Shown: in pieces, positions 1-64,000 of the stretch
Numbering within the stretch: position 1 is the first letter of the stretch
Layout of the letters: every line of letters begins with the position of its first letter
Assembly (NCBI GenBank): GCA_037349105.1
Contig: JAYJMM010000120.1
Coordinates: 5,398,001 to 5,462,000, forward strand
Direction: 5' to 3'
DNA length: 64,000 nt
Source of the DNA: Limnomonas spitsbergensis
Lineage: Eukaryota > Chlorophyta > Chlorophyceae > Chlamydomonadales
Made by a program: the position numbers and the translations under genes
The notes under the pieces: generated by a model
The model's database searches: none
The model's input: only the letters and a program-made list of their open reading frames with translations
What the model was told of the DNA's origin: nothing

Positions 1-289
1 ATGCGTGCTGCCTGCCTTCCCTGCCCACATTTCCTTTGCAAGGTTTCACTAGGTTTTTTTAAAAGGAACTCTTTGGGCTGGAGGAGTAAAAATTGGGACC
101 ACAACACCCAGGGAGGGGACAGGGTTTGTATAGGATCGCTTCAAGTCCTCTGCACGATGCACTTAATAGTGCTGCTGCTACCCATAGGCCATAGCTGTTT
201 CCTCTACCCTGTGTTTTGCATAACCTCTGGAGGCAATCCAATGTCCTGCATCTGCCTCCTCTCTGCGGCGTGGCCTCAGATGGGCACCA

Positions 290-1062
290 TACATGATGCA
301 TCGTCCATGCAGTACCGTGCAAGGAGCACCATGCATGCAACACCATGCAGGTGGCACCATACATGCGACACCAGGCACGTAGCACCATGCATGCAGCACC
401 ATCCACATAGCACCATGCATGCAGCGCCATGCATGTAGCACCATACATGCAGCGCCATGCACAGAGCACCATGCGTGCAGCTCCATGCATGCAGCACCGT
501 GCATGCATAACCATTCGTGTAGCACCATTCATCCAGTACCATGCATATCGCACCATGCATGCAGCACCAAACACACAGCACCATGCATGCCACACCATGC
601 ATGCAGCACCAAACACACAGCACCATGCATGCCGCACCATGCATGCAGCACCAAACACACAGCACCATGCATGCAGCACCAAACACGCAGCACCACACAT
701 GCTGCACCATGCATGCCGCATTATGCGTGCAGCAACATGCATGCAGCGGTATGCACGGAGCACCATCCACATAACACCATGCATGCAGCGCCATGCATGT
801 AGCACCATACATGCAGCACCATACATGCAGCGCCATGCATGCAGCACCAAAAACGCAGCACCACACATGTTGCACCATGCATGCAGCACCATGCACTCAG
901 CACGATGCATGCACCACCATGCCTGCAGCAATATGCCAAGCAACATGTACACAGCAACATGCATGCAGCTCCAAGCATGCACCACCATGCATGCAGCAAC
1001 ATGCACGCAACAGCATGCATGCAGAACGAAGCATGCAGCAGTGCAGCACCATGCACGTTTCC
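290..1062. repeat. 14-15 bp minisatellite before exon 1093-1287
   Basis: About 50 imperfect copies of a 14-15 bp unit of the type AGCACCATGCATGC, with variants such as AGCACCAAACACAC. The unit contains the self-complementary hexamer ATGCAT, so both strands look alike. All frames stay partly open, giving long Met/His/Cys-rich or Ala/Cys-rich frames that carry no recognisable domain and are not genes. The array stops about 30 bp before the acceptor of the exon at 1093, so it lies in the intron upstream of that exon. Confidence 0.9.
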
Positions 1063-1092
1063 CCTGACTGCGTCCTGAATGGCTCCCCGCAG

Positions 1093-2559
1093 GTGGAGGA
1101 GTTGATGGAACAGTGCCGAGGTGAGGTCTACGTGCATCACATGTGGGGCCGCTACTTCTTCCTGCCCGGCCTGGTGTTCTTCCAGACCGGTCGCTGGCAT
1201 TTGCCACACAAGGACATGCAGGCGCTGGTGTCGGCCATACGGCGCATTGTTCGCCTGCAGTGGACGCTACTGCTCAGCTTTGAGGATGTGAGCCCTGGGC
1301 GGCCGCGGGGATCTCTGCTCCAGGATAGCTTGAGAAGAAAAAGTGTGATATCCCACAGCATCCCCAGTGACGAAACAAGGAGTTCACACAAACACATAAC
1401 TCGTTTTTGTTTTTGTGATTATCGTTGGTCCTTGTGTGTCTGTTTGTGTGAATTACTTTCGTCCCTGTCGAGGTGAGCGGGGTGGCCAGGGGGAGACCTC
1501 TCACCTGCTCCTCTGGCTGGGTTGACGGGAACTATAGTAGTGTCCTAGTTCACGTCACTCCTGTTCTGGAGGTGGTGAGTGGGGAGGCAGTGGGGAGGCC
1601 CCCGCCCGCAGACTTGGGTGTTCGGAAAGAGGAAGTGCTGTACTGCTGTACTGCTGTGGGTGCTCGTGTGTAGTTTACCCTCAGGACCTTGAGGACGTTC
1701 CAGGACCATGACAATGCTCTGACCACCGTCCTTGTTGTCTGCTCGTAGGGCTTTGATGATAATATGGCGGTGAGCAGGGGAGGTGGGCGATCGCGGCACT
1801 GCGCTGCCCTAGGTGGAGTGCTTGCATAAAGCGGCAGCCACGGGGGATGGGGACGGGCTGACCGGTCTCTCGGAGGTATCGCTTTTTGCAGCCTTTCCAC
1901 TCCAACTGATCTTAACCTGTATGCATTTTAAATCTGCATAGAACTCTGCATGCATTCTAAATCTTTATTCTAAATCTGCATGCTTAATCTGGATCTAACT
2001 ATGCATGCATCTGCAACCATCTACCTGACACCACTACACCAGGCTCTCTCCATCTCTGAAGCTACTGTAGGGTAGATCTGCCTCTCCTCTCAGGCTCTCA
2101 CCTATGCCTCCCACCCCCCTGTCCCTGCCTTCCAACCTTGCTGCACGTGCATCATAACTTCTACCCCCCCCCCCGCATTGAGAGCATAACTTCTACCCCC
2201 CCCCCCCCCGCATTGAGAGCATAACTTTTCCCCTTCCCACACACCCCACCCTTGCAGCGTGTGCTTCAAGACTTATCCCCCCATTCCCCCTAGTTTGGGG
2301 ACTTAACCCCCCATCCCCCCTAGTTGAAGGCCTTCACCCCCCACTCCCCTGCAGCGTGTCCTTCAGGACTTAACCCCCCATCCCCCCTACTTTAAGGCCT
2401 TCACCCTTCACTCCCCTGCAGCGTGTCCTTCAGGACTTCTACCCCAAGGCCCTCATGTCTGAGCTGTCCCTTTACATGCACCGTGCCTTAGTGGACCTTC
2501 ACGCAGCCTTCCCGGGCGGCTCCTGCATTAATGTGGATAACCTGCTCAACCTGGGTCAG
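1093..2559 (+). CDS. Unknown gene 1, 5' exons in window (three exons)
   Basis: Three exons of a gene that begins before the window. Exon 1093-1287 (65 codons, after CCCCGCAG, donor GTGAGC) reads VEELMEQCRGEVYVHHMWGR onward and holds a hydrophobic patch, FFLPGLVFF. A 21-nt microexon at 1749-1769 (GFDDNMA; acceptor CTCGTAG, donor GTGAGC) and exon 2422-2559 (46 codons; CCCTGCAG, donor GTGAGA) follow, all phase 0, so the frame is continuous across the joins. The third exon ends INVDNLLNLGQ, the segment copied in the 88-bp array that follows. The product was not recognised: mixed amphipathic helices with one possible membrane-associated stretch. It should continue at 14107 because phase and strand agree. 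Exon calls rest on splice signals, phase and amino-acid composition, not homology. The microexon is the weakest part. Confidence 0.6.
2155..2421 (+). repeat. Duplicated acceptor/exon-start units before exon 2422
   Basis: The boundary CTGCAG followed by the exon start CGTGTCCTTCAGGACTT occurs at the real junction (2421/2422) and in an upstream copy near 2353. A diverged copy lies near 2256 (CGTGTGCTTCAAGACTT). Copies are separated by C-rich spacers with CCCCCCAT..CCCCCTAGT. A further short repeat with CGCATTGAGAGCATAACTT lies at 2170-2230. The duplicated sequence is acceptor plus the first 17 nt of the exon, so this is a small tandem array seeded on a 3' splice site. Confidence 0.8.
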
Positions 2560-5500
2560 GTGAGACGGGGGTACAAGGGGGCAGACAGGTGGGATCCTGT
2601 CGGGTGGCTCCAGCATCAATGTGGACAACCTGCACAACCTGGGTCAGGTGAGAGGGGGGTACAAGAGGACAGACAGGTGGGATCCTGTCGGGTGGCTCCT
2701 GCATCAATGTGGACAACCTGCTCAACCTGGGTCAGGTGAGACGAGGGTACAAGGGGGCAGACAGGTGGGATCCTGTCGGGTGGCTCCTGCATCGATGTGG
2801 ACAACCTGCTCAACCTGGGTCAGGTGAGACGAGGGTACAAGGGGGCAGACAGGTGGGATCCTGTCGGGTGGCTCCTGCATCGATGTGGATAACCTGCTCA
2901 ACCTGGGTCAGGTGAGACAAGGGAACAAGGATACAGACAGGTGGGGTCCTGTCAGTGGCTCCTGCATCAATGTGGATAACCTGCTCAACCTGGGTCAGGT
3001 GAGACGAGGGTACAAGGGTACAGACAGGTGGGATCCTCCTGTCGGGTGGCTCCTGCATCAATGTGGACAACCTGCTCAACCTGGGTCAGGTGAGAGGGGG
3101 GTACAAGAGGGCAGACAGGTGGGATCCTGTCGGGTGGCTCCTGCATCAATGTGGATAACCTGCTCAACCTGGGTCAGGTGAGACGAGGGTACATGGGTAC
3201 AGACAGGTGGGATCCTGTCGGGTGGCTCCTGCATCAATGTGGACAACCTGCTCAACCTGGGTCAGGTGAGAGGGGGTTACAGGAGGGCAGACAGGTGGGA
3301 TCCTGTCGGGTGGCTCCTGCATCAATGTGGATAACCTGCTCAACCTGGGTCAGGTGAGACGAGGGTACAAGGATACAGACAGGTGGGATCCTGTCGGGTG
3401 GCTCCTGCATCAATGTGGATAACCTGCTCAACCTGGGTCGGGTGAGACGAGGGTACATGGGTACAGATAGGTGGGATCCTGTCGGGTGGCTCCTGCATCA
3501 ATGTGGATAACCTGCTCAACCTGGGTCAGGTGAGACGAGGGTACAAGGATACAGATAGGTGGGATCCTGTCGGGTGGCTCCTGCATCAATGTGGATAACC
3601 TGCTCAACCTGGGTCAGGTGAGGCGAGGGTACATGGGTATAGACAGGTGGGATCCTGTCAGGTGGCTCCTGCATCAATGTGGATAACCTGCTCAACCTGG
3701 GTCAGGTGAGACGAGGGTACATGGGTATAGACAGGTGGGATCCTGTCAGGTGGCTCCTGCATCAATGTGGATAACCTGCTCAACCTGGGTCGGGTGAGAC
3801 GAGGGTACATGGGTATAGACAGGTGGGATCCTGTCAGGTGGCTCCTGCATCAATGTGGATAACCTGCTCAACCTGGGTCAGGTGAGACGAGGGTACATGG
3901 GTACAGATAGGTGGGATCCTGTCGGGTGGCTCCTGCATCAATGTGGATAACCTGCTCAACCTGGGTCAGGTGAGACGAGGGTACAAGGGGGCAGACAGGT
4001 GGGATCCTGTCGGGTGGCTCCTGCATCAATGTGGATAACCTGCTCAACCTGGGTCGGGTGAGACGAGGGTACAAGGGGGCAGACATGTGGGATCCTGTCA
4101 GGTGGCTCCTGCATCAATGTGGATAACCTGCTCAACCTGGGTCAGGTGAGGCGAGGGTACATGGGTACAGATAGGTGGGATCCTGTCGGGTGGCTCCTGC
4201 ATCAATGTGGATAACCTGCTCAACCTGGGTCAGGTGAGACGAGGGTACAAGGGGGCAGACATGTGGGATCCTGTCGGGTGGCTCCTGCATCAATGTGGAT
4301 AACCTGCTCAACCTGGGTCGGGTGAGACGAGGGTACAAGGGGGCAGACATGTGGGATCCTGTCAGGTGGCTCCTGCATCAATGTAGATAACCTGCTCAAC
4401 CTGGGTCAGGTGAGACGAGGGTACATGGGTACAGATAGGTGGGATCCTGTCGGGTGGCTCCTGCATCAATGTGGATAACCTGCTCAACCTGGGTCAGGTG
4501 AGACGAGGGTACAAGGATACAGATAGGTGGGATCCTGTCGGGTGGCTCCTGCATCAATGTGGATAACCTGCTCAACCTGGGTCGGGTGAGACGAGGGTAC
4601 ATGGGTATAGACAGGTGGGATCCTGTCAGGTGGCTCCTGCATCAATGTGGATAACCTGCTCAAACTGGGTCAGGTGAGAGGGGGGTACATGGGTATAGAC
4701 AGGTGGGATCCTGTCAGGTGGCTCCTGCATCAATGTGGATAACCTGCTCAACCTGGGTCAGGTGAGACGAGGGTACATGGATACAGACAGGTGGGATCCT
4801 GTCGGGTGGCTCCTGCATCAATGTGGACAACCTGCTCAACCTGGGTCAGGTGAGAGGGGGTTACAGGAGGGCAGACAGGTGGGATCCTGTCGGGTGGCTC
4901 CTGCATCAATGTGGATAACCTGCTCAACCTGGGTCAGGTGAGACGAGGGTACAAGGATACAGACAGGTGGGATCCTGTCGGGTGGCTCCTGCATCAATGT
5001 GGATAACCTGCTCAACCTGGGTCGGGTGAGACGAGGGTACATGGGTACAGATAGGTGGGATCCTGTCGGGTGGCTCCTGCATCAATGTGGATAACCTGCT
5101 CAACCTGGGTCAGGTGAGACGAGGGTACAAGGATACAGATAGGTGGGATCCTGTCGGGTGGCTCCTGCATCAATGTGGATAACCTGCTCAACCTGGGTCA
5201 GGTGAGGCGAGGGTACATGGGTATAGACAGGTGGGATCCTGTCAGGTGGCTCCTGCATCAATGTGGATAACCTGCTCAACCTGGGTCAGGTGAGACGAGG
5301 GTACATGGGTATAGACAGGTGGGATCCTGTCAGGTGGCTCCTGCATCAATGTGGATAACCTGCTCAACCTGGGTCGGGTGAGACGAGGGTACATGGGTAT
5401 AGACAGGTGGGATCCTGTCAGGTGGCTCCTGCATCAATGTGGATAACCTGCTCAACCTGGGTCAGGTGAGACGAGGGTACATGGGTACAGATAGGTGGGA

Positions 5501-8500
5501 TCCTGTCGGGTGGCTCCTGCATCAATGTGGATAACCTGCTCAACCTGGGTCAGGTGAGACGAGGGTACAAGGGGGCAGACAGGTGGGATCCTGTCGGGTG
5601 GCTCCTGCATCAATGTGGATAACCTGCTCAACCTGGGTCGGGTGAGACGAGGGTACAAGGGGGCAGACATGTGGGATCCTGTCAGGTGGCTCCTGCATCA
5701 ATGTGGATAACCTGCTCAACCTGGGTCAGGTGAGGCGAGGGTACATGGGTACAGATAGGTGGGATCCTGTCGGGTGGCTCCTGCATCAATGTGGATAACC
5801 TGCTCAACCTGGGTCAGGTGAGACGAGGGTACAAGGGGGCAGACATGTGGGATCCTGTCGGGTGGCTCCTGCATCAATGTGGATAACCTGCTCAACCTGG
5901 GTCGGGTGAGACGAGGGTACAAGGGGGCAGACATGTGGGATCCTGTCAGGTGGCTCCTGCATCAATGTAGATAACCTGCTCAACCTGGGTCAGGTGAGAC
6001 GAGGGTACATGGGTACAGATAGGTGGGATCCTGTCGGGTGGCTCCTGCATCAATGTGGATAACCTGCTCAACCTGGGTCAGGTGAGACGAGGGTACAAGG
6101 ATACAGATAGGTGGGATCCTGTCGGGTGGCTCCTGCATCAATGTGGATAACCTGCTCAACCTGGGTCGGGTGAGACGAGGGTACATGGGTATAGACAGGT
6201 GGGATCCTGTCAGGTGGCTCCTGCATCAATGTGGATAACCTGCTCAAACTGGGTCAGGTGAGAGGGGGGTACATGGGTATAGACAGGTGGGATCCTGTCA
6301 GGTGGCTCCTGCATCAATGTGGATAACCTGCTCAACCTGGGTCAGGTGAGACGAGGGTACAAGGATACAGACAGGTGGGATCCTGTCGGGTGGCTCCTGC
6401 ATCAATGTGGATAACCTGCTCAACCTGGGTCAGGTGAGAGGGGGGTACATGGATACAGACAGGTGGGATCCTGTCAGGTGGCTCCTGCATCAATGTGGAT
6501 AACCTGCTCAACCTGGGTCGGGTGAGACGAGGGTACATGGGTATAGACAGGTGGGATCCTGTCAGGTGGCTCCTGCATCAATGTGGACAACCTGCTCAAC
6601 CTGGGTCAGGTGAGAGGGGGGTACAAGGGGGCAGACAGGTGGGATCCTGTCGGGTGGCTCCTGCATCGATGTGGACAACCTGCTCAACCTGGGTCAGGTG
6701 AGACGAGGGTACAAGGGGGCAGACAGGTGGGATCCTGTCGGGTGGCTCCTGCATCGATGTGGATAACCTGCTCAACCTGGGTCAGGTGAGACAAGGGAAC
6801 AAGGATACAGACAGGTGGGGTCCTGTCAGTGGCTCCTGCATCAATGTGGATAACCTGCTCAACCTGGGTCAGGTGAGACGAGGGTACAAGGGTACAGACA
6901 GGTGGGATCCTCCTGTCGGGTGGCTCCTGCATCGATGTGGATAACCTGCTCAACCTGGGTCAGGTGAGACAAGGGAACAAGGATACAGACAGGTGGGGTC
7001 CTGTCAGTGGCTCCTGCATCAATGTGGATAACCTGCTCAACCTGGGTCAGGTGAGACGAGGGTACAAGGGTACAGACAGGTGGGATCCTCCTGTCGGGTG
7101 GCTCCTGCATCAATGTGGACAACCTGCTCAACCTGGGTCAGGTGAGAGGGGGGTACAAGAGGGCAGACAGGTGGGATCCTGTCGGGTGGCTCCTGCATCA
7201 ATGTGGATAACCTGCTCAACCTGGGTCAGGTGAGACGAGGGTACATGGGTACAGACAGGTGGGATCCTGTCGGGTGGCTCCTGCATCAATGTGGACAACC
7301 TGCTCAACCTGGGTCAGGTGAGAGGGGGTTACAGGAGGGCAGACAGGTGGGATCCTGTCGGGTGGCTCCTGCATCAATGTGGATAACCTGCTCAACCTGG
7401 GTCAGGTGAGACGAGGGTACAAGGATACAGACAGGTGGGATCCTGTCGGGTGGCTCCTGCATCAATGTGGATAACCTGCTCAACCTGGGTCGGGTGAGAC
7501 GAGGGTACATGGGTATAGATAGGTGGGATCCTGTCGGGTGGCTCCTGCATCAATGTGGATAACCTGCTCAACCTGGGTCGGGTGAGACAAGGGTGCAAGG
7601 GCACAGACAGGTGGGATCCTGTCGGGTGGCTCCTGCATCAATGTGGACAACCTGCTCAACCTGGGTCAGGTGAGAGGGGGTTACAGGAGGGCAGACAGGT
7701 GGGATCCTGTCGGGTGGCTCCTGCATCAATGTGGATAACCTGCTCAACCTGGGTCAGGTGAGACGAGGGTACAAGGATACAGACAGGTGGGATCCTGTCG
7801 GGTGGCTCCTGCATCAATGTGGATAACCTGCTCAACCTGGGTCAGGTGAGACGAGGGTACAAGGATACAGATAGGTGGGATCCTGTCGGGTGGCTCCTGC
7901 ATCAATGTGGATAACCTGCTCAACCTGGGTCAGGTGAGACGAGGGTACATGGGTATAGACAGGTGGGATCCTGTCAGGTGGCTCCTGCATCAATGTGGAT
8001 AACCTGCTCAACCTGGGTCAGGTGAGACGAGGGTACATGGGTATAGACAGGTGGGATCCTGTCAGGTGGCTCCTGCATCAATGTGGATAACCTGCTCAAC
8101 CTGGGTCGGGTGAGATGAGGGTACATGGGTATAGACAGGTGGGATCCTGTCAGGTGGCTCCTGCATCAATGTGGATAACCTGCTCAACCTGGGTCAGGTG
8201 AGACGAGGGTACATGGGTACAGATAGGTGGGATCCTGTCGGGTGGCTCCTGCATCAATGTGGATAACCTGCTCAACCTGGGTCAGGTGAGACGAGGGTAC
8301 AAGGGGGCAGACAGGTGGGATCCTGTCGGGTGGCTCCTGCATCAATGTGGATAACCTGCTCAACCTGGGTCGGGTGAGACGAGGGTACAAGGGGGCAGAC
8401 ATGTGGGATCCTGTCAGGTGGCTCCTGCATCAATGTGGATAACCTGCTCAACCTGGGTCAGGTGAGGCGAGGGTACATGGGTACAGATAGGTGGGATCCT

Positions 8501-11500
8501 GTCGGGTGGCTCCTGCATCAATGTGGATAACCTGCTCAACCTGGGTCAGGTGAGACGAGGGTACAAGGGGGCAGACATGTGGGATCCTGTCGGGTGGCTC
8601 CTGCATCAATGTGGATAACCTGCTCAACCTGGGTCGGGTGAGACGAGGGTACAAGGGGGCAGACATGTGGGATCCTGTCAGGTGGCTCCTGCATCAATGT
8701 GGATAACCTGCTCAACCTGGGTCAGGTGAGACGAGGTCATGGGTACAGATAGGTGGGATCCTGTCGGGTGGCTCCTGCATCAATGTGGATAACCTGCTCA
8801 ACCTGGGTCAGGTGAGACGAGGGTACAAGGATACAGATAGGTGGGATCCTGTCGGGTGGCTCCTGCATCAATGTGGATAACCTGCTCAACCTGGGTCGGG
8901 TGAGACGAGGGTACATGGGTATAGACAGGTGGGATCCTGTCAGGTGGCTCCTGCATCAATGTGGATAACCTGCTCAACCTGGGTCAGGTGAGAGGGGGGT
9001 ACATGGGTATAGACAGGTGGGATCCTGTCAGGTGGCTCCTGCATCAATGTGGATAACCTGCTCAACCTGGGTCAGGTGAGACGAGGGTACATGGATACAG
9101 ACAGGTGGGATCCTGTCGGGTGGCTCCTGCATCAATGTGGATAACCTGCTCAACCTGGGTCAGGTGAGAGGGGGGTACATGGATACAGACAGGTGGGATC
9201 CTGTCAGGTGGCTCCTGCATCAATGTGGATAACCTGCTCAACCTGGGTCGGGTGAGACGAGGGTACATGGGTATAGACAGGTGGGATCCTGTCAGGTGGC
9301 TCCTGCATCAATGTGGATAACCTGCTCAACCTGGGTCAGGTGAGAGGGGGGTACATGGGTATAGACAGGTGGGATCCTGTCAGGTGGCTCCTGCATCAAT
9401 GTGGATAACCTGCTCAACCTGGGTCAGGTGAGACGAGGGTACATGGATACAGACAGGTGGGATCCTGTCGAGTGGCTCCTGCATCAATGTGGATAACCTG
9501 CTCAACCTGGGTCAGGTGAGAGGGGGGTACATGGATACAGACAGGTGGGATCCTGTCGGGTGGCTCCTGCATCAATGTGGATAACCTGCTCAACCTGGGT
9601 CAGGTGAGAGGGGGGTACATGGGTATAGACAGGTGGGATCCTGTCAGGTGGCTCCTGCATCAATGTGGATAACCTGCTCAACCTGGGTCAGGTGAGACGA
9701 GGGTACAAGGATACAGACAGGTGGGATCCTGTCGGGTGGCTCCTGCATCAATGTGGATAACCTGCTCAACCTGGGTCGGGTGAGACGAGGGTACATGGGT
9801 ATAGACAGGTGGGATCCTGTCAGGTGGCTCCTGCATCAATGTGGATAACCTGCTCAACCTGGGTCAGGTGAGACGAGGGTACAAGGGGGCAGACAGGTGG
9901 GATCCTGTCGGGTGGCTCCTGCATCAATGTGGACAACCTGCTCAACCTGGGTCAGGTGAGACGAGGGTACATGGGTACAGACAGGTGGGATCCTGTCGGG
10001 TGGTTCCTGCATCAATGTGGACAACCTGCTCAACCTGGGTCGGGTGAGACGAGGGTACATGGGTACAGATAGGTGGGATCCTGTCGGGTGGCTCCTGCAT
10101 CAATGTGGATAACCTGCTCAACCTGGGTCAGGTGAGACAAGGGTGCAAGGGCACAGACAGGTGGGATCCTGTCGGGTGGCTCCTGCATCAATGTGGACAA
10201 CCTGCTCAACCTGGGTCAGGTGAGACGAGGGTACAAGAGGGCAGACAGGTGGGATCCTGTCGGGTGGCTCCTGCATCAATGTGGACAACCTGCTCAACCT
10301 GGGTCAGGTGAGACGAGGGTACAAGGGGGCAGACAGGTGGGATCCTGTCGGGTGGCTCCTGCATCAATGTGGATAACCTGCTCAACCTGGTTCCTGTGAG
10401 ACGGGGGTACAGGAGGGCACAGACTGGCGGGATCCTGTCGGGTGGCTCCTGCATCAATGTGAATAACCTGCTCAACCTGGGTCAGGTGAGACGAGGGTAC
10501 AAGGGGGCAGACAGGTGGGATCCTGTCGGGTGGCTCCTGCATCAATGTGGATAACCTGCTCAACCTGGGTCGGGTGAGACGAGGGTACATGGGTATAGAC
10601 AGGTGGGATCCTGTCAGGTGGCTCCTGCATCAATGTGGATAACCTGCTCAACCTGGGTCAGGTGAGACGAGGGTACAAGGGGGCAGACAGGTGGGATCCT
10701 GTTGGGTGGCTCCTGCATCAATGTGGACAACCTGCTCAACCTGGGTCAGTTGAGACGAGGGTACATGGGTACAGACAGGTGGGATCCTGTCGGGTGGTTC
10801 CTGCATCAATGTGGACAACCTGCTCAACCTGGGTCGGGTGAGACGAGGGTACATGGGTACAGATAGGTGGGATCCTGTCGGGTGGCTCCTGCATCAATGT
10901 GGATAACCTGCTCAACCTGGGTCAGGTGAGACAAGGGTGCAAGGGCACAGACAGGTGGGATCCTGTCGGGTGGCTCCTGCATCAATGTGGACAACCTGCT
11001 CAACCTGGGTCAGGTGAGACGAGGGTACATGGGTACAGACAGGTGGGATCCTGTCGGGTGGTTCCTGCATCAATGTGGACAACCTGCTCAACCTGGGTCA
11101 GGTGAGAGGGGGGTACATGGGTATAGACAGGTGGGATCCTGTCAGGTGGCTCCTGCATCAATGTGGATAACCTGCTCAACCTGGGTCAGGTGAGACGAGG
11201 GTACATGGATACAGACAGGTGGGATCCTGTCGGGTGGCTCCTGCATCAATGTGGATAACCTGCTCAACCTGGGTCAGGTGAGAGGGGGGTACATGGATAC
11301 AGACAGGTGGGATCCTGTCAGGTGGCTCCTGCATCAATGTGGATAACCTGCTCAACCTGGGTCGGGTGAGACGAGGGTACATGGGTATAGACAGGTGGGA
11401 TCCTGTCAGGTGGCTCCTGCATCAATGTGGATAACCTGCTCAACCTGGGTCAGGTGAGAGGGGGGTACATGGGTATAGACAGGTGGGATCCTGTCAGGTG

Positions 11501-13749
11501 GCTCCTGCATCAATGTGGATAACCTGCTCAACCTGGGTCAGGTGAGACGAGGGTACATGGATACAGACAGGTGGGATCCTGTCGGGTGGCTCCTGCATCA
11601 ATGTGGATAACCTGCTCAACCTGGGTCAGGTGAGAGGGGGGTACATGGATACAGACAGGTGGGATCCTGTCGGGTGGCTCCTGCATCAATGTGGATAACC
11701 TGCTCAACCTGGGTCAGGTGAGAGGGGGGTACATGGGTATAGACAGGTGGGATCCTGTCAGGTGGCTCCTGCATCAATGTGGATAACCTGCTCAACCTGG
11801 GTCAGGTGAGACGAGGGTACAAGGATACAGACAGGTGGGATCCTGTCGGGTGGCTCCTGCATCAATGTGGATAACCTGCTCAACCTGGGTCGGGTGAGAC
11901 GAGGGTACATGGGTATAGACAGGTGGGATCCTGTCAGGTGGCTCCTGCATCAATGTGGATAACCTGCTCAACCTGGGTCAGGTGAGACGAGGGTACAAGG
12001 GGGCAGACAGGTGGGATCCTGTCGGGTGGCTCCTGCATCAATGTGGACAACCTGCTCAACCTGGGTCAGGTGAGACGAGGGTACATGGGTACAGACAGGT
12101 GGGATCCTGTCGGGTGGTTCCTGCATCAATGTGGACAACCTGCTCAACCTGGGTCGGGTGAGACGAGGGTGCATGGGTACAGATAGGTGGGATCCTGTCG
12201 GGTGGCTCCTGCATCAATGTGGATAACCTGCTCAACCTGGGTCAGGTGAGACAAGGGTGCAAGGGCACAGACAGGTGGGATCCTGTCGGGTGGCTCCTGC
12301 ATCAATGTGGACAACCTGCTCAACCTGGGTCAGGTGAGACGAGGGTACAAGAGGGCAGACAGGTGGGATCCTGTCGGGTGGCTCCTGCATCAATGTGGAC
12401 AACCTGCTCAACCTGGGTCAGGTGAGACGAGGGTACAAGGGGGCAGACAGGTGGGATCCTGTCGGGTGGCTCCTGCATCAATGTGGATAACCTGCTCAAC
12501 CTGGTTCCTGTGAGACGGGGGTACAGGAGGGCACAGACTGGCGGGATCCTGTCGGGTGGCTCCTGCATCAATGTGGACAACCTGCTCAACCTGGGTCAGG
12601 TGAGACGAGGGTACAAGGGGGCAGACAGGTGGGATCCTGTCGGGTGGCTCCTGCATCAATGTGGATAACCTGCTCAACCTGGGTCGGGTGAGACGAGGGT
12701 ACATGGGTATAGACAGGTGGGATCCTGTCAGGTGGCTCCTGCATCAATGTGGATAACCTGCTCAACCTGGGTCAGGTGAGACGAGGGTACAAGGGGGCAG
12801 ACAGGTGGGATCCTGTTGGGTGGCTCCTGCATCAATGTGGACAACCTGCTCAACCTGGGTCAGGTGAGACGAGGGTACATGGGTACAGACAGGTGGGATC
12901 CTGTCGGGTGGTTCCTGCATCAATGTGGACAACCTGCTCAACCTGGGTCGGGTGAGACGAGGGTACATGGGTACAGATAGGTGGGATCCTGTCGGGTGGC
13001 TCCTGCATCAATGTGGATAACCTGCTCAACCTGGGTCAGGTGAGACAAGGGTGCAAGGGCACAGACAGGTGGGATCCTGTCGGGTGGCTCCTGCATCAAT
13101 GTGGACAACCTGCTCAACCTGGGTCAGGTGAGACGAGGGTACAAGAGGGCAGACAGGTGGGATCCTGTCGGGTGGCTCCTGCATCAATGTGGACAACCTG
13201 CTCAACCTGGGTCAGGTGAGACGAGGGTACAAGGGGGCAGACAGGTGGGATCCTGTCGGGTGGCTCCTGCATCAATGTGGATAACCTGCTCAACCTGGTT
13301 CCTGTGAGACGGGGGTACAGGAGGGCACAGACTGGCGGGATCCTGTCGGGTGGCTCCTGCATCAATGTGAATAACCTGCTCAACCTGGGTCAGGTGAGAC
13401 GAGGGTACAAGGGGGCAGACATGTGGGATCCTGTCGGGTGGCTCCTGCATCAATGTGGACAACCTGCTCAACCTGGGTCAGGTGAGACGAGGGTACAAGG
13501 GGGCAGACAGGTGGGATCCTGTCGGGTGGCTCCTGCATCAATGTGGACAACCTGCTCAACCTGGGTCGGGTAAGACGAGGGTACAAGAGGGCAGACAGGT
13601 GGGATCCTGTCGGGTGGCTCCTGCATCAATGTGGATAACCTGCTCAACCTGGGTCAGGTGAGACGAGGGTACAAGGGTACAGACAGGTGGGATCCTGTCA
13701 GGTGGATCTTGCACTGATTGTGAGAACCTGCTCAACCTGGGTCGGGTGA
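2518..13749 (+). repeat. 88-bp tandem array (~127 copies) copying an exon end and splice donor
   Basis: A head-to-tail array of an 88-bp unit, with some 90-91 bp variants. Each unit starts with GGCTCCTGCATCAATGTGG, continues through AACCTGCTCAACCTGGGTCAG and the donor GTGAGA, then has a spacer with GGTACAAGG..ACAGACAGG and a BamHI site (GGATCC). The first 42 nt equal the last 14 codons of exon 2422-2559, so the array multiplied an exon-intron boundary. Frame is not kept (88 is not a multiple of 3) and stops occur, so it is not coding; the many 60-98 codon frames on both strands are artefacts. Variation is confined to a few spacer sites and one base before the donor. A block of 18 units (1584 bp) around 3250-4830 recurs at 4836-6420. 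The last, diverged unit ends near 13749. Confidence 0.97.
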
Positions 13750-14106
13750 TGACCTGGGTGGTGCGCATGGTGCTGCTTGATACTGCCGTGGACAGCCGTG
13801 CAGCAGGTGGAACGTCGACAGAAAAAAACGAGATTGGGAGGGCAGCCAGTGGTGATTCTGATAGCTTGAAAATGCCAGAGTGCTGTACTGTTTTGTCTTG
13901 CGGAGTGCATGGACTCCAATAATGTGCGCTGTGCATTATGTCTTGTGGAATCCATCACAGGATGCTTGTGGTGTGCCTGCTGGTGATGGACTGCCGTGGC
14001 GAGCTGCGCTGCCTCTGTTGCCGTGGGTGTAAATGGCTGAACGCCTGTGCAACCACCTGAAGAAGGATAGATGCCATCCCCCCCCTTCCCTGTTGCACGC
14101 CTGCAG
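13750..14106 (+). other. Tail of the array intron; one unsupported open stretch
   Basis: From the last degenerate 88-bp unit a frame stays open to 13922 and begins VMTWVVRMVLLDTAVDSRAA. It has no acceptor directly before it and its start aligns with the degenerate donor of the last unit. It may be the remnant of an older exon, but it is read here as intron. The end is a good acceptor, GCACGCCTGCAG, at 14106. Confidence 0.4.
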
Positions 14107-17033
14107 GTCGTGGACTGCCTCATCCAAATCAGCGACACGCGCAACAGGGGTGCAGCGATGAACATGCGGCGAGGGCGCAGCCACCGGCGGCGGGCAGATG
14201 AGATCGTGTTGCCTTCATGGGACAACGGCTCGGCGGACATCCCACGTGACTCGCCCAAACCGCCGTTTCCGGACAGTGGCGCTTCCGCAGTCACGGCTCA
14301 GCCCCTGGCCGGGAGCGGCGACGTGGGCGCTGCTATGTTCCTGACGCAGGCCTTGTCCACGGTCCCAGGTCAACTGTCGCTGATTGGCTTGCCCCCGCGT
14401 CACTTCCTGCGCTCGTCGGACGACGAGGCCTCCGGCGAGGCCCAGGCGAGGCCGTCGCTGCATCAGAGTTGGGATGCTGCCCTCCCTGGCGTCCCGTGGT
14501 CAGGTGCATCTCCTGCAGGCCCTGCGAATCGCGTGCCTGCTGGCCTGGAGCCGCAGCCCAGGAGTGTAGGGTCTGAGGACCCAAACCCTTTTGAACGATT
14601 GCGCTCCCTGTCCAGGCACCATGGCCTTCCCACGATTCTGTCCCAGGTGGGTCCTGTCATCCTGCACAGGCCATACCTAAACCCTACCGTGAATCCTAAA
14701 CCCTAAGGCAAGCAATCGGTCAGTATGGAGTGCCGTGGCCTCTTGTTTGCACACCGCACTTGATGTTTGAGGTATAGCATCCCGGCATCCCCCTGACCTG
14801 CGCCTGGCATTGTAGCACAACCTGTGCCGATTTGTGCTACCTTGGCACAAATCCGGCTAAACCTGTGTCTGATCATGCTGCATCGTGCTACCACGGCACT
14901 AGGTACCACAGCCTTCCAACCTTTCTCTACCCGGCAGTGTTCAGGGTTCACGGTGGAGGCACCACCTTGCGAGACTGGCTCTCCCCTTACTGACCTCAGC
15001 CCCGCCCGCTTTCCTGCACGTCAGGAGGACATGCAGCAGGTCCTTTCGGGGATGTGTGCCGCAGGGGCAGGCCCAGAGCCGGACACCGGCAGCTCCCCCC
15101 GTAGCAGGCATCCAGCCGGAGCGCTGGACGCCCGCGTCTCCCCCCACATCGGGCATCCCAGAGACTCCGCCAGCCCGCTGCTTGGTACCAGCAGCTCTGG
15201 AAATGGCATCAAGTCCTTGGACTTGACGCATGCGGAGGATGCTGCGCGGACGGCAGCAGAGCCTCATGGCGAGCCTGCGCACACGGCTGGACCTAGGACT
15301 GACGCGGCCATTGTGGATCGAACAGGGCATGGATGTTTCACCTCCGGCCTGATGCCCTTTGCCAACAGATCTCCGTTTGAAGTATTTTCAAGCTTAGGGA
15401 CGGTAGACCGCCCAGCGTCCGAGGGAAGCACGGTAGCGATTGAGGTGTCTGCAGCATTGTCCACTGCGGCCCACAAGGTACGGGCCTGATGGGCTCATAC
15501 CCCGGCCATCCAGACTTAACCTTGAACCCAGAGCCCTATTGGCCACATGCCAAACCCTAAGAGTGATAATCGCTGAACCCTGAAGGCTTGCAAACCTTCA
15601 ACCCCCTACCCCAAGACCTCTTGTCAACCCTTCAGCGTTGGTTTCAAACTCGAGTAACACAGTAGAGATGAACCTTATCACTCCACAGTGCTTGTTGATG
15701 GCTACCAGTAAGTAGTGTGAGAGGTTACCAGCTAGCAAGCAAAGAGTGCTGGCCGATGTCCTGCACTCTGCTTGCTGAGGACGGGCCGTCTGTCTGGGGT
15801 ATCTGCCTACATTGCACATGGCAGCACAGCGCTATTGAACAATGGGTAATGGAATGATCCGCATCTTGACCTTGATCTTAAATTCTTAATCCTGATCCCA
15901 ATCCTGATCTGGATCTGGATCCTGGCCTTGATCCTGATCTGACATCATCAGTATGTATGTCAGTATGTGTAATGCTGTTCCGTGTCCATCTTTGTCCCGT
16001 GTTGTTGCAGGATCAAAGCATGCAAATGAGCCGCCTTGGTAGAGAACGTACGCAACAGCAGTACTCCTCAACGTTGCAAGGGGCGCCAGCTGGCAAAGAA
16101 GCTGACGGCTCAGATGAGACTGTGCATCTGCTGCATGCTGCTGGCTGGTCAGGCAAGGGGCATAGGAACATCGTGCGCATGAGCAGCGAGGCATCAGTCG
16201 GAGATGATTTCGAGGCTGGCTGGGATGAGGCTGGAAGACACGGCTGTGCAGGAATGCCTCAGCCTGTTGCTGACAAGGGGAGCACCGGGCAAGTGAGCTT
16301 TGGGGGCCTGCCGCCGCCGATTGCATTGATCAACAGTGCGGCCATCGACCTCGTGAGGCACAAGATGGGTGGGCAGCTAGAGACGAGGCTGTCGACGGCC
16401 TTCATCGAGCCCATCTCCTTCCCACCGACAGAGGAGGGCTACGTGTCTCAGGTGTGAATAAGTGTGACTGGTGTGGGACATGGCTTGATCGCGGTAAGGA
16501 TAGGGATTGCTCTGTTCTGCTGGCCTGAGGGGCAGTGGCTGCATGGCTGTCGCCTCCATACAAGAGCATTTGTGTTTGGTCCTTGGTTTGCTGCCTGACG
16601 CCCTGAAACCTGCCACCCATCTGTGAAGTTTGTAGGGTTAGGGGTCCAGCAGAGCATCACATTTGATGCATGGGACATGTGCCTGTAGACCGGTCCACGG
16701 GTACTTGCACTTCATAAGCCAGGACAGCTAGCGAAACCATTGACCCCCTCTCCCTGCCGCCTCAGTCAGAAATCTGTAGCATCTGTGCAATTTTGTGAAG
16801 ATTTTACACTTCATCAGAGCATCACATTTGATGCATGGGACATGTGCCCGTCTATCTGTCTATCGGAGGTCTGTAGCCTGTGGCATCATGTGGCCTGTCC
16901 TGCCATTATGTTGCTGCTCCAGGTGCATTGGTATTCGTTTCAGTTTCTGATGGATGAGCTGGTGGATGAGCTAGAGGGCGCCTTCCTGGCGGTTTCGGCA
17001 GTGCTGGACAAGCTGCCTCATCCCATTCTATAA
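14107..17033 (+). CDS. Unknown gene 1, 3' exons (four exons, stop at 17031)
   Basis: Four phase-0 exons: 14107-14646 (180 codons, after GCCTGCAG, donor GTGGGT), 14938-15477 (180 codons, after CCCGGCAG, donor GTACGG), 16011-16451 (147 codons, after TTGTTGCAG, donor GTGTGA) and 16923-17033 (36 codons plus TAA, after GCTCCAG). The first three encode a long Ser/Pro/Gly/Ala-rich and charged region, typical of disordered linkers in volvocine proteins, with a basic cluster RRGRSHRRR near the start. The last exon encodes an amphipathic helix, HWYSFQFLMDELVDELEGAF. Together with the 5' exons about 660 residues are visible. No enzymatic motif was recognised. A TGTAA, the volvocine-type polyadenylation signal, occurs at 17689, about 650 bp after the stop. 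The gene is convergent with the GDPD gene. Confidence 0.6.
14795..14915 (-). repeat. Diverged copies of the 43-bp satellite, inverted, in an intron
   Basis: Reverse-complement matches to the satellite at 31495-32315: TAGCACGATGCAGCATG, ACACAGGTTTAGCCGG and CCAAGGTAGCAC can be read on the minus strand. About two and a half diverged copies lie in the intron 14647-14937 of gene 1. Confidence 0.7.
16622..16852 (+). repeat. Two copies of a dispersed repeat (family D2)
   Basis: Two tandem-spaced copies (16622-16748 and 16793-16852) of a sequence with GTGAAGTTT.., then GAGCATCACATTTGATGCAT and GGGACATGTGCC. Further copies lie at 27171-27292 (+), 63755-63812 (-) and, degenerate, 44232-44270 (-). They have no coding capacity. 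They lie in the last intron of gene 1. The class is not identified; it could be another retroelement 3' tail. Confidence 0.7.
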
Positions 17034-17904
17034 GGGACTGTTGAACGTATTGGCTTCAAGCAGCTCCTGGTTGCCAGGTATTTGTTTCTGCCGATCATGC
17101 TATAAGACGACAGATCCGAGACAGGTATTAAGGACAATTATAGAATGCTGTGCGAAGCTCGAAAGTCCTGCGAGTCACGCAGTTCAGCGCTCGTGCATAC
17201 CAGTAGTTGGATCTTGAATCTTATCCATGGTTGCTTGAATCCATTTGTGATACAAGTTTGAAATTTGAATTCCAACATAGCATACCGTAAGAGGAAGGGC
17301 CGTATATTTTGGTCCGGTGGTCATGTATTGAACTAGAAAAAGAACCTGAGCTTGATACAATGCTTCAACCAGTGTTTGGGTTCTTCGGTTGGGGCCTGGT
17401 ACTAGAGCTGTCATTGGCTCAGCTCTAGGTCCTAGGATGCTATTTAATTATTTTATGACAGCGCCGTGAGTGAGGGCGTGTATTTTGAAAGCTGAACTTC
17501 CTTAGATACTGAAATGAAGCAATGTCTGCGATGAAAAAGAGACCCTCGCTGATACTGGTATTTTTTTAGTGTTGCCTGTTCTAGACAGACCTCGATCCTG
17601 CTTTGTCTTCCCACTGCCCAGCACATGTCACACAGATGGCCCAGATCCATAATACATGAATAGCAGACTCCTGCCCTTATAAACACTCTGTAATCTCTTT
17701 AGGTTACTCTATACGGGTTGCTATTAACGATTCAAACAGCACACGCTTTTACCAGTCGCCGTGAAAATAGCTGTGTACAGCAGGGGGGTCTACAGTGTCG
17801 TCCTTGACAAGAGTATTTGACGCAAATTGTAAACCGAACAAAGATGAGCGCGTGAGGCCCCCGTGTGAGCCCGTTTCCTCTCCGATCCGATATTTTATCC
17901 GCCG
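17034..17904. other. Convergent intergenic region (two 3' UTRs)
   Basis: Lies between the stop of gene 1 (17031-17033, + strand) and the stop of the GDPD gene (17905-17907, - strand). It is AT-richer than the flanks, has no convincing frame or repeat, and probably holds both 3' UTRs. Confidence 0.6.
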
Positions 17905-20900
17905 TCACCTCCCTGAGAAGGCCTGCATAAAGCTCTGCACGTCATCAACAATGACCCCGTGCACGCCCAGCTGCCTCTGTCTTTCCACAGCTGCCGTGCT
18001 ATCGTTGTCCAGCCCATACGTCATCAGCCTCACCCCAAGTGCGGCAGCCCTGGCCACTGTGCTGTCATCTTCAAGCAGCACCTGAAGGGGTAGGCCACCA
18101 AGGCCAGGATCGACGATACGGCATTTGCATATGGGTGCTTCTGGCCACATAAGTGGGTGTCTTGATGTCCAGAAACATAGCAAATTTAATTTGCGGGAGG
18201 AAGACCGACAGCCCGCACGTTGCAGCTCTTTCTGACCCAGCTCGACTTCGAGTCTCATTTAAGAGTCTTAAGACAAGCCACTCTTTCTCATATGCCTGTG
18301 ACAATCACTTTTTCACGGATGCCCGTGACAACCACTCTTTCTCATATGCCCGTGACCATCACTCTTTCTCCAACACAGCCATCAGTACCTGTGCAGGCAG
18401 GACCACCCCTGCAAGATTATGCTCCTTGACCATGGTCAGGGCCGCGTTGACGCCGGTCCGTCTCAAGTCCACGTGGGGGTATAGACCACAGCCGCTGAGG
18501 AACCAGACGCCATACTCGGATTGCTTCCGAGACATGGCGGTGCACACATCTGATAAAGTGCACGGGACAGAGTCGCAGGGAGGGCGAGTGTGAGCCTGAA
18601 AGCCCTCAGCAGTGGCTAGGCTGACAAGTCATCCAAGTTTAGAAGGGTGCATACCCTCTGGGCACTGCAGAACGCTTGGCCGCGTGGGGCTGGAACGGAA
18701 TGACTGAGCTCAATTCCAGCTATACCATGCGTAGCCTGGACCATGGTGTAGCCACGCCCCCCTCCTATGTGAGGGGGGCAGGAACATGGAGCCCAGCGAT
18801 CTAGACAGGTGGAGAGAGAGGATCGCTTGGCGGGTTGGATCCCTCAAGTCGTCAGTGGCCAATCATCCAACGAATGACTTGTTCCCGCCCTTTTAGACTA
18901 TTTATGAAGTCTGATGAGAAAATGAGAACCCACGTGTGTGTGTGTAAAAATAGTCGGCAATCAGCAAAACACTTACTATTGGACTGGCTTGCACCTACCT
19001 GGATCAAAAGAAGAGAAAAACATTTCCCGCACACCAAGACTGCTGCCATTTCGTGCCTTCCCTTCTGTCTCAAAAGCTGTCCAGATGGCGTCTACCACCC
19101 GAGCAACCTCCACCTCGGGCGTCCTTGCTACGTCAGGACCGGTCGTCATCTTGATCTCGACATTGAAACCGCAATGAGATGGCACTGCTGCACACACCTC
19201 TGCCAGTGTGGGCAGTGGCTCCTCTTGGGCGCAAGCCCTGCGTGTCAATGATGTTACACCTCTGGGCCCCGTTTAAAAAGGCTCGGCTGTGCGGGTGCCC
19301 AACAGTGAGGTTGGGAGAAAGAAAAATTAAGGTAAGAGGGGAACGGAAAGAAAGAGAGGGCCATAAAGGTGAGGGAAATTTCTCCTCCTCCTCCCCAAAA
19401 GGAAAGGCAGTGCGAAGGCTCCCCTGTAGAGCCCCAAGCCCTGTATATGAAACGGGTGCAGTTAGGCCATCATGCATGATACCAGTCAGTTGTTATTTCA
19501 GTGAGCACGATACCACCTTCAACAGAGATCCTCACCATGGCAGAGCCGCCCCATCCATCTGCTTCTTTGAGTAAGCGACCCTGAATTGCCTCACGAGCTG
19601 AAGCTGCATGCCACGGGGATCCTCGACAGCCAACCCCCTGGAGCTTGTCCCCGTGCGCTGCTGTTTTACAGCTGCTTGGCTGACGCAGGGGGGTGCCTCC
19701 GCCACCACCTGCCTGAAGCTCTGCAACGTCATGTCTTTGACATCGGTTGCGCTCATGAGCGCGTCGGCCAGCTTGGAGCCACTGCCGGAGCGGACCGTGC
19801 ACTGCAGGACGCGGTCGTCATGCCACAAGACAGGCACGCCGTCTCGAGTGACCTAGCAAGAGTGGGGAAGGTCATGCATCATGATAGATCAGGCTCAGTC
19901 TTGTGGAGAGGGACTAGTTTATAGTCATGTGCAACCATCAGAGTTTTATATACGGTTCTGTGCAGTATGTGCTTACCGGTATGCTGTAATTTGTAATTCC
20001 TGTTTGTAATTAGGGTCCCTTTGCTGGTAAAATAAGCTGAATATGGCCTTGAAATTACGGTGGTTGAGACTCGGCTACACAAGCTACCGTAAGGACCATA
20101 ATCGGCACAGCACTGCCTAAATAAGATGCACGTGGGCCAGTAAGCTGTTTTGTAGCATGTGCTGCAAGTCAATCTGGGTGAGCAAGTCAACTTCCCCCAA
20201 AAGGCCAGCACGCTGTACTGAGCGTCAGCAAGTCAGCCTCCCCCAATGGCTTACACACCCAACAGACTTCTCACCTGCACATCAAACTCAACAAAGTCGA
20301 CACCGATCTGTGCTGCTTTGATTAGTGATCGCACTGAGTTCTCTCGATAACGCGGTACAACTGTAATGGGGCCATCCACCAGGCCTTCACCCCACAGGTT
20401 CTCGCCCATGCCACGATGCCCACCAATCTGCTTGAGGTGAACAGTGTGTATCAAAGAGCATGGAGGTTATATTTTTGCCATTTGGCAGCGCAGCTTATCT
20501 TGAATGAAGTGTAGCTTATAATGCTTCATCAGCTTCCGGTTCATGCATGAGGTGGAATCCAATGTTCTTGTGCATGGACATTTCATATAGGCAACATCAG
20601 GGGGATATCAGGGGGGGCAACATGCACACAAATGTGCTTCTATCATGCACGTTAGATGTGTCTCATGCTGCGTTCCCTCTCACCAAAAAGCGCCCTAAAA
20701 CATCAGGCCTCTTCTGACGACTTGACAGATCAGACCTATTCTGATGACAACAGGCCGGAAGGAGACGTCGTGCCCGTCGCTGGCTCAGAGAGGGCCTTTG
20801 AAAATCTGGGATAAAACGCCTTAATGACATTTAAAAACAGAACAAATATGCCGGGGCTGGCGGAATATTTGCGCACCGGCACTCGAAGGTTGTGGCTGCT

Positions 20901-21286
20901 TTCAACCTGTCACCTTGCCTGTCAACAAAGCATTGCGCGGTTGGACCAACGGTTTCGGAACCCTAGAAGCAGATTCGGCGTTATGCCTGATAAGTTGAAG
21001 AAGCGACCTAAGGATGACAGCTTGGTGACGCTCACGCGTATTCAGTTAATGGCTTGCTGTGTTTGAACTGCACAGCAGAAATTCGCTCTCCAGCCTGATC
21101 AATGGCCCTTTGTTTCCATGGTGGCCTGACCTCAGTCAGCAAGCACATGAGGCAGAGATCCACCTTTAATCTGTTGCCCAAGTCAATACAGAAGGCCACC
21201 AGCCCTGCCTCATTCGGTTTCCACGATACACCAACCTTGGGGCTTCCCAGGAATCCCACTCGGATTTTGTCAGGGTCAGCAGCCAT
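17905..21286 (-). CDS. Glycerophosphodiester phosphodiesterase (GDE1/GPCPD1-like), six exons
   Basis: Predicted to hydrolyse glycerophosphodiesters to glycerol-3-phosphate and an alcohol. Minus-strand exons in coding order: 21164-21286, 20275-20427, 19536-19852, 18999-19237, 18389-18549, 17905-18081. All junctions are GT..AG and codon phases match at every join (0, 0, 2, 1, 0), giving about 389 residues. Exon 2 has the catalytic signature GGHRGMGENLW, then ENSVRSLIKAAQIG and FVEFDVQ. Exon 3 opens VTRDGVPVLWHDD, the second part of the GDPD active site. Exon 4 has FNVEIKM (conserved metal-site Glu) and ends SSFDP, joined to DVCTAMSRKQ, as in the GDE1/GPCPD1 branch. Exon 6 has the closing barrel strands GVRLMTYGLDND and LGVHGVIVDDV. 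Exon 1 (MAADPDKIRVGF onward, 41 codons) is the least certain; an upstream or alternative first exon is possible. Intron 3 holds a LINE tail and intron 5 a short tandem repeat. Confidence 0.88.
18275..18375. repeat. ~30-bp repeat in GDPD intron 5
   Basis: Three to four copies of a roughly 30-bp unit containing TCTCATATGCCCGTGAC and ACCACTCTTTC, inside intron 18082-18388 of the minus-strand gene and ending close to the donor of exon 18389-18549. Confidence 0.7.
18690..18805 (+). repeat. Dispersed repeat D3, copy 1
   Basis: Shares GAGCTCAATTCCAGCT, ACCATGGTG and CCCTCCTATG with 25965-26065, in the same order and at similar spacing. The class is unknown. It lies in intron 4 of the GDPD gene (18550-18998). 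Confidence 0.6.
19247..19440 (-). mobile_element. LINE 3'-end fragment in GDPD intron 3
   Basis: On the minus strand it ends ...GGGCCCAGAGGTGTAAC and is preceded by CCCAACCTCACTGTTGGG, a 6-bp-stem hairpin, and a pyrimidine-rich stretch. It belongs to the same tail family as 27600-27845 and 59205-59610. It occupies most of the 298-bp intron and is in the sense orientation of the gene. No clear target duplication was found. Confidence 0.75.
20428..21163 (-). other. GDPD intron 1 (no further exon seen)
   Basis: This 736-bp interval separates the candidate first exon from the HRG-containing exon. A short open stretch on either strand near 20824-21066 has no splice support. An extra small exon cannot be excluded, since the family often has a longer N-terminal region. 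Confidence 0.4.
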
Positions 21287-24200
21287 GTCAGCAGATTATA
21301 GTGGACCTGCCAAGAAGCCCTCCGTATCACAGGTTAGCAAGGAATCTCTTTTTTCCTTGCCACCGCATCATGAACAACTACCTGCTGCTGGATGAATGGA
21401 GGGCCAAGCCCCTGCTTCCCACAGGTCCTTCTCTTCGTCCCCAACCTGATCTGCTACTTCCGGGTGCTGCTTCTGATCGCGGCCGAGATCCTGCTCACTC
21501 TGGGGCATCCAAATGCTGCTCTTGCATTGCACCTGGCAAACCTCCTTCTGGATGCAGTCGATGGAGCGGTGGCTAGGCGTCTGAACCAGGTAGTAGGTAT
21601 AGAACACATATCTAGGGCTGCGCGGACCTCTGCCATGCTGGTCTCTTACCCCCAGCCATGCAAGGACATGTCTGGCCGGCATGATTGGTTGGATGGAACA
21701 TTCTGTGACTCCTTTGTCGCGTCATTCAAGACCACGCTGTCGGTGCCCTGCATGCAGCTTGTCTGTTTTTTGTTGCAGCTTGTTGCAGCTTGTTGCAGCT
21801 TGGCTGTTTTTTGTTGCAGCTTGTCTGTTTTTTGTAAGGGCGATATCCTAGGCTTCACCTCGCCTGAGGACGGTTGGACGCAAGTCCCATGCGCCCTCTT
21901 TTGCCCCATGAAGCATCTTACATTCCCCCTCCCCCGCATGTCTCCGGTATAACAAGGATTGTAGCATGGATCATAGCATCCTATCCGCCCCCCTCCCCCC
22001 CATCATGACGTGACATGCCATGGACTCAGCATATTTCATACCCCCCCTCCCCCCCCATCATGACGTGACATGCCATGGACTCAGCATATCTCATACCCCC
22101 CCCCCCCCGGCATGTCTCTGACACCCCATGCACTAAACATATGTCATACCCCCCCCCCCCCCCCCTGGCATGTCTCTGACACCCCATGGACTTAACATAT
22201 CTCATAACCGCCCCCCTCCCCGCATGTCTTGTGATGCCTCACAGGTGTCAACCTTTGGCGCCCTCCTAGATGTGCTGGTGGATAACTTGACACGGGCATG
22301 CCTTTGGAGCCGGGCATTCCCAGGCCTGATGGGGATGCTGGTGCCAGCAATAGAAGGGGCCTGTCTAGTGGCCACGCACAAGGTGTGCTGTGTAAGAAAG
22401 CCTTGCTCACATCATAAGGTCAAACAACGTGCTTAATGAACATGCTTTACTGTAATGGGGCCGTGCAGCAAGTACCTAATTGTTTTGGGGTTGAAATTGC
22501 CAACCAAGCCATCCATCTTGGGCAATGTATGTGACCAGGGGAAGATACACAACTTCCAGGTGTGTTTTAATTCTTGGTGTTTTAATCTGAATGGCTGACT
22601 TCCTGTTATGTGCAGAGTGGAGGCAAAGCCTGGAAGGATGGATGCTTCAAAGAGGCTCCGACCTGGGTCCAGGCAATTATGTCCAAGTAAGTCAAAGACA
22701 TGACACCTCTGGGCCATGTCCAAGTAAGTCAAAGACATGACACCTCTGGGCCATGTCCAAGTAAGTCAAAGACATGACACCTCTGGGCCATGTCCAAGTA
22801 ATAAGTCGATGACATGACCCCTCTGGGCCCTGCTCAAGAAGGCTCGGCCGCTAAGTAATAAGTGTATGTCAGTCCGTTAACCCATGCTGGGGCCTTCAAA
22901 AGGCAGTGCCAGACGGTGAGCAAGTCAGCGGGCAGACTGGGCGTGGTGAATCTGAAAGTCTACAAACCTCAAAGATCTGTGTGATCAGTAATCTGACTTA
23001 GCTGCTGTCCCCTGCCTGCCCCCCCTCACGCAACTATATATTTTCTGGTTGCCTAAAAAAAGCAACGATCATAACTGAAGGCGCCCAGCTGACCCAGCTT
23101 CTGTCCCCTGCCTGCTCCCTCTCACGCAACCATCATTTCTGGTTGCCTTAATGATTTCAGGCGCCCGGCTGACCCAGCTGCTGTCCCCTGCCTGCCCCCT
23201 CTCACGCAACTATCATTTCTGGTTGCCTTAATAACTTCAGGCGCCCGGCTGACACAACTACTGTCACCACCACCTGCCTCAGGAACTATGAAAGTCCATC
23301 TGCCACAGCTGCTGCCACCTGCCTGCCTCCCTCTCACACATCATTTCTGGCAGCCTCGATAACTTTTGAAACCCAGCTGACCCAGCTGCTGTCCCTTGCC
23401 CCCTGCCTCAGCAACTTCAGGAGCCCTGCGGACCCAGCTGCCAATCTGCCATCCCTTGCCCCCTGCCTCTGTCATCTCAATCGCCGGACTGACCCAGCTG
23501 CTGTCCCCTGCCCCCTGCCTCAGTAATCTCAAACGCCCGACTGACCCAGCTGATGTCCCTTGCCCCCTGCATCAGTCATCTCAAACGCCCGACTGACCCA
23601 GCTGCTGTCCCTTGCCCCCTGCCTCAGTCATCTCAAATGCCCGACTGACCCAGCTGCTGTCCCTTGCCCCCTGCATCAGTCATCTCAAACGCCTGACTGA
23701 CCCAGCTGCTGTCCCTTGCCCCCTGCCTCAGTAATCTCAAACGCCCGACTGACCCAGCTGATGTCCCTTGCCCCCTGCCTCAGTTATCTCAAACGCCCGA
23801 GTGACCCAGCTGCTGTCCCTTGCCCCCTGCCTCAGTCATCTCAAACGCCCGAATGACCCAGCTGCTGTCCCCTGCCTTCTGCATCAGTAATCTCAAACGC
23901 CCGACTGACCCAGCTGATGTCCCTTGCCCCCTGCCTCAGTCATCTTAAACGCCCGACTGACCCAGCAGCTGTCCCTTGCCCCCTGCCTCAGTCATCTCAA
24001 ATGCCCGACTGACCCAGCTGATGTCCCTTGCCACCTGTCTCAGTCATCTCAAACGCCCGACTGACCCAGCTGTTGTCCCCTGCCCCTGCCTCAGTCATCT
24101 CCAACGCCCGACTGACCCAGCTGCTGTCCCTTGCCCCCTGCCTCCGTCATCTCAAACGCACAAGTGACCCAGCTGCTGTCCCTTGCCCCCTGCCTCAGTC

Positions 24201-25605
24201 ATCTCAAATGCCCGACTGACCCAGCTGCTGTCCCTTGCCCCCTGCCTCAGTCATCTCCAACGCCCGACTGACCCAACTGCTGTCCCTTGCCCCCTGCCTC
24301 AGTCATCTCAAACGCCCGACTGACCCAGCTGCTGTCCCCTGCCCCCTGCCTCAGTCATCTCAAACGCCCGACTGACCCAGCTGCTGTCCCTTGCCCCCTG
24401 CCTCAGTCATCTCAAACGCCCGACTGACCCAGCTGCTGTCCCTTGCCCCCTGCCTCAGTCATCTCAAATGCCCGACTGACCCAGCTGCTGTCCATTGCCC
24501 CCTGCCTCCGTCATCTCAAACGCACAACTGACCCAGCTGCTGTCCCTTGCCCCCTGCCTCAGTCATCTCAAATGCCCGACTGACCCAGCTGCTGTCCCTT
24601 GCCCCCTGCCTCAGTCATCTCCAACGCCCGACTGACCCAACTGCTGTCCCTTGCCCCCTGCCTCAGTCATCTCAAACGCCCGACTGACCCAGCTGCTGTC
24701 CCCTGCCCCCTGCCTCAGTCATCTCAAACGCCCGACTGACCCAGCTGATGTCCCTTGCCCCCTGCCTCAGTCATCTCAAACGCCCGACTGACCCAGCTGC
24801 TGTCCCTTGCCCCCTGCCTCAGTAATCTCAAATGCCCGACTGACCCAGCTGCTGTCCCTTGCCCCCTGCCTCCGTCATCTCAAACACCCGACTGACCCAG
24901 CTGCTGTCCCTTGCCCCCTGCCTCCGTCATCTCAAACGCCCGACTGACCCAGCTGCTGCCCCTTGCCCCCTGCCTCAGTCATCTCAAACGCTGGAATGAC
25001 CCAGCTGCTGCCCCTTGCCCCCTGCCTCAGTCATCTCAAACGCCTGACTGACCCAGCTGCTGTCCCTTGCCCCCTGCCTCAGTCATCTCAATCGCCCGAC
25101 TGACCCAGCTGCTGTCCCTTGCCCCCTGCCTCCGTCATCTCAAATGCCCGACTGACCCAGCTGTTGTCCCTTGCCCCCTGCCTCAGTCATCTCAAACGCT
25201 GGAATGACCCAGCTGCTACCCCTTGCCCCCTGCCTCAGTCATCTCAAACGCTGGAATGACCCAGCTGCTGCCCCTTGCCCCCTGCCTCAGTCATCTCAAA
25301 CGCTGGAATGACCCAGCTGCTGCCCCTTGCCCCCTGCCTCAGTCATCTCAAACGCCCGACTGACCCAGCTGCTGCCCCTTGCCCCCCGCCTCAGCAACTT
25401 CAGGAGCCCTGCCGGCGCAATAGCGGTGGCAGGCCTCATGGGCGCTCCGCTTTGGTGTTGGACGTGTCGAGTGATGCCGGATCATGTGATGTGTAGTCCC
25501 GTGCTGGGAGGGGGTCTGCTTGCTGGACGGGCTCTGGCAGCTTTAGTGGAGGTGTGGGTCCTGAGGCGACACTTTCTGCACGTCCTTCGCATGGATTCGG
25601 CATGA
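21285..25605 (+). CDS. Phosphatidylinositol synthase-like CDP-alcohol phosphatidyltransferase, five exons
   Basis: Predicted integral membrane enzyme (ER/Golgi) that transfers phosphatidate from CDP-diacylglycerol to myo-inositol. Exons: 21285-21332, 21425-21589, 22245-22382, 22616-22686, 25395-25605; phases 0, 0, 0, 2, all GT..AG, giving 210 residues, close to the usual 210-230. Exon 2 starts VLLFVPNLICYFRVLLL, as PI synthases do, and ends DAVDGAVARRLNQ; exon 3 starts VSTFGALLDVLVD. Across the join this is the complete motif D-x2-DG-x2-AR-x8-G-x3-D-x3-D, with the NQ-S-x-FG spacing of the PI-synthase branch. Exon 4 (SGGKAWKDGCF) fits the loop after the motif; the last exon has two hydrophobic helices and ends at TGA 25603. 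An alternative acceptor for exon 5 at 25403 would drop three codons. The start ATG overlaps, on the other strand, the candidate ATG of the GDPD gene. Intron 4 (2.7 kb) is nearly all tandem repeat. Confidence 0.9.
21985..22243. repeat. ~60-bp C-rich repeat before the exon 3 acceptor of the PI-synthase gene
   Basis: Four diverged copies of a unit with a long C run, then CATGTCTCTGACACCCCATG or CATGACGTGACATGCCATG, then CTCAGCATATCTCATA. The last C run precedes the acceptor of exon 3 at 22244, so the array may supply its pyrimidine tract. Confidence 0.75.
22681..22806. repeat. 37-bp repeat duplicating the exon 4 splice donor
   Basis: Three copies of GTCCAAGTAAGTCA followed by AAGACATGACACCTCTGGG and CCAT, then a fourth, altered copy of the first part. 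The first half is the exon 4 end plus donor (TCCAA/GTAAGT). The second half matches the reverse complement of the LINE tail end (CCCAGAGGTGTCATGTC). This is the pattern expected if a very short LINE tail inserted at the donor, duplicated 14 bp of target, and the pair was then amplified. Confidence 0.8.
22807..22852 (-). mobile_element. 46-bp LINE tail with 11-bp TSD
   Basis: The insert, read on the minus strand, is GCGGCCGAGCCTTCTTGAGC followed by AGGGCCCAGAGGGGTCATG and TCATCG. It is flanked by perfect direct repeats AAGTAATAAGT at 22796-22806 and 22853-22863. Confidence 0.88.
22990..25394 (+). repeat. 52-bp tandem array (~39 copies) ending at the exon 5 acceptor
   Basis: From about 23372 the unit is 52 bp: CTGACCCAGCTGCTGTCCCT, TGCCCCCTGCCTCAG and TCATCTCAAACGCCCGA. 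Before that (22990-23371) longer, diverged ~83-bp units share GCGCCCGGCTGACCCAGCTG. Every copy has a pyrimidine tract plus CAG, and the final CAG (25392-25394) is the real acceptor of the PI-synthase last exon. A copy near 23409 reads CAGCAACTTCAGGAGCCCTG, identical to the real junction and exon start at 25392-25411. Frames through the array are artefacts. Confidence 0.95.
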
Positions 25606-26087
25606 TTTGGAATCGTCTTGTTGTTGATGTTGTCGAGGGTGAGGACATTCTGAGGGCTCTTCTGCCGCAACAGCGCTCCTCTGATATTAAGTCTCCTCTG
25701 CTGTAGGATACATCTTGTTGTTGTTGGGGGGGGATAGGAGTCTAGGATACAACTTTATACCTGTTGTGCGCACCAGTCTGTCCGGCTTTTCTGTCTCCCA
25801 TGAGGCTGATTTTGGTGCATCTGCCACTTTATAGTCCATGCCCTACCCCTGGGCCAACTTTCCAGCTTCCGCTACTTTCCTCCTATCGTACCTCGGCTAA
25901 GAGCGGTGCATAACCGCTGGGCCCAGCTCAACGCTCGACTGCTTGGGGCTGGTGGGGGATAAGGAAGCTCAATTCCAGCTACCATGCACAATTAGGACCA
26001 TGGTGCTGGCCAGCCATGCCACCCTCCTATGCAAGGGGACAGGAGTATGGAACCCAGCACCCCGATCCAAGGTGCAGCCATGCCCAC
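25606..26087. other. 3' flank of the PI-synthase gene with repeat D3, copy 2
   Basis: Contains the presumed 3' UTR and, at 25965-26065, the second copy of dispersed repeat D3 (CTCAATTCCAGCTACCATG, then ACCATGGTG and CCACCCTCCTATG). No gene seen. Confidence 0.6.
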
Positions 26088-26096
26088 ATCCTATGT

Positions 26097-26144
26097 TAAT
26101 GACGTTGCGCCTCTGGGCCCTGCTGAAAGAAGAAGCTCAGCCAA
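26097..26144 (-). mobile_element. 48-bp LINE tail with 9-bp TSD
   Basis: The minus strand ends CAGGGCCCAGAGGCGCAACG, then TCATTAA. It is flanked by ATCCTATGT at 26088-26096 and 26145-26153. Confidence 0.85.
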
Positions 26145-26183
26145 ATCCTATGTGATGGGGCAGGAACTTGAAGGCATACCTCA

Positions 26184-27062
26184 TGTCGCACCATAAAGCA
26201 GTAACTTCAATACTATGGTAAATACCGTGAACTCCGGTCAGGACGCCTTAGAGAGGCGTCATCTACTCACAAATATGGTACAGCGCCGTACACTCAGGCT
26301 CCTTGTACTACATACAAGAGCTGTTTAACAGGATAAATGTAAGGCACAGCCCTAGTAGGAGAGTCTTCCTGTCTAGGGCCTGTCTGGGTGTCCCTGTCTC
26401 GTGGGTACCGCCCCTACTACTTTACTCGCGATGTGCGCTTCGGGTCCGTGGCGGACTTCTTTCCTCACGACAGTGATGGACGCCTACGGGCAGGCTCAGT
26501 GACTACTCACTGGCTGCGAGTGCTCAGCGAGTTAAGCTGTGAAGCTGGATGATGTAAGACTAGCAAATAGACTGGGGAGCACAGGCCTTCTGGCCGTCTG
26601 GGTGCGATCCAGCGGGGCTATGTACAGGGGCACTTACCGCGCGTCACGCGGTGAGGTGGCCGAAGCGTAGACTGCGTACTTCTTCTTCGGCAGGGGTCTC
26701 GGTCCTCAACTGAGGGTTCTATCTCCTGCTATACCAGCGGAGGCTGTATATGCTTGACTTGAGTTTAGGTACTGACTTATGGGAACGCAGAAGGTCTCAT
26801 TCACAGATGACGGCCGGTGCTTGTTACAAATAGAGGGCTGTCCTTTAGAAAGGGACGAAGTAACTAGTTTAGGCAATTGCCGGGATACAGGAACCCGACA
26901 GGCCCAATTCAGAGTACGGTAGAATCTGCTAATCCCCTTGCGTAAGCGGGTTTATAGGTCTCAGTTCAAATCAGGAGACTCCGCAGAGAAGCTGCGGAGG
27001 CTCCGTGGCCGCTAACTGCGGTTCAAACGGTTCTGTCACGTATACGGTAATATACTGTGACA
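26184..27062. mobile_element. Candidate solo LTR
   Basis: An 879-bp non-coding interval of distinct composition that begins TGTCGCACC and ends TACTGTGACA. It is flanked on both sides by CTCA (26180-26183, 27063-27066). TG..CA ends with a short inverted repeat (TGTCGCA/TGTGACA) and a 4-bp direct repeat suggest an LTR left by recombination of an LTR retrotransposon. No internal genes, primer-binding site or second copy is present in the window. Confidence 0.35.
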
Positions 27063-27170
27063 CTCAGCTTGATTTTGCCATCACCACTGGTCATGAGGGA
27101 CGAAGAACGTATGCAATATGCAATGCCTTATGCAATGCCTTTTCTATGGAGGGTGAGGGATATGTCCTTC

Positions 27171-27292
27171 GTGAAGTTTTATAAGTTTTTTCAGTCCAAC
27201 GGGGCATCACATTTAATGTATGGGACATGTGCCCGTAAACCGGTACATGCACTAAATACGCTAGGACAGCGAGCGAAAACCAGTGACCCCCC
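27171..27292 (+). repeat. Dispersed repeat D2, copy 3
   Basis: Contains GTGAAGTTTTATAAG, GCATCACATTTAATGTATGG and GACATGTGCCCGTAAACCGG, plus a GGACAGCGAGCGAAAACCA end shared with 16622-16748. Confidence 0.75.
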
Positions 27293-27599
27293 CTGGGCAA
27301 GCAACCAACACACAACCACCGAGCAGTAGCGTGGGAATGAACCCTTTAGTGCAGAAGATTAGCCCCAGCCATAAAACATGACGTGGGTGCAGAAGAGTTT
27401 GGTTGGACGCCTAGGAAAATTGAGAAGGACAAAATAGAGTGCACGTGACATTTTCTAAATATGTGTAACAATTATGTGATGCGTGAGCGAAACTTGAGTG
27501 AGTTTAAGTGTTTTTAGTTGTGTGAACAAGGTGTGGAGTTGTGTGATGCGTAACTTAAGTGAGTGAAGTGTTAAAAAGTGTGAACTGTGTATATAAATC

Positions 27600-27845
27600 A
27601 TACAAATGCGTATGAGAAACTTCTGTTTGTATTGCTCTCTATCTTTCCTTCCCCCTCTTAAGTTCACTTTCCTTTTCCCAACTTCAATGTTGGGCACTCA
27701 CGCGGGAGAGTTTTTTTGAACAGGGCCCAGAGGTGTTGTGTAACGTCATCGACCTGTTGTTTCCTTCTCCCAACTTCACTGTTGGGCGCCTACGCGGCCA
27801 AGACTTTTTTAAACAGGTTTTAAGAGGTGTTACGTCATTAACTCC
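27600..27845 (+). mobile_element. Two LINE 3' tails in tandem
   Basis: Two plus-strand copies: 27600-27750, with a pyrimidine-rich 3' UTR, hairpin CCCAACTTCAATGTTGGG and end GGGCCCAGAGGTGTTGTG, then TAACGTCATCGAC; and 27757-27845, with hairpin CCCAACTTCACTGTTGGG, then CGCCTACGCGGCCAAG and TTACGTCATTAAC. Both are truncated to the last 90-150 bp of the element. Confidence 0.8.
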
Positions 27846-27849
27846 TGGT

Positions 27850-28954
27850 CATCACGATACCAGTTCAGACAATCCTCTGCACCCATAGCGTCGCTGGCCA
27901 GACATCAACATACAGCGGGGCATTTTCCGGATCGGATGTTATGGTGGGAGGGCTTCAGAAGGGCGACAAAAACAGAGTTGAGGATAGATACCTCCCGGAT
28001 ACTGAGACATCTGGCGACATTTGCCTCAGTAGCTTAGCGTCGTTACATTAACAAACAGTAATCCCTTGCGAAGGGCCCTCGCGGGGGGATGTGCGACCAG
28101 TGGGTCGTGGGGGGACTGCTTCACGAGATATTTCCAACACAGCGGTACAACTTGTATGTTGCCAACTTGGGCTTTGTCCAGCTGAGCATATACAAGCACT
28201 TCTCTCGACGTGCCTGCATGAGTCCAGCTGGACAAATTGGAAAATGAAGAGCTGTAGAGGCGATGTACAGCTGCTTGCATCATTGCCGTACCCATAGATG
28301 TGGAAGGCGGAAGCAAGCCGGATACAGTGCAACTAAACCTCTACCTCTATAAGTCCACCTGCCAACAACAACTGCCATGCATGCTACACACTTCTTGCTG
28401 CTGCTGTGGATATTGGATGTAATCTGATGGTATGCCGCCTCAAGAATGCTAAGCCAAGAGCAGTTTAACTTGCTAGAAAGCAACGTGATATCATACTTTT
28501 CTTACAAAAGACAGTGGGTCGAGAATGCTTTTAAATTTAAACTGTCGATCAGTATAGGAACATCTACATGAATGACAGCAGACCCATGAATTTCAACAAC
28601 TGAAATCTGCGGCATCAAACACCGCGTAATTGAAATTTACACATGACTTCCTTCTCCTAATTCACTGTAGGGCGCCCGCCTACGCAACCGAGCCTTTTTG
28701 AGCGAAGCTCTATCGTCCTTGGAACACGATTTTCACTGACAGGAACACATACCACGGCCAATAGCGCACTATCCTAATACAGCCCAGCTCCTTGTTATTT
28801 CAGCAAACCGACAGTTCGTTGATTTGAACGAGCCTATGTATTGCTTTGTATGATAAGAATGCGAGCATATACATCCGCAAGAGAGAAGAAACTAAAGAAA
28901 GTAGAAGAAGAGACTTGTGCAGTTGTCCACATTCCAACATTTGCCCATATCAGA
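27850..28954. other. Gene-free stretch with one degenerate LINE tail
   Basis: No splice-supported exon was found. At 28640-28720 a degraded tail can be recognised (TTCACTGTAGGGCGCCCG, CAACCGAGCCTTTTTGAGC). The rest is unassigned, AT-richer sequence. Confidence 0.5.
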
Positions 28955-29215
28955 AAGCAACACCCACAAGGAACCATATTCCACACCCACAAGGAACCAG
29001 ATTCCACACCCACAAGGAATCAGATTCCACACCCACAAGGAATCAGATTCCACACCCACAAGGAATCAGATTCCACACCTACAAGGAATCAGATTCCACA
29101 CCCACAAGGAATCAGATTCCACACCCACAAGAAAACAGATTCCACACCCACAAGGAATCAGATTCCACACCCACAGGATATCAGATTACACACCCACAAG
29201 GAATCAGAAGGCTGT
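28955..29215 (+). repeat. 23-bp minisatellite (~11 copies)
   Basis: The unit is CACACCCACAAGGAATCAG plus ATTC. Because 23 is not a multiple of 3 and the unit lacks stops, all three plus-strand frames stay open with the same 23-residue peptide cycle. This explains three overlapping frames of 120-136 codons here; none is annotated as a gene. Confidence 0.92.
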
Positions 29216-29940
29216 TAGCCCCAGGTGCACAGCTGGTCTGCATGGCCCCACGCTGACTGGGCAAGCGCAAAAAAATCTATCTATCTAGCGTATATATAAA
29301 CAGATATACTAGGTGGACGACCACTGCCACATGGGAACCATATGCTTGACCTCTTGACAGGGACCGACGCATGGGCAAGACCATTGCCATGCATGCTACA
29401 TAATCAATACAGGCAGTCACAAGTTGTTCAAGTTCATGGCGACCCGGGAAACATCACCGGCGTCAACGGACGCAGAATACCGGGTGCACTCGTGGCAGGG
29501 CGGCTCTCCTTTCAAAAGCCTGTAAGAACACAATCACCGAGTGCGCAAGCCTCAGGTCTGATGCAATGATCGGATTGATCGCATGCAGAAGCAAAAGTGT
29601 GTTAAAAGGGTGTCATCACACTGGAAGGCAGACCACAACACGCTGAAAGGCAGCAGGCCACACCACACTGGAAGACAAACGTGTGACACAAGTGTGCCGT
29701 CACACTGGAAGGCAGGCTGCAACAGGCCTGGTGAGAAAAACGAAACCTGCAGTAGCAGTCCAAAAGCATGCACTCCTGCAGCATGGTAGTAGCATGAAAT
29801 CAGGGACTATACACCCAGTTTCGCTGTCTTCGTGTTGTAGGGACGTTTATTTAGCCTGCTTCGGTACCAGACCGAAGGTGGCTCAAGAGGGGAGAAGCTC
29901 CAGGCTTCATAACCCACAACATTGTGCTTCATAACTTTCT
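29216..29940. other. Unassigned intergenic sequence
   Basis: Short imperfect repeats of CACACTGGAAG(G/A)CAG occur at 29618-29720. No supported exon. Confidence 0.4.
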
Positions 29941-29954
29941 GCTGACACTGCGTG

Positions 29955-30230
29955 CAGTCGCATGCAAGCTGCTGCTCCTCCTGCTACTGACGCTGCCACG
30001 GCTGCTGCACCTACAGCTGCTACTTCAGCTCCAGCTTCTGCTGACACTGTGGAGCTGCATGGAGGCTCCTGCTCTTTCTGCTACTGCTGCTGCTGCTGCT
30101 GCTTTTGCTTCTGCCCCTGCAACTTCTGCTTCTTCTGTCTCCTCTGCTTCTGCTTCTGCTCCTACTCTTGCTGCTCCTACTGCTGCTGTTGCTGCTGCTC
30201 CCTTGAGAGGGTCGGGCCCCTCGGCAGAGC
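29955..30230. repeat. CTG/TTG-type low-complexity tract
   Basis: Imperfect GCTGCT/TCTGCT trinucleotide-rich sequence. On the minus strand it reads as Ala/Glu- or Ser/Arg-rich peptide depending on frame. It might be an extension of the minus-strand gene at 30365, but the frame cannot be fixed. Confidence 0.5.
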
Positions 30231-30364
30231 AGCCACCGCCTAGGCCACCGCAGACAGCTGCTCAACCAGGCCCGTTCGGTCAGAGCCGTGCCGGCAAAGT
30301 GTGCGATTGGGAAGCTGGCGGTCCCAGCAGACGTGAAAGCATGGACGTAGAAGACCTCAGGCCC

Positions 30365-30922
30365 TCACTTGCTGCGTGGCATCCTGGGTGGCATGAGCGC
30401 AGAAGTCCGCTCAGCCCGCAAGCTGTCCTCCTTTTCGGACAGCAGCAAGGCGCTGCCATCGGGAGCATAGCGGAAAGGCGAGACGAAACTGCCGGGGGGA
30501 AGCAGCGGGCCTATGGGGTGATAGCCTGTCCCCAGAAGGGCACCCTCGGCCTGCAGCAGGGCAGCGGTCATCGGGCAGTCCGTACCGGGCTGCAGCCGGG
30601 CAGCCATCGCGCGTGCATACTCCTCCTCCTGCACCTGCCCCGCTGCCTGCTCCCGAGCAATGCCGGCCGCGATTTCGTCGAATCTTGAGTTGCCTGGCGC
30701 GCCAGATGCGGGGTAGGAGAGGATCCAGGCCGCCGCCGGCCCGTCGTCCTCCAGCGGGGGGGTGCCTATTGGACCGCCTGGGGCCCGTGCAGCTTCTTCA
30801 GGCCAGGCCTCCCTTGACCGATGCAGCGCATGCAGCTCGCATGCGGCATGGGTTGGCAGCGGTGCCAGATTGGGCCTCCAAACGGAGGAGGCGCTCTATG
30901 AGCCACCATGGAGGCTGTTGCC

Positions 30923-30997
<75 letters not shown>

Positions 30998-31260
30998 GCG
31001 CCTGATATTTCTGCTGTTGCTGTTGATGCTGTCATTACTGTCTTGGCTGTATATATTGATGCTGCTGTTGTTGTTGTTGTTGCTGTTGAGTGTTGAGGAT
31101 ATAACTCCCTTGGCGGTAGGATGAGGCGCTCGCAAGGCTCAACTTGAAATCGCTGGCAGGGTGGTGAACCATGAGGAAGGGTTCCTCTTGGTTCAAATCG
31201 CCGCAGGGCCCATATTGCAAGCTAGTGGCTTCCTGAGCGTTCATTGCACAAAGTGAGGAA
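30365..31260 (-). CDS. Possible gene with Gln-rich tract (unknown function)
   Basis: Minus-strand frame 30896 to 30365 is open for about 175 codons and looks protein-like (EEEYARAMAARLQPG, LLQAEGALLGTGYHPIGPLL, ending PPRMPRSK and TGA). Upstream, an ATG at 31244 (MNAQEATSLQYGPCG) opens a 69-codon frame that runs into a poly-Gln stretch coded by CAG/CAA. The two frames are separated by the repeat 30918-31092 and a stop, so an intron or frame change is needed; TAG just before 30895 could act as acceptor. No domain was recognised. The opposite strand is also open here (254 codons) but is richer in low-complexity Leu/Ala, so the minus strand is preferred. This could be a pseudogene. Confidence 0.35.
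30918..31092. repeat. CTG/TTG microsatellite
   Basis: An (GCTGTT)n then (GTT)n trinucleotide run, interrupted at about 31003-31060 by unique sequence and resumed to 31090. It reads as poly-Gln on the minus strand and poly-Leu/Cys/Val on the plus strand. Confidence 0.9.
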
Positions 31261-31494
31261 ACCTGCGAAACAAAAATACAGGGGCAGACGGGGGCCCGTA
31301 ACGACAGCTCATCTTACAAGGCCTCTCTGAAAGGTGTGAAGGGGTGCCAGGGAAATCAAGTCAATTGACATCTGACAACTAAATATTAATAGATCAGCAC
31401 AATGTGCATACAAAACATGCCCAAAACACAATTTTATGATCCCTCAGTGGGCACAGAACCTGCAAAATGTCTTGCCGGTCCCAAGAAAAACAAA

Positions 31495-32315
31495 TAGGTG
31501 AAGGTTTGGGTTTATGTGAGCCGGATTGTACTACCAAGTTAGTACTATGCGGCATGGGTTACATCGGATTGTACTGCCAAGGCAGTACTATGCGGCATGA
31601 TACAGCACAGGTTCAGCTAGCTGGTTTGAAGAACCAAGGTAGCACGATACAGCACAGGTTTAGCTGGATTTTACTACCAAGGTAGCACGATAGTACGATC
31701 CAGCACAGGTTTAGCTGGATTGTACTACCAAGGTAGCACGATACAGCACAAGTTTAGCTGGATTATACTTCCAAAGTAGCAAGCTACAGCACAAGTTTAG
31801 CCGGATTGTACTTCCAAGGTAGCACGATACAGCACAAATTTAGCCGGATTGTACTACCAAGGTAGCACGATACAACACAGGTTTAGCTGGATTGCACTAC
31901 CAAGGTAGCACGATACAGGCATACAGCACAAGTTTAGCTGGATTGTACTACCAAGGTAGCACGATACAGCACAGGTTTAGCCGGATTGTACTACCAAGGT
32001 AGCACGATACAGCACAGGTTTAGCTGGATTGCACTACCAAGGTAGCACGATACAGGCATGCAGCACAAGTTAGTTTAGCTGGATTGTACTACCAAGGTAG
32101 CACGATACAGCACAGGTTTAGCCGGATTGTACTACCAAGGTAGCACGATACAGCACAGGTCTAGCCGGATTGTACTACCAAGGTAGCACGATACAGCACA
32201 GGTTTAGCTGGATTGCACTACCAAGGTAGCACGATACAGGCATAGTACAACACAAGTTTAGCTGGATTGTACTACCAAGGTAGCACGATACAGCACAGGG
32301 TTTAGCTGGGTTGTT
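31495..32315 (+). repeat. 43-bp satellite (~19 copies)
   Basis: The unit reads GGTTTAGCTGGATTGTACTA, CCAAGGTAGCACGATACAGC, ACA. Some copies carry a GGCATACAGCACA insertion. CTACCAAGGTAG inside the unit is near-palindromic. It abuts the Helitron-like copy A. Further copies lie at 40465-40650 (after copy C) and 14795-14915 (inverted). Confidence 0.95.
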
Positions 32316-33904
32316 GCCCCGGTCTATTATTGAAGACCAGATTTTTCGACCCGTACAATTGTCCATTACACATCGTCGCGTGCGGCATCACAGTTGAAGA
32401 CAGACCAGATTTTTCGACCTTTACAAACCGATAGGCAACCGATCAGGTGTCAATTGTACCAAATCGTCGCCACAGCCTCGCTGTAATGTATTAGCCTCTA
32501 CTGCGCAGATTAAAAGGTCTGTTACTAACCCTCGTAACTATTTGAGAGGAACAGCGAATGAAAACAGCGAGTCAGCAAGGCCTCGTCAGGATGGCGAGGT
32601 CGGCTGACAGCTGAGTTTCAAATGTCCACACGTCCACACGTCTACTGGTGTCGGAACGCGAGGAATGTGAAGTCAAAATCGTCGTCGCAATAAGGCGTTG
32701 CTGTCGACGTTGCGGGAAATTTGACTCAGTGTGAAATCTCCCGCCACGCGAGGCGCATAAAGGCCAGCTATTGATCGCAGGTATCAAGGAGTGCTAATTA
32801 AGCGCGAGTCAATACCCAGGCCCTCAGCCACACCGCCAATGATGCGACCGCGACAAAAAGGCTATGTCTGCTGACATGCGAGATTCGACTATGTATTTCT
32901 TTTACTGGCATCAGAAGTGCAAGGCATTGGTGGGCCTGCTGGTGGGGTACTTCGACGCCTTGCCTGATTTCTTTTTCACTCTCACCGGTCACCACTGATG
33001 AGTTTTCGTGGAAAGAGGTGAGTAAAACAAAATGGTAGCTGAGTGAGCTTTAGCCTTAAGGTGAGGTGTACTGACAAGAACTTTAAAACTTGTTGACCAA
33101 ATAAAACCCCATGTGAAGTAAATAGGTTATTAGCGTTGAGGCTGTAGTGGTTTCTAAGACAGCATCTTGGCGAAAAAATTCAGTCTCGAGGATCAGCATA
33201 TGCACACATTGCCACATGGATGCCTGATCGAGATGATGTCGAGTTGTTAAACAGTGAAATCACTGCTGATGTTCCTGACATGCAGAAGTAACACGAGTGT
33301 AATAATGCATTCTGGCAACGTGTGTATAAATTAGTAACGACTTGCATGGCGCATGATTGTACCAAGCACAATGGTGCATTCACGAATAATCAACGTATGT
33401 GCACCAACTGAAGGGCTTCCCTGAACCTACAACTAAAAAGGCATGTCTCCCCCCAGTCAGGTGAGAATTTCTGGTACACTGAACTGCTTCGTTCGTTTTA
33501 AACCCTTCTCGTGTCATCGTGACATGCTGAACCCCATCGTTGATGGAGTTCGATTTTTTTTAAACCAAGGGCTGGCAGGAGTCTGCAGTTTTGCAAAAGG
33601 TGTGGAACATTGATGTGGAGTCACAAGCCTACATAAAACACGATAGGAGTTTTTAATTGGAGGAGCGAGTGGCAAGTCAAAAATGCATGATGAGTCATAT
33701 ATTGAGAGTCAGGGCCCTATATAGGCGTCTAAACATATCATAGCCGACCTTAACACTGTTGTGGTGGGAGATGACGTGCATGCTACCATTCTGATTAAAT
33801 ACCTTGACGCACTTAATTGCTTTTTTAAATTTGTCCTCAAGCGCATGTACTCGCCTACCGTACAAAACCTTTTGGCACTGTTGCGCTCGATATTAATTTG
33901 CTTT

Positions 33905-34190
33905 TGAAGTCCCCTGACCAGCAGGCAGGCTGCAGCTTTGAAGGCGATCGCTGCCGGAAAAATTGCTTTACCAAGGCTCTATAGATCCATGGTCCTGGTG
34001 GATCCTTTTTCATCAAAACTTTATTCGGTGCCCTCACGAGAGCGAATGAAAAGTTATACATTGTGCCTCCACTGCCAAGGCTGCCTATGGGTTAGGCAAC
34101 AACGTTGCAACGCCAGCACATCCCATAGTTCATTTGAGTTTACTGGGTCTGATGACACAGCTGATAACACAGCTCAAACAGAAGGCATAT
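33905..34190 (+). pseudogene. Pif1-type helicase remnant in copy A
   Basis: Collinear at nucleotide level with 37320-37590 (SPDQ.. to the Walker A region; GGTCCTGGTGG matches) but broken by stops and frameshifts. Walker A is read only in pieces (GPGG). No product expected. Confidence 0.6.
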
Positions 34191-34388
34191 AGAAACAAGG
34201 CTGCCAGCAATTTGTAATCGTGCCTACTTCGAGTGTCACTCCGGCTGTTGGCGGTGCTGCATTGCCTAGCATGCATACGTCAATGTCTGAAACACGAATT
34301 GCGTTTTTTGTCTCTCCATGGTGTGCCCGCCCCTTCAACATAGTCCCTAATGGGCAGCAGTTCCCTGTTTCATACATACTGTTGTTGG

Positions 34389-34442
34389 CGCCCACGCGGC
34401 CGAGCTTTTAACGGGCCCAGAGGTGTAACGTCATTGACATAT
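34389..34442 (+). mobile_element. 54-bp LINE tail inserted in Helitron-like copy A
   Basis: The insert CGCCCACGCGGCCGAGC.., GGGCCCAGAGGTGTAACG, TCATTGACATAT lies between direct repeats TGTTGTTGG (34380-34388 and 34443-34451). Copy C lacks the insert at the homologous place (about 40200-40225), so this is a filled versus empty site pair. The target repeat is low complexity, so its exact length is less certain. Confidence 0.8.
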
Positions 34443-34689
34443 TGTTGTTGGTGCATGCCAGTATCCGACGAACTTTGGCTGTGGCCTCAATAGCCTTAAT
34501 GGTTGTGCTTTCCTTTGTAAAATGTAAGAAGGGAGACTATTCTTAATGAAGCCAACTCTGCAACGCAAAAAGTATTTAGTTCATACCAGGTCGGTCTCAC
34601 CAAAAGAAAGTGCCCCCCCCTTATTCCACTAATCGTGAATAAAACCGGGGCCTATAACCACCATTACACGTGGTGATTGACCAGTTCAA

Positions 34690-35070
34690 TTCTCCCATAT
34701 ATATTGTCGCGAACGGCATCACAGTAGAATAAATAGCACATTTTTGACCCGTACAAACCGACAGGCAACCGACCAGGTGTCCCTGGTGCCATATCGTCGC
34801 CACAGCCTCGCAGGAATGTTTTAGCCTGTACATCGCAGGTGTAATGGGCTGCTTTTCACTCTCGTAAATGTTTGAGTGGAACAGCGAAAGAATATAGTGA
34901 GCCAGCGAGTGAACAAGGCTCAGTCAGGATGGCGAGGTCGGTTACCGCTGACAGCTGAGTTTCAAATGTTCACATATTCACACATGTCCCGGTGTCGGAA
35001 AGCGAGGAATTTGAAGTCGAAATCGTTGTCGTAATCGGGCGTTGCTGTCGAAGTTGCGAAAAATGTTATT
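34690..35070 (+). mobile_element. Helitron-like element, copy B (5' part only)
   Basis: Matches 32360-32710 of copy A: CGGCATCACAGT, CGTACAAACCGACAGGCAAC, CGTCGCCACAGCCTCGC, TGAGTGGAACAGCGAA and GGATGGCGAGGTCGG. It loses similarity at about 35070, where another repeat begins. Confidence 0.6.
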
Positions 35071-35081
35071 TTCGCAACTCC

Positions 35082-36442
35082 GATGCGCAACGGCCTGCCG
35101 GGGGTGGGCGTGGCCGGAGGGGGGGCGAATATCGACACGGGGGGGTGCCGGAGGCTGGGGGCCTCCCGAGGTGTCGCGGCCGATGGTGATGGGGACCCAT
35201 TTGGAAGCTGTTTGTTGGGTTGCTTGAGATTGGGCGCTGCATTGCGTGTGATGTTCAGCGCGGCAGGGGTGGAAGTGGGTGGGAAGGTGGATGTGTCGAA
35301 GTTCAAATTTCGACGGTGGGGCCGGGGAAGGGTACGAGGGGCAGGTGCGGCTTCATTTGCCGTTGGCGACGGCGTGAGAAACCCATTTAGGAATCATGTG
35401 TTGGGTTATTGCGGTGGGAGGTATCCGGCGCTTGTACCATGTGTTTGTCGACGAACGTGCGAGGCGTGAAGTCGGCGTTGCAGGCTGACGTGTGCCAGGG
35501 AATGTGGTGAGAAGGTGTGGATGCGTTTGATGCCCTCTGGCTTCATGGGTGCATTGTATGGTGCCGCCTGAAAGTAGATGAATGTTGGCGCGTGTTCTAC
35601 TATTGCACTGTGAGTTTATGCCTCGTGGGCGACCTGTGACAAACTTTTCTCCGAAAGCAGTGGCCCGTCGAGAGAGGCAACGTGCCAGTGCCCAACGACG
35701 ACGCCAACGTGGTGGCCATGCCAGCGCCAGCCAGCTCAGCGGAGGTGAGACCTGCCTTGCTGCTGGTATGAGTGATATGAGCATGTTCCATACCGGTGTT
35801 ATGCATAGGTATGCGGTGCTCATTGCGTGCCCTCCCCTGCAGGAGTGTCAAGACGTCGAAGAAACCCTGGCAGATCGTATGTGCAACTTGAAGCGTCAGG
35901 TACCGTAAATAAGAACAGGAAATTTGCAACCACCAGTGGCTTTCCTGATCATGAATGCGTGTGCTAGCTACTAACAAGACTGTGCGCTTGCTGTTGATGC
36001 CTCGTCGGAGCCGTCATCGTCATAGTCTTCTGGAAGACGACGGAGGTGCCCGAACAGGAGGGCAGTCCGGGCAGTCCGAAACAATAGGTGCGTTCAGCGA
36101 CTCTACCTGTTATTGGTACCATCATGTGTTTGCTGGGTTGTTTTTTTGAAACTGGATTCTTTTTGAAGGACAAGCTGTAAGTCAGCAGAATGCTAACTCC
36201 TCTCCCGCCACTGACAGGCAGCCAACAGCGACAACCATCCTGCTTCCTTGCTGCCTCACTTGTAATCGTTGGTACATGCTTCAGGCCAGCATGTCGGAAT
36301 TTCGGCAAGTTCGAAATTTCGACATGTCGAAAATCGACACCCCTTAGCCAAATAAATAAATAAGATTCGACGCGCAACGGCCTGCCGGGGGTGGGCGTGG
36401 CCGGAGGGGGGGCGAATATCGACACTGGGGGGGTGCCGGAGG
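35082..36442. repeat. Pair of ~73-bp direct repeats bounding 1.3 kb
   Basis: 35082-35154 and 36369-36442 are nearly identical: GCGCAACGGCCTGCCGGGGG, TGGGCGTGGCCGGAGGGGGG and GCGAATATCGACAC. Direct repeats at both ends of a 1.36-kb block could be termini of a small element or a segmental duplication. The block holds the small basic frame at 35618. Confidence 0.6.
35618..35899 (+). CDS. Small basic open frame, two possible exons, unknown
   Basis: ATG at 35618 opens MPRGRPVTNFSPKAVARRER.., strongly basic (RRERQRASAQRRRQRGGH). Donor G/GTGAGA at 35744, and acceptor CCCTGCAG at 35842 with exon 35843-35899, would keep the frame open. Basic N-termini like this occur in transposable-element proteins and DNA-binding factors. 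No downstream domain was seen. It lies between two related repeats in a transposon-rich zone, so it is probably part of an element. Confidence 0.25.
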
Positions 36443-37288
36443 GAAGAAAATGTCTGAGATGCGACACCAACATGAATGGTTATAAATAATGCTTGATAAG
36501 ATACGTAAATTATCTACCATATGAAATCTCCCGCCACGCAAGGCGCATGGAGGCCAGGTATCGTAGGTATCAAGAAGTGCTAATTAAGCGCAACTCAATA
36601 CCCAGGCCCTCAGTCGAAACCGCAGTCCCCTGTCTACCACCCTGGCCTGCTATTCCTGTGGCGTGGCCACTGCCATCTCCAGAGAGCTAGTGCCACTGTA
36701 AGGATAAAATATCTCATGAAATACCTCGTCAAGGTCAGTACACACACGGTAAGTGCAACCTCACTGTTGATAACAAGGCGGCCTTGGGGCTCCCCGAAGA
36801 GGTGAGTGCCGGCGTGGTTACTGCATCTGCTGCATGTACACTCGTATCATCACCACCCCTGAGGCTGCAAGAAATTGCAGAAGTTTGACTCTGTTACACA
36901 CCCTGGCACACACAAGTTTGTGCATGTTGCCATGAAAGCCCCCATTAGCCAGTTCTTTAAAAGAGCCATATAAAGAGCTGATACTGCCCCCATGGTAGAC
37001 AAGTATTTTTATTTGCCAGACCCGACAGCTTGGCATCATTACAAATCGAAGAGCACTTCCGTCTTTACGAGGTCCAAACTACTGCATCAGCCAAACATCT
37101 GGGTAAGGAACGTGTGAAGCTTTGGATACAAATGGCATGACACAACTAAGTTTATGTTTTGACACCCACTGTCCCTGTGATCCTTTCAGACTTCCTCCAG
37201 TCAGGTGAGAAAGGTGACTAAATCCCTTGACGCAATAAATTGTTTTTTAAATCTTTTCTGAAGTGCATGTACTCGCCTACAAGACATC

Positions 37289-37726
37289 TTGAGGCAGTTG
37301 CTCTCGATATTCATTTACTGGCTTCTGCAGTCCCCTGACCAGGCTGCAGCTCTAAAGGCAATTGCTGCCGCTTCGAGAAACCCCGCTTTACCGAGGCTGT
37401 ACAGAATCCAGGGTCCTGGTGGCACTGGAATTTTTTTCATCCAAACTTTCATCGGTGCCCTGACAGCAGCGAATCTAAAAGTTATACTCTGTGCCTCCAC
37501 TGCCAAGGTAGCCAAGGCTACCTATGGGTTAGGCAACAATGCAACCACAAGCCATAGTGCTTTCGGGTTTACTGGGTCTGATTATGACGTTGAAGGTATT
37601 GAAATGTCTGGCGAAGCCTATGTTGCATTCTCTAGACCCACCTCCCTCGAAAATGTTACCATTCTCCCCGCAGGCGTCACCCTGTTTATCCCCCATATCC
37701 CAACCGACCACGACTTGCACCTGTAG
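37289..37726 (+). pseudogene. Pif1/Helitron-type helicase, internally deleted
   Basis: An open frame of 145 codons. Residues ~14-60 (SPDQAAALKAIAAA, RIQGPGGTGIFFIQTFIGAL) match the start and Walker A of Pif1-family helicases of Helitrons, with GPGGTGKT changed to GPGGTGIF, so the nucleotide-binding Lys is lost. VILCASTAKVAK and SHSAFGF follow as in motif Ia. The frame then jumps to GEAYVAFSRPTSLENVTIL, the C-terminal helicase motif, so motifs II-V are missing. Not expected to be active. It is nevertheless open, which suggests a fairly recent deletion or chance. Confidence 0.75.
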
Positions 37727-38516
37727 CGGCTAGAGTTAAAGGATTACTATTATTAGCAGTACATATTTTTGCTCTACTTGGCAATGGAAGCACAAAGTTT
37801 TTGTGCGGAGCTTTTGTTTACGAGGACATAGATGACATCCTCGACGCTGTCCTGGCTGCAGACGCATTCGACCCCGACACCGAGCCTATGTCAGAAAAGC
37901 AATCAACGTGGCTTAATGACATGGGTATACTGCCAGCTGCCATGGCTGGCTTGACATACGCTGAGGCCATCCCAGTGCCCTTATCGACGAAAACAAGGAC
38001 GCTTTTGAAGCCTTTAAATTGGCCCATGACAAGGCCAGGCCAGCTTCTGGAAAACAGCGCGTCAAGGCGACACAGATTGGGCTGCACTTGCCAGAAGGTG
38101 AATATAAATTAAATTGCTACATTACACCAAGTTTTCCAATTAGGTCCCTAAAACGGCTTATCTATGTTTGGTCTCTATTAATTTAACCTTATAATATAGC
38201 TGATAACTGCTGACTGTGGTAGCTGAAGTTTTAGCCTGAAACCTGGTAGCTAGGTTGCTGGATTTTTGGTAGCCTAGTGGCTGAATTTTTTGGTAGCCTG
38301 GTAGCTGAATTTTTAGGTATAGCCTGCTATAGCTAGCTGGATTTTTATCCAGGTAGCTTGCCCATTTCTTTGTTCAAATTTGCCTGCCATTCGGATTCCC
38401 TAATGATTTCCCCGCTGCTTATTTTTTCCTATATCACAGGGACAACTGTCTTAGAGGCCAAGGAGCTGATAGGTGACCACCTTGTGGAGCAGGGTACCCA
38501 GAACAACGGTAATGAT

Positions 38517-39376
38517 TAGGCATCGGCAATATTATATAATATTATATAGTATATAAAGTATATTATATATTATATAAAGTATATTCGAATTCGGCATATC
38601 ATATATACTTTATATAAAGTCGCGAAATTCCCGAATGTCGCGACTGAAAACGTGGAAATACGGCATTTCAGCTACTGTGGGCTACTTGTGAGACAAGCGC
38701 ATGCGTTCTCGTCCGATTCTATACTCCAATAATACTCGTGTTACCTGGAATGGCCCCTGAGAAAGTGAAACGATCTATCCCTCTCGACAATGGCAAGCAA
38801 CTGCACTTAGGAACCGAGTGGGAGCCTGAGGCTTTGTGTGCCGAGCTGAATAAGATTAAGCGAGTTTGGAACAATCGGTCCAGCGGAACTGGTCAGCATG
38901 GGGGCGGACATACACCAGTAGCCGCTCTCGCCTAGGCATCGCGCGGGCTGAGAAGCTGATTTATGTCAAGGCGAACCGTGACGACGGCGAGGTCAAGGAG
39001 GTTCAGCACGAGGAGGTTTCTCTGAACTATTACTCCGACTGACTTGATAACTTCGGAACAGTCATGCTATGAGACTCAAATGTATATCTAGTGATCATGT
39101 AGTGGTACTTAAACTGAACTTCTGGACCAGACCTGCCCCATTTTTCGAACCCGTGATCCGCGTCAAACAAATACAGTGTTTTTATGTTTTGAGGACTTAG
39201 CATTCTTAGATGGGACGAGTTAGCTGCAGATTCTGAATGCCCTGATTAAGCTGAATCCAGACCTCTGTTTTTTTTTACTTTGGCCCACTTTTTTCTGACT
39301 TTATATACTATATATATGATATATATAATATATACTTTACATTGGCGGGGCATGTAAAGTATATTGCCGATGCCTA
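38517..39376. mobile_element. hAT-type DNA transposon, 860 bp, 8-bp TSD
   Basis: Terminal inverted repeats TAGGCATCGGCAATAT at both ends (38517-38532, and as the complement ending at 39376), each followed inward by AT-rich TATATA/AGTATAT sequence. The target-site duplication is GTAATGAT (38509-38516 and 39377-39384), eight bases as is typical of hAT. Removing it rejoins one open frame of the host element (..GTQNNGND / VPPTEPQ..). The interior holds a transposase C-terminal remnant. Confidence 0.9.
38730..39045 (+). pseudogene. hAT transposase C-terminal remnant
   Basis: Two frames: 38738-38935 (MAPEKVKRSIPLDNGKQ.. WEPEALCAELNKIKRVWNN) and, overlapping in another frame to TGA at about 39043, SRSRLGIARAEKLIYVKANR. 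The latter resembles the end of the hAT dimerisation region (R-x-R-L-x..EKLIYVKxN). Far too short for a functional transposase; the element is non-autonomous. Confidence 0.5.
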
Positions 39377-40464
39377 GTAATGATGTGCCCCCTACCGAGC
39401 CACAGATCTCCCTCTTGATTGCGCTATCGTAGCCGTCGTCTGGCTTACAAGTTTGTCATGCCCACCAGCAAGGCTGCAGCCTCTGCCCTCATCAGCAGCC
39501 TGCCTGTTTCATCTGCCTCTGGTGCCCAAGATAAGCCTGCAACTGCACCCCAGCTCAAATTCATCCTTGGCCTCCTTCAGGGCCTGAACAAGAGTACAGC
39601 CCAGGTCAGGCACTACATCCATGCATTTCACACATCAATTTTACGTCTGTACTTTGAATTCGCAAGTATGTTTGTCCTATTCTGGGCATTCGTCCATGCA
39701 AATTTAGATTGGCTGTTGTTTGATGTTGGATTGATCTACCCAGTTATGGCTTATCGCCTACTTCAGCAAAAGGTTTTCTACGACGCTATAGAATGGCTGC
39801 TGTTTGATCTTCTATTGCTCGACCCAGTCACTTATGCTTATGAGCTCGTCACTTATGCGTATGGCCTGGTTGTTTATGTGTTCCATCATCGACGCCCTCC
39901 AATGTTATTGTGATTATGGTACCACACTTGACATATTGCAGGCTGTGTACAACCGCTTTTTTAATAGCGACCCAACCACTGCCCAAGCTCAACAGCTGAT
40001 CACACAGCTCAAGCAGACGGCAGATAGGAACAAGGATGCTAGGACCCGTGCCTAGTTCGAGTGACACTCTGGACGTCGGTGCTGAAGGGTTAAGCATGCA
40101 TGCGTCATGTCTGAACAGGAATTGCGTTTGTTGGTCCCCCCTTGGGGGTCCCCGCCACCCCCAACATAGTCCCTGATGGGTAGCAGTTCCTGTTGAATTC
40201 ACTGTGCTGCTTGTGCATGGTATCCGACGAAGTTTGACTCTGGCCTTAATAGCCTTGATGGTTGGGTCTTCCTTTGTAAACCGTTTGAAAGGAGGTATCA
40301 ATGAATGCAACTCTGCAACGCAGAAAATAGTTAGTTCATACCAGGCTGGAATTACAAGAAAAAACCAGTTCATACCTAGTCAGACGCACCAATATAAAGT
40401 ACCCCCCCCCTTATTCCACTAGTCGTGAATAAAACCGGGGCCTATAACCAACATAACACGTTGT

Positions 40465-40650
40465 GATTCTACCAAGGTAGCACGATACAGCACAGGTTAA
40501 GCTGGATTGTATTACCAAAGTAGCACGATACAGCACAGGTTTAGCCGGTTTAGCAGGCTAAGCTGGATTGTACTACTAAGGTAAAAGATACAGCACAGAT
40601 TTTATGAGCCAGATTGAACTACCAAGGTTGTGCATTCTACAACACGATAC
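40465..40650 (+). repeat. 43-bp satellite, second locus (~4 copies)
   Basis: Contains TACCAAGGTAGCACGATACA, GCACAGGTTTAGCCGG and diverged copies (AGTAGCACGATACAGC, GGTAAAAGATACAGC). It begins exactly where Helitron-like copy C ends. Confidence 0.85.
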
Positions 40651-41285
40651 AGCATAGGTGAAGCCTCACAGGTAGTCCACCACCAGGGATCGAACAGCCC
40701 ACCTCGCGGTAGCAGAACCCGAGCCCTGTGCAGACCTTCCTGGGAATTTCCTGTAAAGACTACACTAGTCAGGTACTGGATGGGATGTAATGGATGGATA
40801 CCATTATATCACAATTACCGAGTTATCGTGCGACACTCATAATCTCACAAGGGTGGCACAAGAATGAGGGTTTTGGAAGTTAATGCTTTAGACCTCCCTC
40901 CGATTCTGAGTGGGTAATTAAAACTGCAGCATTGCTGATCTTGCTCAGCTACCTGGGCGGCAAAGTACGACAATTTGCGGTTATAGACAGTGCAATTGAG
41001 CTAGTTAAGCTAGTGTTTGCTCAGGAACTAGAGGGTATATAGGGTAACCATTTGGTATTGCAGCCAGCAAAGACCCGAGGCGGTTCCTCGAGTCGATTCG
41101 AATTGAGCAGTTCAAGCTCTTAGCCTCTCAGCCCTGCTAGATCTCAGTTTCAGAATTCTCCTTGGGACAAACCGATTTTACAGTTTGGTGGGATTTTTTG
41201 CTACATATCCAGGCTGTATTGGGTAAATATCAGGTGCCTCTGTGCTGCCGCTGCAGATCGGCAGCCGGCAAGTGCTTGTGTACTA
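40651..41285. other. Gene-free stretch
   Basis: No supported exon or large repeat. A TGTTCGATCC resembling a pol III B box occurs on the minus strand near 40690, but no tRNA fold or A box was found. Confidence 0.4.
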
Positions 41286-41468
41286 CCGTAGTCACGGCCG
41301 TATTTCGTTGTTTTGATCATTCCTCAGGGAGCAACGAAATCGACAGTGATAATGTTTTTGACTGGAATTTTTCACGTTTAGGGGCAACGAATCAAAAAAA
41401 TCGCCAAAACAGCGACTTGTTAAGCAACAACGAAATTCGAAAACAAGGAAACACGTCCGTGACTACGG
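41286..41468. mobile_element. 183-bp MITE with TA target duplication
   Basis: Terminal inverted repeats about 25-30 bp long start CCGTAGTCACGG(C/A)CGT and include TTTC(G/C)TTGTTTT. The element is flanked by TA on both sides (41284-41285, 41469-41470), as for Tc1/mariner-related MITEs. It has no coding capacity. The interior contains GAGCAACGAAATCG and a related CAACGAAATTCG. Confidence 0.8.
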
Positions 41469-41470
41469 TA

Positions 41471-42798
41471 CATCATTCGCTTGGGCTCATGGCTGGAGAG
41501 TTTGCGAACTGGGATTTTATGGTCACAGCCTCACAGCCCTGAAAGTGTTGTGCTAGTTGAATTGGGAGATCATGGACCTGAGAGTTGAGACGCCACCTCC
41601 TCACAGCCGCGTGGACGTGTAGGGGGCGATCCACCGCCGACTGCACGCAGCTACAATCTAGTGATGTCACCCGTCCCGGTTTGAATTGATGAAGGGACCT
41701 CCAGGGCCGGTACCTGTCACCGCTGTCTCGTATGACTTTTGACGAGGCTGTGCGTCACGTTTGACTTATGACGAGGCTGTGCGTTGTCACCACAATATTT
41801 TTCACTCGCCTGTCAAGGAGGAGCGAACCCCAATGGTTTCAATTACTACAACAACTACCTTTCAAATTGAAAACGGGTAAGCCAAAACCCTAAATCCGAC
41901 ACCTCCGACACCACTCATCTTCAGACCTCTTCGGTGGACACCACTCATCTTCAGACCTCTTCGGTGGAACACGCGTACTTTACGAGGGGACGACCTAAAA
42001 AACAAAGATTTGGCTCACAACGCATGCAGCATCAGCCCAACTAAAAGAAAGAGAAACAGACGCCGGAGCGTGTCTTACGGCATCGACGAGAACAGCCGCC
42101 AAGTACCGGTTGCCAGCCAGCAAATATCCCCACTTCACCCACCACCTCTCTGTACCTGACAGACTGTCATACCCTCATCAGGCATGCGAGACCGCACGGT
42201 AAGTGAGTGTGAGGTGCGCCGCTTATAGTGTTTTTTAGCGACTGTCTTGTTTGCCCATCCCGAGGGAATTATAGAAGCATGACTCCTGTAGATAGCAACT
42301 GGCGAGGTCCCATTATTATTAGTCATGTTGGCATGCTGCTGAACTGCTAATCTGCTCCTACTCAAACAGTTGCAGGATTTGTACCAGTGTTCATTTTATT
42401 GCACTCCAGACTCCTCCCTGGGAAGGCCGCTGGGAAGCTTCTGCTAGGCTGTTGGTGACTACTACCCAGCACAAGCTATAGGGCTTGCTGCACAAAAGGA
42501 CCACGCACCGGCCGCTGGATTTGCTGCAGCTGAATTGTAGCTTCAGCACCCTCAAAAACTAGTGATATGGGACGCCTGCTTAACAGTCCATACCACTGGT
42601 CGTTAAGAGCGCTTAAGCTACAATTTCGCTCATCCCACCACAGGCAGGCACTCTCGCAGAGAAGGGAATTGGTTGAAATGGGGGAGTTGATCGATCCCCA
42701 CTTTAACAAACGTACAATAGTCTCACAGTAAATGCTAGTTGGCCAAATTACAGCCTGATTGTGTTGTTTTGTCTCTCTCCTGGCTTACTTGGCTGCAG
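41471..42798. other. Upstream region of gene 4; no exon recognised
   Basis: Contains a 32-bp direct duplication at 41930-41995 (CACTCATCTTCAGACCTCTT..). No splice-supported coding was found, though earlier exons of the gene starting at 42799 may lie here. The region ends with the acceptor TTGGCTGCAG. Confidence 0.4.
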
Positions 42799-44041
42799 GC
42801 CATCGGATCCGGACCGAATTGGGCTTCTGCTGGGACTGTGCCCATGGCGACCCTTCTGGCGTTCTCGAGCCCCTCAGGTAGGTTGCAAGAGACGCTTATA
42901 GCCAGGTTGTCTCATGTTGATCTGCGGCCAGGACATGGCCCCGGCCCATGCCACTCAAAAACCTTACCCCTTGCGAACGCTCCTGCATGCTAGGAGCGCA
43001 CTGGCAGCTCCTTTGCTTAAATATTTGAAGGTTCAAGGGGGTGATATATGCTAAGAGGGGAGATTGAGGAGAGTGCTGGTGCTGGGTTTTCTAGCTGCGG
43101 CTTTGCATGAGTGCTCTTGAGGTTCACCATTTGCTGGTGACGTACCTTGACTTATTTGGGGACGTTGAGGGTCCACGGCGTTGGAGGCTCACCATCGCCT
43201 ACCTAGCTTCCATTAAGTATTTCAGATTTTCATCCCCTGGATCTAAATAATGAATCATGGGTACCGATCATGTGTTGAGGCAGTTTGAGAAGATGGGGCG
43301 CCTGAAAGGTGAATAAAAAGCCTGTGGCGCATCGCGGATCGCCGTGGAATATCTTTGTGGCTGGATCTGAAATCTGACAAACGTTTCTTCTGTAAATATC
43401 ATCTAGGCAACCTGTTGATTGCCTGGAATTCAGAATGTCCTAAACCCTTGTCCTGCGCGCAAGCATTTGGAGCATGCTGGTTATTAATACAGGTCATGCG
43501 GGCCTCAAAAGTGCCGCATGGGCTGCTAACAATGGGGCATGCCTGGTACTGCTGCCGCCAGCTGGATGGCATCTGTCGGAATTTGCAGGCGGAGGCACAC
43601 ACTGTCGGTAGGTCCTGTCTTGTTCCGTGTGATTTTCTGTCCCCCCCGCAGCCAACAGCTCCTCCTCTGGACCTCCCAAACGTTAACCTTACCTCCTTTA
43701 AAAAACACCCATACGCCTGTTTGTTTGTTCACCTTTTTAAACCTCAAACATTTTCAAACCTCCCAAAAGCAACCTTACGATTATCATATTTTATTGCGCA
43801 CGCCTCCACACCAGTATAACCGTGCACATGCCCAGATCTGAAGCATTCTGCTTTTGAAGGCCAGGAGGAGAGTCCGAGTCCATATTTTTGCATTTCGAAT
43901 CTGAATCCTGTAGGCCCTGCACCTGCCTCGAGATCCTTCCAAAATCCCGAAGCCCGAGGCATCATCCCCACCATGGGCGTCGGCAACGGTGCGAGGAACG
44001 CGCCAGCAGAAGCAGAAGCAGCTGGCCTGTCGTCAGGAGCA
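42799..44041 (+). CDS. Unknown gene 4, exons 42799-44041
   Basis: Three exons whose phases interlock: 42799-42877 (donor GTAGGT, ends phase 0; reads PSDPDRIGLLLGLCPWRPF..), 43493-43607 (acceptor AATACAG, donor GTAGGT; reads VMRASKVPHGLLTMGHAWYC..) and 43914-44041 (acceptor CCTGTAG, donor GTGAGT; reads ..GPAPASRSFQNPEARG to AAGLSSGA). Another frame of the first two exons is also open and phase-compatible (..MATLLAFSSPSG joined to HAGLKSAAWAANNGA..), but it does not connect to the third exon. The first exon in the window probably is not the gene's first. No family was recognised; the third exon is a low-complexity Ala/Gly linker. The gene is inferred to continue at 46624 in the same phase. Confidence 0.45.
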
Positions 44042-44574
44042 GTGAGTAAAGCGGGCGGTGGATACTAGCAGGCCCATACAGCATCTTGCAACTCCGGCTG
44101 CCTCCAAGCTCACAAGCGAAGCAACACCGAGTGGATTCAAAGGCTTGGGAAGGCGGAATCCAATGCCGCACTCTTGCGTGAAACCCTCTCTTGCACTTGC
44201 GGAGTGCGGCGTAGTTGTTCAGTCTTCTTTTATAAATGTGATGCCACGCTGGACGGTACAAAGTTCACAGCTCGCCACGATAGAGCCCTTTAAAGCGTTG
44301 AGGGCATTTGAGGCCAGCCAGCGGGTCCGTCGTTGATTAAGGGTCTGCACAATAACCCACCTAGTGAAGGGTTCAAGATTCCAGGTAAGGTCTGTGTTTA
44401 CCCGCCAAACAGCCTTTTCGTAAGTGGCAGGCACTCTGTATTAATAGGATGAGCTGACATCCCTGCAAGGCCGTTGCGTGCCATAACTCAACACCCAGCC
44501 AGCGGGCCTATTTTCTTCGCAGCCTTTGTTGCCCATCAGTGGCCAAGGATAGAAGAGGCCAACAAACCGCGTAT

Positions 44575-45170
44575 CTTCCAGATCTATGTAGATCCACTAA
44601 CCTTGCTGGAGGGCATGTATCCAGGGCTCTCTTACACTTCACAGCATGCCCGTCCCAAGGCTGCAGATCTACATAGGTCTGTCTATATCTATCTAGATAT
44701 TTCTAGATCCACCAACCTTGCTGGAGGGCACGTATCCAGGGCTATCTTACCCTTCACAGCATGCCTGTCCCCAAGGCTGCAAATCTATATAGACCCGTCT
44801 ATATCTATCTAGATATTGTTAGATCCACCAACCTTGCTGGAGGGCTCTTATCCAGGGCTGTCTTACCCTAAACAGCATGCCCGTCCCCAAGGCTGCAGAT
44901 CTATATAGATCTATAGATCCATCTAGATATATCTGTGTCCATAGACCTTGCCAGGAGGCACTTATCCAGGGCTGTCTTACCCTTCACAGAATGCCGGTCC
45001 CAGGGCTGCAGATCTATATAGATCTGTCTAGATTTGTCTAGATATTTCTAGATCCATAAACCTTGCTGGAGGGCACTTATCCTGGGCTGTTTGCCCTGTC
45101 CAGCATGCAAGCACTAAGGCTGCAGATCCATCAATATATATGTATATAGATCTACCTAGAGGGCTGTCAG
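44575..45170. repeat. ~116-bp tandem repeat (5 copies) in a gene 4 intron
   Basis: The unit is 113-118 bp: AGATCCACCAACCTTGCTGG, AGGGCACGTATCCAGGGCT, TCTTACCCTTCACAGCATGC and AAGGCTGCAGATCTATATAG, with runs of TCTAGATAT. Unit starts near 44585, 44700, 44820, 44935 and 45050. Confidence 0.9.
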
Positions 45171-45317
45171 GCATTGATTTACCTGGGTCTATTACGCCCT
45201 GTCCAGCATGCGCTTGCCAGTCGTTTGTATGCACTTGACAGGTCTGGGAATGCTCCTGGTCTCTCTCTGAGATGAGCTTGCACCTTGCCTCCTCCTCCTC
45301 CTCCTCCGTGAAGTTAG

Positions 45318-46372
45318 GTGCCCTGGAACCCTAGACCCTGGAACCCTAGACCCTGGAAGTCTGAACCCTGAATCCTGCAACTCTACATCCTGGAATCTGC
45401 AACCCTGAACCCTGGAACCTGCAACCCTGGAATCTGCAACCCTGAACCCTGGAATCTGCACCCCTGAACCCTGCAACCTACAAATCTGAACCCTGGAGCC
45501 TGCAAATCTGAACCTGCAACCTGCAATGCAAATCTGAACCTCCAATTCTGAAACCTGTAACCGTGAACCTTGGAACTGAACCTTGAAACTTGCAACCCTG
45601 AAACCTGCAACCCTGAACCTTGAACCCTGGAACCTGCAACCTGCAACCCTGAACCGTGGAACCTGCAACCCTGAACCTTGAAACCTGCAACCCTGAACCT
45701 TGAAACCTGCAACCTTGAATCTTGGAACCATGCAACCCTGAACCCTGGAACCTGCATAACCCTGAACCCTGGAACCTGTAACCCTGGGACCTGGAACCTG
45801 CAACCATGAACCCTGAAACCTGCAACCCTGGAACCTGCAACCCGGAACCTTGGAACCTGCAACCTTGAACCCTGGAACCTGCAACACTGGGACCTGGAAC
45901 CCTGAACCTTGGAACCTGCAACCCTGAACCCTAGAACTTGCAACCCTGGAACCTGGAACCCTGAATATTGGAACCTGCAACCCTGAACCCTGGAACCTGC
46001 AAACCTGGAACCTGCAAACCTGAACCTTGGAACCAGCAACCCTGGAACCCTGGAACCTGCAACCCTGGGACCTGGAACCCTGAACCCTGGAACCTGGATC
46101 CCTGGAACCTGCAACCCTGGAACCTGAACCCTGGAACCTGCAACCCTGGAACCTGAACCCTGGAACCTGCAACCCTGGGACTTGCAACCCTGGAACCTGG
46201 AACCTGCAACCCTGGAACCTGCAACCCTGAACCTTGGAACCTGCAATCTGAACCCTGGTACTTGCAACCCTGGAACCTGGAACTATGAACCCTGGAACCT
46301 GCAACCCTGGAACCTGGAACCCTGGAACCTGCAACCCTGGGACCTGGAACCCTGAACCCAGGAATCCTGAAC
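45318..46372. repeat. CCCTGGAACCTGCAA minisatellite in the same intron
   Basis: About 1 kb built from the short words CCCTGGAACCTGCAA and CCCTGAACCCTGGAA with variable order. It gives long minus-strand frames (494 and 294 codons of Gly-Ser-Arg-Val-Gln type) that have no domain and are considered artefacts. It has some similarity to degenerate telomere-type words (AACCCT). Confidence 0.9.
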
Positions 46373-46623
46373 CTTCAAACACAGTTGTCCTCCTGTCTGC
46401 TGGCCCCACCGGGGTTGTATTGGTAGCACCTAGTTTGTGTTGCCCTGCCGTCCTGCTGGGTACCCTGGTAAAGGGGGGACATGACCCAGCATGACCCAGC
46501 CCGCGGCTGTTTCCGCCTAGTGCTTTGCCGATCTTTGGTACGGTTTGTCCCACAAGGCGCATTCCTGGTGCCTGATGGGTTCTGTGTTTTTGAAACGAAA
46601 CCCTGCCCTGCTGCTGCTTGCAG

Positions 46624-46759
46624 AGCTCCCCCGAGAGCTGTCGTTTGTCCCCGGTGCGGTACAGCGATATGTACACACCGTTCCAGCCTCAGTGGGATCA
46701 CTCTTCGCGGGCGGCGCTGGCCCTGGCAAACGCCTCGCTGCACAGCAGTGGCCTACCAG
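46624..46759 (+). CDS. Unknown gene 4, exon 46624-46759
   Basis: Acceptor GCTGCTTGCAG, donor CCAG/GTAATT, 136 nt. In the phase set by the exon ending at 44041 it reads SSPESCRLSPVRYSDMYTPF.. to NASLHSSGLP and ends phase 1. A second frame (ELPRELSFVPGAVQRYVHTV..) is also open, so the frame is fixed only by linkage to the previous exon. The donor lies at the first unit of the 64-bp array. Confidence 0.45.
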
Positions 46760-47215
46760 GTAATTCGAGATGCAGCTGCTCCTGGCGTGCTGCGTAGCAG
46801 CAAAGGAATGAATGGCCCCCCAGGTCATTTTCAATGTGACTCTTACTGGCGTGTTGCGCAGCAGCAAAGGAAGGAATGGCCTCCCACGTGATTTTCGATG
46901 TGACCATGACTGGCGTGATGCATAGCACCAAAGGAATGAATGGCCTCCCATGTCATTTTCGATGTGACTATTACTGGCGTGCTGCGTAGCACCAAAGGAA
47001 GGAATGGCCTCCCATGTCATTTTCGATGTGACTATTACTGGCGTGCTGCGTAGCACCAAAGGAAGGAATGGCCTCCCATGTCATTTTCGATGTGACTATT
47101 ACTGGCGTGTTGCGTAGCACCAAAGGAAGGAATGGCCTCCCATGTGATGTGCAACGTGAATAGGAGTATAGGACTGGCGTGCTGCGTAGCACCATAGACA
47201 TGAATGACCTCCCAG
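46760..47215. repeat. 64-bp tandem repeat (~7 copies) starting at a splice donor
   Basis: The unit reads ATTACTGGCGTGCTGCGTAG, CACCAAAGGAAGGAATGGCC, TCCCATGTCATTTTCGATGT and GACT. Copies are 64 bp apart in the central part (for example 47027 and 47091). The array starts directly at the donor of exon 46624-46759. Confidence 0.92.
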
Positions 47216-47415
47216 GGGATCATAGAGGTTTTGCAGCAGGCACCAGACCTGCTGTCGTCCTGTAGATTGGCAACAAAAAAAAGTGTGTGTGTACCGCTCG
47301 CTCCTCATCCCTTGAACGTGCGTGCTGGGCGGCCATCGCTAGCAGCAGTGCCATATCAGGCTGAGTGGTCGACATGCGTTAATATATTCGTGTGTATTTG
47401 GACCACCTCCCGCAG

Positions 47416-47467
47416 GCCACCGGACGGCCGCCATTTCGCCCATCGGCGCTGATGGGGACGAAACCTA
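47416..47467 (+). CDS. Doubtful exon of gene 4
   Basis: A strong acceptor (ACCACCTCCCGCAG) precedes a segment that in the required phase reads HRTAAISPIGADGDE. Its only matching 3' end, TA/GTCCGG, is a poor donor, but it would link in phase to the exon at 49557. It may instead be intronic. Confidence 0.2.
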
Positions 47468-47504
47468 GTCCGGCCTACGGCCAGATATCCAAGTAGCAGG
47501 CCCC

Positions 47505-49468
47505 TTGCTGTACCCTCCCACCCCCAGGCCTCAGGATACCTTGCTGTACCCTCCCACCCACCCCCAGGCCTCAGGATACCTTGCTGTACCCCCCTCCCAC
47601 CCCCAGGCCTCAGGCTGCCTTGCTGCACCCCCCTCCCACCCCCAGGCCTCAGGATACCATGCTGTACCCCCCTCCCACCCCCAGGCCTCAGGATACCTTG
47701 CTGTACCCCCCTCCCACCCCCAGGCCTCAGGCTGCCTTGCTGCACCCCCCTCCCCCCCCAGGCCTCAGAATACCTTGCTGTACCCCCCTCCCACCCCCAG
47801 GCCTCAGGCTGCCTTGCTGTGCCCCCCTCCCACCCCCAGGCCTCAGGATACCTTGCTGCACCCCCCTCCCACCCCCAGGCCTCAGGCTGCCTTACTGCAC
47901 CCCCCTCCCACCCCCAGGCCTCAGGCTGCCTTGCTGCACCCTCCCACCCCAAGGCCTCAGGCTGCCTTGCTGTACCCCCCTCCCACCCCAAGGCCTCAGG
48001 CTGCCTTGCTGCACCCCCCTCCCACCCCCAGGCCTCAGGCTGCCTTGCTGTACCCTCCCACTCCAAGGCTTCAGGCTGCCTTGCTGTACCCCCTCCCACC
48101 CCAAGGCCTCAGGCTGCCTTGCTGTACCCCCTCCCGCCCCGAGGCCGCAGGCTGCCTTGCTGTACCCTCCCACCCCAAGGCCTCAGGCTGCCTTGCTGCA
48201 CCCCCACCCACCCCAAGGCCTCAGGCTGCCTCCCCATACCCTCCCACCCCAAGGCCTCAGGCTGCTTTGCTGCACCCCCTCCCACCCCAAGGCCTCAGGC
48301 TGCCTTGCTGCACCCCCTCCCACCCCAAGGCCTCAGGCTGCCTTGCTGCACCCCCTCCCACCCCAAGGCCTCAGGCTGCCTTGCTGTACCCCCTCCCACC
48401 CCAAGGCCTCAGGCTGCCTTGCTGCACCCCCTCCCACTCCAAAGGCCTCTGGCTGCCTTGCTGCACCCCCTCCCACCCTAAGGCCTCAGGCTGCCTTGCT
48501 GCCCCCCCTCCCACCCCAAGGCCTCAGGCTGCCTTGCTGCACCCCCTCCCACCCCAAGGCCTTAGGCTGCCTTGCTGCCCCCCCTCCCACCCCAAGGCCT
48601 CAGGCTGCCACGCTGCACCCCCTCCCACCCCAAGGCCTCAGGCTGCCTCGCTGCACCCCCTCTCACCCCAAGGCCTCAGGCTGCCTTGCTGCACCCCCTC
48701 CCACCCCAAGGCCTCAGGCTGCCTTGCTGCACCCCCTCCCACCCCAAGGCCTCAGGCTGCCTCGCTGCACCCCCTCCCACCCCAAGGCCTCGGGCTGCCT
48801 CGCTGCACCCCCTCCCACCCCAAGGCCTCAGGCTGCCTCGCTGCACCCCCTCCCACCTTAAGGCCTCAGGCTGCCTTGCTGCACCCCCTCCCACCCCAAG
48901 GCCTCAGGCTGCCTCGCTGCACCCCCTCCCACCCCAAGGCCTCAGGCTGCCTCGCTGCACCACCTCCCACCCCAAGGCCTCAGGCTGCCTTGCACTGCAC
49001 CCCCTCCCACCCCAAGGCCTCAGGCTGCCTTGCACTGCACCCCCTCCCACCCCAAGGCCTCAGGCTGCCTTGCACTGCACCCCCTCCCACCCCAAGGCCT
49101 CAGGCTGCCTTGCACTGCACCCCCTCCCACCCCAAGGCCTCAGGCTGCCTCGCTGCACCACCTCCCACCCCAAGGCCTCAGGCTGCCTTGCTGCACCCCC
49201 TCCCACCCCAAGGCCTCAGGCTGCCTCGCTGCACCACCTCCCACCCCAAGGCCTCAGGCTGCCTTGCACTGCACCCCCTCCCACCCCAAGGCCTCAGGCT
49301 GCCATGCACTGCACCCCCTCCCACCCCAAGGCCTCAGGCTGCCTTGCACTGCACCCTTTCCCACCCCAAGGCCTCAGGCTGCCTTGCTGCACCCCCTCCC
49401 ACCCCAAGGCCTCAGGTTGCCTCGCTGCACCACCTCCCACCCCAAGGCCTCAGGCTGCCTTGCACTTA
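47505..49468 (+). repeat. 38-bp tandem array (~51 copies)
   Basis: The unit is CCCCCTCCCACCCCAAGGCC, TCAGGCTGCCTTGCTGCA, 38 bp; 41-42 bp variants with CACTGCA cluster at 48990-49370. Early copies carry AGGATACCTTGCTGTACC instead. Each unit has a pyrimidine-rich tract followed by a TCAG. Long proline-rich frames (up to 654 codons) cross it; they are artefacts of a stop-free unit. Confidence 0.97.
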
Positions 49469-49556
49469 AGATGCAGCTGAAGCCCCTTCTGAGGTTTCAG
49501 TTTTCAGGGATCAGGTTTAAGGATTAAGGGCTCAGGGTTTTGTTTCAGTGTTGCAG

Positions 49557-52500
49557 CTGGAGCTCCCTTGAAGTACATTCCCGAGCTGACCCCCGCCACC
49601 GTGCCTCACCTCACCTGAACACCTTCCTCCTGCCCTCCCGTGTGTTTATGTCCGTAGCTGGTGTGATGTACATGCCAGTGTCCCCAGACAGCCACCTGTT
49701 CGGCTTGGCATGTACGTGGGGGTTTACAGCCTATGCCATCTGCCTCGGAAGCTCCTACTTCCAGGTGGGTGAAGGGCTTAGGGCTCAGGACTTTTAGGGC
49801 TCTGGGTTTAGGGCTTAGGGTAAAGGGGTTAGGGCTCAGGGTTTAGGGCTCGGGGTCTAGGGCTCAGGGGTTAGGGCTCAGATTTGTTAGGGCTCAGGTT
49901 TTTTAGGACTCAGGGCCTTGAGGGCCCAGGGTTTAGGGCTCTGGGTTTTGAGCTCACGGTTTAGGGCCTAGGGTTCAGGGCCCAGGGCTTAGGGTCTAGG
50001 GTTTAAAAATGATGTCGTCTTCCAGGAATTGATGGTCAGGGTTTGGGTTTGGGTCTCAAGGTCCAGATTGCTATGGCAATTGGCAAGCAGGTATGGAGAT
50101 AGGTGTGAAGAGAGTTTTGAACAGAGGCACACAAACATGGTGCCTCATCAGATGTTACCAAGGATGTGCTCATGGCTGACACTCGCATGCCAGCAGTGTT
50201 TATTCTAGTGCTCACCAGATCTAACCACCCCTGATCCAGCCAATCCTCTGGGACATTCCTTCGTTATATTTACAGCGTCCATGCTCTATGGGTTGCCCAA
50301 ATGAAAGACGCACGGGACCTGACGCCGATACCGTCACACACATCTGCGTTCCCCCTTTTTCTTCTTGCCTCAACCATCCCGCCCCCCCTGAAACTGCTAC
50401 ACTTTCTCATACGTGTTTGGTTGGGCGTGGAGCTATCTCCGACGCGTCTGAGTCTTTTTCAGCAGGGCCCAGAGATGAAATACTATTGACGTCTCCGCAA
50501 TTTTGCAGCAAATAAAAATCTTAGCATATCCGAGCATACTGTATGAGCAGAGGGTGGGAAGCTACGGGGGCCGGATCTGCAAAAAAATCTTGCACCCTGG
50601 TCATGGCCTGGATCCAACCCTCATGGCTCCCGCCCCCCTGGTATGAGCAAATGTGTTAGCAATGACTGGACAACCTATATCCACGCGTGTGTTGGAAATC
50701 AATGGAACATATGCAACCTATATGCATGTGTTGGAAATCAATGGAACATATGCAACCTATATGCATGTGTTGGAAATCAATGGAACATATGCAACCTATA
50801 TGCATGTGTTGGAAATCAATGGAACAGTTATTTCATTCCTATTCACTCTGTTTCATGATTTCATCCCCACCTCGCTGACTCAGCGTATCCTCGAGACTAC
50901 TCCCAAGCTGTGTTCGGCGCTCCTCCGCTCCACCTGCCTCCAGCAGTACATCCCGTACGTAAGGCGGCCAAGATTGCAGCCTGCTGCAGCTGCCGCTCCG
51001 GCTGCAGCTGCGGGCACTGCGGGCAACCACCAGAGGGACAGCAGCCTCGGCTCCCGGCAACTGGTCAGGGGCGGGCTGGTGCCTCTTGACGACGACGAGG
51101 AGGACAGTGTGGTCCGTGACGTTGAGGACAGGTCGTCCGGAGATGAGGAGGGCGGGGCGCTCGGCGATGAGTTGGACGGGGCTGTCAAGGATATGGCGGC
51201 AGCCGGAGCCGGCTATACCGACGAGGAGAGCGGTGCCTCTGACGAAACTGCCGGCGGCGAGGAGCCTCTGTACAAGGTTCGGTTCGGGTCACTTGTCATC
51301 CTGGAGACGAGCAGAGGATTCGAAACGACAAAAATCCTGAATTTTGCTGCATTGGTAGTGTTTTGTGTTGCTGCTATAAGGCGGAGCCTGTATAGACGTG
51401 GTACCAAGGTGCCGCCTCTCAGGAGGAAAGGCGGGGTGGATACGAGAGGCTATGAAGGGGTGGGGCAGGGAGAGGGGGGGGGGAGCAGGCAGGTCCTAAA
51501 CCCGAACCTCTAACCTTACATACCCTACAACCTAAGCCCTGAAGCCAGACCCCATAAATCTGAATCTTTTTTTACGTTGTTTTAAGGCTTGAAGGGCCAG
51601 CGGCGTTGGTGGGATGACACATCTTCCCACAGCTTCTAGACACCGGCAGCCGATCCTTGGCCCCCTCCTACATCTTTCGGAACCCTCCGCTCATGCACCT
51701 TGCCTGTGTGCCCTTCATTTGCTGGCCTGTTTTCTCTTAATTGTTGTTTCAGTCTGCACTTCCCGCTTCGCTTGCTGTCCCCTCATAGCCCCTGTCCCCA
51801 TGCGGTGCCCTTTCAGGACGTCGACCTGTACAGCGTTCTGTTTACGTGCATCCACATGGCCACAAAGGTGTGAACGCTGATTGAACCAGTGCCGTAGGGA
51901 ATTTTCAGTTTCTTTACCAGTTTTGAAGGGTACCTGCTGTTGGTTACCTCCTGAAGGTCCAGGGTTCAGGATTTAGTTTCTACAGAAAGTGTACAGTTTC
52001 GGTTTTGGGGGTTCTGGGTTCAGTTACTGCAGAACCTGCATGCCGCCTCACCCGCCTCGATGCTGAATATTGGTATGAAACAACAATGGTACAACGACCT
52101 TCTCTATCACTAAATGATATTTCCTGTTGTTCCCCCTGATGTCCCCCCTGATGTCCCCCCTGATCTCCCCCCTGATGTCCCCTCTTCTTCCCTGTGAATG
52201 TTGTTACCTCTCTGTCCCCTCTTCTTCCCTGTGAATGTTGTTACCTCTCTGTCCCCTCTTCTTCCCTGTGAATGTTGTAACCTCTCTGTCCCCTCTTGAC
52301 CCCTGATGTCCCCTCTTCTTCCCTGTGAATGTTGTTACCTCTCTGTTCCCTCTTCTTCCCTGTGAATGACGTTACCTCTCTGTCCCCTCTTGACCCCTGA
52401 TGTCCCCCCTGCATTATGGTTCCAGGTGTGTGATCGGCCCCAGAGCCCCAAAGTGCTCCGTCAGACCCTGAGGAAGGTCACTGGACACAAGGTCTCATGG

Positions 52501-55500
52501 AGCCAGGCATACAAGGTGGAGCATTAGAAGGGGGGCGTCAGCAAATTTATGACAGGCTCTATTACAACTTGTATTAGTATGAAGGACATGACACTGCGTT
52601 CATTATCACCGGAATGTGTTTTTTCATAGCGTATCAAGTTAACATGGATATTAAATTAAGCTTCATTTTGGCCCGGTATTGCTCAATTGCTGTATGAGGG
52701 TGCAGGCCATAGGGTGTGGACTTCTTGAGTGAAGGTTAGAAAGTGTGAAGGATTCTCAAGTAAGGTTCGAAAGTGTGGAGGATTCTCGAGTAAGGTTGGA
52801 AAGTGTGAAGGATTCTCCTTGGAGTCCACACTTGCACGGAGAAAGAATATCGAAAACTGTATACTTCGATTCCGGCGAGCTTACTGTATCGGTTGTAAAT
52901 TCGTTGACCTCATCCTCACTCCTCCACTCCTTCCCTCCTTCTCCCCGCCCCTCACTCTATCTCCCCGCCCCCCCACACCTTCCGTCCATCTCTCTGCCCC
53001 CCTCACTTCTTCCAAGCTGCCCCTCGCCCCCTCACTCCTTCACTCCATCCCCCACCCCTTCGCTCCTCCTCCCCGCCCCCTCGCTCCTTCCCCCCGCCCC
53101 CTCAGTCCTTCCCCCAACCCCTTGGTCCTTCTCCCCGCCCCAACACTCCTCCCCCCTGCCCCTACACTCCTTCCCCCCGCCCCCTCACTCCTTCCCCCCG
53201 CCCCCTCACTCCTTCCCTCCGCCCCCTCACTCCTTCCCTTCGCCCCCTCACTCCTCCCCCCAGCCCCCTCAGTCCTCCCCTCAGCCCCCTCACTCCTCCC
53301 CTCAGCCCACTCACTCCTCCCCTCAGCCCCCTCAAGCTCCCTCACTCCTCCCCTCAGCCTCCTCAGCCCTCCCCCCTGCCCCTTCACTCCTTCTCCCCAC
53401 CCCCTCAGTCCTCCCCTCAGCCCCCTCAGTCCTTCTCCCCTCCCCCTCAGTCCTCCCCACCGCCCCCTCGGTACTCCCCCCTGCCCCTTCACTCCTTCTC
53501 CCTGTCCCCTCACTCCCTCTCCCTGCCCCTTCACTCCTTCCCCCCGCCCCCTCACTCCATCCTCCCGCCCCCTCAGTCCTTCCCCCCGCCCCCTCACTCC
53601 ATCCCCCCGCCCCCTCAGTCCTTCCCCCCGCCCACTCACTCCGTCCCCCCGCCCCCCCAGTCCATCTCCCCGCCCCATCACTCCATCCCCCTGCCCCCCA
53701 AGTCCACCCCCCCACTCCCGCATCCTTCTCCCTGCCCCCCCACTCCTTCACTCCTTCTCCCTACCCCCCCACTCCCTCCCTCCACCTCCCCCCCGCCCCC
53801 TCACTCCTTCTCCCTACCCCCCCACTCCCTCCCTCCTTCCCCCTACCCCCCCACTCCCTCCCTACTTCTCCCTGCCCCCCCCACTCCCTCCCTCCTTCTC
53901 CCTGCCCCCCCCCACTCCTTCCATCCTTTTCCCTGCCCCCCCACTCCTTCCCTCCTTCTCCCTGCCCCCCCCACTCCCTCCCTCCTCCTCCCTGCCCCCC
54001 CACTCCCTCCCTCCTCCTCCCTGCCCCCCCACTCCTTCCCTCCTTCTACCTGCCCCCCCACTCCCTCCCTCCTTCTCCCTGCCCCCCACTCCCTCCCTCC
54101 TTCTCCCTGCCCCCCCACTCCCTCCATCCCTCTCCCTGCCCCCCCACTCCCTCCCTCCTCCTCCCTGCCCCCCCACTCCCTCCCTCCTTCTCCCTGCCCC
54201 CCCACTCCCTCCCTCCTTCTCCATACCCCCACACTCCTTCTCCCTGCCCCCCCACTCCCTCCATCCCTCTCCATGCCCCCCCCACTCCTTCCCTCCTCCT
54301 CCCTGCCCCCCCACCCACTCCTTCCCTCCTCCTTCCTGCCCCCCCCCCCCCACTCCTTCCCTCCTCCTCCCTGCCCACCCCCCCCACTCCTTCCCTCCTC
54401 CTCCCCCCCCCCCCCCATATCCTTCCCTCCTTCTCCCTGCCCCCCCCCACTCCCTCCCTCCTTCTCCCTGCCCCCCCCCCCCACACTCCTTCCCTCCTTC
54501 TCCCTGCCCCCCCCCCCCCACACTCCTTCCCTCCTTCTCCCTGCCCCCCCCCCCACACCTTCCCTCCTTCTCCCTGCCCCCCCCTCCCCCCACTCCTTCC
54601 CTCCTCCTCCCTGCCCCCCCCCCCCCACTCCTTCCCTCCTTCTCCCTGCCCCCCCTCCCCCCAATCCTTCCCTCCTCCTCCCTGCCCCCCCCCTCCCCCC
54701 AATCCTTCCCTCCTCCTCCCTGCCCCCCCCCCCAATCCTTACCTCCTTCTCCCTGCCCCCCCCCCCCCCCCCCACTCCTTCCCTCCTCCTCCCTGCCCCC
54801 CCCCCACTCCGTCCCTCCTCCTCCCTGCCCCCCCCCCCCCCCACTCGTTCCCTCCTCCTCCCTGCCCCCCCCCCCCCCCCAAATCCTTCCCTCTTTCTAC
54901 CTGCCCCCTCACTCCCTCCTTCCTTCTCCCTGCCCCCCCCACTCCTTCCATCCTTTTCCCTGCCCCCCCACTCCTTCCCTCCTTCTCCCTGCCCCCCCAC
55001 TCCCTCCCTCCTCCTCCCTGCCCCCCCACTCCCTCCCTCCTCCTCCCTGCCCTCCTACTCCTTCCCTCCTTCTACCTGCCCCCCCACTCCCTCCCTCCTT
55101 CTCCCTGCCCCCCACTCCCTCCCTCCTTCTCCCTGCCCCCCCCCCACTCCCTCCCTCCTCCTCCCTGCCCCCCCACTCCCTCCATCCTTCTCCCTGCCCC
55201 CCCACTCCCTCCATCCTTCTCCATACCCCCCCACTCCCTCCATCCTTCTCCATACCCCCCCACTCCCTCCATCCTTCTCCATACCCCCCCACTCCCTCCA
55301 TCCCTCTCCCTACCCCCCCCACTCCCTCCCTACTTCTCCCTGCCCCCCCCCACTCCTTCCATCCTTTTCCCTGCCCCCCCCCCCTCCTTCCCTCCTTCTC
55401 CCTGCCCCCCACTCCCTCCCTCCTCCCCCCTGCCCCCCCACTCCCTCCCTCCTCCTCCCTGCCCCCCCACTCCTTCCCTCCTTCTACCTGCCCCCCCACT

Positions 55501-57572
55501 CCCTCCCTCCATCTCCCTGCCCCCCACTCCCTCCCTCCTTCTCCCTGCCCCCCCACTCCCCCCCTCCCTCTCCCTGCCCCCCCACTCCCTCCCTCCTCCT
55601 CCCTGCACCCCCACTCCCTCCCTCCTTCTCCCTGCCCCCCCACTCCCTCCATCCTTCTCCATACCCCCACACTCCTTCTCCCTGCCCCCCCCCCCACTCC
55701 CTCCATCCCTCTCCCTGCCCCCCACTCCTTCCCTCCTCCTCCCTGCCCCCCCCCCCACCACTCCTTCCCTCCTCCTTCCTGCCCCCCCCCCACTCCTTCC
55801 CTCCTCCTCCCTGCCCACCCCCCCACTCCTTCCCTCCTCCTCCCCCCCCACCCCCCCCACTCCTTCCCTCCTTCTCCCTGCCCCCCCCCCCCCCACTCCT
55901 TCCCTCCTTCTCCCTGCACCCCCCCCCCACACACTCCTTCCTTCCTTCTCCCTGCCCCCCCCCACACCTTCCCTCCTTCTCCCTGCCCCCCCCTCCCCCC
56001 CCTCCTCCTCCCTGCCCCCCCCCCCACTCCTTCCCTCTTTCTCCCTGCCCCCCCCTCCTCCCAAATCCTTCCCTCCTCCTCCCTGCCCCCCCCTCCCCCC
56101 ACTCCTTCCCTCCTCCTCCCTGCCCCCCCCCCCCCCCAATCCTTCTCTCCTTCTCCCTGCCCCCCCCCAAATCCTTCTCTCCTTCTCCCTGCCCTTCCCC
56201 CACTCCTTCCCTCCTCATCCCTGCCCCCCCCCCAATCCTTCCCTCTTTCTACCTGCCCCCTCACTCCTTCCCTCCTTCTGCCTGCCCCCCCAGTCCCTCT
56301 CTCCTTCTACCTGCCCCCTCACTCCTTCCCTCCTTCTCCCTGCCCCCCCAGTCCCTCTCTCCTTCTCCCCGCCCCCTCACTCCTTCCCTCCTTCTCCCTG
56401 CCCCCTCACTCCTTCCCTCCTCCTCCCTGCCCACTCACTCCTTCCCTCCTTCTCCCTGCCCCCCCACTCTTTCCCTTCTTCTCCCTGCCCCCTCACTCCT
56501 TCCCTCCTTCTCCCTGCCCCCCCACTCCTTCCCTTCTTCTCCCTGCCCCCTCACTCCTTCCCTCCTTCTACCTGCCCCCCCACTCCTTCCCTCCTTCTCC
56601 CTGCCCCCCCACTCCCTCCCTCCTTCTCCCTGCCCCCCCACTCCTTTCCTCCTTCTCCCTGCCCCCTCACTCCCTCCTTCCTTCTCCCTGCCCCCCCACT
56701 CCCTCCCTCCTTCTCCCTGCCCTCTCACTCCCTCCCTCCTTCTCCCAGCCCACCCACTTCTTCCCTTCTTCTCCCTGCCCCCTCACTCCTTCCCTCCTTC
56801 TCCCCGCCCCCTCACTCCTTCCCTCCTTCTCCCTGCCCCCTCACTCCTTCCCTCCTTCTCCCCGCCCCCTCAGTCCCTCCCTCCTTCTACCTGCCCCCCC
56901 ACTCCTTCCCTTCTTCTCCCTGCCCCCTCACTCCTTCCCTCCTTCTCCCCGCCCCCTCGCTCCTTCCCTCCTTCTACCTGCCCCCCCAGTCCCTCCTTCC
57001 TTCTCCCTGCCCCCCCAGTCCCTCCCTCCTTCTCCCTGCCCCCCCAGTCCCTCCCTCCTTATCCCTGCCGCCCCAGTCCCTCCCTCCTTCTCCCTGCCCC
57101 CCCAGTCCCTCCCTCCTTCTCCCTGCCCCCCCAGTCCCTCCCTCCTTCTCCCTGCCCCCCCAGTCCCCCCCTCCTTCTCCCTGCCCCCCCAGTCCCTCCC
57201 TCCTTCTCCCTGCCCCCCCACTCCTTCCTTCCTTCTCCCTGCCCCCCCCCCGACACACTTCTTCCCTCCTTCTCCCTGCCCCCCCACTCCCACCCTCCTC
57301 CCTGCCCCCCCACTCCTTCCTTCCTTCTCCCCGCCCCCCTCCCCCCACACACACACTCCTTCCCTCCTTCTCCCTGCCCCCCAAATCCCTCCCTCCTTCT
57401 CCCTGCGCCCCCAACCCTCCTTCCTGCCTGCCCTCCCTGTTTGCTCTAATCCTCCCTCACCCCGCCTCACTCCCTCACCCCTGCTCAGGTGGAGGACCTG
57501 TGCTTGGGCGCTCTCCGCTGGCGCCTGGGTCCACACTTCCTGCACGCGGAGGTGCCCGGAAACCAGTTGTAA
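49557..57572 (+). CDS. Unknown gene 4, 3' exons with one membrane segment (stop at 57570)
   Basis: Five exons, all joined at phase 0: 49557-49764 (after TGTTGCAG, donor GTGGGT), 50884-51276 (after GCTGACTCAG, donor GTTCGG), 51817-51867 (after CCCTTTCAG, donor GTGTGA), 52426-52515 (after GGTTCCAG, donor GTGGAG) and 57489-57572 (after CCTGCTCAG, ends TAA). The first contains a likely membrane segment, HLFGLACTWGFTAYAICLG; the second starts RILETTPKLCSALLRSTC and then becomes Ala-rich and strongly acidic (LDDDEEDSVVRDVEDRSSGD), a disordered linker. The last three read DVDLYSVLFTCIHMATK, VCDRPQSPKVLRQTLRK.. and VEDLCLGALRWRLGPHFLHA. No family was recognised. The final exon may use a donor rather than the TAA, in which case the gene continues. 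It is probably one gene with the exons from 42799. Confidence 0.55.
49770..50015 (+). repeat. Degenerate telomere-like repeats in an intron
   Basis: Repeated GGGTTTAGGGCT, AGGGCTTAGGGT and GGGCTCAGGG words, a TTTAGGG-type motif. They start right after the donor of exon 49557-49764. A short inverse stretch (AAACCCTA, CTAAACCCTAA) lies at 14682-14707, just inside another intron. Confidence 0.8.
50330..50500 (+). mobile_element. Degenerate LINE 3' tail
   Basis: Pyrimidine-rich stretch, GGTTGGGCGTGG, then CGACGCGTCTGAGTC..CAGCAGGGCCCAGAGATG and TTGACGTC: the order of the tail family with many changes. It lies in intron 49765-50883. Confidence 0.5.
50688..50830. repeat. 39-bp repeat (~3.6 copies) before exon 50884
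   Basis: The unit is TGTTGGAAATCAATGGAACA, TATGCAACCTATATGCATG, 39 bp (13 codons), without stops in any plus-strand frame. It is intronic, ending about 55 bp before the acceptor at 50883. Confidence 0.92.
52120..52420. repeat. Pyrimidine-rich repeats before exon 52426
   Basis: CCCCCCTGATGTCC words (52130-52190), then about five units of ~45 bp: CCTCTTCTTCCCTGTGAATG, TTGTTACCTCTCTGTCC. The block ends at the acceptor of exon 52426. Confidence 0.9.
52905..57487 (+). repeat. 4.6-kb polypyrimidine array ending at an acceptor
   Basis: Units of about 23-31 bp made almost only of C and T with single A and G: CCCCTCACTCCTTCCCCCCG in the first part, CTCCCTCCTTCTCCCTGCCC, CCCCA in the rest. Blocks near 53860-54890 and 55310-56260 resemble each other, indicating an internal duplication of about 1.4 kb. 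All plus-strand frames are nearly stop-free (Pro/Ser/Leu, up to 1676 codons) and the minus strand is Gly/Arg/Glu-rich; none is a gene. The array supplies the pyrimidine tract of the acceptor at 57488. Confidence 0.97.
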
Positions 57573-59190
57573 ACGGATGTGTACCTCGGGAATCAGCTGT
57601 CGACGGATGTGTACCTCAGGAATCAGTTACCGACGGACGGCTGTATAGAAAGGAGAGGGAGGGAGGCAGAATGGACGGCCTGCGTTTTTGCAGCAAAGGT
57701 CCCTTCAAGGAGGCGAGGACAGCTCTGCACAAGTGTCATGTACGTTGTACAGGGCTCCATCATCGATCGTCCTGAATCCCATGCACCCTGGCTTGATCGG
57801 CCGGATGCATGGGAATTTAGGATGCTTGCTAGCTGTCCGGGGTGCCACCTGTTGTGCCCTCGAAAAGACACATGAACATGGAAAAGGAAATGAGATTTCG
57901 GTTTTTGCCCAACGTTTTTTTGCCTGAGCAAGGTTTCGGGGGAAATTCTGTTTTTCAAAGATTCATTGCTGCAGTTACTCCTCGCTCGGTGCACACAACA
58001 GAGGGCGCGATGCCTGGGAGGGGTCAGACACCCTCGTGTTGTAGGCACGGGAGGTGGAGGGATTGGGCAGTGTGGAGAGAGGCGGAAGCAGCGTAGGTGG
58101 GCAGCAGTGGAGTCGCACTTTGTCTGTGGTGGACACTGATGGAGACGTGTCGTAGCGTTCAAGACTTCAAGGAGTGCTCCATCCACCGTGGGTAGGTGCC
58201 AAGGGCCTAAGTGCTGATCTGGCTGGCCATGCTGACGTGGTATGTGGAAACGCCACGGACGCTCAGCCCATCTTACAAGCCAGCTGACTTGCCTGGACTC
58301 TCATACCGCCCCTGTCTGCGAGGCGTAGCTTCCAGATTCCATTCTTCCTTTAACCGCGTAGTCATTTTGTTGTTTATTTTGTCGATAATGGCCAGTTGTT
58401 TCAAAATATTAACAAGATTATGCTTATGTCACTTTTTTTTGCTGGGGCTTGCTTTCCTTATGCCCTCTTTATGAAGTGATGCTTCCACCTGGGAATCTCC
58501 ACAGCATCGTATCCAGGTTTATGCCCACGCCACACCGTGGTTGTTTGCTGAAATGAAGTTAAGAGGGACGACAATATTTCTCTTGATGGTAGTCTACTAG
58601 TTGTTTAGTGCTCAAGTTCATGCAAGGACATGTTCCTTGCGTCCAATGTGATGCTCGCAGTCGAATATATATGTATATATACCCTATGGACCTTTCCACC
58701 TGCTTTTCCACCTGATTTGAACTACATTTGAACCTGCCGGTCGCTAGAAAGTAATTGATGTACAAAACAAACCATACGGAAATGCAAAAACCGAACTCAA
58801 CCGCTATACTGACTTTTTTATTTGGTATTGACTTTGGGATGGTCTGCCAAAAGTAATTTACAAAGTATGTTATTACGGTTGTTATGATAAATGTATTTAT
58901 CGATGGCTTTGACCCCTGCTGCGAATCGACAGCTCGCCCGTTTGATTGACTGGTCAATGTGCGTGGCGTGCCACTGGCATTTACATGTCCGGCAAGGACT
59001 GGCATCTCTCATTGCCGTTTACCCACGCCTGTCTACTGGTATTCAGTACCGATATTTATTTTGTGTACTGATTTATTGAGGATGATGTGAAGTATAACCA
59101 AGTCTTACTGGTAGTCTCAAGAAATGTCTCGTTTTAATCAGTTGGACGTTGACCCTGTTCATGTTACGAACAGTGCATCCCCTGCTGTGA
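57573..59190. other. 3' flank of gene 4; no further gene recognised
   Basis: A 30-bp duplication follows the stop (57573-57640, GACGGATGTGTACCTC twice). A 188-codon minus-strand frame at 57623-58186 is Cys/Pro/His-rich without a domain or splice context and is not called. The rest is AT-richer sequence with nothing recognised. Confidence 0.45.
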
Positions 59191-59204
59191 GCGCTGCTAC
59201 TCAT

Positions 59205-59610
59205 GGCAATGACGTTACACCTCTGGGCCCGCTCAAAGCTCGGCCGCGAGGGCGCTCAACTGTTCAAAAGGGAGAAAAGAAGACACTAAAAGGAAGAGGG
59301 GGGGGAAAGAACAAAAGGAGAGGACGGGAAGGCAGTGAATACCAAGTCCGACACCTGAGTTCCACTAGAGACTAGCCCTCAACAAAGCCTCTGAGAAAAG
59401 AAAGGTCCACAAAAGCAAGCGTGTCCCACCCCTGCTTGACCGCGAGGGCGCCCCACTGATCAGAAGGGAGAAGAGAAGAAAGTAAAAAGGGGGCAAACAA
59501 CAGAGGGGGGGGGCAAAAAAGGGAGGGGCACCATTCCCAAAAATAAAACGAGCACCCAACAAGCCTACCACCCACCCACCACCCCGCCTCCGGAGCCATT
59601 CAAATTCAAA
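59205..59610 (-). mobile_element. LINE 3' fragments (nested)
   Basis: On the minus strand, the end of a LINE coding region (GGGACACGCTTGCTTTTGTG, compare 60195-60215) runs through a stop into a pyrimidine-rich 3' UTR, then GAGCGCCCTCGCGGCCGAGC, GGGCCCAGAGGTGTAACG and TCATTGC at 59205. A second 3' UTR start (GGGCGCCCTCGCGGTC at about 59440-59455) precedes it, so two insertions are stacked. This copy ties the short tails elsewhere to a LINE. Confidence 0.75.
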
Positions 59611-60149
59611 TATCGCAGTCAAAATTCGAAATTACAGGGCATGTAAGGGGGTGTTTTTTGATCAGCTCGTCAAGGCGCTTCTACTGGTATATTTCAATTC
59701 GTTAGGTGATGACATGCCAACAGTCAATTAAGAATGACTCAGCTGGTTTCGGGGGATGTCCAATGGAGCCAAACCCTCAATGGATGTGGGGGGGGCAGGG
59801 GGTCATGTGGTAATTCAAGCAACATTTAAGATGTAAATGGACTCATGTTGGCAAGGAGAACACATTGGTGCCGCTGCCAGCCTCAACAGACCTCAAGAAA
59901 AAAAGATACGGAGTTTGAAACATTGTTGGATTCTTTGGGGGACCCCCCCCCTCCCCCCCCCCTAGCTTTGCCCCCCCATATCTCCCACCCCCCTGGGCCA
60001 AAAAACATTTAAAATAGAAAGCTATGGAACGCTCTTGTTAAGCTCTAGAAAAAAGGAGGGTGGGTCGATTTTTTGTTTTTGCCCCCCTCGCAAACAACAA
60101 CAAAAAGAAAGGACCAAAAGGGAAGGCCAGAAAGGCAAATGACACGGGC
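59611..60149. other. Gene-free stretch before the LINE
   Basis: Contains long C runs at 59940-59995 and an AT-rich patch; probably the LINE 3' UTR and flank. No gene seen. Confidence 0.4.
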
Positions 60150-60168
60150 GCCTCAGAATCCCTGGCGA

Positions 60169-63100
60169 CTAACCCTCAACAATGCCCACAACACAGTCCA
60201 AAAAAGCAAGTGCATCCCACCCTTGCTCAGCCTGGTACAGCTGGTGGAAGTTAGTGGCAGCGCCCGGAGGACCTGCCCACCCCCGCTGCCGTAACTGCTC
60301 CCTGACACTAGGGCACTGGAACCACACATGTAGCGCATCCTCCACCTGCTCGCTATCCCCCCGTGCCCAACACCGCTGGCAGCAGCGTGCCTGTCGCCGC
60401 TGACCGTTGCGCCGTCCTCTGGTATCAGCCGTGCTGATTGCGCCGAGCCGCAGTCGCAAATTTATGCGCACACAAGCACACTCCCTTTGGCTAGTGCGGC
60501 TCTTGGCTTGCGCCAGTACGGCACCCGCCGTGGACTGGAACCAGGCGCGGTAGGTCGCCGCAGATCTGTGCTCGGTGGTAGGATCCCTGGGGACCCACCG
60601 CCGCTTGCGTCCAACCGTGCTTGCTCGTATGCTGCGTCAACGAGTGCCAACACCTTGGTGACGGGTAGGCGCTGTAGGGCAGCTGTTGCCTCGCGCAAGG
60701 TGGGGGTGGCTGCCCCCCGCTCCAGCTCCTCTAATGCACCCAGCAGATCAGAGCACCAGGTGCGGCCGCCAGTGCCCTGGCTGACTGCAAGCTGCATATC
60801 TGCTGCCATGGCTTCAGCCATGAGAGGGCTGTATTGCTGCGCCGCCAGTGCCACCGCTGCATTCTAGAAGCGGTGGATGTGGGTCCACCAGTCTCGCTGT
60901 AGTGGCTGGAGCTGCAGCTCTCTCAAGACTCCCCAACTGCAGGTAGCCCCGCAGCCTGGCGTAGGTGCTGAAGCAAGCTGGACTGCATTTTGCTGGAGAG
61001 ACATTGCCGCGGCCGAAGGTGGCGGGTGGCCCACACCACGTCGCCGTAGTTGGCTGATGCGGGTTGGAAGATGGCGCCTGAGGCCCACCTTGGCTGCCAT
61101 GCGGCAAACGCGGTGCAGCGCGGCAGCCAAAGGCGCCTCTGTACCCTCCATGGCCCTCTTCAGGCAGCCGCTTTCGTGCTGAGTGATGCCCAAGATCTTC
61201 AATTCTTGGACACGCTTCAACACGGCACGGTCAGGGCCGAAAACGCAAACATGGGCTGGCTGTCGGCGCTGCGCAGCTAAGCGGCTGCCAAACTCCATGA
61301 TCTCTGTCTTGGGATGAATAGCTGGCCTTTTATGCGCCTTGTGTGGCGGGAGATTACATCCGACCTCGCCGATTATAACCGACCTCGCCGACCTGGCAGG
61401 GTCTTTCTGACTCGCTGACTCACTGCTTTCTTCCGCTGTTCCACTCAATCAGTTACGACTTACTGACAATGACCTGAAGCTGTTTATGTGCCGCATACTC
61501 ATGCAAGGCATCAAGCATGCGTTGCAGCCCTGCTGGGGTGCGGGCTAGCAGGGAGAGGTCGTCTGCATACAGCAGGCAGCGTAGCTGTCGCCCCGCCTGC
61601 AGCTCAATGCCCTCTGCCGGGCACTTGGCTGCGAGCATGGCCGGCAGGTCACTGAGGTAAAGGCTAAAGAGTAGGGGGCTCAGGGGGCAGCCCTGCTTGA
61701 TGCCTCTGGTGCAAGGCACAGGACCAGTGCGCTTGTAGCCGTCAGTGAGCGTGTAAACTGCACCGGCATAAAGCGCTTGCACCGCGCGTAACAGGCATGC
61801 AGGCATGTGAAGATGCTCGCATAAATGCCGCCACAGCTGCTCCTGGGGCACGCTGTCATAGACCTTGTGAAGTCCACAAAGGCCACATGTAGCTTGCCAC
61901 GGCCTGCAGCTGCCCGTTGAGCATGGACTGCATGCCTGAGGAGGAAAGCGGCCTGGAGCGTGCTACGGCTCTGTTGAAAACAAAATTGCTCAGGAGGGAC
62001 GTGGCCGTGCAATCGCGCCCACTCATCAGTGATGGCAGTGAGCATGCTGGCATACAGCCGGTAAAGCACGCTAGTGATGGCGATGGGCCGGTAATTACCG
62101 GGATCAAGGGGGTCGCCCTTCTTGTAAACAGGCTGAATCCTGACTGGCTGCCAGGCACTAGGCAATCCCCCCCGCACCGCCATGGCCGTGAGGCGTGAAC
62201 CAGTCTTGCAGCAGATCCCTCAGCACGTGCCGTTGCTCCCCCTCTGAATCGTCCTCTATCATAGCCAACTTGATAAAGGGTGCCGCCAGACCGTCTAGGC
62301 CCGCCGAAGTGTGTACGCGCATGCGGGAGAAAGCCCTTGCGAAGCAAGAGGCAAGCTGCTCAGCTGACACGCCTAGGTCCTCCGGCTGAGCGGTGGTAGG
62401 GGGCAAGTTTGCCTGTGGCGCCGCAGGAGTGGGGGGCACAGTGGCGGTGAATTGCTGTCGCAGGTGTGCCTCTCACTTCAGGGAGGAGACAGCCGTGGTG
62501 GGGCAGGTCTGCCGCCTCTCTTGCAGCTGCTGCTGGTAGACGTTGCACTCGCTACGCTGCAGCCTGTCAGCTATAGCCGCTGCCATATGGCACGTGTAGT
62601 AGCGGCGACGTCGTCGTGCTGTGGACTTGTAGCGCTGCCTGGCTGCCTTGCGCTCTGGGCCTGGGGCACTGCAAAGCGACTTCGCTCGCAGCACAGCATA
62701 GGCGCTCTGAACCTCCGCATCCCACCAGGGGGGGCGCTGATGCTGCCCACGCTGGGCATGGGGCCGCGGAGTGCGCACCATGCCAGCAGCTTCGGCCGCA
62801 GACCAAATCACAGCAGTGAGCGCCGCTGCGGCTGCCTCGTCGTCACCTGCCGCAATGGCCAGGCTGCAGCGCTGTAGGCCCTGCTCATCGCGGGCTAGCG
62901 CTGCGCTGTAAATGTGTGCCTTATCAGCTCTCCAGGTCAGGATGGTTTGACAGCTTCCTGCTGGCTGGCCAGCATCGGGCTGACCTCCCCCCACGTCTAT
63001 GCCGCTCTCTACCGGAGGTTGAAAGGTCGCCGCAACCGGACGATGCTCCAAGAGGTCCGGTCGGGTGGGAAGCACCCCGCTCACCTCTACCTGCCTCCAC

Positions 63101-63252
63101 ATGTTACATGGCACCGCGATGTGGTCAACACGGGACCGGCCAGTAGCTGCAAGGAAAGATGCGTCTCCTTGGTCACCCTTGCGGCCCGTGAGCAGCAGCA
63201 TCCTGGAGGCCGCCGCTGCGTTAAGCAGCATCCGAGCCTGCGGTCTAAGCAT
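60169..63252 (-). pseudogene. LINE endonuclease/reverse transcriptase, frameshifted
   Basis: Reading the minus strand: 63252-62473 (260 codons) has the endonuclease end (SRVDHIAVP.., with EHRPVAATF in place of the usual SDHxPV) and a linker (RPPWWDAEVQSAYAVLRAK). 62439-62158 has SAGLDGLAAPFIKLA, the start of the RT. In a shifted frame 62183-61680 follows with YKKGDPLDPGNYRPIAITSV and FVDFTR; in another frame 61851-61453 gives RGIKQGCPLSPLLFSLYL and the catalytic LLYADDLSLL. 61448-60864 continues (KTEIMEFGS, LKILGITQ), and 60471-60169 ends with CCQRCWARGDSEQVEDALHV, a CCHC-like C-terminal region. Several frameshifts and stops show it is inactive. The domain order suits an L1-like or related APE clade; the clade is not determined. 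Confidence 0.85.
61311..61458 (-). mobile_element. 148-bp insertion in the LINE, related to Helitron-like copies A/B/C
   Basis: Breaks the RT between the codons for ..VSK and TEIM (expected contiguous). On the minus strand the insert begins TCGTAACTGATTGAGTGG, contains GGCGAGGTCGG twice and ATCTCCCGCCACACAAGGCG, and ends GGCCAGCTATTCATCCC. These are the words of 32530-32770 in copy A with the middle deleted. AAG (CTT on the plus strand) stands on both sides (61308-61310, 61459-61461). Confidence 0.7.
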
Positions 63253-63289
63253 TCTGGGCGGCTCACCGCATGTGATTTCTTTTCATGTC

Positions 63290-63363
63290 AATGACATGAC
63301 ACCTATGGGCCGTGCTGAGACGACTCGGCTGCGTGGTCGCCCATGACTGTTCATCTATTCCTG
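63290..63363 (-). mobile_element. 74-bp LINE tail with 8-bp TSD
   Basis: The minus strand ends CACGGCCCATAGGTGTCATG, TCATT. It is flanked by TTCATGTC at 63282-63289 and 63364-63371. It lies directly at the 5' end of the larger LINE and in the same orientation. Confidence 0.7.
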
Positions 63364-63371
63364 TTCATGTC

Positions 63372-63614
63372 GGAAATAATCCAGCTGAAGATAAGTGTAC
63401 TAAGGGCTAAGGCCTAGGGGCGCAGAAGATGGGGCGCATGACAAATTGACAAAGGATAGCCTCGAGCCACATGCATGCGCATGGCAAGGACAGCCCCAGA
63501 CCACATGCAAAGCGTAACATGAGGTTCCAAGCCTCTTTCTTTGTAATCATTGTGCAACGGTGCAACTAAATCTGTGTAGGACTGCACCTGCTGTGCTGCA
63601 ATGGAGCCGGTGCA
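63372..63614. other. Unassigned sequence
   Basis: No supported feature, apart from short direct repeats of GCACATG/CCACATGCA words. Confidence 0.3.
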
Positions 63615-63629
63615 CATGCTAGGTCAGTG

Positions 63630-63720
63630 CCTTCTCCCTTGACTTTCCCAGCTGTCTTTTTTTGTTTGCCGACGTGGCCGAGCTTCATCTCAGCATGGCC
63701 CAGAGGTGTAATGTCATTAG
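63630..63720 (+). mobile_element. 91-bp LINE tail with perfect 15-bp TSD
   Basis: The insert runs from CCTTCTCCCTTGACTTTCCC, through GCCGACGTGGCCGAGC, to GGCCCAGAGGTGTAATG and TCATTAG. It is flanked by CATGCTAGGTCAGTG at 63615-63629 and 63721-63735. This is the clearest target duplication in the window and shows that a 91-bp tail is a complete insertion, not decay of a longer one. Confidence 0.93.
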
Positions 63721-63754
63721 CATGCTAGGTCAGTGACATTACACCGGGCACGTA

Positions 63755-63812
63755 TCCCATGCATGAAATGTGATGCTCTGATGGACTGTAAAATTTTCAC
63801 ATACTTCACCTA
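63755..63812 (-). repeat. Dispersed repeat D2, copy 4 (inverted)
   Basis: The minus strand reads GTGAAAATTTTACAGTCC, ATCAGAGCATCACATTTCAT, GCATGGGA: the same word order as 16793-16852. Confidence 0.8.
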
Positions 63813-64000
63813 GGGCCCATGCTAAAACAGGCTCAGTCGCATGGTGTGGCCTGTGTTGGATAGCATACCCTATCTTGCATCAAGTTCGCGCCTCCACGTT
63901 TTTGTAAACAGACACAAGCAGACGTCCTATTTTGAATGCTGGACACAGCGTAGCAAATCCACTGGGGCTGAGGCAGCGGTCTGTGGGGACTACAAAGAGA

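Follow-up and report, generated by a model that had tools for sequence, protein, structure and literature searches.

A boundary-spanning 88-bp minisatellite carries 128 copies of a splice donor in a FUSC/ALMT-like gene of the green alga Limnomonas spitsbergensis

Tandem repeats across exon boundaries

Minisatellite-like tandem duplications that lie across intron–exon boundaries have been described in amphioxus under the name of 'mirages', in Adh3 and in the globin genes BflGb6 and BflGb9; RT-PCR suggests that these genes are spliced regularly, and concerted evolution, from which the ends are exempt, takes place inside the cluster, according to the parts of that study consulted here (PMC3087553). 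A related situation is that of the human factor VII gene (F7), where intron 7 contains highly homologous 37-bp repeats and splicing employs their most upstream donor and no other (PMC6627357, consulted in part). In Chlamydomonas and Volvox the density of tandem repeats rises toward intron–exon junctions, but repeats that include the ends of exons, such as those reported below, are not described in the consulted sections of that work (PMC3887541).

In this work we analysed a stretch of 64,000 nucleotides of the L. spitsbergensis genome (contig JAYJMM010000120.1, positions 5,398,001 to 5,462,000), called here the window, in which the end of an exon and its donor are repeated over 11 kb. This array is a boundary-spanning minisatellite of the kind already known in animals, as its tandem units hold exon-derived sequence together with a splice signal, and the same is true of junction copies in paralogous genes. 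As in amphioxus, both 5' and 3' boundaries are hit and many units keep the AG or GT dinucleotide; unlike in amphioxus, where BflGb6 haplotypes have 6 and 3 units in the part of the report used here (PMC3087553), the algal array has 128 units, several edges are affected within one gene family and, judging from a sample, many genes are concerned, and splicing, which was followed by RNA in amphioxus, is deduced here from sequence comparisons. As in F7, the donor at the exon end belongs to the first unit of a highly homologous repeat series; in contrast with F7, for which the consulted pages report a variable number of 37-bp repeats and one donor, the alga has 128 donor copies as well as acceptor arrays, and use of the first donor is deduced from homologues. 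Compared with what these sources report for 'mirages' and F7, the number of copies is far higher. The array is also one of a class that the initial sequence-only reading had not noticed and that includes other exon edges, acceptors, paralogues and a second gene of the window. A partial literature search returned no earlier report of such arrays in algae, and the consulted parts of the published genome paper, which gives 0.10% satellites and 22.78% unclassified repeats and applied TRF for masking, do not mention boundary-spanning repeats.

The array and its host gene

The host gene, g1, was modelled with the Chlamydomonas eustigma protein P0001 as a guide. The model has 15 exons, all its introns are GT-AG, and it encodes 966 amino acids (features in the window and in the surveyed loci are listed in Table 1). 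Pfam assigns the full protein to FUSC (E 2.2e-11) and FUSC_2 (E 7.7e-8), with ALMT below the cut-off; a first, partial g1 protein gave no Pfam match, FUSC being found only with the full protein. The best homologues are from C. eustigma and volvocine algae. The weakest-supported exon is exon 13, which has a partial match in the paralogue g2 and none in the paralogue g3.

Table 1. Features of the window (upper rows), exon edges of g1–g3 with at least three tandem junction copies (at most 3 mismatches) and exon-edge arrays retained in the 200-kb sample (L loci)
Feature	Position	Strand	Support or copies
Exon 9, FUSC/ALMT-like gene	1093..1287	+	frame-preserving GT-AG sites; similarity to C. eustigma P0001
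Exon 10, 21-nt microexon	1749..1769	+	same place in both paralogues and in homologues
Acceptor-side repeats, exon 11	2270..2438	+	periods 30 bp and 67 bp; 3 tandem acceptor-junction copies, all AG
Exon 11, authentic exon with amplified end	2422..2559	+	gene model and homologues
88-bp boundary-spanning array	2513..13749	+	128 units; per unit ~45 nt from the end of exon 11, a donor and a 43-nt spacer
Intron 11, 11,547 bp given first-donor use	2560..14106	+	gene model and homologues
Exon 12	14107..14646	+	gene model; 7/7 homologues pass from exon 11 without extra residues
Exon 13	14938..15477	+	ab initio frame, less conserved
Exon 14	16011..16451	+	gene model and paralogues
Exon 15 including stop codon	16923..17033	+	gene model and paralogues; stop at 17033
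Second gene, donor array	22679..22829	+	37-bp units; 4 donor copies, scores 7.1, 7.1, 7.1, 4.0
Second gene, acceptor-side array, same intron (22687-25394)	23071..25394	+	34 decoy acceptor copies
g1 donor 6			4 junction copies
g1 donor 11			127 of the 128 copies counted
g1 acceptor 11			3 junction copies
g2 acceptor 11			12 junction copies
g3 donor 4			7 junction copies
g3 donor 11			3 junction copies
g3 acceptor 11			32 junction copies
L026 donor	5584		GT 7/7
L026 donor	1175		GT 4/4
L013 donor			GT 29/30
L031 donor	8153		GT 4/4
L029 donor			GT 18/18
L029 acceptor			AG 14/14
L020 donor			4/5 copies keep the splice dinucleotide
L020 acceptor			19/19 copies keep the splice dinucleotide
L019 acceptor			15/15 copies keep the splice dinucleotide

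Run on the window, TRF delimits an array at 2513-13749 with a period of 88, 127.6 copies and 93% matches, which includes 47 nt of exon 11. An anchor search finds 128 donor positions, spaced by exactly 88 in 117 of 127 intervals; GT is retained at 127 of the 128 and GTGAG at 125. When scored as donors, 89 of the 127 decoys equal the first one and none is stronger. The initial sequence-only reading of the window, which had proposed an exon end and its donor amplified into about 127 near-equivalent 5' splice sites, was therefore right on the structure, except that the exon-derived share of the unit amounts to about 45 nt instead of 42; its expectation of one BamHI site per unit also agrees with the 124 sites in the array sequence. 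A DNA search of the genome (an assembly of 260,226,709 bp in 124 contigs) with positions 2400-2700 returned two places, both of them paralogous exon 11 loci, in a procedure that skips very common words; an introner family would instead place similar introns in unrelated genes.

The 128 units comprise 46 distinct sequences, and strings of unit types recur blockwise, with an exact 1,580-bp repeat at 3198 and 4782, that is 1,584 bp or 18 units apart. These properties point to recent block duplication as the mode of growth, in keeping with the recent expansion or homogenisation suggested at the outset. The last unit deviates from the 88-column consensus at 33 columns and the first at 6; among the inner units, three reach 22 deviating columns and a fourth 23, in part through a shift of register. 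Mean consensus match over the 128 units is 98.3% for the exonic 45 nt versus 91.4% for the 43-nt spacer, so that the contrast noticed by the sequence-only reading between a conserved exonic part and a variable spacer exists in the data, but its source is the variants shared by more than two units (3 exonic and 17 intronic in the 110 cleanly spaced units); rarer variants (6 exonic and 4 intronic in the same units) do not contribute. The higher exonic conservation thus rests on few, linked variants and is, alone, no demonstration of selection. With this reservation, greater conservation of the exonic parts is not what simple neutral drift predicts, and it counts to that extent against the explanation proposed below.

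The authentic sites and other exon edges

Eight homologues were compared at the exon 11/12 junction; P0001 stops short of it, and in all seven that cover it the junction is contiguous, with no inserted residues. The claim that only the first donor preserves the frame has to be modified, as the length frame survives with 43 of the 128 possible donors, although a single one, the first, is stop-free into exon 12. Because the homologues run across the junction and only the first donor is stop-free, these comparisons indicate that the conserved protein is made from the first donor (2559/2560) and that only the outermost copy would be used; of the possibilities raised initially, constant choice of the first site fits the seven homologues. 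Exon 6 of g1 has four donors, with scores of 7.0 for the first pair and 10.7 for the second, and homologues fit the first donor despite its weaker score. Between g1 and g2, exons 1-11 (423 codons) show a dN of 0.066 and a dS of 0.649; this conservation is older than the recent growth of the array and is consequently no proof of good expression from the present 128-unit allele.

Two paralogues are present on contig C104, g2 on the minus strand and g3 on the plus strand. Intron positions are common to the paralogues wherever both can be placed, some g3 exons not having been found. At the 74 exon edges of g1, g2 and g3 we looked for tandem repetition of the junction 18-mer, allowing up to 3 mismatches: at least two copies are present at 10 edges and at least three at 7, always on the intron side, and copies in the exon direction were found at 0 of the 74 edges. 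Both 5' and 3' exon boundaries are affected in this family. Allowing 4 mismatches raises the number of edges with at least three copies to 9, and one of the added edges, g1 donor 5, has GT in 2 of its 4 copies. Random 18-mers lie in tandem chains of at least three in 110, 18 and 63 cases out of 300 for each of the three loci, which is as frequent as, or more frequent than, what is seen at exon edges (7 of the 74).

There is suggestive to moderate evidence for a common origin of the g1 and g3 donor arrays. The g1–g3 spacer alignment score is reached by 1 and 0 of 2,000 block shuffles, and, when the donor hexamer is removed, by 51 and 5 of 5,000 dinucleotide shuffles (two g3 units); genomic 42-mers of the loci in this comparison score at least 20 in 15 of 2,757 cases and at least 22 in one. 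The g2 spacer shows no trace of shared donor-array ancestry in this comparison, its score being reached by 4,808 of 5,000 shuffles.

A second gene of the window is affected on both sides of one intron. It is CDP-alcohol phosphatidyltransferase-like: its exon 21425-21589 matches CDP-OH_P_transf in Pfam (PF01066, E 2.3e-8). Thirty of its 34 decoy acceptors match or exceed the score of the authentic one (25394/25395). The copy at 23412 agrees with the exon start at 17 of 17 nt and the other copies at 6-9 of 17 (random 17-mers match on average 4.4 of 17, and 1.7% of them reach 9), so that the inner units have diverged in their exon-derived part. The Volvox homologue P0009 aligns over 193 residues with 50% identity and no gap when the first donor is joined to the last acceptor, and these two sites are therefore probably the authentic pair. 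They define an intron of 2,708 nt versus 485 nt for the shortest donor/acceptor combination; neither a rule of the type 'first acceptor after the branch point' nor one of the type 'shortest intron' yields the sites fitted by P0009.

The frequency of such arrays was estimated in a 200-kb sample made of 20 regions of 10 kb, taken every 80 kb from position 40,001 of contig C120, hence from one part of one contig. It contains 60 arrays (period of at least 20, at least 2.5 copies), which cover 24.1% of it. Exon edges were sought with a simple exon model, for whose training the three paralogues supplied 37 donors, 37 acceptors and 1,888 codons. Over all loci, an exon edge scoring at least 26 lies within the outer unit of 13 of 98 arrays, versus 0 of 98 in reversed sequence, but the training genes account for 5 of the 13; with a cut-off of 20 there are 17 arrays (18 hits), versus 2 hits in reversed sequence. 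In the sample, 8 of the 60 arrays reach 26; a recount of the 14 candidates scoring at least 19.5 retained 9 of the 60, three of which score only 20.8-21.8. The rejected candidates were a donor of L019 at 306 (GT in 1 of 3 copies), an acceptor of L023 (3 of 6 copies, resembling a coding repeat), a donor of L031 at 6243 (32 of 33 copies, but with an uncertain exon end) and two rows of L029 with few copies (4424-4522 and 4309-4423). Pfam was run on 7 of the 9 retained exons and gave two significant matches, both to cNMP_binding (3.9e-7 and 9e-7), and none or weak ones for the others. By eye we took some sample exons to be ABC-transporter-, aldo-keto-reductase- or cyclase-like, an assumption without family support on which we do not rely. 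Rough extrapolation to the genome gives about 6,500 arrays (2,100-15,200) from 5 per 200 kb, or about 10,400 (4,500-20,500) from 8 per 200 kb. An enrichment of arrays at exon edges was considered and rejected: at a score cut-off of 26, 13 of 98 arrays carry an edge, as do 26 of 279 pseudo-arrays placed at random (Fisher p 0.33), and arrays seem to hit exon edges without preference.

Proposed choice of the exon-proximal site

We propose, with a probability of about 0.75, that a boundary minisatellite has grown to 128 units, that the intronic extra copies are tolerated, and that the exon-proximal donor wins by pairing across the exon. A minisatellite straddling the exon 11/intron 11 boundary would have expanded by tandem and block duplication; upon such duplication the outermost copy would stay joined to the intact exon and the surplus copies would land inside the intron. 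As the extra copies are intronic, growth on the intron side would leave the protein unaltered, provided that splicing keeps the outermost copy. We infer that it does so by exon definition: with sites paired across the short exon, the exon-proximal donor would beat about 127 copies, most of them equally strong. Cross-exon pairing would also cover the acceptor arrays, in which the last copy would be the authentic one. Since the last acceptor and the first donor delimit the shortest exon, a single principle would explain donors and acceptors alike. With cross-intron pairing, inner copies would be at an advantage. However, in the consulted part of a study on Volvox (PMC4378016), the short introns of this alga and of Chlamydomonas are taken to indicate intron definition; if so, a choice that produces the longest intron is not favoured, which counts against cross-exon pairing and makes the claim a contested one.

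The 88-bp array is explained equally well by oriented 5'-to-3' scanning, or first come, first served: the earliest transcribed donor would be bound first and win without any pairing across the exon, and oriented scanning is indeed the term used for the F7 intron 7 donor in the part of that report used here (PMC6627357). Such a process predicts use of the first acceptor, whereas the homologue of the CDP-alcohol phosphatidyltransferase-like gene fits the last of 35, and exon 11 comes after the last acceptor copy in g1, g2 and g3. Acceptor arrays that would use their last copy limit oriented scanning to an explanation of donors, and we regard it as possible but lean against it. Alternatively, splicing could be noisy, many donors being used and most products destroyed, so that the array brakes expression while leaving enough correct mRNA; the equal strength of most decoys speaks for this reading, but purifying selection on the family and the fact that arrays recur within the same genes, at several of their edges, suggest a low cost, and we consider it rather unlikely.

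Very improbable, in our opinion, is a recursive removal of the 11.5-kb intron in which each CAG|GTGAG would act as an acceptor and then as a new donor: CAG does immediately precede GTGAG in the units, but no pyrimidine tract precedes that CAG, and steps between neighbouring units would be at most 88 nt. The array could finally consist of only a few units multiplied by the assembly, from which alone the copy number is known and in which the exact internal repeat is prone to mis-assembly; given that the published PacBio reads (L50 32.9 kb, coverage 63x, in the consulted part of the genome paper) exceed the 11.2-kb array, and that the units are of 46 different sequences, such an artefact is a most unlikely origin.

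Whether splice sites of green algae are paired across introns or across exons has so far been argued from intron length. An exon-proximal site that is authentic among equal copies, for donors and for acceptors, offers a direct test of the pairing mode: under cross-intron pairing the authentic pair would correspond to the longest possible intron (11,547 nt in g1 and 2,708 nt in the second gene). Full-length transcript data exist for the published strain, so that mapping alone suffices for this test; the public accessions are JAYJMM000000000, PRJNA953517, SRR24109343 and SRR24109344, and a GFF is deposited at Zenodo under 10.5281/zenodo.10478697. A broader proposal, speculative and in our view doubtful, is that Chlamydomonadalean splice sites are recognised mainly by cross-exon pairing, strictly enough for more than 100 intronic copies of an exon edge to be harmless, and that thousands of such arrays in the genome would drive intron growth and constitute a natural library of splice competition. 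Exon-edge arrays bear on gene annotation, on copy-number evolution and on models of intron growth and gain.

Tandem-array load and the CDP-alcohol phosphatidyltransferase-like gene

Tandem arrays with a period of at least 20 occupy 35% of the whole window and 24% of a 200-kb sample taken from one part of the same contig. The CDP-alcohol phosphatidyltransferase-like gene provides, beside the FUSC/ALMT-like gene g1, a second example of exon-edge arrays: one of its introns carries two of them, one on the donor side and one on the acceptor side.

Locations of the features discussed
Feature	Sequence	Positions	Strand
CDP-alcohol phosphatidyltransferase-like gene	window	21425-25555	+
Its intron with both arrays	window	22687-25394	+
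Reverse transcriptase-like open frames	window	61453-62359	-
Guanylate-cyclase fragments	G000:C20	232900-276889	-
g3 exon 9 region (L008/L005)	G000:C104	about 3182340-3183290	+

Other putative coding elements and the Chlamydomonas eustigma orthologue

Judged by eye, the open frames near the window's end appear reverse transcriptase-like. On contig C20, some twelve guanylate-cyclase fragments that are nearly equal to one another stand in a row. Many of them contain one TGA, and the row is a repeated exon or gene cluster.

In the C. eustigma annotation the g1 orthologue seems to be split into two models, because the adjoining models P0001 (g10581) and P0008 (g10580) cover, one, exons 1-9 of g1 and, the other, exon 10 onward.

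An additional intron in the paralogue g3

Among g1 and its paralogues g2 and g3, only g3 has its exon 9 split by an additional intron. This intron starts with a CCCAGG-type hexamer array, and TTCAG occurs twice around it, at the exon end and at the intron's own 3' end. From its sequence, it is a candidate for repeat-driven intron gain.
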